A model generated the notes under the pieces. It had not been told where the DNA came from. It worked only from the letters and a program-made list of their open reading frames with translations, and made no database searches. Below are positions 1 through 64,000 of a stretch of 64,000 nucleotides of DNA, one piece after another (position 1 is the first letter of the stretch; every line of letters starts with the position of its first letter). Origin of the DNA: Tomocerus qinae (taxonomy: Eukaryota > Arthropoda > Collembola > Entomobryomorpha > Tomoceridae); the NCBI GenBank assembly GCA_020055645.1, contig CM034546.1, forward strand, positions 93,992,001 to 94,056,000, given 5' to 3'. The translations under genes and the position numbers were made by a program.

Positions 1-1748
1 ATGGAAAATTATCTGACGTTTTCAATCCACTTAATTTGACTTCAACTCAGTAAAAAGCATCTATATAATATTATGACTTCGTGTGCCTATTTTTGTTAAC
101 CTAGATCCACAAAAATTCAGTAGACACCGAACACTAAGTAATATTGATAGTTATTGTTTTGTTGTACCGTTGTACGACGGAGTAGACAGCTTACAGTTTG
201 CAAAATTGACTGAAAGGGGAAAATGAATTAAAATCGAAACAGGTCTTTTTATATTGTGTATAACGTTGCAAAGTACTGCTACAGAGCGAAATACTTATTT
301 ATTTATATCCCCCAAGGGACTAGGACACTAATGCTCAGAAAGCAATGGTAGTGTTAACTGGTTGTCTCATTGTAGATTATGAATGGTATATTGATACTAT
401 TATTGTTGCTTCTGTTTCTGCCGCTGTATAATGTACTGTTTACAATATACATAAAGTCAAAGTAGTGACTAGTCAGTGCATTAAATAGAAAAATTATGAT
501 ACTTTGTAATTTGTAATCACATAAATACTGGAGAATATGAGACTACCAAAATATTAGCTTGCAGGTACACAAAGATAATGTAGGTAATAAGTGTCAGCTA
601 CTGCAGTTCCTACTTGCACAATATTAGATTCTATAGAATTTATATTTATTTTTATCTATATTTTTATCTATATTTATTTATATCTATAGAATTTATATAG
701 AAGCTCTTGCAAATGACTACTTGAGTTTTATCTGTTATGCATTTAGTGAGCAATATAGAATATTTATTAACCAAAGTCTTTTTCAGCTGATGGGCAATTC
801 AAGTTAATTTTATGGGCAACTCAATTCTTTCATGTTGAGCTACACCAATTTGTTCTTTAGGCCAAAGGATGTCAAGGTATTAATAATAGAAAATTCATAT
901 GCATATTCATATCTCTTTCATGCGAATTTACATACACTGTGTAGTATAATGTGGTAACCTATAGATGAAACGAGCAAATATTGCTTTTGTGTCCATTTAG
1001 TGCCTATGCCTTTATACATGCAATGTAATATCATGCATGCTGCTTAATCGACTCCAAATTCCAAACCCTTCATGTAAAGTGTACTTGCCATAAAAATTAT
1101 CAAATACGTAAAATGTCGCTTATTGTTTGGCTAAAAATTAGTAGTCTGTGGTATTCATTACTCAATTTAAAAAGTTTAGTTTAACTCAATGAGTAAAAAA
1201 GATTTAGATAACTGTACCTATTTACTTTAACAGAGTGTACAATCAGTTTCCTTTAATTTAAAGGCAAAATTAAATTAATAAGTGACTAAAGAAGGTTATT
1301 TTTCTTTATCATTGACCTGCAGTTTATAATCTTCAATAATAAATACATAATACAAGTAGTAGTCTTGGTCGTGATAGCTCAATGATCATTATGTAAGGTG
1401 TGTTTGCAAAATGTCGTAAGAGGAGTAAGCTTTACCCTGCTCTCTTGAACGCATAGGTTTTAATGAACCACTTTATATCAAGTAATACTCATATAGTACA
1501 TATTTACTCTGCCTTGACATGACAAAATTATAAAAGTTTCACCCTGTCTGTCTCAATATTCACAAAGTTGTTTTCCTACTCTGCATACAGTCTGTGGAAG
1601 AAACACAACAATGCGTAAAGCCCCGAATATTTTTAGTGTATTTCTTACGTGATCATTGGCTTCATTAACATAATCCTATTAGTAATAAGTACATTGGTAC
1701 ACTAGGTATGTGCTTAGTACTTACAGTAACTCAATTTGATCCTTATCC
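1..1748. other. Host non-coding DNA, no gene seen
   Basis: AT-rich sequence with no reading frame that resembles a protein. A short direct duplication of an AT-rich 15-mer (starting CTATAGAATTT) lies near 632 and 685. Otherwise nothing recognisable is present up to the TTAA at 1749 that marks the first transposon. Confidence 0.6.
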
Positions 1749-1752
1749 TTAA
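1749..1752. repeat. TTAA target-site duplication, left copy
   Basis: TTAA directly precedes the GGCT terminus of element 1 and is matched by TTAA at 8013-8016. Confidence 0.7.
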
Positions 1753-1778
1753 GGCTGTCTCGATGATACGAACAGCAG
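1753..1778 (+). repeat. Left terminal inverted repeat of element 1
   Basis: A 26-bp end that matches the reverse complement of the right end at 20 positions. The first four bases (GGCT) and the core TCTCGA are conserved. The short, imperfect repeat indicates either an old copy or an element whose transposase needs only a short end. Confidence 0.65.
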
Positions 1779-2673
1779 ACTTACGCCTGCGCGAACTTTT
1801 AATACTACAGGGAGAAAAGTAATAAACAAACCTTGCTCAATTTGGCTTGTATTAGTATACACAAAAAGTAATGCTGCATCTCAACGAACAACATGCAACA
1901 TTTTACATCTTCTGACGTGCGGTTGTCTAGAAAATCGAAATTTATTGTTTTGTAACGACGGTATTTTAAATTTTGGGTTTCACACTTTATTGTTAAAAGA
2001 TTTGAAAGCTAATGGTTTTTGTACTTCAATCCAGATTACCTAAATATAGGTGCTACATTTGTCCTTATTTTCTATCAATAATAGGTAACTGTTTATTTCT
2101 GTTTAACGATGTTGTCACAATAATTTTTTCTCCTTTTATTACCCTTATTCATTGTGTAATTAATTATTTGCCATTTACAGTTAATCCGAGGGGTTATATT
2201 GCACTGTAAGTACTGACGACCAGAAATTAGAATGTTTGTTCTCGGTTCCACTCAAACTAGTGTAAGTGCTGACGTTACTGATAGGCCAATGATAAACAGC
2301 TGTTTGTTACCAGTTAATCATATATTATGAACTTTTTCTAGGTGTGAGAAATACAGCCATTTGTTTAAAAGTAACAACAGCGTAGAAGAGAGAGGAATAA
2401 AGCAACATTCGTCCCGTGTTCTAGTCCACGTAGCTAATCAACTAATTAAAGTGCTAATTGTCCTGAGTTTTAGTCACAGAAGGATATCGTACCAACAGTA
2501 ATATCGTTGAAGAGTGGAGAATATAGTAACATTCGTCCCGGGTTCTGGAGAAATTTAAATCGTCCCTGTTTTAGCACGTCAGCAGTTAATTTTCTGTTTA
2601 ATATTCAATATCCCCTCTTCAATCCAATGTTTAATAATGTGATATACTGTTGTATTCTTTTAGTTTACTCAAC
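1779..2673. other. Left subterminal and 5' leader region of element 1, with two CGTCCCG repeat units
   Basis: No protein is recognised here. Two copies of a degenerate unit 124 bp apart (CGTCCCG cores at 2410 and 2534, each preceded by a GA-rich stretch and AACATT) resemble the tandem repeats downstream of the YqaJ gene. A pyrimidine-rich stretch ending in TTTTAG at 2663 is a plausible 3' splice site just upstream of the transposase ATG at 2674, so the transcript may have a spliced leader. Confidence 0.45.
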
Positions 2674-4335
2674 ATGAACAAAAAGAGAAAAGTTTACAAA
2701 AGGCGACTTCTTAAAAACAGATTAAAACGGAATTTACGTCCACATTCTACTGAAAATGAAATTAACTATACATCAACTGAAAATCTCGGTATAATCATAT
2801 CTGATGCATCAACTCCAATTTCTTCAGCTAATTTATCAACATGTTCTGGTTCAAACAAGACTAGCAATCATTCAAACGCAAAACCTATTAGGACACGACA
2901 AATGACTGGAAGGAGAATTGTATGTGTATCCCTTTTTCAAAAGTTGTTGGATGTCTCAAAAGAACATAATAAACGATGTCATGATGGCAGCCTTTACATT
3001 TTAAAAGAAACCTGGAATGGAATTCACTCCACTCTTCACATACGTTGCGACATTTGCTCCAAAAAACTGAAATTGCTAACAGACTCATCGCAAACATCCT
3101 TACCAGTAAACCAAGCTGCAACTTGGGGAGCAATGTTGGGTGGTGGAGGATACAAATCTTTATTTGACCAACTTAAAGTGTTAGACATTCCTCCACTAAG
3201 CTATAAATGTTACAGGGACAACGAAATGAAAGTACACAAATATCACGAAACTGCCTTATGGAAAACAATTACCGAAAACGGAAAGAAAGAAAAAGAGCTA
3301 GCTTTGATGGATCCGAATACAGTTTATTACGATGGCGTACCAGGTATTTCGGTGACATGTGACGGAGGCCGGGGAAAACGGAGTTACGGCCATTCCTACA
3401 AATCCTTGTCCGGCTGTGCTGTAATAATAGGAAACAAGACAGGAAGTCTTTTGTGGTTAGGAATAAAAAATAAATACTGTTTCATTTGTGATAGCTTAGG
3501 ACAAAGTTCTTCTCACAAGTGTTTCAAAAACCACGAAGGATCGGCAAACTCGATGGAGACTGAAATTGTTCTGGAGGGTTTCTTGAAAAGCAAAGCAATG
3601 CACCAATTATTCTACACAAATGTTTTAGGAGATCAAGACTCCAGTTGTTTTCCTACTGTTAAAGAAGCCATGCATCAAAGATATAACATCAAAATTACTA
3701 AAAGCAACTGTGTAAATCATGCGATTCGTTGTGCAACTTCAAATTTATACAAAATTACCAGGCAGACCAAAGCTTATAAATTATCATCCAGAAAATGGCT
3801 ACAAAGTGTCATACCAAAGGCGGGATCCAATTGCATAGCGGCTATAAAATATAACCATTTGAACCAAGATGGCAAACAAAATTGGAAGACTCTGCATGAT
3901 GACTTAGTTAACGTTCCCTATCACATGGCCAATATACACAGTAAATGTAGAAACTATTTCTGTAAAAAAGGTGATAGTCCTGGACACGTCGTAACAGAAG
4001 ATGTAATATTCTGGAAAGAATTCAATGTTATATTTCAAAGATTATCAAACTTGTCAGAATCCCTAATATCAAACCTTAGAAGTAACCAAGCAGAAGCTAT
4101 TTATGTCGGTTGTCGCAAAATATATTGGGGGAAAACGAATTTGTTCTTGCGAAATCAGTATACTACAAGGGTACTAATAGCTGCCAACAGTCATAAGCAG
4201 AAAAATAATTCTGAAAGACTGACATTCAAAAGCAATTTCCACAAAAGTCCAAACAGTGTTTGGAAATCGAAGGCCTTTTCATTAAAGGTATACCCGGGGC
4301 ATACATTACAACGTATCCCACTCTATAGTATTTAA
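2674..4335 (+). CDS. Mutator-like / Kolobok-type transposase
   Basis: A 553-residue protein from the ATG at 2674. In-frame sequence continues upstream only from a TTG, and an apparent splice acceptor sits at 2663. Layout: a basic N-terminus (KKRKVYKRR), a conserved block starting GRRIV near residue 70, a CxxC pair (CDIC), and then a core typical of the arthropod Mutator-like transposase domain. That core has an aspartate at 230 in a CDGGRGKRS context, a NKYC/C-x-C cluster, ME with E295, and the GDxDSS motif at 319-324 (D320, D322), followed by SNCVNHAIR. These acidic residues are candidates for the DDE catalytic site. It would cut and join the element ends. It shares strand and neighbourhood with the YqaJ gene 140 bp downstream. 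A GT-AG pair (donor 4288, acceptor ending 4387) could replace the last 16 residues with a lysine-rich tail ending at 4432. Confidence 0.8.
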   Translation: MNKKRKVYKRRLLKNRLKRNLRPHSTENEINYTSTENLGIIISDASTPISSANLSTCSGSNKTSNHSNAKPIRTRQMTGRRIVCVSLFQKLLDVSKEHNKRCHDGSLYILKETWNGIHSTLHIRCDICSKKLKLLTDSSQTSLPVNQAATWGAMLGGGGYKSLFDQLKVLDIPPLSYKCYRDNEMKVHKYHETALWKTITENGKKEKELALMDPNTVYYDGVPGISVTCDGGRGKRSYGHSYKSLSGCAVIIGNKTGSLLWLGIKNKYCFICDSLGQSSSHKCFKNHEGSANSMETEIVLEGFLKSKAMHQLFYTNVLGDQDSSCFPTVKEAMHQRYNIKITKSNCVNHAIRCATSNLYKITRQTKAYKLSSRKWLQSVIPKAGSNCIAAIKYNHLNQDGKQNWKTLHDDLVNVPYHMANIHSKCRNYFCKKGDSPGHVVTEDVIFWKEFNVIFQRLSNLSESLISNLRSNQAEAIYVGCRKIYWGKTNLFLRNQYTTRVLIAANSHKQKNNSERLTFKSNFHKSPNSVWKSKAFSLKVYPGHTLQRIPLYSI

Positions 4336-4472
4336 TATATTTTATACTACATAACACATTTTTAACTGAATTTTGTTTTGCACTCAGAAACTAGTGGTTA
4401 AAAAGCCACGCTGCAACAGACAGAGTCACTGAAGACGATAAAGATTATGGTGGTGGTAATACTAAAGAAGAT

Positions 4473-5432
4473 ATGAGCGAGAACAATTACATACTGGAAG
4501 TATCCAATTTTATGAAAGGAAGACGTATTACGAAAGAAGAACGAGATTTGATTGAAATGAAAACTATTGAACAAAGTTTAAGCGACGCGTGGGTAACCCA
4601 GAGAAAGCAATTACTAACGGCATCTAACTTTTTTACTATTGTCAGGAAACTGGAGAAGACTTCTTCCATAAACATAGTTAAAAATTTATTGTATTCTAAA
4701 GAGGAAAACCGGTTAAATTTGATAGGTCCAAGAGGATTTGGATTAGAAAATGAAGAGAAAGCTAGAATTGCATTTGAAAAGGCATATAATATTAAGGTTC
4801 GTAAAGCTGGCCTATATATTGATCTTCCCAACGGCCTGTTAGGAGCATCTACAGATGGATGGGTAGGGGAAACTGCTATTTTGGAGATAAAATGCCCGTA
4901 TGCAGCGAGAAATTATTCTACTATAGAGGCAGCTATCAGAGAAGGAGTTATACCCTATTTGGATATATGTGGCGATGAAATAAAGTTAATCAGAAATCAT
5001 CAATATTACTTTCAAATAACAGGTCAAATGGGTATAACTCAAAGAAAAATGTGTTATTTTTTTGTATTTTTACCAAACGGAGAAATAGGTAAAAACTACT
5101 TTTGTCAAAAAATACAACAGGACGAAATATTATGGGCACTATTGAAACCTGAATTAGAGAGGTTCTATGAAACAGTCTTAGTACCAGAACTGGTAGACCC
5201 CAGAGTTGAAAGGGGGCAACCAATAAGAGACATACCTTTTGTGATTAATAAGGAACTTCAGTTGTACAGAAAAGCATTAGGACCATCATGTCCACAAAAT
5301 GTAGGAATAAAATCTTCCAGAAAGAATTTGCTGAAAAGAAAACTAAAGGAAAACCAGAAAGTGAACACCCCAGTAAAGAAAAGAAAAATAAACCCTAAGG
5401 TATTATTCACTATGCCACCAGATGCCGAATAG
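4473..5432 (+). CDS. YqaJ-type recombinase / lambda-exonuclease-fold nuclease
   Basis: A 319-residue protein from the ATG at 4473; an upstream in-frame TAG blocks a longer start. It carries the YqaJ family layout: an LTASNF block (48-53), GLENEEKA with the conserved glutamate (90-97), GASTDGW with D128, the metal-binding ExK pair in LEIKCPY (E138, K140), and YYFQITGQM with Q181. These are the PD-(D/E)xK catalytic residues of lambda-exonuclease-like nucleases, which resect DNA ends and assist annealing. The last 40 residues are strongly basic (KKRK runs), a likely nuclear-localisation or DNA-binding tail. Its place directly behind the transposase suggests a role in processing transposition intermediates; that role is inferred. 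Confidence 0.85.
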   Translation: MSENNYILEVSNFMKGRRITKEERDLIEMKTIEQSLSDAWVTQRKQLLTASNFFTIVRKLEKTSSINIVKNLLYSKEENRLNLIGPRGFGLENEEKARIAFEKAYNIKVRKAGLYIDLPNGLLGASTDGWVGETAILEIKCPYAARNYSTIEAAIREGVIPYLDICGDEIKLIRNHQYYFQITGQMGITQRKMCYFFVFLPNGEIGKNYFCQKIQQDEILWALLKPELERFYETVLVPELVDPRVERGQPIRDIPFVINKELQLYRKALGPSCPQNVGIKSSRKNLLKRKLKENQKVNTPVKKRKINPKVLFTMPPDAE

Positions 5433-5464
5433 TGGTATTCCACAACATAGACTTCTTAGAAGTA

Positions 5465-5890
5465 GCGATTACAAAAGAGACAATGAAATGCATATTACGC
5501 CCCGGTCCCCATTATTTCGCCAGCCATGAAAAGTTTAATTGTATAATTTATTTCGTAAATAATGATATTTATGTTTTGAAAATGTAATTACAAAAGAGAG
5601 AGTGGAGTACACTGTAGAGTACGTCCCGGTTCTCATTATGCCACGTAAAGTTAATTGTATGGTTTATTTAGTGAACAATAATATAATTTTTGAAAGAGCA
5701 GTTACACACTAGAGTGGAGTACACTGTAGAGTACGTCCCGGTTCTCATTATGCCACGTAAAGTTAATTGTATGGTTTATTTAGTGAACAATAATATAATT
5801 TTTGAAAGAGCAGTTACACACTAGAGAGTGCAGTAAACTGTAGAGTACGTCCCGGTTCTCATTATGCCATGAAAACTTAATTGTATTATA
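5465..5890 (+). repeat. Tandem repeat, 112-124 bp units, CGTCCCGG core
   Basis: About 3.5 units. The repeated block around ACGTCCCGGTTCTCATTATG starts near 5621, 5733 and 5847, and a more diverged copy starts at 5497. The two middle units are nearly identical. The array sits between the stops of the YqaJ gene and the converging exonuclease gene, and related units occur at 2410 and 2534. Confidence 0.85.
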
Positions 5891-5956
5891 TAATTAGTGT
5901 ATAAAGGTAGCAATAAAATTAATTAATACAACGCACAAAAATCTTGAAATCTTATA

Positions 5957-7451
5957 TTACTCCCATTCATCTGCATTATTTGCCTCACTTGTAGTCCCGA
6001 AACTAATATCCCAATCATCGGAAATTAACATCTTACTGCATTTAAAATTACCAATCGTATCAAAAATATGCGTTTTTTTCTTTTTCTTTTGTTGGTGATA
6101 TCCGCATTTGTATTTTTCTTTGAAAACAAAACTTGAAATCTTTCCTCTGCCTTTCCCCATCATTCTTTCTTCGCTAAGGTTTGGACAATTGAATATTGTT
6201 GCTTCTGGATGGATTAACTTGAATTTTTCCCATTTTTTGTGGCAGAGCAAAGTCAAACGTGCATCTGTGATTGCATTATGTATGCCGCTTTTAAGTTGTC
6301 GATCGAAACCAAAGAAGTGTTGGCTTAAAAAGGTCAATCCCATGGCTTGATTGTTGCTGTCTCTGAAGTAGGTGTGGGTGTCATCAACTTCAAAGTCATA
6401 ATTCGCATTTGAAAATCCCATTGAAATCAAATCATTTTTCACGTCAGTCCCAACAATAATCTTTTTACTGAATGCTTTATGAAGTAAAGTTTTAACCTAA
6501 GAAATAAAGAATTGGCATTACAAGTTTAAAATAATGTCATTAATAAAGGGGTGTGGATCTATATATCAATGTCAAACTTACTATTTCAAAATTAATCCCT
6601 TTATCCATAATTTCCTTAGTCAGTCTAGTTATTTCGGTGTAATACTTGCATACATTTTTGTGATTTATGATTGCCCAAAATAGTAATTTCCCTTGCTTAT
6701 TAACAACAGCAATTGTTCCGGCAGTTTTCTGGGTAGTCCCTAACAAGTCAACCTTTTCAACATCTATGTAATACTTTGATGACTTTTCCATCAGATCCCC
6801 ACGGTAAATAAACGGAACCTTAAAGGCAATGATACGCAATGTTAATAATTTATCATTGAATAAATACGTTGAGGTGTTTTCTGCACTACCTTTGGAAATG
6901 CAGCTGCTGACATGCTGATTGCTTTATGAGAAGCACCGGGGCAATCTTTACTTGGAATCCCACTCGCTGAAGCATCCTATATCAATATATGATCACTATT
7001 AAAACAATATAATTTTGACATATTTTTATATTGGTAGCATTATACGAATTTTAGATCACATTGTATGTTACCTTATTCACAGAGGTTTCAGGTAAGTGAC
7101 AGTCACCTGGTAAAGAAGGTTTGGTTCCTAATATTCCTTTTGGTTGCTTCTTTTTGTTCAAATCTGTGATATAATTCTTCAACACATTCAATTGCTCTTT
7201 GGAATCGCATTTTCGGATTAACTCGAAACAGAGGTCCATATACTCTTCGTTCGTGATGTCGTTGCAGAGTTTTAACAGTCGTTCCTATGACACATATGTA
7301 AAAATTTTAACATTAAAAATTTTAACATTTGCAATGGTAAATTGTAAATTATTAACATGGTAATAAAAATGGTAAAACTTACAACATTTTCGGATGGCTT
7401 CCTAAAGGTTTTCTTTGGAGGAGTAATTTTCTTGCAAATAGTGTGGCTCAT
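5957..7451 (-). CDS. DEDDh-family 3'-5' exonuclease, five exons
   Basis: I assembled this gene from GT-AG boundaries: exons 7451-7383, 7284-7072, 6976-6890, 6818-6582 and 6496-5957. All junctions are phase 0 and the spliced product is 381 residues. Exon 4 holds exonuclease motif I (YYIDVEKVDL, the D-x-E pair). Exon 5 holds motif II (GTDVKNDL) and motif III (HNAITDARL, the H-x4-D signature of the DEDDh class, as in ISG20/REX4-type RNases and DnaQ). The N-terminal 130 residues are basic and unrecognised. A run of five lysines lies near the C-terminus. The gene converges on the YqaJ gene inside the same TTAA-bounded element. Exon 3-4 joining is the least certain: the acceptor TTTAAG at 6819 has a weak pyrimidine tract. 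Substrate (DNA or RNA) is not readable. Confidence 0.75.
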
Positions 7452-7986
7452 ATTTAAATTATTGGTAACCTATGCCTACAATGCTACAGAAAATAGATAA
7501 AAATGGGAGCAATAATCAACCAGCAAAAACCCCTTTTCTGAACTGATGAGGAGCAATAAGATTGTTGTGTGTTTACTTCTACCGCATGTTGAATTTCGCG
7601 CACTAGTGGTGGGGTTTTATTTCTTTACTCCCTGTAGTAAAAATTGGCACAATCTAGTGTAGCCACAAGATATTGGTATTGGAAAACCGTAGAACATTGG
7701 CACCCCCTATTTGGGGCAACTGATTTCAAAATTTAGTACCTCAAAAAATAGAGCACAAAATTCTGGAGGGCTTATTGTGGCCCTATTTCTTTTAATGTTT
7801 CAAATAACAGAGAACGAGGAGAGTTTTTCAAATTCACATGTATTTCTCCCACTCCAAAAACTATTTAATTTTGAAAAACTGGGGGACTTTTTGGAAAAAA
7901 GAGCCACAATAAGCCCTCAGAAAATATGTGGTACATGTTTAAAAAAATATGACAAATTTTTATTCCCCACGGGGGACGTGTTATCA
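7452..7986. other. Right subterminal region of element 1, with an inverted repeat
   Basis: No protein is supported. A 15-bp inverted repeat (7767-7781 and 7903-7917, AGGGCTTATTGTGGC and its complement) with further flanking similarity could form a hairpin with a 121-base loop. The region upstream of 7451 would also hold the promoter of the exonuclease gene. Confidence 0.5.
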
Positions 7987-8012
7987 CTGTTCTGCGCATC
8001 GTCGAGATAGCC
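7987..8012 (-). repeat. Right terminal inverted repeat of element 1
   Basis: Reverse complement begins GGCTATCTCGACGATGCG; see the left end for the match (20/26). Confidence 0.65.
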
Positions 8013-8016
8013 TTAA
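8013..8016. repeat. TTAA target-site duplication, right copy
   Basis: TTAA follows the right terminal repeat (ending AGCC) of element 1 and pairs with TTAA at 1749-1752. Confidence 0.7.
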
Positions 8017-8143
8017 TATTACTAATATACTGTGATTAGCAGATTATTATAATTCATGAATTATGGATAGATATTTTTGTTAGTAGGTTTTATTTCAATG
8101 TTGCAGTTGAAAACGTAGTATAGTATGAGCAAGGATTCGTAGC
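8017..8143. other. Host DNA between element 1 and the retrotransposon
   Basis: About 125 bp with no feature. It ends in the GTAGC target duplication of the BEL element. Confidence 0.6.
8139..8143. repeat. Target-site duplication GTAGC, left
   Basis: GTAGC directly precedes the TG end of the left LTR and recurs at 14734-14738 directly after the CA end of the right LTR. Confidence 0.9.
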
Positions 8144-8609
8144 TGTGGGATATAGACTTGGTGCTGAATCCTCAACTCCGCCACATTAACAAAAAGATCC
8201 GCGAGGTTACTCTTAGTAGGGTGTTGTCGATGGTTCAAAATGAGTTGACGGTGATACACAGAAATATGGCACTTGGCACAAAGTTTATTCTGACATTCAC
8301 AAACAATCAGACTCGAAACAATTAATTGCTAGACTTCTAGGGATTAAACCAGCTAGACAATTGACAGAATTGACAAGAATCCTCTTGTCGAAATAAAATT
8401 AGAGCTATAAAAATGGGCCAGTAATCCTACTGTACAACCGAACGCTCTCAGGTCTCAAAACGGACTCTCGGAGAGAATGACAAAACGCCAACTGCCTCTA
8501 ATTCTAACGGTCACTACTCAATGGCCATTGGTTGATTTAAACTGAGTAAATACAACGCATTATTTAGCCTAACTCGATTAGAACGGGTAAAATGCTAGCA
8601 GATTTGACA
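8144..8609 (-). repeat. 3' LTR of the BEL element
   Basis: 466 bp with TG...CA ends, matching 14268-14733 with no difference that I can find. Because the element is on the minus strand this is its 3' LTR. It would supply polyadenylation signals. Confidence 0.95.
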
Positions 8610-8617
8610 CTCCCACC
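8610..8617 (-). other. Polypurine tract of the BEL element
   Basis: Minus strand GGTGGGAG directly abuts the start of the 3' LTR, the expected place for the plus-strand primer. Confidence 0.6.
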
Positions 8618-8939
8618 GAATAAGTTTGCAATAGAAAACTTATTCTAATTACAAATCGAAATAAAATATGTAAGACACGCTCAATGCGCTTACCAAACAT
8701 GAATCATCACACAGTACATTCATGGAAAATTAATTAAAACACGCACAATGCGCTTACCAAACATGAATCATCACACAGTACATTCAAGGAATGGTTAATT
8801 AAAACACGCACAATGCGCTTACCAGACATGAATCATCACACAGTACATTCAAGGAATGGTTAATTAAAACACGCACAATGCGCTTACCAGACACGTTTCA
8901 TATAAAAATCAATTAATGAGTATGAATAAAATACACTTC
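8618..8939 (-). repeat. 3' untranslated region of the BEL element with 64-65-bp tandem repeats
   Basis: Between the gag-pol stop and the polypurine tract. A unit beginning ACACGC(A/T)CAATGCGCTTACC starts at 8675, 8739, 8804 and 8869, giving three full units and a partial fourth. The units are nearly identical. No protein. Confidence 0.85.
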
Positions 8940-11900
8940 TTAATATGTAAGTCGGTCCGGAACTTTTACTTTTCTTCCACTCCGAGTGACAGCATTCTCG
9001 TGTGGTTCTTCTAAATCTGAGATGATCGGCATTTCCTCCAAAACAATCTTGCGGTTTTCCTCGGACATCTCCAACGGGTAAAGTCTCTGGATCGGCCTCT
9101 TTAATTCTCCTTTCTGAGTTTTGAGCCGAACAACGCGAACAATCCCATCTCGTCCAGGGTACACATCCAAGACTTTTGCTAATGGCCAGGTCACTCGTTT
9201 CTGGTTATCAATTTCGATGAGGACAATATCTCCTTTCTTGATAGGATACTCCCCAGTCTTATTCTGAATATTGTGCACTAGGCTTCCCAGGTACTCCTTC
9301 CGGAAACGTTTACGTAAATCCTCCCGGAGACGCTGGCGGTACTTCAGTCTTCGATTGAATCCTCCCTCGTCCAACTTGTCCATGTCGGGAACTCCAATCT
9401 CGCGTACTTCCTGCAGGAACATTGACGGCGATAACGGAACAAGATCCTCGACATCCTCCGAGACGTAGCTCAGGGGTCGTGAATTGATGATACTCTCGCT
9501 GTCGCATAATATAGTCATCAACTCTTCATAATTTAAGGCAGCTCGTCCCAAAACGCGACGCAATATACGCTTAACCATCTGGACAACGCGTTCGTACCAG
9601 CCACCCCACCAACTTGCTGTCGGTGGATTAAAGTTCCACTTAATTCGTTGGACTCCAGCCAACTGTGAAATCTTCTCCCAATTAAGGGTACGAAATAAGT
9701 TTTCGGCTCCCTGGAAATTGGTACCATTGTCACTGTAGATAGTGACAGGTCTCCCACGTCTTGCTACAAATCTACGAAGAGCCTGAAGAAATGCTTCTGT
9801 AGACAAGGACATCACCAACTCCAAATGTACAGCACGAAAAACAGCACATGTAAATAATACTATCCAGCCTTTCTGCCCGCCCTTCAAGTATAACGGACCT
9901 GCCAAGTCGACACCGACAATTTCAAAAATGGCAGCATCTCTCACACGATCTTGAGGTAACGGCGCTGGAACTGTGGTCATTTTCTTCGTGTCGAAACGTT
10001 TACATCTGCCACAGCTTTTAATCACTTCTCGTACAGTCTTCCGTCCTCTTTCAATCCAATACATCTCTCGAAGTGAAGATTGCAATACTTGCACTCCAGC
10101 GTGGCTCAGCATCTTATGTGTATCAAAGATTAGTGCTTTTACTAGCGGATGAGAACCTGGTAGTACTATTGGATGGCGGAAACTGTAGAGATCCTCCCTC
10201 TGGGTAATTTTGGTTTTCACACGAAAAATACCAGCTTCACCTAAAAAGGCATTGAGGCGAGTTAATGCATCGTCATCCTTCCTATAAGACTCGGCCTGGA
10301 TGATCTTGAATATTGTAGTTTCAGCCTTCACCATTTCTGCGACGGATAGGACTCCTTTAATTCTTTCTTCTGGAGCCAACTTACAATTTGCAGCAAAACG
10401 ATGAATGTAGGCAACAATGTTAAGAATCTTCGAATAGTCATTACTTCGCTTGAGAAGACTTTCGGAGAATTTCGGTTTACTTGACACGTTGAGATGAGAG
10501 ACGACAGTCTTCCTCCGTTCCGACAATATAACATCTTCGTCTGGGGAAATCGTACAATTGGGCCAATTCTCTTCGGACTTTTTCAACCACTGAGGGCCCT
10601 CCCACCATGACGACTCTAACAGTTTCTTTGCAGAACATCCACGGGAAGGTAGGTCAGCCGGATTGTCAACACCGGGCACATGACTCCATTCTTTGCTCTC
10701 ACTCAAGGTCTTAATTTCTTTGACACGATTCGCCACAAAGGTCCCCCATTGATCACTTTTCTTGATCCACCCTAAGGCATTCATTGAATCGGTCCAGTAT
10801 TTAGTAGGAATGTCTGGAAAATCTATCATCTTCTTTACACTTTTGGCCAGACGCACAGCAATATTACAGGCCAGTAATTCTAGGCGAGGTATGGTCACTG
10901 ACTTGATGGGAGCCACTCGGGTCTTCGCACATACTAATTGAACAGTAACTTTTCCTTCTATTTCCCCCCTCAGAACTATACAGGCTGCGTAAGCATACTT
11001 ACTTGCATCTGCGAAGCAATGTAGAGTCCAGTTCCTTTTTGGGCAGGGTGAGTTAAACAACCAACGAGGAATTTTAATTTGTTTCAGCCACTTGAGTTGA
11101 TCCATCCAATCTTGAAACCGTTTTGCGATTCCTTCGGACAACTCTTCATCCCAGCCGCTTTTCTGCTCCCACGTCTCCTGCAACAATAATTTCGGGCCAA
11201 GGAGTACTGGGCAGCTAATTCCAATAGGATCAAATACGCGATGGGCTGCTGATAATATCTTCCTCTTCGTAACTACTCCTTCACTGCTCTCAATTCCATT
11301 CAGGTCCAGGGTTAATGTATCAGTCTTCACATTCCATAGTAGTCCTAGGACTGACACTTCCTCCTCCTGATTTGATCCAGTGCAAATCCATCCTCTTAGA
11401 TCGAATTTGGCTGTCTCCATTAAATGAGTGGCCTCTTCTCTAAAACGTTGCAATTGGTTCTCATTTTCAACACTAAACACACAATTGTCGACGTAGAGAG
11501 AGTGCTTCAAATTTTCGGCTGTGTCTCTAAGTTCTTCTGGGGCTCTTTCTAAATGATAATTGATTGTGGCTCCAAGCAGAAACGGACTAGACGACACACC
11601 AAATACAACTCGACGATGTCGAAAGATTTTTATTTTTCTGTCTTCTCCACAAGGCTGCTCCCACCATAAAAATCTGAGGAAGTCGCGATCTTGAATTCGG
11701 ACTCCTATCTGGAGGAAAGCTTTGGAGATATCAGATATGACTCCAATTTTAAACATCCTGAATCGAGTCATGACATCCGGTATCAGCTCCAAAAGATTAG
11801 GTCCCTTCTCAAGACAATCGTTGAGAGAGGGTAGCAACTTTTCTTTTGCGGAAGCATCAAAAACGGGTCTTACCGGAGTCGTTTTGCTCTTCGGATTTAA

Positions 11901-14189
11901 AACTGCACGGTGTGGGAGGTAGTGAGCGAAGTTATCTATTTCCAACTCAGGGACTTCCTCAATAACTCCAAGCTCCTTCCACAATTCAAAAATGCTGTTG
12001 TACTGATCTACAAGATTTTCTTTTTCTAATTTCTTTGTAGTAGTCAACAGTCTTTTTTCTGCCAATTGCCTATTGCAGGACACTTCAGGATGACCTTCCA
12101 CCCATGGCAGAGATACTTCGTAACGACCTTCTGAGTCTTGCGTTACAGTTTTATTAAAATGTTCCATCGCAGCCTGCTGTAGATCCTCTCGAGTTTTTAC
12201 TTCAGTTGAATCCATTATCCCAATGGTATCCAGTCTCCAGAGGTCAGAAATTGCAGCTGATTGGAGAGAAAGAGATGTCACAAGTAACGAATTATTTTCC
12301 TGGGTGTTACCTTGCACTTCTCCTATCAATGTCCATCCGAAAATAGTTTCCACAGCTGTCGGTCCACTTGAGAGTTGATGTACTTTACCAGTCAACAACC
12401 TGCCTGCGTAGTCAGATCCAATTAGCATGCGGATATCCTCATTTCCCTTTCTGGCATCAATGAAAGACACGTTCTTCAGACGAGCTTCAGCCAACCATGG
12501 ACCTTTTCTAATAGTCGGGATACGACCACAAATCTTCTCATTGTCTAATGTGATAAGGCTGCAATTATGCTTTCTATCCATGCTTACCACATTGACGTTA
12601 AATTTACGATGCTTTTTGACACTCTCGACCCCTCCGAACAAAATGTGCCGGACGTTTTCTTCTCCAATTATAGGATATCCCATCTCTTCGGCTGTAGCAC
12701 GACAAATATGTGATCTTTGAGATCCAGTGTCGATCACCACGCGGATAACCTTTTCCTTATCTTGAAAAGTTAACCTGACCATAATAGTGGGCAACAAAAC
12801 TTCCTCCGTACACGTATGATTACTTGCGGATAAATGGGTGTCGACTTTTGGGTCACATCTTACTTTCTTCTCTTCTGTTCTCCTCGAAGTCTGAGCGTGA
12901 TCTGGTAAATCCTTACACATCACTGGATAATGCTTCTTGGAACAGAGAATACATTGAAGTTTACACTTACAAAATTTAGCCCAATGTCCAATCCTCAAAC
13001 AAACCACACATGCTTTCTTCTCGGCGACGCATTTTTCTTTTTCAGCAATGGTCATCTTCTGCGCTCGGAAACAATCTTGACTAGGATGTGGCTTGTCACA
13101 AAAAATACAAGAGGGCTTCTTGTCCTTGGGGGGCGGCTGACTTCCAGCATACAAACCCATCGCCGTCGGCACACTTTCTGAATCCTCTGACTTTTGTCTA
13201 GACTTTTTCACATCAACGTAGTCTTTATTCACTCCGAAGCCAGTTCTCGCCATCTGAATACGTTGCTCACTGTCGACCTCTTGACGAAGAAAAGCCATCA
13301 ATAATGTTAATTGATTTTTGGTTGCGGGATCGGATATATTTATTTGGCTTCTGGATCTTTCCCATGCCTTTAATGTCTCTTCAGGTAGGCAGGACTCAAC
13401 TAATGGAAATAACATCGCCGCATACTTGTCGGTCGTTACTCCTAAACTTCCTAATGCCCTTAATTGCGCTTCAAGCTGATCATGAAGAGACGACATAGAA
13501 ATCTTCCTTTTATTATTATTTAATGCATTATTTAGTACCAGCTGTAGTAGTCCCCTCACATATACTTCCACCAGTAGGTCATCTCTCCCGAAACGGCCCT
13601 TTAAACTTTTAATGGCTTCTGGATAGCACTCGGCACTTGGGGGAAAACTCTGGACTAATTCTCGAGCTCTGGAACCCTTTTCGGTGGATTGAAGAAGATA
13701 CTGGAACTTGTCAGCGGCGTCCAACTTTGGGTCGTCATCTATTTTACTGAACTGTCCCCAGAATCCCAACCACTCCTTAGGATCTCCATTAAATTGCTTG
13801 AGTTCAATTTGTGGCAGCTTGAATTTTCTTCTTGAGTTCGGGGATCCAATTTGACTGGCCGAACTTCCTGCTACCACTTCTTCGGTAGTTTTACTGGAAT
13901 CCAACTCGCTTTCTACAATGACCCGGCATTTATCCATTCGGTCACGGTCTTCTTCCACTAGGTAAAACTCCTTTTCATACTCGTCGTCTGCTGCATTTTC
14001 GTCCTTCATAAGTTGCAGAACTGACTCGTTGACTTGCTCCAGTCTTTGGTACGTGTTTTGCAGTTGACAGAAAATGGCCTTCGCATCCACGACGAGGTAT
14101 TCTTCTTTGCTGATTTCTGCTTCGAGGTTTACAGCACACTTGATAAACTTGGCTCTCAGTAGAGCCTGATCACGCTTTGTGTCATCCAT
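8940..14189 (-). CDS. gag-pol: BEL/Pao gag-pol polyprotein
   Basis: About 1749 residues from the ATG at 14189 without a break. The order is: coiled-coil-like N-terminus; DUF1759-type gag domain (about 120-270, LKQFNGDPKEW); cysteine/histidine knuckles (about 359-424); aspartic protease with DTGS at D487 (Pao A17 type); reverse transcriptase with YVDN at 899-902; RNase H starting FADAS at D1061; integrase with an HHCC finger (about 1360-1395) and catalytic D1428 (GVDLAG), D1487 (YSDNG) and E1533 (GWYERV); and a C-terminal DUF5641-like domain. It would make the particle, copy the RNA and insert the cDNA. The usual YxDD box reads YVDN, so the second aspartate is asparagine. I recall this variant in some BEL/Pao lineages, but it should be checked for this clade. 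Confidence 0.95.
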   Translation of the reverse strand: MDDTKRDQALLRAKFIKCAVNLEAEISKEEYLVVDAKAIFCQLQNTYQRLEQVNESVLQLMKDENAADDEYEKEFYLVEEDRDRMDKCRVIVESELDSSKTTEEVVAGSSASQIGSPNSRRKFKLPQIELKQFNGDPKEWLGFWGQFSKIDDDPKLDAADKFQYLLQSTEKGSRARELVQSFPPSAECYPEAIKSLKGRFGRDDLLVEVYVRGLLQLVLNNALNNNKRKISMSSLHDQLEAQLRALGSLGVTTDKYAAMLFPLVESCLPEETLKAWERSRSQINISDPATKNQLTLLMAFLRQEVDSEQRIQMARTGFGVNKDYVDVKKSRQKSEDSESVPTAMGLYAGSQPPPKDKKPSCIFCDKPHPSQDCFRAQKMTIAEKEKCVAEKKACVVCLRIGHWAKFCKCKLQCILCSKKHYPVMCKDLPDHAQTSRRTEEKKVRCDPKVDTHLSASNHTCTEEVLLPTIMVRLTFQDKEKVIRVVIDTGSQRSHICRATAEEMGYPIIGEENVRHILFGGVESVKKHRKFNVNVVSMDRKHNCSLITLDNEKICGRIPTIRKGPWLAEARLKNVSFIDARKGNEDIRMLIGSDYAGRLLTGKVHQLSSGPTAVETIFGWTLIGEVQGNTQENNSLLVTSLSLQSAAISDLWRLDTIGIMDSTEVKTREDLQQAAMEHFNKTVTQDSEGRYEVSLPWVEGHPEVSCNRQLAEKRLLTTTKKLEKENLVDQYNSIFELWKELGVIEEVPELEIDNFAHYLPHRAVLNPKSKTTPVRPVFDASAKEKLLPSLNDCLEKGPNLLELIPDVMTRFRMFKIGVISDISKAFLQIGVRIQDRDFLRFLWWEQPCGEDRKIKIFRHRRVVFGVSSSPFLLGATINYHLERAPEELRDTAENLKHSLYVDNCVFSVENENQLQRFREEATHLMETAKFDLRGWICTGSNQEEEVSVLGLLWNVKTDTLTLDLNGIESSEGVVTKRKILSAAHRVFDPIGISCPVLLGPKLLLQETWEQKSGWDEELSEGIAKRFQDWMDQLKWLKQIKIPRWLFNSPCPKRNWTLHCFADASKYAYAACIVLRGEIEGKVTVQLVCAKTRVAPIKSVTIPRLELLACNIAVRLAKSVKKMIDFPDIPTKYWTDSMNALGWIKKSDQWGTFVANRVKEIKTLSESKEWSHVPGVDNPADLPSRGCSAKKLLESSWWEGPQWLKKSEENWPNCTISPDEDVILSERRKTVVSHLNVSSKPKFSESLLKRSNDYSKILNIVAYIHRFAANCKLAPEERIKGVLSVAEMVKAETTIFKIIQAESYRKDDDALTRLNAFLGEAGIFRVKTKITQREDLYSFRHPIVLPGSHPLVKALIFDTHKMLSHAGVQVLQSSLREMYWIERGRKTVREVIKSCGRCKRFDTKKMTTVPAPLPQDRVRDAAIFEIVGVDLAGPLYLKGGQKGWIVLFTCAVFRAVHLELVMSLSTEAFLQALRRFVARRGRPVTIYSDNGTNFQGAENLFRTLNWEKISQLAGVQRIKWNFNPPTASWWGGWYERVVQMVKRILRRVLGRAALNYEELMTILCDSESIINSRPLSYVSEDVEDLVPLSPSMFLQEVREIGVPDMDKLDEGGFNRRLKYRQRLREDLRKRFRKEYLGSLVHNIQNKTGEYPIKKGDIVLIEIDNQKRVTWPLAKVLDVYPGRDGIVRVVRLKTQKGELKRPIQRLYPLEMSEENRKIVLEEMPIISDLEEPHENAVTRSGRKVKVPDRLTY

Positions 14190-14244
14190 CGTAGGTCCAC
14201 ACAAAGAATGCAAAATAAAAGTTGACAACTTACTAATGACTCGC

Positions 14245-14262
14245 TCCTAACCAGGGGCGCCA
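14245..14262 (-). other. Primer-binding site of the BEL element
   Basis: Five bases inside the 5' LTR the minus strand reads TGGCGCCCCTGGTTAGGA. A TGGCGCC start (complement of a tRNA CCA end) is usual for LTR-element primer sites. The priming tRNA was not identified. Confidence 0.6.
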
Positions 14263-14267
14263 GAAAA

Positions 14268-14733
14268 TGTGGGATATAGACTTGGTGCTGAATCCTCAAC
14301 TCCGCCACATTAACAAAAAGATCCGCGAGGTTACTCTTAGTAGGGTGTTGTCGATGGTTCAAAATGAGTTGACGGTGATACACAGAAATATGGCACTTGG
14401 CACAAAGTTTATTCTGACATTCACAAACAATCAGACTCGAAACAATTAATTGCTAGACTTCTAGGGATTAAACCAGCTAGACAATTGACAGAATTGACAA
14501 GAATCCTCTTGTCGAAATAAAATTAGAGCTATAAAAATGGGCCAGTAATCCTACTGTACAACCGAACGCTCTCAGGTCTCAAAACGGACTCTCGGAGAGA
14601 ATGACAAAACGCCAACTGCCTCTAATTCTAACGGTCACTACTCAATGGCCATTGGTTGATTTAAACTGAGTAAATACAACGCATTATTTAGCCTAACTCG
14701 ATTAGAACGGGTAAAATGCTAGCAGATTTGACA
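14268..14733 (-). repeat. 5' LTR of the BEL element
   Basis: 466 bp, identical to the other LTR. It lies upstream of the gag-pol frame on the minus strand, so it holds the promoter of the element. Confidence 0.95.
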
Positions 14734-14738
14734 GTAGC
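14734..14738. repeat. Target-site duplication GTAGC, right
   Basis: Second copy of the 5-bp duplication made on integration of the BEL element. Confidence 0.9.
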
Positions 14739-17199
14739 TGTAGTATTATCATATGGGTAAATAAATAGTTGCCGTTGTAGGTCATTGCTAGACAAACTCT
14801 AAATTGCTAACTACCGTATCATTGGGCAATAAAGCTGAAATAATTCAGTGAGTGCATTTACCAACGATACTAATAAGCTTACATATGCTTGCGTTTAATA
14901 GATTAGTTACATAAATATGTCTTTAGGGAGACATGGAAATATAATATAAGAGGCATAAATAGAAAGGTCAGAGAATTGTGCATATACCTTTTGGTAATCA
15001 CGATGCATATCTGATTTTATGTTGAATTTGAATTATTTTGTCCTATGTACTCTAAGAATTAAACAACAGTTTTAGTGGATTGTGAAGATTTTTTCATTTT
15101 GTGACTAAAAATTAGAATGTTAAATCAGTATTTTATCAGCAATTGTAGGTTCAGCAGGCTTATCAGTCACTTTCAAATGATCTAAATTCCACATTGTGCC
15201 ATTTTAGAATTCCCCCTAATCCATTGACATAGGTATTGATGTACCAAGCTTCGTCATTTTTCACACAATTCCCTTTATGATGCTCTTACGTTATCTCTTT
15301 ACTTATGAATTGAGTAGCTAAAAGCCAGAATTCTAATGAATCAAAAAAATGAAAGTGGGTTTACATTAAAACACACAATTTGAGCGATAAGTGATAAGCC
15401 GAGATTACGGGACAAATCAGGTCAATGTATTACCTAAATTTACTTACTGAGAACATGTATATATGCGTTCGTAGTCGTACGCAAGAATTTAACAAATAAA
15501 GATTCTGTGCAATTTTATCTGTGGACATAACCTACGCTACTTAAATATTATCAACAGTACGCAGTTGATGTTGCAAATCATAACCTTCCACTAAATTAGG
15601 AAAATATGGTCTGTGTCATACCATATATCCTATTTTTGCTATGTTGATGCACAGATGGAATTTACAGCGTCACTGCTTATTTGGCATAGAACGTAAATGT
15701 CCAATCGTTTTAAAACTACTATTGGACATAGAACTTAATTATATAGTTAACGGACCAATACTGACATTAATGCTTAATTAAAACAATGATGCAATTATAG
15801 CTCCGTTAAACAACAGTTCCACAAAACAATTAGCATTTTACAATTAAATCTAGATGCCTGCATATAAATAATAATTTATCTGAGTATAACATCTTGGTTC
15901 ACAAATCCTATTTGTGTATTCTATTCATTGAGTTTTCTTCATTATATGCAGTATAATTACTTAACCCTTAAACATGATTTCAGTTTCTTTGCTGTGTCAC
16001 CCCCTGCTGATCTTCATTTTTATCAATTTTCGTTTTTGACGGAAAGGAACATTTCTATTTCAATGCTCGATCTTTCACAGTGCTCCTGAACAATATAGCA
16101 CCACACAGTGTGACTTCTATTCAGCGTTCAATGTCCACGCTGCTGTGTGTATTCAATTGATTTTAGTTAGAAGTGAAGAATGGTTGAGAGTTGAGATTTG
16201 AAACGAAACTTATATATCATGCTTATCTTATACCCTTGCAGTCTACTTTGATTTTTATATCCGTTAGTTTGCGTTTTATTTTGCGTACGTGAGTATCTTG
16301 AAAGGGGCTACTAAATGTCTACACTGCGCTAATACACACTTAGATATATATACTCTGCAGAATATAAATAGCAAAAAAAAGATGGCAATGAATTGAAATA
16401 AATTGTGCCTTTACCAATACATGATGAGAGTGTTTTTTTATCTTGTGTTTTGGTATAAGTGGTGCAGTGGCACACTTGGCTTGCAGTCCCATTATTCTGT
16501 AATTTGATCATTTATACTCCAAGTAACTAGGAATCAAGGCGCTCCGACGAAAGTCTTTGAAACAAGCTCGTCTTATATAGTATTATTAGATATAAATATT
16601 ACCTACTACGCTTAATATACAATACAATCGCCAGGAACATCAATTTTTAGATAATACTACATTACTATTTGCTATTGAGAAAGTTTTTTCAATTCTACTT
16701 GCTATTGGTTATACATCTATGAATTGGTCTAAATGTAGGTTTAGATAATTCCTCTCTACCTTTACATTTGTAATGGATTTTTGTATTGGCTACTGTTGTA
16801 TAAAGGGCAAAATTAAGCTAATTTGTATGTTATACTACATAAACCTACTTAATTTTATTGATACTACTTATCTAGTATAATGTGTGCTCGTGACCTTGTC
16901 GTTTCTTTTCTTTCCATGAATGAAAAGTTTCATAAATGCAAATATTAACTCTAAAGTAGCGATATTTTGCATTGTTTGCTAATAAATATTGACTTTATGC
17001 AAGCCAGTTTCTGCTTTCTTAGTAGCTCTTTCTATAAAAATCACAGACTAAAAATCGATATAGGTACGTACTTACCTAAAATGTATATGCATCAAACTAT
17101 ATAATCATATCTATTGCAATATGATTGTTGACTATTGGATTGGTAAACAAAACTTACCAAGTAGCCCCATTAATCGATGATTTCGTAGTAAATAATAAC
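14739..17199. other. Host non-coding DNA
   Basis: About 2.5 kb of AT-rich sequence between the retrotransposon and the Polinton. I see no gene, repeat array or RNA in it. Confidence 0.6.
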
Positions 17200-17205
17200 A
17201 TTATA
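17200..17205. repeat. Polinton target-site duplication ATTATA, left
   Basis: Directly abuts the AG terminus; identical to 34209-34214. Confidence 0.95.
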
Positions 17206-17524
17206 AGTAGTATGTAAGGGGGGGGGGGAAGAGCCCTAACATGGATAGGTATGTCCCTACTCCTTATACATGGGTAGGTATATGTACTCAGGCCCACATG
17301 TATTTGACCCTATGTACTCCGGCCCACATGCATTTTTCCCTATGTTCTTAACCTCACATGCATTCTCCCTATGTTCTTAACCTCACATGTAAATCCCTAT
17401 GTTCTTAACCTCACATGTAAATCCCTATGTTCTTAACCCCACATGTAAATCCCTTTGATCTAAGTCCCATATGCATTTCTCTATGTTCTAAAGCCCACAT
17501 TAAAATCCCTATGTTCTCAAACAC
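17206..17524 (+). repeat. Left terminal inverted repeat of the Polinton, with 28-bp minisatellite
   Basis: 319 bp. Starts AGTAGTATGTAA, then 11 G. The outer ~200 bp match the reverse complement of the right end exactly apart from the G-run (11 against 9). The inner part is a minisatellite with units of about 28 bp (CCCTATGTTCTTAACCTCAC plus ATGTAAAT), roughly eight to nine copies. Copies come in two flavours (TTCTTAACCTC and TACTCCGGCCC). Confidence 0.95.
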
Positions 17525-17666
17525 AAATCTATATTTAAATATGGACATAATATGCAAATGACCATGTATGAATTGTATATGACAATAATAGAAAATTTTG
17601 TAATATTTAAACATACTTTTATTTATTGAGAATAACAAAAATTATATACATACCAACAAAAATATA

Positions 17667-18721
17667 TTAATCGGAATTATAAGGGGTTGATGAGGCTAAC
17701 GGCTCCGGAGTCCCATCAGGTGTTTCAACTCGGATTGGATAGCTGTTTCTGAAAATGCCAGCTCGTCTTTCATGTAGCCTTAAAAGGGGTAGGTGGCATT
17801 CTTCTATATCAATGTCCGGAATATGAATAGGCTCGACCAAAGGCTGGTAGATTTCTTCTCCATCAACCTCCATGGGAATCCCCGATTGATCCGGAGCAAG
17901 GTCCACTTCGTCGAATAAGTTCCACCGCGGATCTGCGTCATGTCTTCCTGGTGCTGTAAATGCGTTAACTGCCTGTCTTCTAAGTGCATCCAAATACTCG
18001 TTGATGTCCGTTGTCACCTCCAGAGAATCATCCACAGGGGAAGGTTGAACTTCAATAACTTGGGAAGTGTATTGTTCCCGGTCGCTGTAAACTATGGAAA
18101 CGTCTGTTGATGAGTTGTCCAGCCGGCACTTTTTGGATGGTGGTCCCTCCCAATCCATTGCTTCTTCTTCTTCTTCCATGGTGTATGGAATACAGACTCC
18201 TCCAGACTGAAGATCAGCATTGGCTCTCTCCCAGTGGTATATTTTCTTCCACTTGTCCTGGAGATGGTGTGCAGCTGGACCCGTCACTTCGGCTTCAACG
18301 ATACTAACTTCTTCCGTGTCCGGCTTCTCCTCTTCGTCTTCATCATCAGCTTCGTAGCCGTCTTCCAGGACAGGTTCGTTGTTCTGGACTTCACTTTTGT
18401 CGTCGGCTTCCTCTTCCTCTTCGGGTGTTGCTGGAACCACCTCCTGTTCCACAACTCCGCAAAACGACAGGGCGGCTAGAAGTTCCTCTGGGTCAAAGTC
18501 GCTCAAATCGTCCAGCTCCATAAACTCAGCTTCTAAGTTTCGACTTAGCAGGGATTCCATTTGTGTAATTTGCGTAATCATGTCTTCGTCCTGTAAATAA
18601 AATAAAAACATTTTGAAAACATCAAGTACGAACATGCACATAAGACATAATAAGAGAGTCAAAAAAAAATATTTACCATAGAACTAAAGGAATTTTCGCT
18701 GCTTGGATTGATGAAACTCAT
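17667..18721 (-). CDS. Acidic accessory protein, two exons, unrecognised
   Basis: Exon 1 (18721-18677) starts with ATG and encodes 15 residues (MSFINPSSENSFSSM). A GTAAAT donor and TTTACAG acceptor remove 86 bp, and exon 2 runs 18590-17667. The product is 322 residues and is strongly acidic: runs of E at about residues 65-75 and 100-115, a second E-run near 150, and a motif of alternating acidic and bulky residues (DDLSDFDPEELLAALSF) near residue 35 that resembles an acidic activation domain. The C-terminal third is less biased (LPLLRLHERRAGIFRNSYP). It is the left-most gene, transcribed toward the left terminus and divergent from POLB. No family is recognised. A regulatory role, like early spliced acidic proteins of adenoviruses, is only an analogy. 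Confidence 0.7.
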
Positions 18722-19004
18722 GTTGAAAATTGAAGAATTCAAGAGAGCTGCTGGACAAGTTAATCAAATTCTAACTGATATTTCAAGTTTGGAATTGAAT
18801 TGTCAACTGATGGTTTATTGAGGTAAAGCATGGAGTTTATATAGGTCTGTCGTGAGTAAAGAAGTAATTTTTAAGTGTAATGTTAATACATACAGAGACT
18901 AGTGCAGCACATGTAGAAAAATAATTTTCGATAAAATTACCAAGAATTTGTTACCTGCTGGTTGGGTCCATATCAAACAGCAATACAAGTTAAAATCAGG
19001 TAGC

Positions 19005-19680
19005 AGGTAGAGAAATATTATAAGTACTTGCATGTTCCAATATTCTATTACTTGTCAAAGCAGGTAATAATCTATTTTAAACTTGTACCTTACCGATGGC
19101 ATAACTAAGTGTGGATCTGAGTAGGTAGAGAAATATTATAAGTACTTGCATGCTCCAATATTCTATTATTTGTCAAAGCAGGTAATAAACTATTTTAAAC
19201 TTGTACCTTACCGATGGCATAACTAAGTGTGGATCTGAGTAGGTAGAGAAATATTATAAGTACTTGCATGCTCCAATACTCTATTATTTGTCAAAGCAGG
19301 TAATAAACTATTTTAAACTTGTACCTTACCGATGGCATAACTAAGTATGGATCTGAGTAGGTAGAGAAATATTATAAGTACTTGCATGCTCCAATATTCT
19401 ATTATTTGTCAAAGCAGGTAATAAACTATTTTAAACTTGCACCTTACCGATGGCATAACTAAGTGTGGATGAGTAGGTAGAAACTTATGTATACCAATAT
19501 TATTGTAAAAGCAAGTAATAAACTACACTGGACTTGGAAATTACATAGCTAAGGACTCATATCCCATGTCTAATGCTTTATTTTAGTTGGCTGACAAATA
19601 TTATCAATACTCGCTTGGTTCAATTATTTGTCAAAGCAGGTAATAATTTATTTTTGACTTGGAATTTACATTGCCTAAGG
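19005..19680 (+). repeat. 118-bp tandem repeat array in the Polinton
   Basis: Units start with AGGTAGAGAAATATTATAAG at 19005, 19123, 19241 and 19359 (period exactly 118). A fifth at 19475 is degenerate, and further decayed pieces (TTTGTCAAAGCAGGTAATAA) run to about 19680. The middle units differ by only a few bases. Confidence 0.9.
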
Positions 19681-19720
19681 CCGCAAGTAGAATCATAATA
19701 AAACTTGTATATTCTTGTCT

Positions 19721-19747
19721 TCGACGTTCGACGTTCGACGTTCGACG
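19721..19747 (+). repeat. 7-bp tandem repeat (TCGACGT)
   Basis: Almost four copies of TCGACGT, each a near-palindrome around TCGA. The period of seven is not a multiple of three, which supports this stretch being leader and not part of the POLB protein. Confidence 0.85.
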
Positions 19748-19815
19748 AAATTATCCGCGAAGTGAAAGGGTTTCCTTCATTTTTATTCCCAGTGTTTAGT
19801 ATAAATAATGGGAAA

Positions 19816-22800
19816 ATGGCAATTAAGGTAGCTATTGATAGAGTAAATGTACTTATTGAAGAATTTGTGTGTAGAGGATCAGGTTGGACTTTAGAGTATA
19901 TTTCAGGATTTGAAATGATGATTTCCAGATATGAAGCTTTTAGTGGTGGAGGTAATAATGAATTACCTCCATTATTACAGAGTAAAATTAAATCATTGGT
20001 CAATGTTCCAGGTGATGATAACTTATGCTTTCAGAGAGCATGTTACGTACATCCTCAAGTAAACAACAGACAAACTCATGTACTTAAGAATAATAAAAGG
20101 TACTATAGTAACGTCAATTGGTATAATGAGGTCACTAGGTCATCGAACAGCTATCCCATTAATTGGAGCGGTATAGAATTTCCATTTGATATAAAACAGG
20201 CTCAAAAATTTGAAAAGCAGAACCCAAACATTGGTCTAACTATTATAGGCTTTTCGTCAGAATTCAGTGAAAACAAAATTAAGGATTCAATAAATAATAT
20301 AGACGAGGTTATCAATAGTGTGGTAGCTGATCATTCTTATAATAGTGACGATGACAATACTGTAGATTCACCAGATAAGATGACAAAATACCGGGAGCAA
20401 CAAAAACTTATAAGAAGTCATTGTGTTCCCCTACATGTATGTAAAACTCCTAGAAAAATCATGATCGATCTGATGATGATAATAGAGGAAGATAATGCTC
20501 ATTTTGTCTTCATTAAAGACTTACACAAACTACTAGCCAATGCAAGAAAAACTAAACATCTCTGTAGGTATTGTCTTCAATGCTTTAGTAAAGACTATGA
20601 CACTCATGTAAAATATTGTGCTGCCTTAGATGCACAAAAAACTAATTTTCCAGAAGACTCACACTTGTTTTTTAACAAATACGGTAGGACACAAATGGTA
20701 CCATACACAATTTTTGCAGATTTTGAAACATTTTGCAAAGCTATGGACGAACTCTTAATTGTAGATGAGGATATGGAAAATAATACAGTTAAGCAACAGT
20801 TGCACAAACCCTCAGGTTTTAATTGTCATATTGTCAATTGGTATGGGAAAATAGAAGACAGTCTTACTTATAGAGTAAAGAATGACAATGATGATGCTGC
20901 TCAGGAGTTACTCTATTATATAATAAAGTGGGGTGAGATTCTTCAAGGAAGGATAAAAGGCTTTGAAGAGACTGCAAAAGAAGAAATGTTAATGACTGAT
21001 GAGGAACAGGGAATATATATGAACAAAAGAACGTTGTTAAAACAAAAATGCTACTTTTGTCATAAAAAGTTTGAAGATGGAGATGATATTGTTAGACATC
21101 ATAATCATCTACCACCATATAGGTTTGAAGGTTTTGCACACAACGCTCCGTGCAATATTTTAGCGTCGATGTCGAAAAAAATACCTATTGTGTTTCATAA
21201 TTTAAGAGGTTTTGATGGGCACTACGTTTTGAAAGCTTCAACAATGGATTCTGTTGAATCTGTTGAAGTAATTCCACAATCTTGTGAAAAATTCATGAGT
21301 ATTTTAATCAACGAAAACTTAAAGTTTATTGATAGTTTTATGTTTATGAATGAATCATTAGCATCTTTAGTTGCTAACATGGATAAAAGTACGGATTTTC
21401 CCATTACCCGACAAGCCTTTAAAGGCTGTACAGAAGAACAAATACAGTTAATATTAAAGAAGGGTGCATATCCATATTCGTACATGGATTCTGTCGAAAA
21501 ATTTGATATTGATAAGCTACCACCCAAGGAAATATTTAGAAATGATTTGACGCGAACTGACATTGAGGATGATGTGTATGCTAATGCTGAAATAGTCTGG
21601 AAAGAATTTAACATTAAAAACATGGGAGAATGGCACGATTTATATGTCAAGTGTGATACTGTTTTGCTAGCCGATGTTTGGTTCAAACTTAGAAAGACTT
21701 TGTATGATGCATTTGGACTTGATGTATGTAATTACTACTCTCTACCCATGTTTAGTTTAGACGCAGCACTTAAAAAGACTGGAGTAGAGTTGGAATACAT
21801 AAAAGATTCTACTATGCATCTTTGGTTAGAAAGTGCCATCAGGGGAGGATTAGTTAGTGCAGGTGACCTAAGGGTGGGAAAACCAAATAATCCTTATTTA
21901 CCGCACTTTGACGAAAACAAACCTACCACATGGGGGATATATTTAGATGCAAATAATTTGTATGGAGGTGCTCTTAGCCAATTCCTACCTCGAGAAGGAT
22001 TTAAATGGTGTCCCAAACAGTTTCTCGATAATAAAATACGTCAAAATCCAAAAAAATTTGTAATGGATATTGACGATGAAGCAGAACTTGGTTATTTTTT
22101 CGAAGTTGATTTGAAAATTCCAGACAAATTACATGATAAACTAAATAGTTATCCTCCTGCACCAACAACTAGGATAATACAAGATGATGAAATATCACAC
22201 ATGATGAAGGATCTTAGGGATGATTTAGATTTGCCACCAGAAGGTAAACAGAAGAGACTGATTGCAGACTTAAAGCCAAAGCTGAATTATGTGTGTCATT
22301 ATCGTGCTCTTAAAACTTATGTTAGTTTAGGAGTGGAAATAACTAAAGTACATAGAGCAGTAGAGTTCACACAATCAGCTTGGATGAAACCCTACATTGA
22401 TTATAACACAATGCGACGACAAATGGCAACTAGTAAAATCGAAATTGCCTTTTGGAAGTTATTAAATAACTCTGGTTATGGAAAATTTATTGAAAATAAA
22501 CGAAATAGAAGACATATTCAGGTTATACGTAGTCAGGAGCGAGGGCTAAGGTATAACAAAAAGCCCACTGTAGAAAGACAAGTAATGATTTCGCCTGGTA
22601 ATGATGGTGAAGGTATGGTTTTGTTGATACTAAAAAGATTGCAGGTAACACTTGACAGACCTATTGCAGCAGGTGTTGCTGTTTTAGACATTAGTAAGAC
22701 AACAATGTTTAATTTCCATTATAACTATATTGCTAAAGAATATGAGGGGAAGTATAATTTGTTGTATACTGATACTGACAGTTTAGTTTACATGATCGAA

Positions 22801-23310
22801 ACAGAAAATATTTACGATGATTGTATAAGGAATGAAGACAGATTTTTTGACATGTCTGGCTATGATCCAAACTGTCCATTTGTTGGTAAATGTTTTAGCT
22901 CTAAGAACAAAAAGAGGTTGGGGTATTTCTCTGATGAAATGACAGATGGAGTTATTACTGAAATAATTGTAAACAAACCTAAAATGTATTGTGTTAGATA
23001 TTTACAGTTTAAGGACTTGGTTAAGGATGAGATTAATTACAAAGTGAAAATGAAAGCTAAAGGAATACCAAAAAGCTCTGTAAAAAATGATTTCCAATTT
23101 GACCATTTTGTAAATGCTATTTTACCTGAGACAAAAAGTCAAAGACAGACATATGCTGTTTTTAAAACTATTAAAAGTTATAAACATGAATTGTTTACTG
23201 TCGAATGTCGCAAGAAGGCTATTAATGGGTATGACATTAAACGCTATTGTCCAGATGGTATAAATACGTTTGCGTATGGTCACAAAGACATTCCATTATA
23301 TCATGTGTAA
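19816..23310 (+). CDS. POLB: Protein-primed family B DNA polymerase (Polinton POLB)
   Basis: 1164 residues from the ATG at 19816. The frame stays open upstream only through a 7-bp repeat and lacks an earlier ATG. The N-terminal block has the DDNLCF motif usual for Polinton POLB. A CxxC...C zinc-finger-like CRYCLQCF segment follows near 250. The 3'-5' exonuclease motifs are FADFE (D302, E304), NLRGFDGHY (D467) and YVKCD (D614). A CxxC/HNH-like insert (CYFCHKKF) lies near 412. Polymerase motifs are A, LDANNLYG (D711), with the protein-primed form in place of the usual SLYP; B, NNSGYGKF (884-891); and C, YTDTDS (984-989). All catalytic residues are present. It replicates the linear element using a terminal protein as primer. 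AATAAA at 23345 is a plausible polyadenylation signal. Confidence 0.97.
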   Translation: MAIKVAIDRVNVLIEEFVCRGSGWTLEYISGFEMMISRYEAFSGGGNNELPPLLQSKIKSLVNVPGDDNLCFQRACYVHPQVNNRQTHVLKNNKRYYSNVNWYNEVTRSSNSYPINWSGIEFPFDIKQAQKFEKQNPNIGLTIIGFSSEFSENKIKDSINNIDEVINSVVADHSYNSDDDNTVDSPDKMTKYREQQKLIRSHCVPLHVCKTPRKIMIDLMMIIEEDNAHFVFIKDLHKLLANARKTKHLCRYCLQCFSKDYDTHVKYCAALDAQKTNFPEDSHLFFNKYGRTQMVPYTIFADFETFCKAMDELLIVDEDMENNTVKQQLHKPSGFNCHIVNWYGKIEDSLTYRVKNDNDDAAQELLYYIIKWGEILQGRIKGFEETAKEEMLMTDEEQGIYMNKRTLLKQKCYFCHKKFEDGDDIVRHHNHLPPYRFEGFAHNAPCNILASMSKKIPIVFHNLRGFDGHYVLKASTMDSVESVEVIPQSCEKFMSILINENLKFIDSFMFMNESLASLVANMDKSTDFPITRQAFKGCTEEQIQLILKKGAYPYSYMDSVEKFDIDKLPPKEIFRNDLTRTDIEDDVYANAEIVWKEFNIKNMGEWHDLYVKCDTVLLADVWFKLRKTLYDAFGLDVCNYYSLPMFSLDAALKKTGVELEYIKDSTMHLWLESAIRGGLVSAGDLRVGKPNNPYLPHFDENKPTTWGIYLDANNLYGGALSQFLPREGFKWCPKQFLDNKIRQNPKKFVMDIDDEAELGYFFEVDLKIPDKLHDKLNSYPPAPTTRIIQDDEISHMMKDLRDDLDLPPEGKQKRLIADLKPKLNYVCHYRALKTYVSLGVEITKVHRAVEFTQSAWMKPYIDYNTMRRQMATSKIEIAFWKLLNNSGYGKFIENKRNRRHIQVIRSQERGLRYNKKPTVERQVMISPGNDGEGMVLLILKRLQVTLDRPIAAGVAVLDISKTTMFNFHYNYIAKEYEGKYNLLYTDTDSLVYMIETENIYDDCIRNEDRFFDMSGYDPNCPFVGKCFSSKNKKRLGYFSDEMTDGVITEIIVNKPKMYCVRYLQFKDLVKDEINYKVKMKAKGIPKSSVKNDFQFDHFVNAILPETKSQRQTYAVFKTIKSYKHELFTVECRKKAINGYDIKRYCPDGINTFAYGHKDIPLYHV

Positions 23311-23405
23311 TTTTTGTAAATATAATATTGTATATAGTATAAGTAATAAAGTATATGTAAGTAGAATAAAGAAAAAAATAAATCAGTCTTGTTTTAGACG
23401 TTGCA

Positions 23406-24076
23406 ATGGCTGGAACAATGTTTGTGAGTCCTGAGGATTGTCCTTTATTTGATTACAAGTTAAAAGCACCTTTTTGCATGACTATAGCGGGTCAAACCCA
23501 GTCTGGGAAATCAACACTGACTACAAAAATTTTACAAAGGAAAGATGAAATCATTGAACCACATATTGACCATGTTATTTATTGTTATACTACTGCCCAA
23601 CCAATCTTATTTGGTCGTCTAAAAAATTCGGTACCTGGTATAAGGTTTCATCAAGGATTACCTACTGATTATGGAAGTTCTCTTGATGGTCATAAGTTAG
23701 TGATTTTGGATGATCTTATGTGTGACGTGAGTGGATCAGTAGATGCAATTAAAGCCTTTACCATCATACTTCACATCATAATAATGTTTCTATTATATTG
23801 CTAGTTCAAAATTTATTTTACAAGCAATTGCGTGATTTGGTGCTACAAAGTAAGTATATTTGCGCTATGAAAAATCCAAGGGATAGCGTTGCCATCACAA
23901 TACTTGGAAGACAAATGAATGGTGGTAAAAAGAATGCCGTTGTTGATGAAGCCAGTAAGGATATTATGCAAAAGCCGTATGGATACTTAGTATTAGATTA
24001 TGGTCAAACACAAAATGACAATTGTAGAGTGAGAGATAGTATTTTTCCAGAAGAATGTACTGTTTATTTACAATAA
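23406..24076 (+). pseudogene. ATP: A32-type (FtsK/HerA) genome-packaging ATPase, frameshifted
   Basis: Starts at ATG 23406, 95 bp after POLB. The first frame (to 23804) holds Walker A GQTQSGKST and Walker B LVILDD, the P-loop signature of the poxvirus-A32-like packaging ATPases that push DNA into the capsid. Between about 23760 and 23772 the frame changes. The second frame runs to 24076 and contains the family's later block (VQNLFYKQLR, the sensor/arginine region, and QTQNDNCRVR). Together the two parts reach the usual length of about 220-230 residues. The break is not in a long homopolymer, so it may be a real inactivating indel. Confidence 0.9.
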
Positions 24077-24080
24077 TAAA

Positions 24081-24323
24081 TCAATCATAATTACATGTTT
24101 TATAACTTTTTACATTATTTACAGAAATACTAGCATCTAAATATACTAATGATTCATTTTGAATAGATTTAATCTGCATAATAAGAGACTGTAAAAGTGT
24201 TGTATTTACATAAACAATATTGATGTGTCCATCCGTGATTTGCTGTAACTTGATGACAGGTTCAAACATGATAACGTCATGGCTGATAGAAATAGGTGGT
24301 ACTTGAGATACTATAGTGTTCAT
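24081..24323 (-). CDS. Small hypothetical protein (80 aa)
   Basis: ATG at 24323. Its stop lies five bases beyond the ATPase stop on the other strand (tail-to-tail). Composition is ordinary and rich in I, V and Q, with a possible alternation of beta-strand-like and helical segments. No family is recognised. It lies next to the hairpin array, which sits directly upstream of its start and would fall in its leader or promoter. Confidence 0.5.
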   Translation of the reverse strand: MNTIVSQVPPISISHDVIMFEPVIKLQQITDGHINIVYVNTTLLQSLIMQIKSIQNESLVYLDASISVNNVKSYKTCNYD

Positions 24324-24345
24324 GGTGACCCTCCGTGGTTGACAC

Positions 24346-24497
24346 TATGCCAAAGGCATATATATATATACGCGTAGCGTAGACTTATGCTTTGCATATA
24401 TACGCGTAGCGTAGTCTTATGCTATGCATATATACGCGAAGCGTAACTTATGCCAAAGGCATATATACGTGAAACGTAGAAATATGCTTCGCATATA
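24346..24497. repeat. Array of nine alternating short hairpins
   Basis: Two palindrome families alternate. Type A is TATGC-n3-GCATA (with GCC/GGC variants) at 24346, 24386, 24418, 24449 and 24483. Type B is TACGC-n3-GCGTA at 24369, 24401, 24433 and 24466. The A-to-A period is 31-40 bp. Loops differ (AAA, TTT, TAT, TTC; GTA, GAA) while stems are kept. The last B copy has both arms changed together (TACGT-GAA-ACGTA), and some A copies have an added C-G pair. A GCC-rich stretch (24511-24528) follows. It lies between two leftward genes, upstream of the 80-aa gene. Confidence 0.9.
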
Positions 24498-24529
24498 CAA
24501 AAGGATCCCCGCTGCCGCCGCCGCTGCTC

Positions 24530-24784
24530 TTACTCTGGTTTATATTTTAGTAGCCAACCATAATTGTCTTTGATACTGGAACTCAAAACATTTAGTTCTT
24601 CCAAAGACAATTGATATTGGTGAATGGAATATGTACAATAGATTAGAATAACAAGGAGTGGAATTAGGAATATAATGTGTACAATGACAATTAAATGTAA
24701 GCAACACACAATGGGTGAGGGATCTTTCACCCTATATCCACCTTCAAGATAACTTGGTGGCAAGCTATCGCCTACAACGTCCAT
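24530..24784 (-). CDS. Small single-pass membrane protein (84 aa)
   Basis: ATG at 24784. A proline/glycine-rich N-terminus of about 25 residues precedes one long hydrophobic stretch (CLHLIVIVHIIFLIPLLVIL, roughly residues 28-50), and a polar C-terminus of about 33 residues follows. No signal cleavage site is evident. Function unknown. Small hydrophobic proteins are common accessory genes of adenovirus-like elements. It sits 21 bases downstream of the 508-aa gene on the same strand. Confidence 0.6.
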   Translation of the reverse strand: MDVVGDSLPPSYLEGGYRVKDPSPIVCCLHLIVIVHIIFLIPLLVILIYCTYSIHQYQLSLEELNVLSSSIKDNYGWLLKYKPE

Positions 24785-24805
24785 GGTGAAATGATGCTCG
24801 GTTGG

Positions 24806-26332
24806 TCAGGAGGTTGAGGTTTTATTCGAAAAATCGTTGTCGTCATCAGAGTCGCTAAATATATCCTTTCTCACTCTAATTCCATAAACAACGTCATCAT
24901 TGTCAGACTCTTCTGAACAACGAACGCTACAAGTGTCCTCTTCGTCGTATTTTAAACGTTTGCATGTCTTTAAACGTTCAACTGGCCATGGTCCGCAAAC
25001 GTCTTCCCCATCCTCTTCTTCATCCTCCAAACGTTTTTCTGTTTTCAATTTGTGACACTCAGATGATTCACAAACGTCAGCTTCTGGTTTCTTAGCTTGC
25101 TGGATTTCACACACGTCTTCTCCTTCGGATTCTTCTATATCGATTTTCATAGCAGCTAATATACGATCTGCATTCGGCAATTTCAAAAGACTATTCACCA
25201 CAAGCATCTTGGCGAAATCTTTTTGTGCTTTATCACAATTTGTAACCATATCTTCTACAATCTTCTTTCGTTTATGTATCTTTAATCGCTCAACTGGCCA
25301 CGGTCTAATTCCACAAACGTCTTCCCCCTCAGACTCCTCCTCCGACATGGCCTTCTTTCTCTGCCAACGTTTATTCCTCTCAATGATCGAATCTTCTATA
25401 ACTTTTGTAAACTTCTCTTTGTCAAATTCTTTTTTGAGTTTACTAGATGCTGCAATTAAGCCTTCCAATTCGGTTGTAATCGATTTCATCTTTTTAACTC
25501 TTGCTAGTTGTTTCATTTCTTTCTTGGATCTCATCTTCAGTCTACACTGACAATATTTTGGACATACAGATGAAATATTGGGTGGAACCAATATTCCTTT
25601 ACTGAGTATCGCTTGATTATTATCATGAAGACATTTGTATGGTTGACGAGTCGATAACCAATAAAATTGATCATCCTCAGAGTATTTTTCTCGAGGTACA
25701 CGATAATTTGTGTACAAATCCAATAGTTCCATAATTCTTGAACTTTCGTGGAACCAAAAATGAATATATAGTTGCTCCTCTGGTTGGTCAGGAACATACA
25801 ATTTGAAGCCCAACAATTGGTCCCCAACTTTTTGCTTGATAAATCGCAACCGCAAACTTGGAAAATCCGAAATCAATTTGTCGTCTAGAAAAATCTCGTA
25901 AAACGGAAGAAGTTTTGTTAGTCTGTCGTCAACCACACTCTTTCTAATTGCAAGTAAAACTTTTTCAATACCACGTCTATGAAATCGTAATTCTTCAATC
26001 TTTCTCCCGTATTGACATCTCATCATAGAGATTATTTCGTTGTTGTCCACAGAGATGATCATTTTTCCAAGGTATGGTAAAGGTAAGAGACGATTTGAGT
26101 CAACATAATTTTGAATTATGGATGGATATTTCAATCCCCAGTCCTCCTCAGGATCAAAAACGGTCTCATCGTTTATCGATCTTCTTAATTTATACTCTGC
26201 TTCCATGGCTGTAGTATTCAGATGATCCATTTTCGGTACTACGAAAGACTCGTTAGAAGTATACCAAATGTCGGGTTGGTTATGTCCTTGTAAACGTGGG
26301 TCGACCTCTGATTCCAACTTCTGACTGTCCAT
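24806..26332 (-). CDS. Accessory protein (508 aa), paralogue of the 267-aa protein
   Basis: ATG at 26332; the open frame upstream has only a TTG. Residues about 70-230 share a pattern with the next gene: LGK-(I/L)-x-(I/L)-S, a spaced series of basic strands, a helix-like segment, then RFIKQK...LLGFKLY...LYIHFWFHE, which parallels VRYTRQK...LTGFRLQ...LFIHFAIHE in the 267-aa protein. The C-terminal half has acidic repeats containing GEDVC followed by PWPVERLK and basic clusters, in about three copies, visible also at DNA level. The two modules could be a beta-rich nucleic-acid-binding fold (see findings). No family is recognised with certainty. Confidence 0.7.
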   Translation of the reverse strand: MDSQKLESEVDPRLQGHNQPDIWYTSNESFVVPKMDHLNTTAMEAEYKLRRSINDETVFDPEEDWGLKYPSIIQNYVDSNRLLPLPYLGKMIISVDNNEIISMMRCQYGRKIEELRFHRRGIEKVLLAIRKSVVDDRLTKLLPFYEIFLDDKLISDFPSLRLRFIKQKVGDQLLGFKLYVPDQPEEQLYIHFWFHESSRIMELLDLYTNYRVPREKYSEDDQFYWLSTRQPYKCLHDNNQAILSKGILVPPNISSVCPKYCQCRLKMRSKKEMKQLARVKKMKSITTELEGLIAASSKLKKEFDKEKFTKVIEDSIIERNKRWQRKKAMSEEESEGEDVCGIRPWPVERLKIHKRKKIVEDMVTNCDKAQKDFAKMLVVNSLLKLPNADRILAAMKIDIEESEGEDVCEIQQAKKPEADVCESSECHKLKTEKRLEDEEEDGEDVCGPWPVERLKTCKRLKYDEEDTCSVRCSEESDNDDVVYGIRVRKDIFSDSDDDNDFSNKTSTS

Positions 26333-26703
26333 GTCCTGAGTTGTTATTTGTAAGAGTGAATTTGTGGATGTGATGAGAAACAAGAAATTGTCAACTGCTT
26401 TTATACCTAGCCATGATGCTATTTTAAGTCATGGAACGTTTACATGTTGGGAATAATGTACGTACCTGACCGAGGATGATGAAACAAGTTTGTAACATGA
26501 TGAAACAAGTTTAAACCTACCTGACCATGATGAAACCTACCTGACCATGATGAAACAAGTTTAACCGTGTCCGAGTGTGTAAACATGGATGACGTATGCT
26601 TAGTCGGAATTCTATATTATATGATGATATACGTATATACAAAAACAAATCCTTAAAATTCAAAATTTTATTTACATCAAAATTTTTTATTTACAAGAAA
26701 AAA
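26333..26703. other. Intergenic spacer with 20-bp direct repeats
   Basis: Upstream region of the 508-aa gene and downstream of the 267-aa gene. Between 26463 and 26564 there are short direct repeats: CTGACCATGATGAAAC at 26521 and 26541, related copies of ATGATGAAACAAGTTT. No protein. Confidence 0.6.
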
Positions 26704-27507
26704 TTAATAACATATTTTTTTCGTTTTGGGTTCCTCTGCTGATTCATCCTGTGTCCGTTTTAAATGTGGACATTGGGTTTGGCAATCACTTGAAAAGTTG
26801 TCAATTTTGTCTTCATCCATCGGCTCGGGTTGGTCTTGGATTTTTAAAAATTGCTCATCCGGAATTTTATGTTCTTCTTGCATTTCTTTTATAGTCGCCA
26901 TGATGTTCATCTTTTGAAATTGCGAAAATTTGTGAATTATGTACGGAATTTCATGAATTGCAAAATGTATAAACAATGTTTTGCCAGTAAATGTATTTCT
27001 TTGCAGTCGAAATCCAGTCAGTTCCGGTCGTTTTTGCCGTGTATATCTCACAATCATGATAGATCCCGGACAAAATGTTGGACGCTGCCTCCATTCGTAG
27101 CTAGGATAAGTAGAAGACAGATATTGGTCAATGAGAGTATCTCTCATTAGCGCCTTCATTAGTGAGTCCAACGATGCCAATGGACAGTTAAAGTATTCTG
27201 AGGTAACATCGTTATGTTTTCTTCTCATGTGAATAAACACACTATTTCCACCAAACTTGGAAAAAGACAAAGTCAATTTCCCAATTTTAGAGTCGACATT
27301 AGGTGCACTAAATTGCCCACCTCGGTAGATTTCACTGAACTCGGCTTTACGTATTTTGATATAAAACAATTCTGCTTCCGACATTCCCTCTTCTTCTGGT
27401 AGTTTTTTCTTCTCCGTCTCCTTTTTTTGGGTAGAAAAACTTGTCTCGTCAGTCCCGGATGTATGATGATCTTCATGATCGACCAACATTTGGCTTTCGG
27501 TTTCCAT
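26704..27507 (-). CDS. Accessory protein (267 aa), paralogue of the 508-aa protein
   Basis: ATG at 27507. An acidic/polar N-terminus with a K/E-rich stretch (about 28-40) precedes two similar beta-alpha modules. The first starts IGKLTLSFSKF and ends in CPLASLDSLMKAL; the second starts MIVRYTRQK and runs through LFIHFAIHE. The same two-module core occurs in the 508-aa neighbour, so the pair arose by duplication inside the element. The C-terminus ends in a basic KTKKICY that could be a nuclear signal. Function unknown; nucleic-acid binding is inferred only from the strand pattern. Confidence 0.7.
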   Translation of the reverse strand: METESQMLVDHEDHHTSGTDETSFSTQKKETEKKKLPEEEGMSEAELFYIKIRKAEFSEIYRGGQFSAPNVDSKIGKLTLSFSKFGGNSVFIHMRRKHNDVTSEYFNCPLASLDSLMKALMRDTLIDQYLSSTYPSYEWRQRPTFCPGSIMIVRYTRQKRPELTGFRLQRNTFTGKTLFIHFAIHEIPYIIHKFSQFQKMNIMATIKEMQEEHKIPDEQFLKIQDQPEPMDEDKIDNFSSDCQTQCPHLKRTQDESAEEPKTKKICY

Positions 27508-27592
27508 TGTGAGAGTGAGTTGCTTACAGATAGACTGCTTGACCGATTGTGTTAATTTCTTGGATTCACAAACCTGTTTTTATTCTAAATTA

Positions 27593-27817
27593 TTAATGAC
27601 GCACAAGTGGAATGACGTCAATCTTTTTTCTAAGAATAGGATCTAATACACATTCCACTTTTGAAATACGGTCTTTGAATCGTAAGGAGTCGATATAGAA
27701 ATATTCCCAATATTTTGTTCTTGTTTCATCCTGTTTTGGAACTAAACACGTTTCAACCTGTTCAACAAATCTAACACGTTTCCTCCCGTCACAACCTTTT
27801 AATATTGATGACTCCAT
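27593..27817 (-). CDS. GADD34/PPP1R15-like protein phosphatase 1 targeting protein (74 aa)
   Basis: ATG at 27817. Residues 13-17 are KRVRF, a canonical RVxF docking motif for protein phosphatase 1 (PP1). Twenty residues later comes WEYFYIDSLRFKDRI (37-51), which matches the second signature of the PPP1R15 core: W-E, then D-x2-R-F-x2-R-I. E55, L58 and P60 follow as in that family. The core's order and spacing are also those of the short virus-encoded members. Family knowledge: these proteins bridge PP1 to phosphorylated eIF2-alpha, so translation resumes when a kinase has shut it down. The length fits a minimal viral version. It overlaps the 105-aa gene by 29 bp on the same strand. Host capture is likely but inferred. 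Confidence 0.75.
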   Translation of the reverse strand: MESSILKGCDGRKRVRFVEQVETCLVPKQDETRTKYWEYFYIDSLRFKDRISKVECVLDPILRKKIDVIPLVRH

Positions 27818-28106
27818 TACGATGTAGATAGTATAAAACGTTTGTAAAGTTTTCGGTTTGTATCTTTTTACGTTTTATTATATGATGTAAAACAAATACT
27901 CGCTTTTCTATATCGTAATATACAATAACTTTGTCAGTTATATTCACTGGAATTTCGTTTTCAGAGGGAGTATAATCTTTAATGTCACTTAGATATTGAT
28001 TATAGTTTGATTTTTTAACACAACAATTGCACTTACAATTTCGAACTGGAAATGGACAAGATAGATTTCTACCGTTGCAAAGTAAGTGTAAGAGGTTCAA
28101 AGCCAT
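27789..28106 (-). CDS. Small cysteine-rich hypothetical protein (105 aa)
   Basis: ATG at 28106, 17 bases after the integrase stop. The N-terminal 30 residues hold six cysteines (CNGRNLSCPFPVRNCKCNCC), a possible zinc-binding cluster. The rest is mixed, with a strand-rich middle (KVIVYYDIEKRVFVLHHI) and a basic segment. No family recognised. Its last codons overlap the start of the GADD34-like gene, an arrangement that fits co-transcription. Confidence 0.5.
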   Translation of the reverse strand: MALNLLHLLCNGRNLSCPFPVRNCKCNCCVKKSNYNQYLSDIKDYTPSENEIPVNITDKVIVYYDIEKRVFVLHHIIKRKKIQTENFTNVLYYLHRNGVINIKRL

Positions 28107-28123
28107 ACTGATGAATGTGTTTC

Positions 28124-29047
28124 TTATTCATATACCTTTTGTAGTTCCTGTTTATAGTAACCACCCTTTAATTCTTCTCCCTCTTCATTCTTTAGATAAT
28201 ACATTGGTGGGTTAGACAATTTGATATCTCTTATATAGAATACTTTATTGTCAAAATATTTCGTATATCCTTTTTCAAATATTGTTTTTTCGCGCGCTTT
28301 TAGTACCTTATCACCTATTTTAAATTGAGGTTTAATGTTTTTAGTAACTTTTCCGTATAAATTATAACCTACATCAATTTCATTCTTCTTATTCACCTCA
28401 ACGGGTTTCATCTTTATACTTCTGTGATATGAATTATTATATAAAAACTCAAAATTTTTTAATTTGTTTATAAATCGTTTTGTATTATGCTGTGTCATAT
28501 ATCTAGATATCTTTTGACCAAGTGTTCTAAAGAATCTTTCAGCAATACTACATTTCATTGGAGAATGAACAACGAAATGATTTATATTATAATCTGCCAT
28601 CATTTTTTTCATTTTTGAGTTAATAAATTCGGTTCCCAAGTCCGATTGAAGATTTTTACATTTACGTTTGCTGCGTTTTAGAATTCTAAGAAAAGCTTTT
28701 AAAACCGTGTCTGCATTTTTATTTGGTAATGCTTCCAACCAAGCCATTTTTGAGAATACATCAATAACACATAATATGAAGTTTTTTCTATAATTTGACT
28801 TGTTCCATTTCCTAATATCTAATAAATCCATTGCCCATTGGTCATCAATTCCGTAAACTATTACGCGCCTTCTTTTAAATCTTTTTCGTGCAGGAAAATG
28901 TAATGCATAGCCAGGAATCTTTGACAGTTGTTTTTTTACTTGATCTACATTACGATATTTGGTTTTTGAACTTTTTAGAAATCCAGTAAGACTGGAATAT
29001 GCACCCGGCTTTCTTAAATTAGTATATTCTTTAGTGACGTTATCCAT
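28124..29047 (-). CDS. INT: Retroviral-type integrase of the Polinton
   Basis: 307 residues from the ATG at 29047. The rve (RNase H-fold) core spans about 60-240. Catalytic residues are D74 (QWAMDLLDI), D136 (LQSDLGTEF) and E170 (SIAERFFRTL). KNFILCVIDVFSK and the block ending FLYNNSYHRS are typical for Polinton integrases. The N-terminus (ending in a YALHFPARKRFKRR-like basic patch) is short. The C-terminal part (FKIGDKVLKAR onward, ending YKQELQKVYE) is the SH3/chromodomain-like DNA- or chromatin-binding tail. It inserts the linear element, producing the 6-bp duplication. All three acidic residues are intact. It is divergent from the plus-strand gene at 29155. Confidence 0.96.
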   Translation of the reverse strand: MDNVTKEYTNLRKPGAYSSLTGFLKSSKTKYRNVDQVKKQLSKIPGYALHFPARKRFKRRRVIVYGIDDQWAMDLLDIRKWNKSNYRKNFILCVIDVFSKMAWLEALPNKNADTVLKAFLRILKRSKRKCKNLQSDLGTEFINSKMKKMMADYNINHFVVHSPMKCSIAERFFRTLGQKISRYMTQHNTKRFINKLKNFEFLYNNSYHRSIKMKPVEVNKKNEIDVGYNLYGKVTKNIKPQFKIGDKVLKAREKTIFEKGYTKYFDNKVFYIRDIKLSNPPMYYLKNEEGEELKGGYYKQELQKVYE

Positions 29048-29154
29048 GACTGTCTGGTTTTAAACTGAATCGAAATTTTATAAACGAAACTATTTAACTT
29101 GTTCTTGCTTGATTCAATTGTCAGTCGTACTTTGACAATGAAACAGGTAACATC
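29048..29154. promoter_or_regulatory. Divergent promoter region between INT and the plus-strand capsid-associated genes
   Basis: 107 bp between two start codons facing away from each other. It must contain at least one promoter; no clear TATA box is seen. Confidence 0.4.
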
Positions 29155-29490
29155 ATGGTCAAGCGAATAAAAGCAAACTACAGGTTTCTACACAAGTACC
29201 TTCGTTGTAATAATAAATATAGAAAACAAATTCTAGCATCAGCAACACCAGATCAACTTTGTTCAATCTGTGAAGCAACACTTAATGTTTGTAACAGAAA
29301 CGTACCTATCAGTGAAAATAAAGTTAAACGTTTAAAACCTCTTCAGAGAACAATAAAAAAGATTGCATTTGATACCAAAGTTCCATTAGAAGCAAAAAGG
29401 AAAATTTTAATTCAAAGGGGAGGAGCCTTTTTACCACTAATTCTCTCGACTGTTCTTGGACTATTAGCAAAAAGATGGTTAACAAAATGA
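29155..29490 (+). CDS. Small basic protein with GG motif and hydrophobic C-terminus (111 aa)
   Basis: ATG at 29155. Very basic, with a CxxC...C triplet (CSIC...C) near residues 36-46. A conserved-looking KRKILIQRGGAFLPLILSTVLGLLAKRW ending (written here in pieces: RKILIQRGG, then AFLPLILSTVLGLL) combines a possible adenain-type GG cleavage site with an amphipathic or membrane-active helix. Proteins of this design recur in Polintons and adenovirus-like elements, where minor core or membrane-lytic proteins are matured by the protease. Exact function is unknown. It overlaps the next gene by 16 bp. Confidence 0.6.
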   Translation: MVKRIKANYRFLHKYLRCNNKYRKQILASATPDQLCSICEATLNVCNRNVPISENKVKRLKPLQRTIKKIAFDTKVPLEAKRKILIQRGGAFLPLILSTVLGLLAKRWLTK

Positions 29491-30317
29491 GATTGGTTCC
29501 CGACATGCTTTTCCAATTATTTATGAAAATGCACGATTTAAATGCAGATGACAATAAAATATTATCTAGTAAACTTCCTGATGATGCTAAATTGTTACTT
29601 TATCAAGAACAAGCACGAAATTTGGAACAGAAAAGATTGAATCAGGAAAATCGACCTCTTTTAGTCAAGAATGTAAACTCTGAGAAAAATGAAAATACTG
29701 AAACAAATGACGACCCTCAACCAAAAATCAATGAGATTGCTGATAACTTACCACCAGCTGAAATCAATGAGGAGTCTCGTCCTGTGAAATTGATTAATCG
29801 TAAAAGAAGACTAGGATCTGAGATTCAGGAAGAACCTAAGAAACGAAAAATTCAAAAAATCAAAAAGAAAAACGTAGCATTCATGACAACAGACTTTATC
29901 CTGATAATTCCCCTTTTTATGCAAAAAAATTGTCACCCGTCGAGCCTTGGTTGTTACCACAGAAACCAAAATTATTTCCTGGTCGAAAGAGGAAAACACA
30001 ATGGTGTAACAGACAATACAGAAGATGATCGATGGGAGGACTATGTTGAAAACCTTACTATTGCCGATAAAAAGAAATTAAAATTATCTTCATTAAATGA
30101 AATTGAGGGTTCAAAAGGAAGTGATAATAAATGGAAACGAAAATCTGATTCAAAAATAATGATTAATAAAAGACATAAAACAGCTGATGACAGTTTCAGT
30201 AGCAATCGTGGACGAAGATATGAACCCGTCAAAAGGATGGTCAATGAGGTCAAAGAAAATAATATTCGGCGAAGTGTGAGAACAAAAAAGCAACACGTAC
30301 CATGGCAAGCATATTGA
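29475..30317 (+). CDS. Basic hypothetical virion-associated protein (about 280 aa), possibly with a double frameshift
   Basis: The ATG at 29487 (after a TTG/GTT stretch from 29475) begins MRLVPDMLFQLF, giving about 276 residues. It is lysine/arginine/glutamate-rich, with basic clusters (KKRKIQKIKKK; RRSVRTKKQH) suited to nuclear import or DNA binding. Between about 29870 and 29990 the annotated frame looks unnatural, while another frame reads a proline-rich stretch (LYPDNSPFYAKKL, then PVEPWLLPQKP). Two compensating indels may therefore have scrambled the middle. It follows the 111-aa gene with a 4-16-bp overlap. No family recognised; AATAAA at 30362 may end the transcript. Confidence 0.55.
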   Translation: MVNKMRLVPDMLFQLFMKMHDLNADDNKILSSKLPDDAKLLLYQEQARNLEQKRLNQENRPLLVKNVNSEKNENTETNDDPQPKINEIADNLPPAEINEESRPVKLINRKRRLGSEIQEEPKKRKIQKIKKKNVAFMTTDFILIIPLFMQKNCHPSSLGCYHRNQNYFLVERGKHNGVTDNTEDDRWEDYVENLTIADKKKLKLSSLNEIEGSKGSDNKWKRKSDSKIMINKRHKTADDSFSSNRGRRYEPVKRMVNEVKENNIRRSVRTKKQHVPWQAY

Positions 30318-30462
30318 TTTTTAAAATTTATTATTTTGTATTCAATGTTTACATTTTATTAAATAAAGAACGATTAAACAAATATAACCGTTGTACAATC
30401 ATATCATTTTTTCTCATATTTTTAGTGAATCCGTGATAAATTGACATTAAATTGTAACCACA
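30318..30462. other. Convergent intergenic region with polyadenylation signal
   Basis: Separates the plus-strand basic-protein gene from the minus-strand protease gene. AATAAA at 30362-30367 is a likely poly(A) signal for the plus-strand transcript. Confidence 0.5.
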
Positions 30463-30828
30463 TTATCTTTTATAAAGGAAATGTAATACATACAAACCAC
30501 AGAGATTTGATTGCATATCTTGAAGACAAATTTTGTTTTCAACTACATTCATTTTTAACATTTTTGCAAAATGTTTAAAGTATGAGCCATAAAAGTCCAT
30601 TCCTAATCCAAATGAGTCAAAGAAATTCATAGGTCCATTTATATTTGGGATGTATATTCCAAGCCAATGTTCTCCAGGTTGATCCTTAGTTTGATTATTT
30701 ACACAGAGACATACGGGATAAGTAATTATATTTAAACTGACCAATTCGTCACATGCTAGTACACGGTACATACATTTTTTACGCTTAAACATATTTTTCA
30801 TTATTTCATAAATATCTAAAGAATTCAT
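30463..30828 (-). CDS. PRO: Adenain-like cysteine protease
   Basis: 121 residues from the ATG at 30828. Catalytic layout of the adenain/Ulp1-like Polinton protease: H54 in GEHWLGIYI, D71 in FFDSFG, Q106 as oxyanion-hole residue and C110 in QSNLCGLYVLHFL. It would cut capsid and core proteins during particle maturation. It starts five bases after the MCP stop, on the same strand, so both are probably on one transcript. The length is short compared with adenain (about 200) but within the range of compact Polinton proteases. Confidence 0.93.
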   Translation of the reverse strand: MNSLDIYEIMKNMFKRKKCMYRVLACDELVSLNIITYPVCLCVNNQTKDQPGEHWLGIYIPNINGPMNFFDSFGLGMDFYGSYFKHFAKMLKMNVVENKICLQDMQSNLCGLYVLHFLYKR

Positions 30829-30833
30829 GTTTT

Positions 30834-32160
30834 TCAAAACTCTTTAGAGTAATCTTTCTTGTGTACTTGCTTGTCCTTGTTGATGTATAGAACTGATTGA
30901 TACTCTGCATAACATATGACTGTTATACTTTCAGCAAGTGCAGTTTTAAATTGAAAATTTATTGATATATTACCATGACGAGGAGGTGAAAAGGCATCAC
31001 GAACGTGTTTAAAATCATAGACAAACAATGATGAGCATTTTTTGTACATTGCTTTAGTTATGTCAATACAAGTGTCACAGTGAGCAATACCCATATTTTC
31101 AAACATTGCCATGTAGGCTTGAGCAAAGCGGTTGTTGTCAAAGTCAAGATCCATAGCTTTTGTAACATGTTGCTCTCCATTCATCTTGACAGTTAGGTTG
31201 GACAAATTGAAATGAGTAAGTTCAAATGGGTTTTTATTGTATGCTCCATTTATCGCATCACTGCGAACCAATGCCAATACAATTCTGTCGGGTAATAGAC
31301 CTGATAAAAGTGTTTCATTAGTATGTTGTAGTTGTCCTTTAGGTATGGCATACGTTTTCATTTCATTTTCCCTTTGGGGATACACAACATCATGACCAGC
31401 ATTCCATGTCTTTATATGATTCAAAGCCAAAGATGGTAATAATGCATGTTTGGTAACAATTAATTTTGCCTCGAGGATTTCTAGTTGAGGTTTGTAATTG
31501 GTATGCTCAGTCCCCATCGAACTTATACAAAATTCATCGCTTGATCGATACATATCAATCCTTACATCAACACCTGGAACAAAAAATCTAGGTTGCATAA
31601 AAATTTCACAATGTGGTCTTATTATTGATTCAAATTCTTTTTGACTCTTCTGCAATTTGTTGACGCTTTACCCAACCGGAATTGTCTTCAGTGAATGGAT
31701 AGTAAATTTGTGTTTCAGCTTGTGTCTTTTTGTATTCTTTTCCATACGATAATAGTAGTTCTAAATAAGCTCGATAAGGATAATATGGGTTCTTGTGGGT
31801 AACTTCATTGTCTTTGTATTTTACAACAATAGAAGAGAACATTGAATGGCCAAAATTATTAACTGGACCATATGCAAACTTGGTTTGGTCAGTAATTTTT
31901 GGGAGTTTAATTGGGGGCGAATGTTTTCCATCTACAATTTTACATCTAACCAGTAATTTAGCTTCTGTAAAATCAGTATAATGAATATCATTCCCGGGAA
32001 TATAAAACGATAAAGGAGCACCTCTGTCATTTAAATTATTTTGTGAATGGTATTCAACATTGTAACTATGGGTAATTGTCATGTCATAACCACTTTCAGT
32101 AAATATATCAGTTTCAGCACGTATAAAGTTAGGTGCTTGGTTTAAAGATTGACGTGGCAT
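30834..32160 (-). pseudogene. MCP: Major capsid protein (double jelly-roll), frameshifted
   Basis: Two overlapping frames cover one MCP gene. The N-terminal part runs from ATG 32160 (MPRQSLNQAPNF) to a stop at 31630, about 176 residues. The C-terminal part is open from 31655 to the stop at 30834, about 270 residues. Combined length, about 440, is normal for a Polinton MCP. The recognisable pattern includes an N-terminal PLSFYIPG strand region and a late FNLSNLTVKMNG strand block. The frame changes near 31640 within a run of five A (minus strand, TCAAAAAG), so a 1-base homopolymer error, a real mutation or a slippage site are all possible. Role: capsid shell of the virus-like particle. Confidence 0.88.
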
Positions 32161-32165
32161 TTTTT

Positions 32166-32666
32166 TCAAAATATTGATAACCTGGCTTGATTATATTTTC
32201 GTTTTATTTTTCTTGCTTTAGTTGGGATTGAGAAAGATAATTTTCTTGACTTCCTCTTCTTTGACTGTCCACTTGTTATTGAGAGAGACGATTTTCTTGA
32301 CTTCCTCTTCCTCGAACGTCCACTGCCCGATTGATTCAAAATATCATGTCTTATGTTATTAAATGTGTTTTTAGCTGCTTGTTTTCCATGAGTTTTTATA
32401 CTCTCTCCGATATTGTGTCCATTAATAGTATCACTAGCAACGTTTTTTATTACATTTGTTGCGTGAGGTAATACATACTTTTTCGTTGTTGGAAGAATAT
32501 AGTTTCTAGCAAATGGTATTAAACGTCGAAAAAAGGAACCAAAGATTCCACCTAATCCAGATCCACGTTGACGTAGAAATGATGGTCTATAATATACTAA
32601 GCCACTTCCAATTTGAGGATGAACATAATCAAAATAATAATTTGGATTATCACTGTGTGAATACAT
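32166..32666 (-). CDS. Basic minor capsid / pVI-like protein
   Basis: 166 residues from the ATG at 32666. Tyrosine-rich start, then glycine motifs (QIGSGLVYY; RQRGSGLGGIFGSFFRRLIPF) that combine possible protease cleavage sites with an amphipathic helix. The C-terminal third is highly basic with duplicated S-x-K-K-R-K-S-R-K units. This combination resembles adenovirus pVI/pX-like membrane-lytic or DNA-binding minor capsid proteins, and its position between penton-like and MCP genes agrees. Homology is inferred from design and order, not from a catalytic signature. Confidence 0.65.
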   Translation of the reverse strand: MYSHSDNPNYYFDYVHPQIGSGLVYYRPSFLRQRGSGLGGIFGSFFRRLIPFARNYILPTTKKYVLPHATNVIKNVASDTINGHNIGESIKTHGKQAAKNTFNNIRHDILNQSGSGRSRKRKSRKSSLSITSGQSKKRKSRKLSFSIPTKARKIKRKYNQARLSIF

Positions 32667-32729
32667 TTTGAGATGTGTATTAGTCAAAGTCTAAATGGAC
32701 ACTGAAGATAATTTATAAAATGATTAATT

Positions 32730-33464
32730 TTAGTATCTTTTTCGACGAAAATGTAGTTGGGCACAAAAATTGCCAAATGTAAAAGGTAGATTTTCACCAG
32801 ATTCGGACTTGATGTACATATGAATTTTGTCAATATAGGAACTTGACAATCCAAGATATGTAGGATTGTCAATTGCTTTAGTAGTAGGTTGTCTCTCATT
32901 ACCTTCATAGTTTTCAATCAACATTAATGGCGCCAAAATATCTCCTACATACTGTGACTTTACAATGTTTGAATAGACATGTATTCGTGTTAGTCCTGTT
33001 TCAAAATATGGTGGAAATGTCGTTATAGAAATTGTTTTGAGATTCCTGGTTCCTTTATCTATCATTGGACCTCCAATTAAAACTTCTATTCTTGAATCTA
33101 ATTTGATACACGAATAGGTCCCCCAATCTAGTTCTAATTCATAAATTTGTCCATTTTTTTCATTAAATTTTATTGCGTCATACTGATTCAATTCAATCAT
33201 CAAGTCCTTAATATTGTCGATACGATTACGCGTCTTCACTTCTATGTACTTCTTGAATGCTTTATGTAAACAGGAGTATAATACATAATCTTTCGGGATA
33301 GATGGTGCACTATAAATGTATGAATATTTTGTTATAGCCACTTCGTATAAATCATCTTCCAATTCGATGGGAGTATGTAGATGATTCTTAAAATCTGATA
33401 TCGTATTGTCAGGGAAAAAATCACCAGATGCGTCACTCATTACTGTATGGTAAAAGCTATCCAT
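32730..33464 (-). CDS. mCP: Penton-like minor capsid protein (single jelly-roll)
   Basis: 244 residues from the ATG at 33464. The N-terminus follows the Polinton minor-capsid consensus: MDSFYHTVMSDASGDFFPDN, then a strand-rich block IELEDDLYEVAITKYSY. The remainder alternates short hydrophobic strands. It would form the five-fold vertices of the capsid. It is the first gene of a leftward run mCP, pVI-like, MCP, protease, with short gaps, consistent with a late structural transcription unit read from the right terminus. Confidence 0.88.
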   Translation of the reverse strand: MDSFYHTVMSDASGDFFPDNTISDFKNHLHTPIELEDDLYEVAITKYSYIYSAPSIPKDYVLYSCLHKAFKKYIEVKTRNRIDNIKDLMIELNQYDAIKFNEKNGQIYELELDWGTYSCIKLDSRIEVLIGGPMIDKGTRNLKTISITTFPPYFETGLTRIHVYSNIVKSQYVGDILAPLMLIENYEGNERQPTTKAIDNPTYLGLSSSYIDKIHMYIKSESGENLPFTFGNFCAQLHFRRKRY

Positions 33465-33812
33465 GTTGAGAGCGTGAAGTCTCAAAGTGAACTGAGTCAG
33501 TTATTTTTGGATGTGTAATAAATACTACTTTGTTTTGTACAATAGTAAATCAGGTGTAGTAGCAACCTTAATAACGTGAGAGACACTGTTACGGGAAATA
33601 TGTATTCGATTCCTGGTGCCTCCACCAAAAAGTTGCAACTACATCTGATTTTTGGTGAAATACTTTTTGTTGAGTATACACGTTTGAGTATATAGGATAT
33701 TAGGAGTATATAGATAATTTTGTGTCTGAGTATAATTACAATGTATTTTACATAATTAAGTAATTACCATATAATTAGTAAATTAATTTTTTTAAATTAA
33801 TTATAAGTAATC
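33465..33812. promoter_or_regulatory. Upstream region of the Polinton structural gene run
   Basis: 348 bp between the minor-capsid start and the right terminal repeat. AT-rich, with an A/T palindrome near 33780-33803 (AATTAATTTTTTTAAATTAA). It presumably holds the promoter for the leftward capsid genes. No protein. Confidence 0.45.
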
Positions 33813-34208
33813 GTGTCTGAGAACATAGGGATTTGAGTGTGGATAGGGAGAATGCATGTGAGGTTAAGAACATAGGGAAAAATGCATGTGGGCCGGAGTA
33901 CATAGGGAAAAATACATGTGGGCCGGAGTACATAGGGATTTACATGTGAGGTTAAGAACATAGGGATTTACATGTGAGGTTAAGAACATAGGGATTTACA
34001 TGTGAGGTTAAGAACATAGGGATTTACATGTGAGGTTAAGAACATAGGGAGAATGCATGTGAGGTTAAGAACATAGGGAAAAATGCATGTGGGCCGGAGT
34101 ACATAGGGTCAAATACATGTGGGCCTGAGTACATATACCTACCCATGTATAAGGAGTAGGGACATACCTATCCATGTTAGGGCTCTTCCCCCCCCCTTAC
34201 ATACTACT
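33813..34208 (-). repeat. Right terminal inverted repeat of the Polinton, with 28-bp minisatellite
   Basis: 396 bp. It mirrors the left end but carries about two to three more minisatellite units, so it is 77 bp longer. The inner boundary (GTGTCTGAGAACATAGGG) matches the left inner boundary with one change. Confidence 0.95.
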
Positions 34209-34214
34209 ATTATA
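34209..34214. repeat. Polinton target-site duplication ATTATA, right
   Basis: Second copy of the 6-bp duplication, directly after the right terminus. Confidence 0.95.
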
Positions 34215-37200
34215 GGCTACCTACCTAACATCACTTTCATCTTCGCAAAAATATCTTGTACGCTGTAAAAGGAATTTATTAGGTATACAGTGCAGTGCAC
34301 TTTAACCTCCAGCTATGCATGTTTAAAGCATTTTCATTACCTAGCTCTAGCAAATTGGTCTAGTAGGTATTAAGTGTCTATGGTCAGACTGAGTCAGATT
34401 CACATATAAGCATCCGCATCTGACCACGCAGATACTTCAACTAATACTTGGAATTCATCCTATATAGTAAGTAGAGTCAAGGTACGCGAATAAGCATGTT
34501 TATATATGAAAAAGATGTGCATATTATTGTTCTGAGCTTGAGACAAAGACAGAAGTGTACCTACTTGCAGTGAGCATATCTTACCTTTATGCATAGAAAA
34601 GGCACAAAGGCATGGCAATTTTAGGTACTTACACAAGAATTAGCGTGCAGGTGCTCGTCGGTGTAATATTTAAATATCAATATAAATGCACTCAATAAAG
34701 TTGTGCAACAACGAGGAAACTGAAGTATAAAATTTACTCATTATTGCAAGGTTTAAATCATTACGAATCAAAAAATAAAGGTGCAATGGTTTACAATCTT
34801 TGTGATTTAAAAGTGCAGGTAAAATTTGAAGCTCTCTAGCATAATAGCTGTAGACTTTCTCATAACATTGTCTCGGAATTTCATATTAAGTAATCACTGA
34901 GATATTTAAAATAATTTGGGTTAACAATTTGATTATTGTGATGATAAGTGCAAAATGTTGCATGTTCAAGGAATAAAAGGATTTAAGAGAGATTTTCTAA
35001 GGATTTGGGGGAAATCATCTCGTGTTCATAAAAAATTACTTGAAACCCAAAGATAGGTTTTTAAATAATCTACTATTGTATTTTTAAGCCTTAAATATTC
35101 AGATTTTTGCTGCTAAATAAATTTTCCAGCAAAACTAAATTAACCTGTAGGTCATGTATGTAAGTATAATAAAGTATTTTTTGGTGTGTAAAGTGCTGAC
35201 GTAAGTAATTTGTCGTTAACAGCTGTATTATATTAACCTGAAAGCGTCAATACAAGCCGAAGTAAAGGTAGACACAAAAGTAAATAGCTTTAGCAACAAG
35301 TAACGTGAGACAGACATGGATGTGATATCTAAAGCTGGTGCACATACATTATAATGATTTACCTTTTCTTAAGTTGTAGTAATGCAGTGTAAAGAAGAGA
35401 CTCGAGTATAAGAGAGGACAGGTAGGGCAACCCTCTTTGATGCGAATTCCCATAGCCAAGTCCACCCGATAGAGCTAGAAGAGTCAAGACACCCCTAGCT
35501 TACTGAAAGTTACTTGCCTCCTGTACTACCTTATCTGTACCTGTATTCTTTATGCATTGAAATACATTCTGCTCATTTAACTCTAAGTAAGTTGTATGGA
35601 GTGTATAGTTAGTGGATGATGTTATGTTACAATTTGCATTGGGAAGGATATGGGCTGGTTGTTGCTAAGAAATGAGTAAGTAATGAATGTGAATGTGAAT
35701 GAAATCCAGTCTCACGCTGGTACTGCTAAGCAAAGCACATCTAGCTAGTCTCGCTGCTGGCCTAGGCAATTTCCATTGAATTGCAATTGTGTTTTTGTGT
35801 GTTGCATTGCATTTTAACTACTAAACTGTAACAGTACAGGTAGATCGATTGTAGTCGGTAAGTAGGTAGTCAGAGAGCAGATTATTAGAACAACACAAAT
35901 AACTCTCTACTACATTACGTACACTTTACATTACAATTACTTTACATTTACAGTCTACTTCAAAATTCAGTAGAACAACAGTGTGTACACGATATAACAC
36001 AGCTTCAGTTTTCCAGTTTGGAAGAGACATTTAAAAAACCGTTTTGTGAGAAGTTCACAGTGAGTTTTTTCTACTCCCAGTGACCAGATTGAGTAAGAGG
36101 ACGAAAAAAGACAGCCGAGCTAGCTATCAGCAGCAGAAATTCAAAAAATCACAACATAACACCGTTACCGAGGTTAGCCTTTAATTACTAGCTGAACAGT
36201 GCTTATTTACTGCATGTGTATAAAAGTGCCCTTCTGCACGAGATCATTCCTTTGCAGCTGAATTGTTAGGTTATGTATGTATACAAATACGTACACACTT
36301 GCATGTAAATGCAACGTGAGACAACCTTACTAACGATGCATACAACTTTGTTTGCATAGATACGAAAGTATAGAATTGAATTGTACACCAACACTTTGCA
36401 ATGCACTAAGCTATAAACTACTACATAACCAAAACAAAGACGAAACGTTTGTCGCCTACTCTTAAGTATAGAACTTATGGGGATTTAAAGCTTATTTCTT
36501 ACAATAGCAAAGCAACCATGCAGGTTGGAAACTAGTAAAAGTATTGTCTAGCATTTGAATACAATTTACTATCTACATTGGAGATCAAAAATTCTACAAA
36601 GGAAATAGTTACTAACTCGATTTTTACTAGTAATTATTCGTATCGTTAAATTAAATTACAGAGTAATTATCGGTAATTATTACACACGAGTGTGCATATG
36701 GCTCTCGCAGATTCAATTCTGCCAACATTGACTAACGGAAGTGACAATATAGCCTAAACGGACTTGACAGTGTAGGGCAAGACAGAAAAAGAGTGAAAAG
36801 CTCAGCTTATGGAAAGAGACCACAAAAAACTACATTGGACAGAACTGGAAGTCAGTTCAAAATACAAGTCAAGTGAAAAAGACGGAAGTCCATTTCACTT
36901 ATTGAGCTCAATTGCATGATCACATGAACATGAACGCTCGACTTTGTTAATATCAACATTGAAAAGTCAGGAGTAGTGGAACTTGATACTACTTGTTGGT
37001 TCTTGTTCATTAGAAATAATTTCCAGCACTTTCAATAGACTCATTGAGATCAAATCCCTTGTGGACTTACTTATTACGTACATAGACAATAACGATAGTT
37101 ACATTACGGAATTGGCTACACTTCACCACTTTACACTAGTACGGAACGGCACAGACAATACAAATCAACAGGAACAAACGAAACAAAAGGGTGACAATGA

Positions 37201-39990
37201 GAGTGCACTATTGACGAAGGTAAGGGAAGCTTTTCATTTTCCATCACAATACAGAACCACTTTTGACTTGTTTTGTTCACTGTGTTAGTAGGTGTATGGG
37301 CACCTTTTATTACCAGCTCTAATTATACTGACTAGTACCCTTTATTATCTAAACTACTCATTTCTAAAGAAAACTTTATATTCCTAAAGTTACTTCTAAA
37401 GTTATTGTGACATTAGCTGACCAATTAAACATTTATGTTTTAATAATATATGAAAGGTACCTCTTATATGATAACTATAGCTTTATAAATGCCTTTATAT
37501 AAGCAATGAATGCAGTATTCACTAAATCATTACAGAATATTTTTAGCATTAGCTTTGAATAGAAGAGTCACGCACATGGTATAAAAAATTAGCCAATTCA
37601 TTTAGATTGCAAATCTGTTCGGAAAGAACCAGATTAAAACCAAAACGTACCTATATTTAAATCTGTTACCCCAGGATGTAGGTACTCAGGAATTATTATC
37701 ATCATTGTCGGCTATTAAAGTTTATGCCTGTATAAATGACGCATAATTTCTACTGCGTAGGGCGTAAGGCATAAATACAATAGGTAAATGTAATTTGAAA
37801 ACTGCTAGTCCAATGTTCAGTGCTTTATTTGAAAACAAATGTGTCATCATGTTATGTAAATTCCCTATTGATGGCATTGTTATTCGTTTCGGGCATTAAC
37901 ATGCCATTTATTTTTGGACTGTTGATTATTGTTGGAATTACATAAATGTATGTAATTAAAATGATGAAATCAACATGTCCTTTTCCATCTGCATCATATT
38001 TTCTAAATATCTTCTTCGTATTTAATTCGTTACGAATTGAATTAGTAGAATTACTGAATGCAGGTACAACGGCTTGGATGGAAAATATTAGCCTGGTACG
38101 CATGATAATATTTAATATGGTTATGGCTATTTCATTATGGTATTTGTATGATGCAGACCAAATCAATGTTATTATTATACGTAATTGTAGGTAGTTTGAG
38201 AATTGACTATCATGATGAAAAGGTTTTGTATTCAGTAGTTATACTATTTGCAATAGTACTTCAACTTTATGTGTCCGTGTTGCATTAGGATTCTATTCAT
38301 AGAAGAGGCAGTGTCATTTACGTATTACCTGTCCTACCTGCTAATTTATCTTTCGTACTGTTGACTACAAAAGACCTTTTATAAACATTGGACTCTTTAG
38401 TGTCCTTCTCCTCCTCACAAGAGAATACCAATTTGAGACTTACGTTTAGATTCATCACCTTAGTGTTATTAATAAGGTACAGGATAAATGATTATTAGAG
38501 TCCATTTAGCGAATTAACACTATATTTAGTAAACTTTAATATTAGCTGTTTAAGCATCGGTAACAGATATCTGTATATTATGAATCATTTACCTACCTTG
38601 TTATTATTATCGTTGTTAATTTGGGCCACTATTATTATAATATTAGACGTAGTAATAATATTAAGTAGAACCATGAAAAGGTATTAATAATATCACGAGA
38701 TAAGGTGCTAACATAAACTCCTACCAGCAGTGCAAGTATGAGTAATTAACTATTTTTGAATACCTTTCAGGTGTGCAAGAAAAATTAATGAGCTATACAT
38801 GGATAAAATGCTCAAGACTTGTCAAGTGATTAAAAATGTGCATGCTTAAATATTTTAACGACCCTTCGACCAAGTACATTTCAAAGAAAGTCATGGGAAA
38901 CATCTTCGTTGGAATTATTTCAAAGAACTTCATCCCAACTATCAGATGACGTATTTCTGTTTATAAATTAGCAAAAAGAATAACTTGCCTTTGGAAGCTA
39001 CTACTACATGCATAGAAAAAGAACAACTTTGCGTATCGTTTGTGCCATAAAACACAATTGATCATCAGTCTAGTTTCAAGTCAAGTTTATAAAAAATTTA
39101 AACCATTCATTGAGTACAAAAAAGTGCATTAGCAGCAAGACTATCAACTTCGACCGAACATACCTGTTTATATAGTCTTGAAACAGTCTCATTAGCACGT
39201 TTATTTGATTGAACTTGAAATAATACTGCATCGAGGCTTAGTGGGACTACGTTTAAACAACATTACCAAGCGACTATACCACTTAATACCAGGAAAAGGA
39301 AACTTTTTTTGAATTAAAGAGAACTGCTGTTGACGTGGACTAGAGCCATCATCTTCCTCTCTACCAGATCACACACCGTCGACTAATACATTCAATTCGT
39401 GTCTTGATTGCCCTTATATTGAAATAAAACTGTACACCAGACCAGGGCGGACCAGACCAACAACTTAAATTGTTATTCACTCTTGGTTCAAATCAAGAAG
39501 AAGATACTCACCTCAATTTGTAACAAGTCGTCATTTTATAGTTCATTTTGATTTCATTTGACTACAACTTTCAGCTCCAGTGCCTTATCACAAGGAATAA
39601 CAGCTTAATACCCCATCATCTTAAGCTCATGTTAAAAATTCCGACAACTTCTTCGCACTTAATCACTAACTATACCTGTAGGTCATTTTGATTTATTGAA
39701 AGAGGGAACAATACAAACAATACTTTCATCTTTCATTAATCAGTAAACCATAAACGTTTAAAATCCTTATCTATCTACTAAAACAGAATTCTAGACGCAT
39801 AAACATATAAAACTTGAATGAACGCCTAATCAACCTTTTGCTTCGTGTCCGTCACATGAACTCGTGAGCAACGAAGACTTAAGTCTTATTAAAACAACAA
39901 ATTGGATAAACAAGTGTTAATATCTTGACGAAAGCCAATTAGTAAACCATCAACCTGGCTAGTGCAAGTTACAATTTGCCGGCCGCCAAA
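34215..39990. other. Host non-coding DNA, probable 5' flank and leader of the 39991 gene
   Basis: No protein-like frame. The stretch 35200-36200 is less AT-rich than its surroundings and could contain a promoter or 5' untranslated exons. A GACGAAG|GTAAGG splice-donor-like site at 37219 follows a short open stretch. Nothing is firm enough to annotate as an exon. Confidence 0.4.
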
Positions 39991-40172
39991 ATGCTTCGAG
40001 CGGTGAACTGGGGTGAGAAATTGGGCCACCTCTTTGGTGGTCATCATGGACGGATTTTAAGAATTATGATTATATTCCTGTGTGCTCTTGGAGTTCTTGT
40101 TGGGATCTATCGGGCTCGCTCCGACCGAATTCAAAAAGAAATTAGTGTCAGCAATAAACATCAACTTAAAAG
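39991..40172 (+). CDS. First coding exon of a type II membrane protein (host gene)
   Basis: ATG at 39991 in a strong context (GCCGCCAAAATG). About 60 residues: a short basic/His N-terminus (MLRAVNWGEKLGHLFGGHHG), a hydrophobic segment (ILRIMIIFLCALGVLVGI, about 23-40) and then a polar, charged stem. This is the usual start of a Golgi type II enzyme such as a glycosyltransferase or sulfotransferase, but the catalytic part is not in view. The exon ends at an AG|GTCAGT donor at 40172/40173, splitting a codon after two bases. No downstream exon was recognised in the remaining 24 kb, so a very long first intron is likely. Confidence 0.55.
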
Positions 40173-43100
40173 GTCAGTTCACTTATACTTATTATTTGCT
40201 TTAAAGCTTTCTGCCTCAGCATCTGAATTGCAACTTTAAAATCCCTGACTCCAGATAGCATGTATAAAAATGTCTAGCATCCGACCTTTAACTGCTTTTT
40301 TTGCACTATAGTTATGTCCTTTGAAAATTGGTGTAAAATGTAGAATTCTGTTTACTTACATGTATTTTTGATACAATATTGAATAAAATGGTCAGTAAAC
40401 CATTTACTTCATCATCAATTAGTAGAGGAAGGTTGGGATACAGAAAATAAATTACACATCAGTAAGGTGGACTGCTATTCTGATTAGAACTGGGTAATCA
40501 CTTTAGAATTGAAAGTATGCTATTTATATTTAGTGCAGAAGATAACTGTATCTTTATCCTAATTACGCATAACGATGTGCAAGTAGAGATTAGTTTCCAC
40601 AATAGCTCGCTGCTCTCATGTGTATAAATATGTATGCAAATATATGGCAGCTCTTTATGGCTGAGTAAACATTAACAGTTTAATGCTACATTAGGTATTG
40701 TTGCCTCTAACCATACGAAACACCCAAGACATCATTATTACCTATTACATTACATATTGAAGTACATGGGGTGCAAAATGCTGACGTTTGCTTATTATAA
40801 TTGTAATAATTTCGTAGTATGTAAATTTTGGATATTATAAGTGATTAAGCGTACATTGAAGATCTCATTGTCACAATACCCACTCGAAAATTAGCATTTA
40901 GGTATTTTAGGTATTCATGTAAACAAAAAAGAAAAACGACTCTTGTTTTGTGTTTGTGCGTAAGTAGGACGAAGCAACTTGCCTTGTTTTAATGTTAGCA
41001 TTGAAGATTTTCCATGAGGTTACCATAAGTTGAAACATGTAGATACTAGATTTCCATAATAATAATGACAGATCTCTCCCAATTTTTAATGTAGTGGTGC
41101 TAATGATACTGATACTATTAGTAGTAATAGATTTGGTACCACAGCTAATCGTATTAAAACAATGTAAGTGACAACGTAATGATGGACGAGATATTGCACA
41201 AGTACGAGATCGCAATTATAAACGGATCTCACCTTGGTCTACCAATGAGACGTAATGAAATCATTATATCAAGGATAATCCCTAGTATCTATGGTATGTT
41301 AAAGACAAATTCAGATTATCGTGTGTAAACATAAGCAATTCATGCAACAAGATAACACAAGACGTATGATTATCAGTCCACATACTCCTTATATAGTAAT
41401 TACACACAAGAATATTTAGAAAAATCATATATACCTACAAGTAGTGACATTGTAATTACATGAATATCATTTTAATGCAATTAGCATTACTACGTACAAA
41501 TCAATCCTTGTAACAACATACATTAAGGAACATATCAGCAAATTTAATTTCATTGAACTTCATATGGCACATTTATATAGATGTACGGAAAGACAATCAA
41601 AATGCTGCATGTACAAACAGAAACAAAGCAACCCTCTAATTTTATTTGAGCTTGAGGTATGGAATATTAAATTGGCTATGTGCAGTAAGGATTGTGTGCC
41701 TATGGGTCGTATGCGTAAAGGGCAACAATGGAAGGTAATTTGTAATTGTGCAGAGTTATTAGTGTAAAATTGGAAAGTGACTGCATGCATTGTAATTACC
41801 ACTTTGAAGGGTCACTCGCTAATACGCTAAATTGACTTACGCTAAAATTATAAATTACTCGAATTGTGTGCTATTACATATTGGGAGAGGAGATAGATAG
41901 AATCATAGCCGATGGCCAATTTCATTATGTAAAATTTCAAGTACAAATACAGACTCGTATGACATTAAAAATACGATGTACTTGCTTTGTGGATTGATTA
42001 CCAATGGGAAGTACCTAACCACCTACCTAGGTGTATTCCACGTGTATTATATTATTAGGACGGTGCATAAAGACAGCTATTCCAATTTACACAATGAATG
42101 TGCCACTGCACTGTTTAGGATAAGCTGGATGCTGCACTATGTGGTTTAACTATTATTCTATTACGGTGTTATACATACTTCTGTGTAATACTTACTTTAT
42201 AATGGCAGAGGTAATACATGTTCGCTATGGTGTGGTCGGGTAAGAATTTGCAAACTCGTTGCGGTTAGCAGAGTGAAGAAGGTCACTAGAATTGCAGTTC
42301 AATTGACTTCAATTCTTCTTTTATTATATATTTTAAATGCATTAGGTGTGCATAATACAATCAAGTTACATTGGTATTATCAATCTAGTAAGTAGATTAA
42401 TTCTGAGATTAGTTTTTCTCTTCATTACTACACCTTAGCAGCTCATTTACAATGCCCTTTCCTCACTGTCACTCATTTCAGCAGAGTCAAGTCAAAGGGC
42501 ACCTCGTTTCTGCAGGCCCATTGCCATGATGCTACACGATATACATACTTTGTTAGTCAATTAGCATTGTTCAATGGAGTAACTACATATTACATCTTAA
42601 CGAATAAAGACATATATGTATACTTATACATTTTATCTTTAAGGCTGACTAGATTAACAGATTAACACTTGGACAGTTAGACACTACAATGTCTCTGAAT
42701 CCAATTTATTCCCATTTGAATACAAGAATTTTCTTAATTTTTTTCACGAGAGAAAGTCACGAGGGCTTTGACTTGACAATATGGGATTATAAGATCTGAT
42801 CTCAACTGTTTCTTAGTTCGTATTCGTAGTACAATAGAGTACAATGTATGCAGCTTGAATACCAATTCCTATCTATGGCTGTGTTACTAAATATAAGTAG
42901 AGCTTGTATTTAGGGCCTTTTGATCTGCAATGCACTTGATGCTTCACTAGTAATTTATAATTGCTGTAGAATGCTGTCTTTTGTTATCAGAAAGCTTTGT
43001 TTAACTGAATTGCACTCAAGGTCATGCTACATGGGTTTTAGGGCCACCACGATCCACGTTCCTAATTCAGACACTGAGGCAAAGTCAAATCAATACCTTA

Positions 43101-46100
43101 GAAATAGACATTGACATGATACAAATCTTTTATTATTAATTGATTTCTGATCAAAGCCAAACTAGTGTTTATACTTTTGCCCCTAAGGGATATTTAAAGT
43201 GAGATTGCGACATTGAATTGACTTGATTACGATAATTAGAGCGAATGAGAATGAGACATGTCTTTGGAAGTCTGTTTGTATATCTTATTCTTTTGACTAT
43301 TGGCACTAACCGATGCTGGGTCTCCCAATTGCTCCTTAGCTGAAATGAAAAGTGCAATAAAATGCCTTAGGTTAATTACCTAGACGTTATTTGACCTACA
43401 TGATACATGTTATACCATCGTTAAAAAGGACCATGTTTGCATAATTTGATAAATTATCCTTAGACATCGATGATTGTGGTAGAATTGTTAGAGCTAAATG
43501 TTCGGCCTAAATTCAAATAAAAGCATTTCATTCAGCGTAGCCTTTCATTCATGCTTTCCAGTGGTGATAAGGTAATAATGTAGAATGAGACTTGATTTGC
43601 TGCTTGGTGGTCTGCCTGGAGTGTCGAGTGTTAAATTAAAATAGTGAGGTCTGTACTTCACGCGATAAGCAATTGGATTGCTCTTCTATTACAAACAAAC
43701 ATCAAATGAAATGGAAGTAAAGTACAGGTGTGTTTACATTGCTCGACGGGTGGGCTCACCTCAAGTTCATGACTTGTCCATGAAATTTCACTCAATTACT
43801 AAAACTAACACTTGGTAGGATACTAAGGCTAAGATAAGCTAAAGAATCTCCTACTTGTTAGTTCAATGTAATTGGATGGATCAAGCTTAAAAACATGCCA
43901 AGAGACTCATTGACAGGATTAGTAGGTTAAACAAGGACCATTATACAGAGTCGTCACATCACCGTAATAATAATTACATCTTAAGAAGTATTTGCTCTAT
44001 GTAAGTGTAGTGTGAATGTGAATGACTTTAAATCTCCATTTGCAAACACTCATGTCTGCCTTAAGCGGAAAAACAAACAAAAAATTGCCGAGGTTCCTCT
44101 GCGGGATTCTTTTCTCTCGTGTTTTTTGGTGTTGATGAATCTAGAATTTAAAGATAAGTCAAGTCAGGACTTGAGTATATTTATGCGATGAAAAAACTCG
44201 TTTCCCTACAAGTAGCTACGTAAATGTAGTAGTTTCCATGCAAGAATGACACTTAGTAATATAGATGATAGGTATATCTAGGATAAGTGAATGAAAAATA
44301 TACTCTTGTTTGTGCACAGTATCCTTATATAGCGTTGTGGATGCAAATTATCGCGTGCTCAAAGACACTATTAAGAACTGACATTTCAAATGATATACTG
44401 TAGGCATTAGTGGCTTATCATTAGAACACTTTAGATATAGCACACCTATTACTATATATAGAAACTTTTTTGTGTCTATAAATTGATTAGGTAAATAGCG
44501 GTGGCAATATAGAACAATACGGAAGGAAGGAAATTTATCTCCACTTGCCATGAACGAATGTGATTGTAATGTTATTATTGACAGTTCTTGTGTTCTATGG
44601 TGGGGCTGTGTAAGCAGCAAAAACCAGAATGACAGTGAATGAAATATTAACTCGCTACTCTGCGTCTTGTCTCATTTTGTCGCTGTAGTTTCTTCTAAGA
44701 ATAAGGAGTGTGCAGCGAAATGGAGATAGACAGGATGTAAAGTAAATTAATTTAGGGTGTCACTTATTTGCTTGGCTACTTGCAACTTGCAATACAACAA
44801 CACAATTACACGAGTCAAGTGAATGATATTATTGTAAGACAGACGAAGCATATCTTTGTTGGTTTGCGATGCAATTTTAGTTCTAAGATTGTACTATACC
44901 TGTAGATACTTATTTCAGTTGTATTGTTATTGTTGCATGCGAACGTTAGGGATATTTAAAATACTACCCTAGCCAGATACAACTTGGAGATACAGCATAA
45001 GAAAATACAAGCGTAGATTTGTATCTCTGCGTGTAACTTATCTATGTATTTTCTGTTGTATATTAATAGTGTAAGGGTAGCTTACGCAAGATTCCCATGC
45101 AAACCCAGCATTAATTTTTATTCGCTTTATAAAGCAGTCTGCTTACCTATTTTAAGCTCTACTTTGTTATGCTCTGTTGTGATATTAGTATGGGAGTCGT
45201 ACTCAAGTGAACTATTTAGTACGTATAATCAAGATTCATTAAACTAAATTCTACATTTCGTTTTGTTTTAGGGTTATAGGTTATGGCAGAACATTATTGG
45301 CATACCTATGTTTGTATTATTTACTTAGCTTTCCAAAGATTGTTAACTGCAAATTACATGTATGAGTGTTCTACAAGTAGTTAACGTTTCGTGTGCATAA
45401 CTTTATTTTGGTTTGATACAATACCTAAGCAAATATAATTGATAATTACAAGTTGGAAGTTAGGGTAGCAAGATTGGTTGATTTTTCTTAATCGTCTATA
45501 TGTATTGTCAGTGTCACAAATGTCGAATTGAGATAATCTTATCGACTCTTACATACTTGGAATGAACAGATATCATGTTACAATTGTATACTTTTAAGTA
45601 GTATGTATTGTGTTATTTTTTATTGTTCGTTCCTGAGCCGCTTTTGTTTTCCTTTGGCTAATATCCGTAGTACGTACTGATTGTATGCTTTTGTGAGTTA
45701 TGTAATTGAAGTTGTAAATAGTTCCGACTGTTAATATGTACTAATGAGTTATTCTGAGGTGAACCGAGTCAAGATTTCAACTGATTGATCATTATTCGTA
45801 GCTTATACGCTACTTAATTCATTCACTACGCATAACATAACAAGAACTTTTTGCTTTCTATGATTTAAAAAACATATTTGCTTTATTCAATGTGAAATAC
45901 ATCGTCTATTGTACAAAAATTAGAATTGCTAAGTACCTCGCCCAATGTTGCAATGAAAGGTTTTTGAATGCCATTTTTTGTACCATGGTCAAATGTCAAG
46001 CATTTGTGATTGTTTGAGTAATGCTCTCATTAATGTATCAATACCTCAATATTTTGTAGACTTACAATTCAACTGCGTTGAATATGTCAAAGTACCTGCA

Positions 46101-49100
46101 ATTATCATTTTATTAGTATTGCATTACACCTTTGTGAAACATCAAGTACAATAGCAGACCTCAACAAAACTCAACAAAAACTCTAGCAAGTGTTTTGCAT
46201 GTAGGAGATTTTGTAGAACGTATGAAGTAGGTTTAGTGTACACTTGCCCATTGTTTGTCTTCCCTTTTTTAAAGGAAACGAATGTAGTACAATATTATAA
46301 TAATATGCAAAAAAGGCTTCTTGATTAAAGGACTTCCGAATTGCATTTACAATGTAAATGATGTGTAGAAACTGGTGCCATTAGTATTGCAACAATATGG
46401 AAAATTTGTCAGTGCACGTATCTTTCTGTGAATACTGCAGACATGAAAATAATTACCTATTTCAATGTATTCGTTTCATTCGAATAGAAAATTAATAGGG
46501 CACCCATTGTACTTAAAACCATTAAATTGGTACTTAGGGCTTATGATAAGAAATTCGCAATACGTTAATTCACTGCATGAAAAGAGTTTCTTAGATGACA
46601 CGGAACTATCGTTGAAACATTTATATGCGATTATATTAAGTAGGTAGACTGACTGCATAATTTTTATATTATTTGGACTGAATTCAAGTAAGGAATAACA
46701 GCTTATGTCACTGGCCTACACAATAATGCAGTTTCAACTTAATTTACTCATTCTCTGAATTTCTGGCCGTTCCTAACAGTATTAGTGTACGGTACACCAG
46801 TGTGTACGTAACCTAATGAGAAATTTGTGCAATGTGTGGGTGGAAAAGATTTTATTTATTTAGCAAATACTAAACCTAAGTCTTTAGTATTTGCTTGCTA
46901 CATTACCAAATTAAATATAAGTATGTAGGGTAATTATTCCTCCCTTTTGCCCAAAGCACTAATATTCAAGCTCTGTTTGCCTTGCAGGTGCCAAATGTCA
47001 ATATTTCCCAAATATAAATTATCAAAAAGGAACTACATAACATGTTTTTATAAATTATATCACAATTAATGTCACAGGAGGGCCATTTTGCTAAACATGG
47101 CTAGACTCATTAATAGTCCACGTCTACGTGCTATATAACCATGCACATGTTTATTTGAATGGTAGGTGAACAGAAGCAGCAGCAGAGAATCAGATCATTT
47201 ACATATATTTTGGCGTAGATTCCCGGAACTTTACATTGCCAGAAAGTGGACATATAGTGTGTACTAATTTTATGTTTCCTAAATGTGTATGGTATGTATC
47301 ATCAGCTTCGCTTCACTCTGTGATGTACTAACATAAGATTAGGCAAAAGCAAACAAAGTAGTAAATTAGTACCTTCATGCCTTGTTTTCATAATATTTTC
47401 CCTAGCCATTACAATCTTAAAACATTTCCTGTTAAATGAATACATAAATAATTTGGCAATATAATATAGCTAACCGTCCGTGTGATGTAAAGCACGATTT
47501 TGAATTTGCAAAAACTATTTTGTTTATCTGCATGCTCTTTATATGTATCTTTATGTAAATGGTACACATGCACTGAGCTCCACTTCCCATCTTTTTTGCA
47601 TGCATTTAATTCCTCCATTTGTCTGTGTACATAATAGGGCTGTGATGCTAAATTGTATTATTTTACATCGCAGCGCTATACGATTAAACGGTATTTAATG
47701 GCATGAAAGGAAAGATAGACATGTTTGGGAAAAGGAAAAGGATCTTCAACTTCCATCTCTGTGAATTACAAAAACAGGTGTTACAGTAAAGTAACAAGAT
47801 GCTATATGGATACCACAAAGTAAAATATCCACGCAAATACAGATAAATACCACCTTGTTGGGTATGGAATATGGAATTAGTTTTATTGACAAAACTCTCA
47901 TAAATCATTTTAATGCAGATTTTTGCTATAACATGCATTAGAAATTCTTTTCGTATTTTAATTCACTATCCGGTTTGCTTCGGTTTCCTTTTCATGAGAA
48001 TTTTTATCCTGTTATGCAATTGGAAATCTGTTTCGTTCTGCTCTTTCAGTACTATAATATAATGTCACGTCAGTCATTTCAATTCATTCCACTACATTAC
48101 ACAGTCTTACTCACGGTAAACGACTTGCTATTTGCTTTGGAGTAGACGCTCAAGTATTATATCATACTCGTTCAAACTAGTAACTTACTTTGAGATGGAG
48201 AGGTTTACTTAGGAATATTGGATATTGATCATATACAAAAAAACACAGCAAAGAGTGAGTGGGTTATGGATCAATGGATCTTAACAATAATATTATGGCA
48301 TAGTATACAGATACTTACAGTTACTAGCAGCATGCATGTATGTGCAAGTATTTTACAATAAGATGAACCTACGTCACCAACACCATCAACGTCAACTTTC
48401 AAGAGCAGGCAATTCATGAGCAGAGTTGTGTTCACTACTGGGAGGATCGTATATTTCAAAACTTCATCATATCATCCAAGTATACAGTCGTTTTTCCCTG
48501 TGCTGTGTTCAATGTGCAGAATACACTCTGCCGTCAGAAGCATTGTCAAAAGAGAAGGGCAAAGAGCAACATAAAGTGACTTAGGATAGGTTACATTGAA
48601 TAGGATCAAGTCAGCTATATGATTCGAAGCATGGATTTTCTTGAAAGTGAAATCAAGCCGAAAAACGGGTTCACTTCATCTCAAACATACTCTCCTTCAT
48701 CCTATATACTGTCGACGAGCAAAAGTACTTCTATGAACCATCTCTCTACCTTCAGAATTCCTGGGGAGAATATTTACTAGTGTAGTACCTTATGTACATC
48801 GTAATATAAGATGTGATAGTAATGCACGCAATAACGTCTCTGAACTCTATTACATCTATGCACACACCATAAATGTATATACAGTTACAATAGTGCAGAG
48901 TAATCATATGCATATTAACTGTAGAGCTTGGATAGGTAGTTATTAGTTATGTAGCACTTTATAAGCACATTAGCATTAAAAATTTACACATATGCATTCC
49001 ATTAACACACAGTGAGCTACGCTGTGCAGGTGCTTTACAGCGTGCTTATTTAGTTAAACTGTTGTAGCAATATCTTTTCCTTCATCTTTATCTTAAGCAT

Positions 49101-52100
49101 CCAATCCGGCCGGTTTGCTTCATTTCAATTTGGTTATGATACTTTGGTGTGTATTTCATGCACTCAATCTAATGCATCGGAAATACAGTAATGCAAAAAT
49201 CAATCACATCTGAAAAAGATTCCTACTGTATGTGTGTATGCATATTATAACCTAATAGATAGGTATTATTACACATGCACGTTAACATAACACTTTCTAA
49301 AATATGACTCATAAAAAGCATTCGCACTGCTGTAGCGCAGACTGTTTATTTGCTGTTCCAAATGTCATAGATAAAATAAACGTCAGCCACACTCATTTAC
49401 TTATTTGGATCGAAATGTGTAGAAGCATTCAGTGCATAAAACGATCATCAATTAGAACTTTTAAGTTCAAAAGTAATGCATTTGGGTTGGTTAATGGTAA
49501 ATACTTAAAGGGGAGATAGTGCACATGCACAAGTATCTATACCAATCGCTTCCTACATAGATTTGCGTATGCTACAAGCAGGAATTAGATACAAATTTTC
49601 GTTTTCCTTTTTCATCTAATAAAAGTTAATTGTTAATTGCACTGAGCTAGAAAGTAGAATGACATTTTGTTCTTCCATTAGTGGATTGCATTGATATCCA
49701 TGACATTAGAATTAGCACTGACGAGGAGAAGCAATACTGGGTATATTCATGACTAGAGCTACCGCGTGATAAACTAACAGCTATGTTGTGTGATGCATTA
49801 ATCTACTACTACGTAGTGTAGTAATATTATGGTTACACAATAACAATGAAAATGTAGCTGCTTGTAGAATACACACTTGCTAAAAATTCAAAACCGCTTA
49901 AGGCTAACGATTAGAGTGCACTTGCCAATTTCAGTTACGCAAATTCTACTCAGAAAGAAATAGTCCTATCACAGAATCACAATTCACAATGGATCTAGTA
50001 CTGCAGAGCAGAGCAGCTTACACATGTAAAATATATTATTCAATGTTGTACGAGTAGCTTGCTCTGAGCTGCGCGCTCTCTTCTTTTCTTCGATATTTAG
50101 CAATGAATGGAATTAGTATTTTTGTTGGCTCATTGTCTTGTCTACTTTACCGATGGTAAATCGAGTTAAGCCTACCGCTCATTGTTTATCTATTGCACTG
50201 CTAATACTACATACTTATTTACTTCAATTAAATATGCGTCAGATTTAGTATCTTGTAATTTGCTTGCGTGGTGTAATAATAATCTAATTCCCGCATGCTT
50301 ATAGCTATCCTTAGCCTTGCAATCCATGTCCAACAAAGTCGTCTTTAGATAAGACTTTTACTTAACCCTAATAATCCCTTTTGCATTGTAAAATGATAAT
50401 AACTTGCATTTTCCAATTGAAAATCTTTAATGCATGCTTTGCCCCAGTATTTACGCTATTTTGAAAAGTGTAATTTGTAACATTGGCTAAAACAAAAGTT
50501 CATTTTCATTTTTAAATTGATTTCGTGTGCAAATAACGTAATGTACAAGTCCATGCAAATAACTTGCCAACTTTGTCGCTATTGTTTACTCCATTATGTT
50601 ATGCTCTGTTAGTTAATGTGTAACAAAAGGGGAAATCCTATTGTGTTGTGCTCTTAATAACTTATCTATTTATTTCATGTCTTCTATTAAAATTAAATTT
50701 GATTTAATCATCCTTGCTCATTGCCGGGTTTCCGACTTCGTTGTGCTACTTATAAAATTACATGGCTAACTGTATAAATGTTAATTATTTATGTAATAAG
50801 GTATATTTATATTGGCATTGTAGGCTTTTAACATGAACTGGAGTACTTAAGATTGTTCTACCTAGGTTTGACCTTTAATTGGGCGTGGAAGTAGTCTTCT
50901 TTAAAATATGACTTCTTTAAACAAGTATCCCTAATTTTGCGTAATTTCTATCTACGTAAATTGGAATTAAATGTGTAAACTTATCTCCCTAAATATAAGG
51001 CGTAAAACAAATAGTGCTAACGTGGGTGTACAAATTCTATTTGCGTCATCGTGACAGAAACAAATTACTTATGCAGTTGAAAAGGTGTCGTGCACCAAAA
51101 CATTTTCAATCACACTGCTTTGAATAGAATTACCTAGTTACCTAATGCGCACATCTACATCTAATTAGATTTTGTCCTTTTACAAAATGTAATTTAAATG
51201 AGGGATGTTATTGTGTATTAGATAAAGGAATTGAGTTAGGAATGAAGCCATGATTTTCTTCTGATAATATGATTGAATTTAATTGATATATTTTACGTAA
51301 CTTTAATCAGCATTTAATAAGTTTACATCATATTTTGTTAAAGATTGTGCTATGATGGGATAGTGCGATAAATTCCTGTTTTACACGAACTGTATTATTA
51401 ATTAAGTATTACAACTATTATGCACATTTCATCAAAAGGGAGCTGATCCTTAATGAATTACCCAGTGAGTAGAGTAAGCTTTATAAAATAGCCATAATGA
51501 AATAACACTACTGTTTACAGGAGAGCTGAAGATGTGCGATGCAGTCACTTTGTATTAATAACAATAATTCTCCCATTATCACAAACAATTTATTTTTATC
51601 GTCCATTCTAAACAGCATGTGACGAAAGAGTCTCAATAGTAGTATACACCAAAAATTGCGAAATTTTCTCATGTAGCTGACACTCTCTAATAAAAATATG
51701 TGGGATTATTCTAATTTACGACTTAAGTTTACAAGTATATATGAATTGATGATGAGAAGCGAACACAACTATGAGTTTAATGCTCAGTGCGGTATGTACT
51801 TGCTATATAAATACAGAACAAAAATTGCACTAAAAGAAAGGATATGGTAGAGTGAAACAAGAAAGTGCTCCACCAGACTATATATATCAGAGCAACAGGG
51901 CAGACCATGCGTAACTCTTAACGGAGTTATGTCATCATTGCCAGTGGATTGTCACTTGCCGTCATCACTGGTACTGTTCACTACTATTGCATCTGATAAC
52001 AAGTATATATCATCTGGATTATAGTAAGATCGAATCTATATAAAGATAGAAAATTCCCATTCATTCCCGTACATGCTATAATATTGCTACATTTAGCTTT

Positions 52101-55100
52101 AGTATAGACAGGCTTAATGTATTTAAAGGACAGAGAGACACCTACCTAAAATACTGATAGAACTCTGTATTGTTTCAGTAGTGAAGAGAACGGGCTATGT
52201 TATCGTATAAATTATATCATTGCTTGCTTTGCTGATTTTATAATGGATTTTGCTTCCGTATTGTCTTTAAGCTAATTTAATACTGAGCCTGAAATGAAAC
52301 AGTGCAGTGCAATGCAAGTTAACGTGGCACAGTAGAGGGACAATTTATTCTTACTAACGCTAATGTTATGTAGAACAATGAAGCTAGAACGAATCCCTAG
52401 ATAATATACAGAGTAATCCTTACTTATTGTTAGTAAGAATCGTTTAGTTGGAAGGTTCTTATAACTTATATACTACAAGTTCTTGCTAAATGTATAGGAT
52501 AGTCTATAGTAATCTCTTATATAAGTATAAGTGTGTGAGTAGAGCATATCTTTGACTCTATCTACAATCTACACAGGGAGAGAGAATGAGAAATGCGTAA
52601 CACTTTTCAGTTTGAGATATTAAATCTTTTGCAGGTATTACGTGAACGACTAGACTAACAATAAAATACGCTTACACTGCAAAACACGACAAAGTTGAAG
52701 TTACTAATATTACTACTATCTTATCAAAACGAAGGAAAGAACGGCTTGGCTTTGATATTCGTGACTTTGTTGGTTTACTTTCAGTAAAATGTTATTTTCT
52801 TATCTACTCACTTCAGCTCAAGAGCTCATACCATTATTTTAGATACACATACATATGTGTATTTATATCTTCGTTCCTGTCATGATTGTTAACGATACGA
52901 GTCATGTATATGTATGACTGGGACATGATGCGAGCACGTTGAGTTCATAAATCATAGATGAGAGACAATCGTGTAGTGTAACCCAGCTACTGGGTTTATA
53001 ATGTAGTCCGTATATTTACACAGTGAGATGACTAATGTTCTAATTGTTCAGTTTTCTCGGTACCTTTCAGAAAGTTTGTCTACTTGAATCTAGAAAGTTG
53101 AAGTGTTCTTGTCCGCGATTAGATTTTTCTGTCTTGTAGTTCGATTCCTTTGTTATTTATGTGAAATTCTGATATTGCTGGGAATTTTAGTTGTCATTAT
53201 ACATTTTAGTTGACACGGTCAGATTGGACATGGTGTCATTGAAGCGGCATTTTGATTAATACAATCTCTGATCAAATGAGACTGATTTTAACTTCCAATA
53301 TTTAGTATCTCACGTAATGCTATTTGTCATTGGCATAATTATTTAGTGAAATTTATTTGTCATAGCTCGCAGGTTACTGAAATTATGGTTGCATTGACCT
53401 ACAAAAATGTGTAGCAAAAGTATTCTAGTTTCAGTGGTCATAATATTATTTAACAATTAGGTAAGTTCTATTCTTGTTAAAATGTGATCCATGATACAAA
53501 AGTTATTTATACAGAACTATATCTTACGTAGTTAGTTTTCATCAGAGTAGAAAAATTACTGCATTACAGAGATAATTATTAAAAAATCTTTATTATGCTT
53601 GTTCTACTTCAGTTTTAAGATTTTTAACGAATTACAGGTCCATAAATTATGTGTGTAGGTAGTGACTTCACTGACTTCATGTTTACAATTTCCTACGCTT
53701 CTGTTGCAGGCAATCTGAAGTTAATCTATATATAAGTAAATTCTCATTTGTACATATTTTATTATGTTGTGGTTTGATATTTTACATGTAATGAATGAGT
53801 TCAACTTTGCCGGCTTATTGAATGCGTTATTACAATCACCACCTATTTCACACTGCTGTCTGCAGGAGATAACATAACGTGAACTAATAAGACCAAATAT
53901 TATAACTTACGAGATTGATTTCTGGATAAGATGGTTAAGATTAGAAATGAGGATAGCCAGAAAAGAAAAGGCAGAAATAGAAATCATTTCTATAAACACA
54001 ATGCACATGTAGGTAAGTCAACTTAGCTAATATTGTTAAGTTTTTCTATATAAAGGCAAGTCACTCCTGCAATTACATACTTACATGGATGGGAATAACT
54101 ATTCTCTACTGTAAGTGGCTGCAGATTGAGAGAATGCATTTTCTGCATTGGTGTACATATATCAATTATATACTGGTATGTATGATATATCAGTTACGTA
54201 TACTTATAATGCATACCTAAGTATAATATAGTTTACCTACAGTAAATACTTTGAATTTGTTACAGCCATCATTGGATCGTAAATCCATGTGTAAGTATGC
54301 ATAGCTTCATAGTACGTGGGCAGAACTAGCCACTAAGTAAGCTAACAAACTTCACAATTATACGAGTAAAGTATATAGTAGTGCAAGTACATATAGTGAA
54401 CTACATGTTCACTTACTACTATAAATATTCTGTATTGCATTAGATAGAGAAAAATATCGAATGAGGGTATGTCGCAATAGGAATAAATGCCAATGAGATA
54501 AGGTTACAAACTGATGCACTGGTTGAAGGTATAATTTGTTGTAACGTTGTAAGAGTAATGTTGTTGTATTTATTATAGCATTGTAAGTTCACATAATGCT
54601 ACAGAGTTAATGAGATTCTGTAGACTAAATTTGCAGCATAGTACGTAGCTGTACACTACAATCAGATAATATAAAGTGCAACTACTTAGATTTACTCATT
54701 GTCTATGCTTGTTATATTAATCATACGTGTAAATTAAAGTATAAGGATACAGAGATATTATAACATAATGTCGATCTGCATATTAGCTACCTATTTATAG
54801 TTTCTGACAGTTCGAAAGGAAATGTGAGGGATGTTTCTTGCATATCTGTCCTTATTTCTTAATAACACTTGCGATCAAATATGTAAATGAGGTGTGTGTA
54901 GAAGAGGAGAGCAGGAATGAATGTCCTAATACGTAATCAAATGGTTCAGTTAACTCTTCCCTTTACACTCCTTCACTTCATTTCATATGCGAGACAATTT
55001 CGACGGTAAAGGTAATTCATTTCTATGGTTGTAAATCAGTTTGAATTAAGAACGTCTCTAGCTGAGCAGTAAATTACAATAACATCATTGATCAAGGAAC

Positions 55101-58100
55101 ATGAATTAGTAAATGTTCATAAATAATAGTTCAATTGATAGTCTGATCAAGTAGTTATTGTTCTCGCTTCTAGTGGCTATGGACGGCGAGTGTCAAATAT
55201 TATATCAACAGTGATTCATATCATGCTTTAATATGTTGATTGAATACTGTCTCTTTGACTATCCAATTTATCTATCGTATGTTCCTTATTTATTTGGCAC
55301 GATTAATTGATCACTTTGATTACATATCTGGAGCAATACAATCCAAGTGGATAAAAGGATGCCGAAATTGTTTTACACACGGTTAATCGCCAAATGGGTC
55401 TGTATCTGTAGTAGATTTAAAACTAAAATAAGTTTTCTCAATCAAATCACAAAGGACAATTTCAAATTAAATGTGCCTTCAGTCTGTTTTCTGTCAAGAT
55501 TGATCTATTTAGAGTTTGACTTTTCAAATACTAAATCTATAAAAGTGTATTTTGTTTGCATTGAATATTATTTGTTATTAGTGCCCTACCAAATGGAAAG
55601 GTATAAATGCTCTATTGTGATATGTTAGAAATAAGTATACTCTCATGTGTGGGTTAAGGAGAGATGTGCGGTTAAATGCTTTTTCATTACACTTTTTGCA
55701 TACCCAATTGTTAAGATTTGAGCTAGACACGAAAAAAACAAATTCTTCTGAAAATCAGTACATCCGATTGCAAATCGATTTGAATACGGCTAACCTACTA
55801 AACAACTAGGAAATGAGCTTTAAAACTTTAAATTAAGGTACTTTAAAACACAAGATTCATGGGCCATTACTATACCTATTTACCACATTTTCTCATCAGT
55901 GATGTTTTGAAACCACAACAATGAATGCAAGAGATTTCCATAAAATGCATTCACTTCTTTCTTGCGTAAATTGTGTCTCACTGAAACAATTGAATTTATG
56001 CACATTATCCTATGCCTGAATTTGATGCATTTGCATACTTACTTGCCATTCCTTTAGCGTTAGAAATGTGTGATCAATTAACTTTATTGCAGTAGTAATA
56101 CAAATGAATTAGTAACTGTTTTTGAAAATGCGAGTTTTGCTAACATCGTTCAAATATATCATTACTGTGTCACAAAACGAACGAACTATTAAAAATCATC
56201 GGCAAATGAATTTTCTTTTGAGAAAGATTGCTTTTTTGCTGTTTCAAAAGAAATGTCTTATAAAAACTTATATTCTCATCTTTATATTGATACTAAACAT
56301 ATTATTGCTTATTAAACAAACAACTGTTAAACCACAGGTATTAAATAGTACTTCTATAAAGTGAGTCACTCGTACATACAAGGATGATGTCAACAATGAG
56401 GTGGAGTTGTTTTTGAACTATGATGTTCCGTTATGTTATTATTCTACAAAACTGTCTTCCCATATGGACAGTATGTATGAATACGTCAAGCTACTTACCT
56501 AATAAATACATATCTAGCAATGGTAACTAGTAAGGATTCCCTTGCAAATGTGATACTTATCTCTGTGATGGTGGAGAAGAGAGTGTTCTTGTGATTGTGA
56601 ATGAAGAAACAAGAAATCCCTCCACTGCAAAAATAAGAATCTTATGCATTCCCCATATTGATTTCAGTCGTTGTGTACAGTAGGCTAAAGTTATTTGGCT
56701 GGCTTTGTTTAGGTTGTGAATTAAGTGAAGACAGAACGAGTTGACTAGAAACGGAACAAGTTGTTGTAAAAAATGCAGTTGCATTAGAGAACAACAACAT
56801 TGCCCTACAGCAATAAAAAAAGGAAATCCCACCCGTTATTTACATACAGGTGCAATAACACAATTTTCTTACGTCTACGTTCTACAACTACGATGCACTA
56901 TCCAACGTAGTATGGTAGCTAATAGATAGATCATTTACAGATAGAGATGAATGCGTGTGAACAGAAGTTGTGCAAAAATTGTACACAATGTTCTTCATTT
57001 AATTTTGTATACTAAATTGTATTTAAAAACCTATAGAAGAAAATTTTTTATATTTTAATATGATGGTTATTATATTTTTAGTATGGGACACAAGTGGTAG
57101 TTTATACTGAAAGTTAATATTTTCCAATGCAATGCTGTATCAAATAAAACATGATTTTGGTCATTCGTTAGTTAATAATGTACCTGGACAATCAATCAAC
57201 TGAAAGAATTCTACTCGCAAGACCAACTCGCTGAACGGGTTACTCCCAGACCATTTCTACTTCTAAATGACAGGAAATCGATTACTGTAATATTTCAAAG
57301 AAAGCATCGGAAAGAGTTATGGAAAGGAAAATACAGAAGCGTCACTGACTGACGTCCGTTCAAGTTCATTGTGCAATTCTTAGAACTCTGACTCAATGTG
57401 GGTGTGTGTATTAATAAATACTTTTATTTTTCCAATCAACAAAATATATGGATTTGTGTATTTTGTTGAAAATATAGTAGTAAATTATTTTCTTAACACT
57501 CAGCCCACTTGCTGCTAAAACCAATTACCATATCACCAATGCATTGGTGCAATGTATTGCAATGTACAGATAGGAGAGTCTACACGCACTGGTTATGTCC
57601 AGAAAGGTTAGTGTAATGAAAAAAAGAAATAAATTTATTTGGCTTGCGTCACTACACTATTTCTAGCCAAGGACAATATTTACATGGAAGGGCATGATTT
57701 ACGTGAGTTGTGAGACAATGTTTGTTCACGTATAGAGTGATAGTGTGTTTAGAGGGAAGATCAATTGAATTCAGTCTTTTAGTCTTCATTACAATAATTA
57801 ATACGAATTGCTATCTCTTCTGCCAGACGACGACTCTGTGCCAAGCGACATCCTGAGCCAACCGGTTATTTCATTGAATTCTGTAATAGCGAATGCCAAC
57901 TTAAGATAAATCTTATCACATAGTACAGAGGGAAAACATGCATTTTGGCTAATTTGTCTTTTGTGTGGAGTTTTCTAAATAATGAGTTTGTTGGAGGAGT
58001 CTCCACTTACAAAATATACTCAGCATGAACATAGCCAACAAAGTTTATGATTAAATTCATTAAAACTGTCACAAATGCGTAATTACACAGCTGAGTAAAA

Positions 58101-61100
58101 GCACAGAGTATGAAACGGAGCCAAATATCTGGCGTGCATGTAATCGTTTGGGTGGAGAAGGAAAACATACTAGCTAATAGCAGCATTTAACAGATAGATA
58201 GTATAAATATGAGAGTACTTATCATTCTGTAGGTTCCCACACGTGACACAAACGACTCAGTAACATACACATACTAGCTCATATTTTCAGGAAGTTACAA
58301 TTTGGAGCTTGTTCAGTATTCACAGGGAATGCAAAACATAAATTCATAAATTCTTCAATTTGGCTTGATTAGCACTAGGATTGGACTATTAATTAATGAT
58401 ACGCAGACTTTGTGATATGTGACAACTGTAAACCTTGAAAATTGACTTGCAAATTGACCTCCATAAATTAAACATTCAGCATACACGACGAGAATTTTCT
58501 ATTCGAAATTTTTGATAAGGTTTGATTTGGTCTATATTTAAACGCATTTCTCAGTAGTCAACTTAATCCTACAAGCTGCTCGAATTCGATTTTGCAGCCT
58601 TGAAATGAGTTATTAAGTGCAAACGTAGGTATGTATACATTTGGTGAATAGTGGTACCTAAGTCAAATAAGCAGTTTAAAAGGGGTGAAGCAATCGAATT
58701 GTACCAAGAGCCTAGTTTTCACCTTGGATTCAGTCAAAACTTCAATGGGAATAACTCATGAGTAGCAAGATGATTTTTTTTGACAAGGTTTTATCTGTCT
58801 AACCCAAAAATCCGAGACGAAAAGAGTCGTAAATAGCAACCGAGTGGACTTTAGTATGGCAAAATACAAGTTCAATGCAAACTAATGGCAGTAAAACACG
58901 ATCTGTGTATAAGGTGCTTGGTACATGTTTGGAGTGAACACATTTCTTAACAAGGACTTATAAGCCAATGGCGATTTGAGTCAAACAGGTGCATCCAAAC
59001 ATGAAAGGCTTTTAGTAGCGCCACCAACTCTGCCACAGTAGGCTCACCAAACTATTGCTTACCTGTTCACAATTTAGTAAATGATTAATCTTAGTAATAT
59101 CATTCCAATTAAGTGGTTTAGTGAGTTATTATGTTTTGCCTTTTTCTAATTCATTTGTTCACACGTTAAATAGATATGCATTGGTACCGTTCTACAGATC
59201 GGATTGAAGATAAAGTCAGCCAGGAATTCGAATGCATAAGTTATTATCATGATTCAGTAGGTATCTGTGTATAACGTAAGATGCGTTTTTGTCGTACTGA
59301 AAGCAGATTGGATTGACTTGTATTGCAATAGATATAAATGGTAGATGAATTAGGAGAGTTGGATGCATGGAATTCTCATCGCAGTTACATTTTATTGACT
59401 ACCTAGACTTGAGATGAGCATGACATGGAGGTTCAAGTGGACTCAATGAACTCACAACAACATTGCATTACCTGTATAAATCTAGTAAGTAATACTTTAT
59501 CAATTGAGGTTATCATTAGTATTCTTTTGCAGTAGAGTTTATAGACTTCGGCTCAGTCTTGCCTTGGCTAAGTCTTGCTCTTCTTAATGATGCGGTTTAG
59601 TCTACCACAGTATTGGACGTGTGCAGGTGGAATTGAATTTTAAATGTCTCGCAGTTTTGTCAATCGATTGTTTATCGGGTTATGTTCTGTTATAAATGTC
59701 GTAAATAATTCAGTCTAACCAAATAACTTGACTAAACATAATTACACTTTTATGTACCGTACCGCACTGACGATAACTTACAATTACGGCTATTAGGGTA
59801 ATAGCAATGTACACACTACTACTGAATTACAGGGAAGTAACATTTACTCAAGCTTGTGTTTACAGTTATACATTTTTCTTTGCTGTCCAATCTGCTATAT
59901 AAATATTATTAGGTATGTTGTGATCATTGGAGAAATTGATATCGGTAGATAACTTGTTGTTGCAAATTTAGTTTTTCAAGCAGTACGCAACCCGTTATGC
60001 TGGTCATTATTATTAGACATTTAAACACATCTTTCTGATTGGAAAGCTACTGAATTCCTTAGCAAAGTAAATACGAGAGTTAGTTTTGGATGTAGTTTAA
60101 TTTCATTTCTTTATACTTGCGCAGATGTGTATAATATTCATTATTAAAAGCACTTAGGAACTTCATCTTTATTGCAACTGAGTGATTCTTCTACACTAGT
60201 AAACATTGATCTAAATAAAAACTAGAACAATCAGAAATGACTCCATATATATACTTATGTTATTTCACGAGTAAACAATAGCGGTAATATAAAGTGCACT
60301 TTTGGCTAAGCATGCATAGAAAGAAGTTGTGAAGGCAGCATCTTGAAATTATTTTTATTTTACGACTATCTTCATAGCCATAGTATGTAAAATTACACGT
60401 TGCATTGTGGTAGTTAGAGTTGGGTATCTTAACCTCCCTGCAAGTAGTAATATGACTATTGCAGCTCATAATGTACAAAAGTACCTGTATTAACTCGCGA
60501 ATTGATTTCACATGAGTATTAAGTTAACCTTAGTTAACTATGTACTACACTATGTATATCACCGTTTAAAAGCTACTAATCTACAGAGTGGAAGTAAAGA
60601 TGAAATGATGGAGTGCTGTGTATTTAATCTATTTTATTAAATTGAGCAAGCAAACATAAAGATGCTTTACAAATCTTGTATGCAGTAAATCTTAAATAAA
60701 ACTGTTCCCCTTGTTAGGCATTATATTTTGGAGTTTGGCCGGTCGGCTTGGGTAAGTCTTTCCGTCTGTCTGGCTTGGTGGTTGTAGTAAAGTAAGTTGT
60801 ACTAGCAGTCGATCCGGTCTGGCTATGCATTCTGACTAACGAGTCCCAATTTTTGCTGCATTGCCGCTTTTTACTCTTTACCAATGTAATAAATGCAGAA
60901 CACAGTTAGCAAGCCAAAAACTCGTTTCTTTTGCTTTGGATTCAAAATCATAAAGAGTGCATCTTTGTCTTTCGTCTGCACGTCACGGTAGCATGGTCCT
61001 CTGTTGTTTATGACTTTGCATTACATCTATCACTAAAGAAAACACATAAACCTTCCGAAAGAAACTCTGTTTCTCTAATAAATTTTATATATCCTCCTGT

Positions 61101-64000
61101 GTTACATTACCGCATGTTGCATACTACTCTGACGAGTCATCTGTAGATTTTATTTTATGAGTTTTGCTTATTAAATATTTCACTTTGATTAATCTAATCG
61201 AAATTTCCTTTGCTCTCGTTGTGGAGAAGCCAAAATTTAATTGGATACATAAACAAATAAAGACCGATACTTGGTTATTGGTCGACACGACTCTTGCGTG
61301 CATGTGAAAAGGAAATTTTGTTGGCAAGCAGGAATAATATTCTGCATAAAACGATCAGTAATAATCATTATTATGGTAATCAACGGCAATCGCAGATATA
61401 CATACGATTAGGAGGGACATTATATTAACTAAGCCAAAGAATGGAAAACGCTCCTGAGTCACGGCACTTCATGAATACATTTTACGATGTAATTATCATT
61501 TTCTTTACTTATTAGTCTTTCTATGAACTCATTCCTAAATTGCCTGATTGTAAACATGACAAAAAATTAGTCTGAAATTTTACGGAAAAGTGTTTGCCAT
61601 TAGTGCAAGTAACTAGTTTTAAATAGTACCAAGTACCAAATCCACATTACAACATAATCCCATCTATTACTGCCAATAGGCACTTACAATAATTTTGTAT
61701 CTCATGATGATTAATGTGCGGTGTGTTAACCACTGCAGATAGTGTAGTGACACATTGTATTATTTGTGGGTATTACAAAATGTTACATTGTTACTATGAA
61801 TTTTGTGTATTAATGTGTCCGTTTAACCAATGATTGACATTGCTAGGGTCAGTAGGTTAGATTTACCAATTGGATATTGATAGTGCAAGAAACTCAATTA
61901 AAGTAGGGACAGATAATAAATAATTAATTACTGACCAAGTGAGGAAACTTTGACACTAATGTCTACATTTTAATCAGTAAGTTGATAGATTCGTGTAGAT
62001 AGGTACTTGTATTCTGACAGAAGGTGATAGGAAATCTAAAAGAAGTTTGGGGAACGGATAACCAGTAAATGACTACCTGTTTGTCTCTAGTCTCTAGTTG
62101 TAGAAAAATTGAATTATATTATTCTTGGCATGTTTGTTGAAACATGTGTACCTACAACTTGTATAGGAACCTATTTCTCTATTTTGTAAACATCACAATT
62201 GTAAAGTGATCTAATAAGTATGTGGCACTTCTAGTAAGTAAAAGTACCTACCTGTAGGATTAAGTTTATTGGAAACTGAATTCCCAGCTGTTTCATATAC
62301 TGACATATAATTATATTTAGTCAAGGAAATAAGTATAATTTACTTTTTATTATTAGAGAATTCATGGTGAATCTCTTGGAGTATAGCCAACAGGGTCAAG
62401 GTAAAGTTTTTGACCCACATTTTCGTATGGGTTGTGGACTAAACTGATATTATTGTAGTAGACTAGACAACATTTTTGTCCACTGTACCGTGAAGTTGTC
62501 TAAATGACAGATTTTATGAGTAATCTATACGAAATGTAGTGTCTCTCATCCAAATAAATAGGTATAGCAGGCATTAGCTATACGTATCTACTTATTCAAT
62601 GTAGTCATTGGTAGATTTATAGCAAAAGCAACTACGAGCATAAAAAAGATTGTTTATTATCATTCTCTCTACTTGAATGTTCGTTCACCCTAAACTGAAG
62701 GCAATAGTTTTGTGATGCTATATTATAATTATATGTATAGAGATAGTGACACTGGAAGATTCGCATAGAACAGCGACGAAAGGTGTGTCAGAAGTAGTTA
62801 ATTTCTCTACAGACAACATTGTGGATAAGTGAGGCTTTCCTTTTGAAATTGGGTAAAGGTAAAATCAAAGGTGAGTGTAAGGTAAATGTGGTTTCGTATG
62901 ATTTGATCGTTTCTTCCAATGCATACAGCAGTCTCAATTTATTTTCTGGTCTTTAAATTATTATTGACATTTATTACACAGAGGGGAAGCGAACATAACA
63001 TTAATTACATGAGCACACAGTTGTAGAGTGCAGCTGTTGAAAATGAGATAAGATATTATTGGTGTTGGCTAAGAATAAGATGAGAAAGTGATTTGGTTTT
63101 GATTTGGATTGAATTAAGTAAACTCACGAGTACGTAGGTACATTGACAGCAAGAGCCAAAAGAGTAAACAGGGTGTTATTGAATTGACTGTGAGATGACT
63201 TTGAGAATATAAAAGTCTGCAGGCAGCAGTGGCAGTGGACTACCGCTGTAGCTTAACCGTCAGGCTACTTGTATTAGTATGTGTTGTGTGCTCACTGTTC
63301 ACGAAATTAACTCTGGCTGCCAGCAATAAAAATCTGGAGGTTTTTCTCATCTTGTTACCGTAATAACAACAACTAAAAGGATAACCAAGAAAACAGACAA
63401 GCACATCCACATGAGTATTTTGTGTAAATTAATAATGGCAAGGACATGCCGTGCTGTAAGTGAACTTGTTTTCTATGTAAATGTGTAAAGCATGATTTGT
63501 GTGAATGGAAAAATGGAATGTATGCAGTACTTTCGTTTGACTTTGCGTTAAACGATATGTTTACCTACATGAGGTATTAGCGGTAAGGTCCTATTTGATT
63601 GAGGATTGGATTGAATGCCTGCTGAGTATCACACCAACCTACCACTTATTCCATTACATAAAACATTAAGGTAAACATTTAAGGAATGCACTTCCCTCGC
63701 TCCCCTGGAGTACACCCTGTAAATTCCCACTGTAATTACTATTTAAACGAGTCTATTGACACCCTTGTTATTTTCAATGTTTTCATGCAAATTTTAATAT
63801 GACTCAGAGGGGCAAAGTCGCTACCTCAGTTTTTTTTGTCCTCTTTATGCTAATTTAATTGAACAGAGTTCAATAAAGTTTTTGCTCATAGCTTGTTAAA
63901 CTGTTTTCTAGGTCACTTCCTAAGCGAGGATAATGATGATTTATTGGGCTATGGACAAAAACTTAAATTATTCCGTAAAAACTTACATAATAACCATGTT
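40173..64000. other. Host non-coding DNA, probably a long intron
   Basis: 24 kb of AT-rich sequence with only scattered short frames, none protein-like by composition. Three weak points are described in the findings: a membrane-segment frame with a splice donor (56128-56337), a TATAAAAG box (63208) and a GTAAGT donor after a short frame (63456). No transposon ends, tandem arrays or RNA genes were seen. Confidence 0.45.

Follow-up and report, generated by a model that had tools for sequence, protein, structure and literature searches.

A 74-codon frame on the minus strand at 27593..27817 of the window (the whole 64,000-nt stretch of Tomocerus qinae DNA analysed here) is very probably a functional gene of the surrounding Polinton, encoding a minimal PPP1R15-type regulatory subunit, that is, a PP1 adaptor that would dephosphorylate eIF2-alpha and so reverse a host block on translation. 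The frame was assigned as a PPP1R15-like gene from its translation (P0001, 74 aa) and its homology to the PPP1R15 core. An earlier note on the window had proposed a minimal GADD34/PPP1R15-like adaptor, and this reading is largely supported by profile matches, residue conservation and purifying selection, the function being predicted from sequence. We infer that the gene is expressed, that its product binds PP1 and actin and dephosphorylates eIF2-alpha, and that the element benefits.

The earlier note knew of no such gene in a Polinton, and a full-text literature search, with most subscription papers outside its reach, linked none to these elements. A term search of the main text of three adintovirus/Polinton papers (PMC8363768, PMC11071296, PMC11071308) returned no mention of PPP1R15 or eIF2; in the passages concerned, the Polinton papers that mention eIF2 or PP1 refer to giant-virus translation factors, a stress transcript and a bacterial-type phosphatase, and to no PPP1R15-like Polinton gene. 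One paper that describes a baculovirus homologue of PPP1R15A also reports, separately, a Polinton copy in a bracovirus, with no link drawn between the two in the passages concerned (PMC5704228).

The Polinton and its gene content

The element around the frame is a full-length Polinton of 17,003 bp (17206..34208), whose ends read AGTAGTATG... and ...CATACTACT. Polinton/Maverick elements measure about 15-25 kb, and the size of the element, its terminal inverted repeats and its 6-bp target-site duplication are all those of a Polinton. The inverted repeats are ~313 bp long (about 17206-17518 and 33896-34208; 291 of 315 aligned columns identical), and the duplicated target site, ATTATA, is identical on the left (17200..17205) and on the right (34209..34214).

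The Polinton gene set of integrase, PolB, ATPase, protease and double-jelly-roll capsid is present, with PolB and ATPase lacking a significant Pfam match. The integrase (28124..29047, minus strand) matches rve (PF00665) at an E-value of 1.9e-9, over the Pfam cut-off. The major capsid protein gene, of the double jelly roll type (30834..32160, minus strand), matches PF21738 at E 2.3e-5 with 24.2 bits, under the cut-off of 27, and the adenain-like protease (30463..30828, minus strand) matches PF00770 at E 0.0024, also below the cut-off. A PolB-like frame of 1164 aa (19816..23310, plus strand) was assigned by reading, position and synteny, and a packaging-ATPase-like gene (23406..24076, plus strand), for which the Pfam P-loop matches are weak, by reading and synteny. 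In the window copy the capsid and ATPase genes are each split over two frames, whereas they are single frames elsewhere (capsid, 446 aa in the element L060; ATPase, 224 aa in L059); this copy is therefore probably not autonomous.

The PPP1R15-like gene lies between ORF105 (27789..28106, minus strand), its upstream neighbour, and ORF267 (26704..27507, minus strand), its downstream neighbour. The PPP1R15-like gene starts within the 3′ end of ORF105, sharing 29 nt with it (27789-27817) in a different frame, and a similarly tight overlap occurs in most copies; this arrangement may reflect coupled or leaky translation. ORF267 shows weak similarity to ORF508 (24806-26332; blastp E 5e-4 over about 110 aa), the tails of which are acidic and repeat-like, and neither frame has a Pfam match over the cut-off or a PHROGs match below E 0.03. 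An acidic frame of 324 aa near the left end of the Polinton (17667-18641) has no significant match in Pfam or PHROGs. Inspection by eye also located a tandem array with a unit of roughly 120 bp at 19000-19500, inside the Polinton before the PolB-like frame. In the flank, a long frame (8940-14246; 1,749 aa from ATG) presumably represents a retrotransposon polyprotein, as it reads like the BEL/Pao type.

Similarity of the frame to the PPP1R15 core

Translation of 27817..27593 on the minus strand yields both motifs named in the earlier note, K-R-V-R-F at residues 13-17 and W-E-x4-D-x2-R-F-x2-R-I at residues 37-51. The former, at 27767..27781, is a putative RVxF PP1-docking motif in which V15 and F17 correspond by alignment to V641 and F643 of PPP1R15B. 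The latter, W37-E-x4-D43-x2-R46-F47-x2-R50-I51 at 27665..27709, contains the Trp switch followed, as judged by alignment, by the G-actin-facing residues F47 and R50 and the eIF2-alpha-facing residues D43 and R46. Between them lies R33 (27719..27721), the aligned counterpart of PPP1R15B R658, which occupies the arginine pocket of PP1; R33 precedes W37 by four residues, as R658 precedes W662. Further downstream, L-x-P-I-L (residues 58-62; 27632..27646) aligns with a short DP71L motif and, in PPP1R15A, with the stretch S-P-C-L. All of these features are on the minus strand.

The earlier note had staked its reading beforehand on a profile match to PPP1R15, and such matches were found in Pfam, in the PDB and by hhalign. 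The best Pfam match of P0001 is PP1c_bdg (PF10488; E 1.7e-4), residues 12-57 aligning with profile positions 169-213 at 21.8 bits, under the curated gathering score of 26.1. The same profile is matched by all ten representative copies at E<=1, with a best E-value of 1.9e-5. A single-sequence search of the PDB returned PPP1R15B, DP71L and PPP1R15B as its top three matches (E 0.0038 to 0.0064), with unrelated proteins following from E 0.15. When the search was performed with a ten-copy profile, built from ten representatives chosen by the analyst from 26 distinct open sequences, all four matches at E<=1 belonged to the PPP1R15/DP71L family: DP71L (4.4e-6), PPP1R15B (1.5e-5 and 2.5e-5) and PPP1R15A (0.16).

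Comparison by hhalign with 16 vertebrate-type PPP1R15 exons gave a probability of 96.1% (E 3e-9, score 51), whereas none of 100 column-shuffled controls exceeded 40.5%, the best having a score of 26. A profile of human PPP1R15A and PPP1R15B fragments, built without the query, ranked the 74-residue frame first among the 535 stop-to-stop frames of at least 40 aa within the window, at 22.3 bits against 2.8 for the next. Scored as a protein against the PPP1R15A+B profile, P0001 reached 23.1 bits, as against 9.9 bits for the best of 20,000 shuffles, and the second-half motif occurred in none of 100 base-shuffled windows. Eleven columns are invariant between three Polinton proteins and the 16 vertebrate-type exons, namely F17, E19, V21, R33, W37, E38, D43, R46, F47, R50 and I51. 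On these sequence comparisons, the 74-residue frame is a homologue of the PPP1R15 (GADD34/CReP) functional core and of viral DP71L. An AlphaFold2 model of P0001 was of low confidence (mean pLDDT 58, helix at residues 31-67), and a Foldseek search with it returned one meaningless match (E 7.1).

Protein collections were also searched for relatives. A single-sequence search with P0001 of 5.8 billion proteins yielded no candidate, and the ten-copy alignment yielded 78 candidates, none at E<=10. Because the Polinton sequences alone found no relative among these proteins, all support for the frame as a Polinton gene comes from its own genome. When human PPP1R15 fragments were added to the query, 29 proteins were matched at E<=10, all carrying a precomputed PF10488 annotation; the 16 exons used with hhalign were taken from these. 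Seventeen of the 29 were inspected by eye and judged to be PPP1R15 of vertebrate type, none resembling the Polinton protein, and the two named by their source were both PPP1R15. Scans of a viral contig collection, which to our knowledge holds few animal elements, found no relative.

Copies in the genome and selection

The frame was searched against the assembly of the species itself (334 Mb in 115 contigs), and the 43 matches were fetched as 40 loci. An open frame starting with ATG is present at 33 of the 40, representing 26 distinct DNA sequences, and the remaining seven are broken or truncated. The open copies fall into subfamilies A (that of the window; 15 copies, three of which have changed C-terminal ends), B (16) and C (2), and identity to P0001 is 50-58% for most copies in B and C. 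Within the stretch fetched for each of the 40 loci, at least one of integrase, ORF105 and ORF267 has the expected position and orientation relative to the gene; the integrase is upstream at 36, ORF105 upstream at 38 and ORF267 downstream at 39. No host-gene copy apart from a Polinton was found among these loci. At one place (C1:12552700-12553500; L048/L097), a stretch of about 520 bp holds three degraded pieces of the PPP1R15-like gene, a pattern that resembles local duplication.

The gene order from capsid to PolB is the same in L059, L060 and L062, although ORF508 was not detected in L060. A further element, L061 (C1:31552800-31562700), has its middle part in common with the window, but its protease and capsid matches are rearranged, being inverted beyond the ATPase; two overlapping integrase matches are present, and the fetched piece contains no PolB. 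To judge by this arrangement, L061 appears to be a rearranged or nested Polinton.

The assembly was also searched with PPP1R15 itself. With the PPP1R15B core, in a search that scores only the best candidates, 31 places were matched at E<=10, and all 31 are copies of the PPP1R15-like frame, each match being weak when taken individually (E 0.096 to 0.92). The PF10488 profile gave no match in the genome at E<=0.001, and the controls gave none either; a PPP1R15A fragment gave no candidate in a search insensitive enough to miss the Polinton copies too, and no host PPP1R15 was found.

The earlier note had further held that its reading would fall if the RVxF and WE/RF residues were not conserved in related Polintons, and these residues are kept in three subfamilies of the same genome. 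With gaps set aside, V15 and F17 are both present in 39 of 39 aligned copies (one more copy being gapped there), R33 in 38 of 39, W37 in 37 of 40, E38 and D43 in 40 of 40, R46 and F47 in 39 of 40, and R50 in 39 of 39. At residue 51, the 39 aligned copies divide into 22 with Ile and 17 with Val, P60 is kept in 38 of 38, and L62 in 34 of 38.

The test for purifying selection that the earlier note had suggested indicates that protein change between subfamilies is constrained. In these contrasts pN is 0.26-0.34 and pS 0.75-0.84, giving ratios of 0.35-0.46, and Fisher tests with one pair per contrast gave p-values of 2e-8, 6e-8 and 2e-7; both ratios and p-values are rough, as saturation is nearly reached at synonymous sites and the three contrasts have lineages in common. 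The ratios within subfamilies are 0.45 and 0.48, and the between-subfamily contrasts are preferred because those within subfamilies mix selection with the neutral decay of inserted copies.

A comparison of the window with three other elements, which covered all but the L062 protease and capsid, placed the pN/pS of the PPP1R15-like gene (0.34-0.36) in a range similar to that of PolB (0.29-0.34) and the protease (0.30-0.39). The capsid and ATPase genes have lower values (0.06-0.32; capsid 0.20-0.32), and ORF105, ORF267 and ORF280 higher ones (0.47-0.69). The spread of the integrase (0.19-0.43) includes the PPP1R15-like gene, with overlapping match pieces double-counted in some rows of the comparison, for example the integrase in L061, where 450 codons were counted for a 307-aa protein.

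Predicted mechanism, alternatives and known systems

PPP1R15 is reported to wrap along PP1 by means of its RVxF motif, a hydrophobic pair, an arginine and a tryptophan (PMC4394352, PMC8500838), R658 of PPP1R15B occupying the arginine pocket (PMC4394352). In the helix of PPP1R15A, F592 and R595 bind G-actin, and R591, R594, R587 and D588 face the eIF2-alpha barrel (PMC8500838). By alignment, D588, R591, F592 and R595 (at Trp+6, +9, +10 and +13) correspond to D43, R46, F47 and R50 of P0001, with the offsets from the tryptophan matched. Mutations reported as damaging affect R658, W662, F672 and I676 of PPP1R15B and R591, F592 and R595 of PPP1R15A (PMC4394352, PMC8500838), and the aligned counterparts are R33, W37, F47 and I51 (Val in 17 of 39 copies) for the former and R46, F47 and R50 for the latter.

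On this model, the N-terminal half of the Polinton protein, with its RVxF motif, hydrophobic pair, R33 and W37, would dock on the host PP1 catalytic subunit, and the helix after W37, with D43, R46, F47, R50 and I51 followed by L-x-P-I-L, would bind G-actin while directing PP1 towards eIF2-alpha. Removal of the Ser51 phosphate from eIF2-alpha by this complex would then allow translation blocked by host eIF2-alpha kinases to restart while Polinton proteins are made. Host eIF2-alpha keeps the contact residues Y32, M44, S51, K79, Y81 and D83, so the substrate surface is present. Residue 42 of eIF2-alpha is Glu both in the host protein and in the human sequence used for comparison, where the published passage names Asp42.

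Several features depart from the canonical core. The residue at Trp+12 (D49) is acidic in nearly all Polinton copies (Asp in 34, Glu in 4 and Gly in 1 of 39 aligned copies), whereas it is basic in PPP1R15A (R594), PPP1R15B and DP71L; the human enzyme was weaker in vitro with an R594A substitution, an effect milder than that of R591A or W582A (PMC8500838). The residue at Trp+5 (R587 in PPP1R15A) is Ile in P0001. P0001 ends soon after L62, and nothing in it aligns with the C-terminal amphipathic segment that contacts actin (R612 in PPP1R15A, F696-Q700 in PPP1R15B); the R612 contact is described as less important (PMC8500838), and deletion of the last PPP1R15 residues is reported to abolish the actin effect (PMC4394352). 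Strict membership of the PPP1R15 family is not claimed, because P0001 scores under the Pfam gathering score and lacks the basic residue at Trp+12.

These departures bear on how else the frame might be explained. The frame might encode a PP1 adaptor that descends from the PPP1R15 core but now has a different target, such as a Polinton protein or another host antiviral phosphoprotein, and it would fit this account that the PP1-docking half is conserved while substrate-facing Trp+12 is charge-reversed and Trp+5 non-basic; GADD34-type holoenzymes have, moreover, been reported to act on TAK1 and IKK (PMC10807198). A change of substrate is nevertheless unlikely, given that R46 and D43, the counterparts of the eIF2-alpha contacts R591 and D588, are nearly invariant along with the actin contacts F47 and R50, that P60 (38/38) and L62 (34/38) are kept in the segment aligned with the DP71L bridging motif, and that host eIF2-alpha retains its contact residues.

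It is highly improbable that the frame is a captured host PPP1R15 exon carried as a mere passenger without function for the Polinton. The PPP1R15 core is a separate exon in both isoforms (PMC4394352), so capture of the core alone would have been easy, and 7 of the 40 copies are broken or truncated; yet 33 remain open, the gene occupies the same place in three subfamilies, the pattern expected of neutral substitution was tested for between subfamilies and constraint was seen instead, and the pN/pS of 0.34-0.36 resembles that of PolB and the protease and lies below that of ORF105, ORF267 and ORF280. That so short a frame resembles the PPP1R15 motif by chance is scarcely credible, for although the frame has only 74 codons and P0001 falls under the Pfam gathering score, the profile comparisons, the shuffle controls and the conservation of the motif residues refute it.

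The reading as an eIF2-alpha phosphatase adaptor is preferred here, and it is rather likely that an animal Polinton lineage carries and maintains its own such adaptor, with an altered substrate-facing surface. If so, these Polintons would go through a stage at which the synthesis of their proteins is stopped by host eIF2-alpha kinases, as in virus infection, and the host-virus conflict over eIF2-alpha would reach elements that are generally listed as transposons. It has long been asked whether animal Polintons are transposons or endogenised viruses; to this question a maintained gene of the kind best known for undoing a stress-kinase block on translation would bring evidence of a virus-like phase that is independent of the capsid genes. 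A PPP1R15-type gene fits an infectious phase, since it is useful when the cell makes much foreign product, and the gene, together with the constraint on the capsid between subfamilies, points indirectly to such a phase; a stress response to the Polinton's own replication inside the host cell would also select for it. The 74-residue protein is directly testable, and its acidic residue at a substrate contact offers natural variation with which to probe the lower size limit of a working eIF2-alpha phosphatase adaptor.

The element resembles the adintoviruses and other animal Polintons in type, with genes for PolB, integrase, ATPase, protease and capsid. As the earlier note had stated, short PPP1R15-like cores are known from large animal DNA viruses, and the literature searched places them in a herpesvirus, African swine fever virus and baculoviruses; the Polinton gene suggests that the trick is not confined to such viruses. 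In herpes simplex virus, ICP34.5 (gamma34.5) is described as a viral PPP1R15 core that undoes eIF2-alpha phosphorylation (PMC10807198). A PPP1R15A homologue is listed among baculovirus genes of likely lepidopteran origin and, in that passage, lies outside any Polinton (PMC5704228); capture by insect DNA viruses thus has a precedent, the likeness to ICP34.5 and to the baculovirus proteins being drawn from their descriptions.

PPP1R15A/GADD34 and PPP1R15B/CReP share with the Polinton protein the 11 invariant columns and the 96% hhalign match; unlike them, the Polinton protein lacks a long N-terminal region, a G-P before the tryptophan and a recognisable actin segment at its C-terminus; it is acidic at Trp+12 and, compared with PPP1R15B, has one more residue between RVxF and the tryptophan. 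The short form of DP71L from African swine fever virus, whose short motif is reported to be needed for bridging PP1 and eIF2-alpha (PMC10807198), differs in that the Polinton gene lies in an integrating element and its product is acidic at Trp+12. DP71L is likewise a stand-alone core of about 70 aa (a 71-aa chain) with RVxF near its N-terminus, a non-basic residue at Trp+5, and Trp-Glu, Asp, Arg-Phe, Arg-Ile and a leucine-ended segment at the same place, and it is the best PDB match of the ten-copy profile. By mechanism, the Polinton protein would belong with the viral GADD34-like adaptors.
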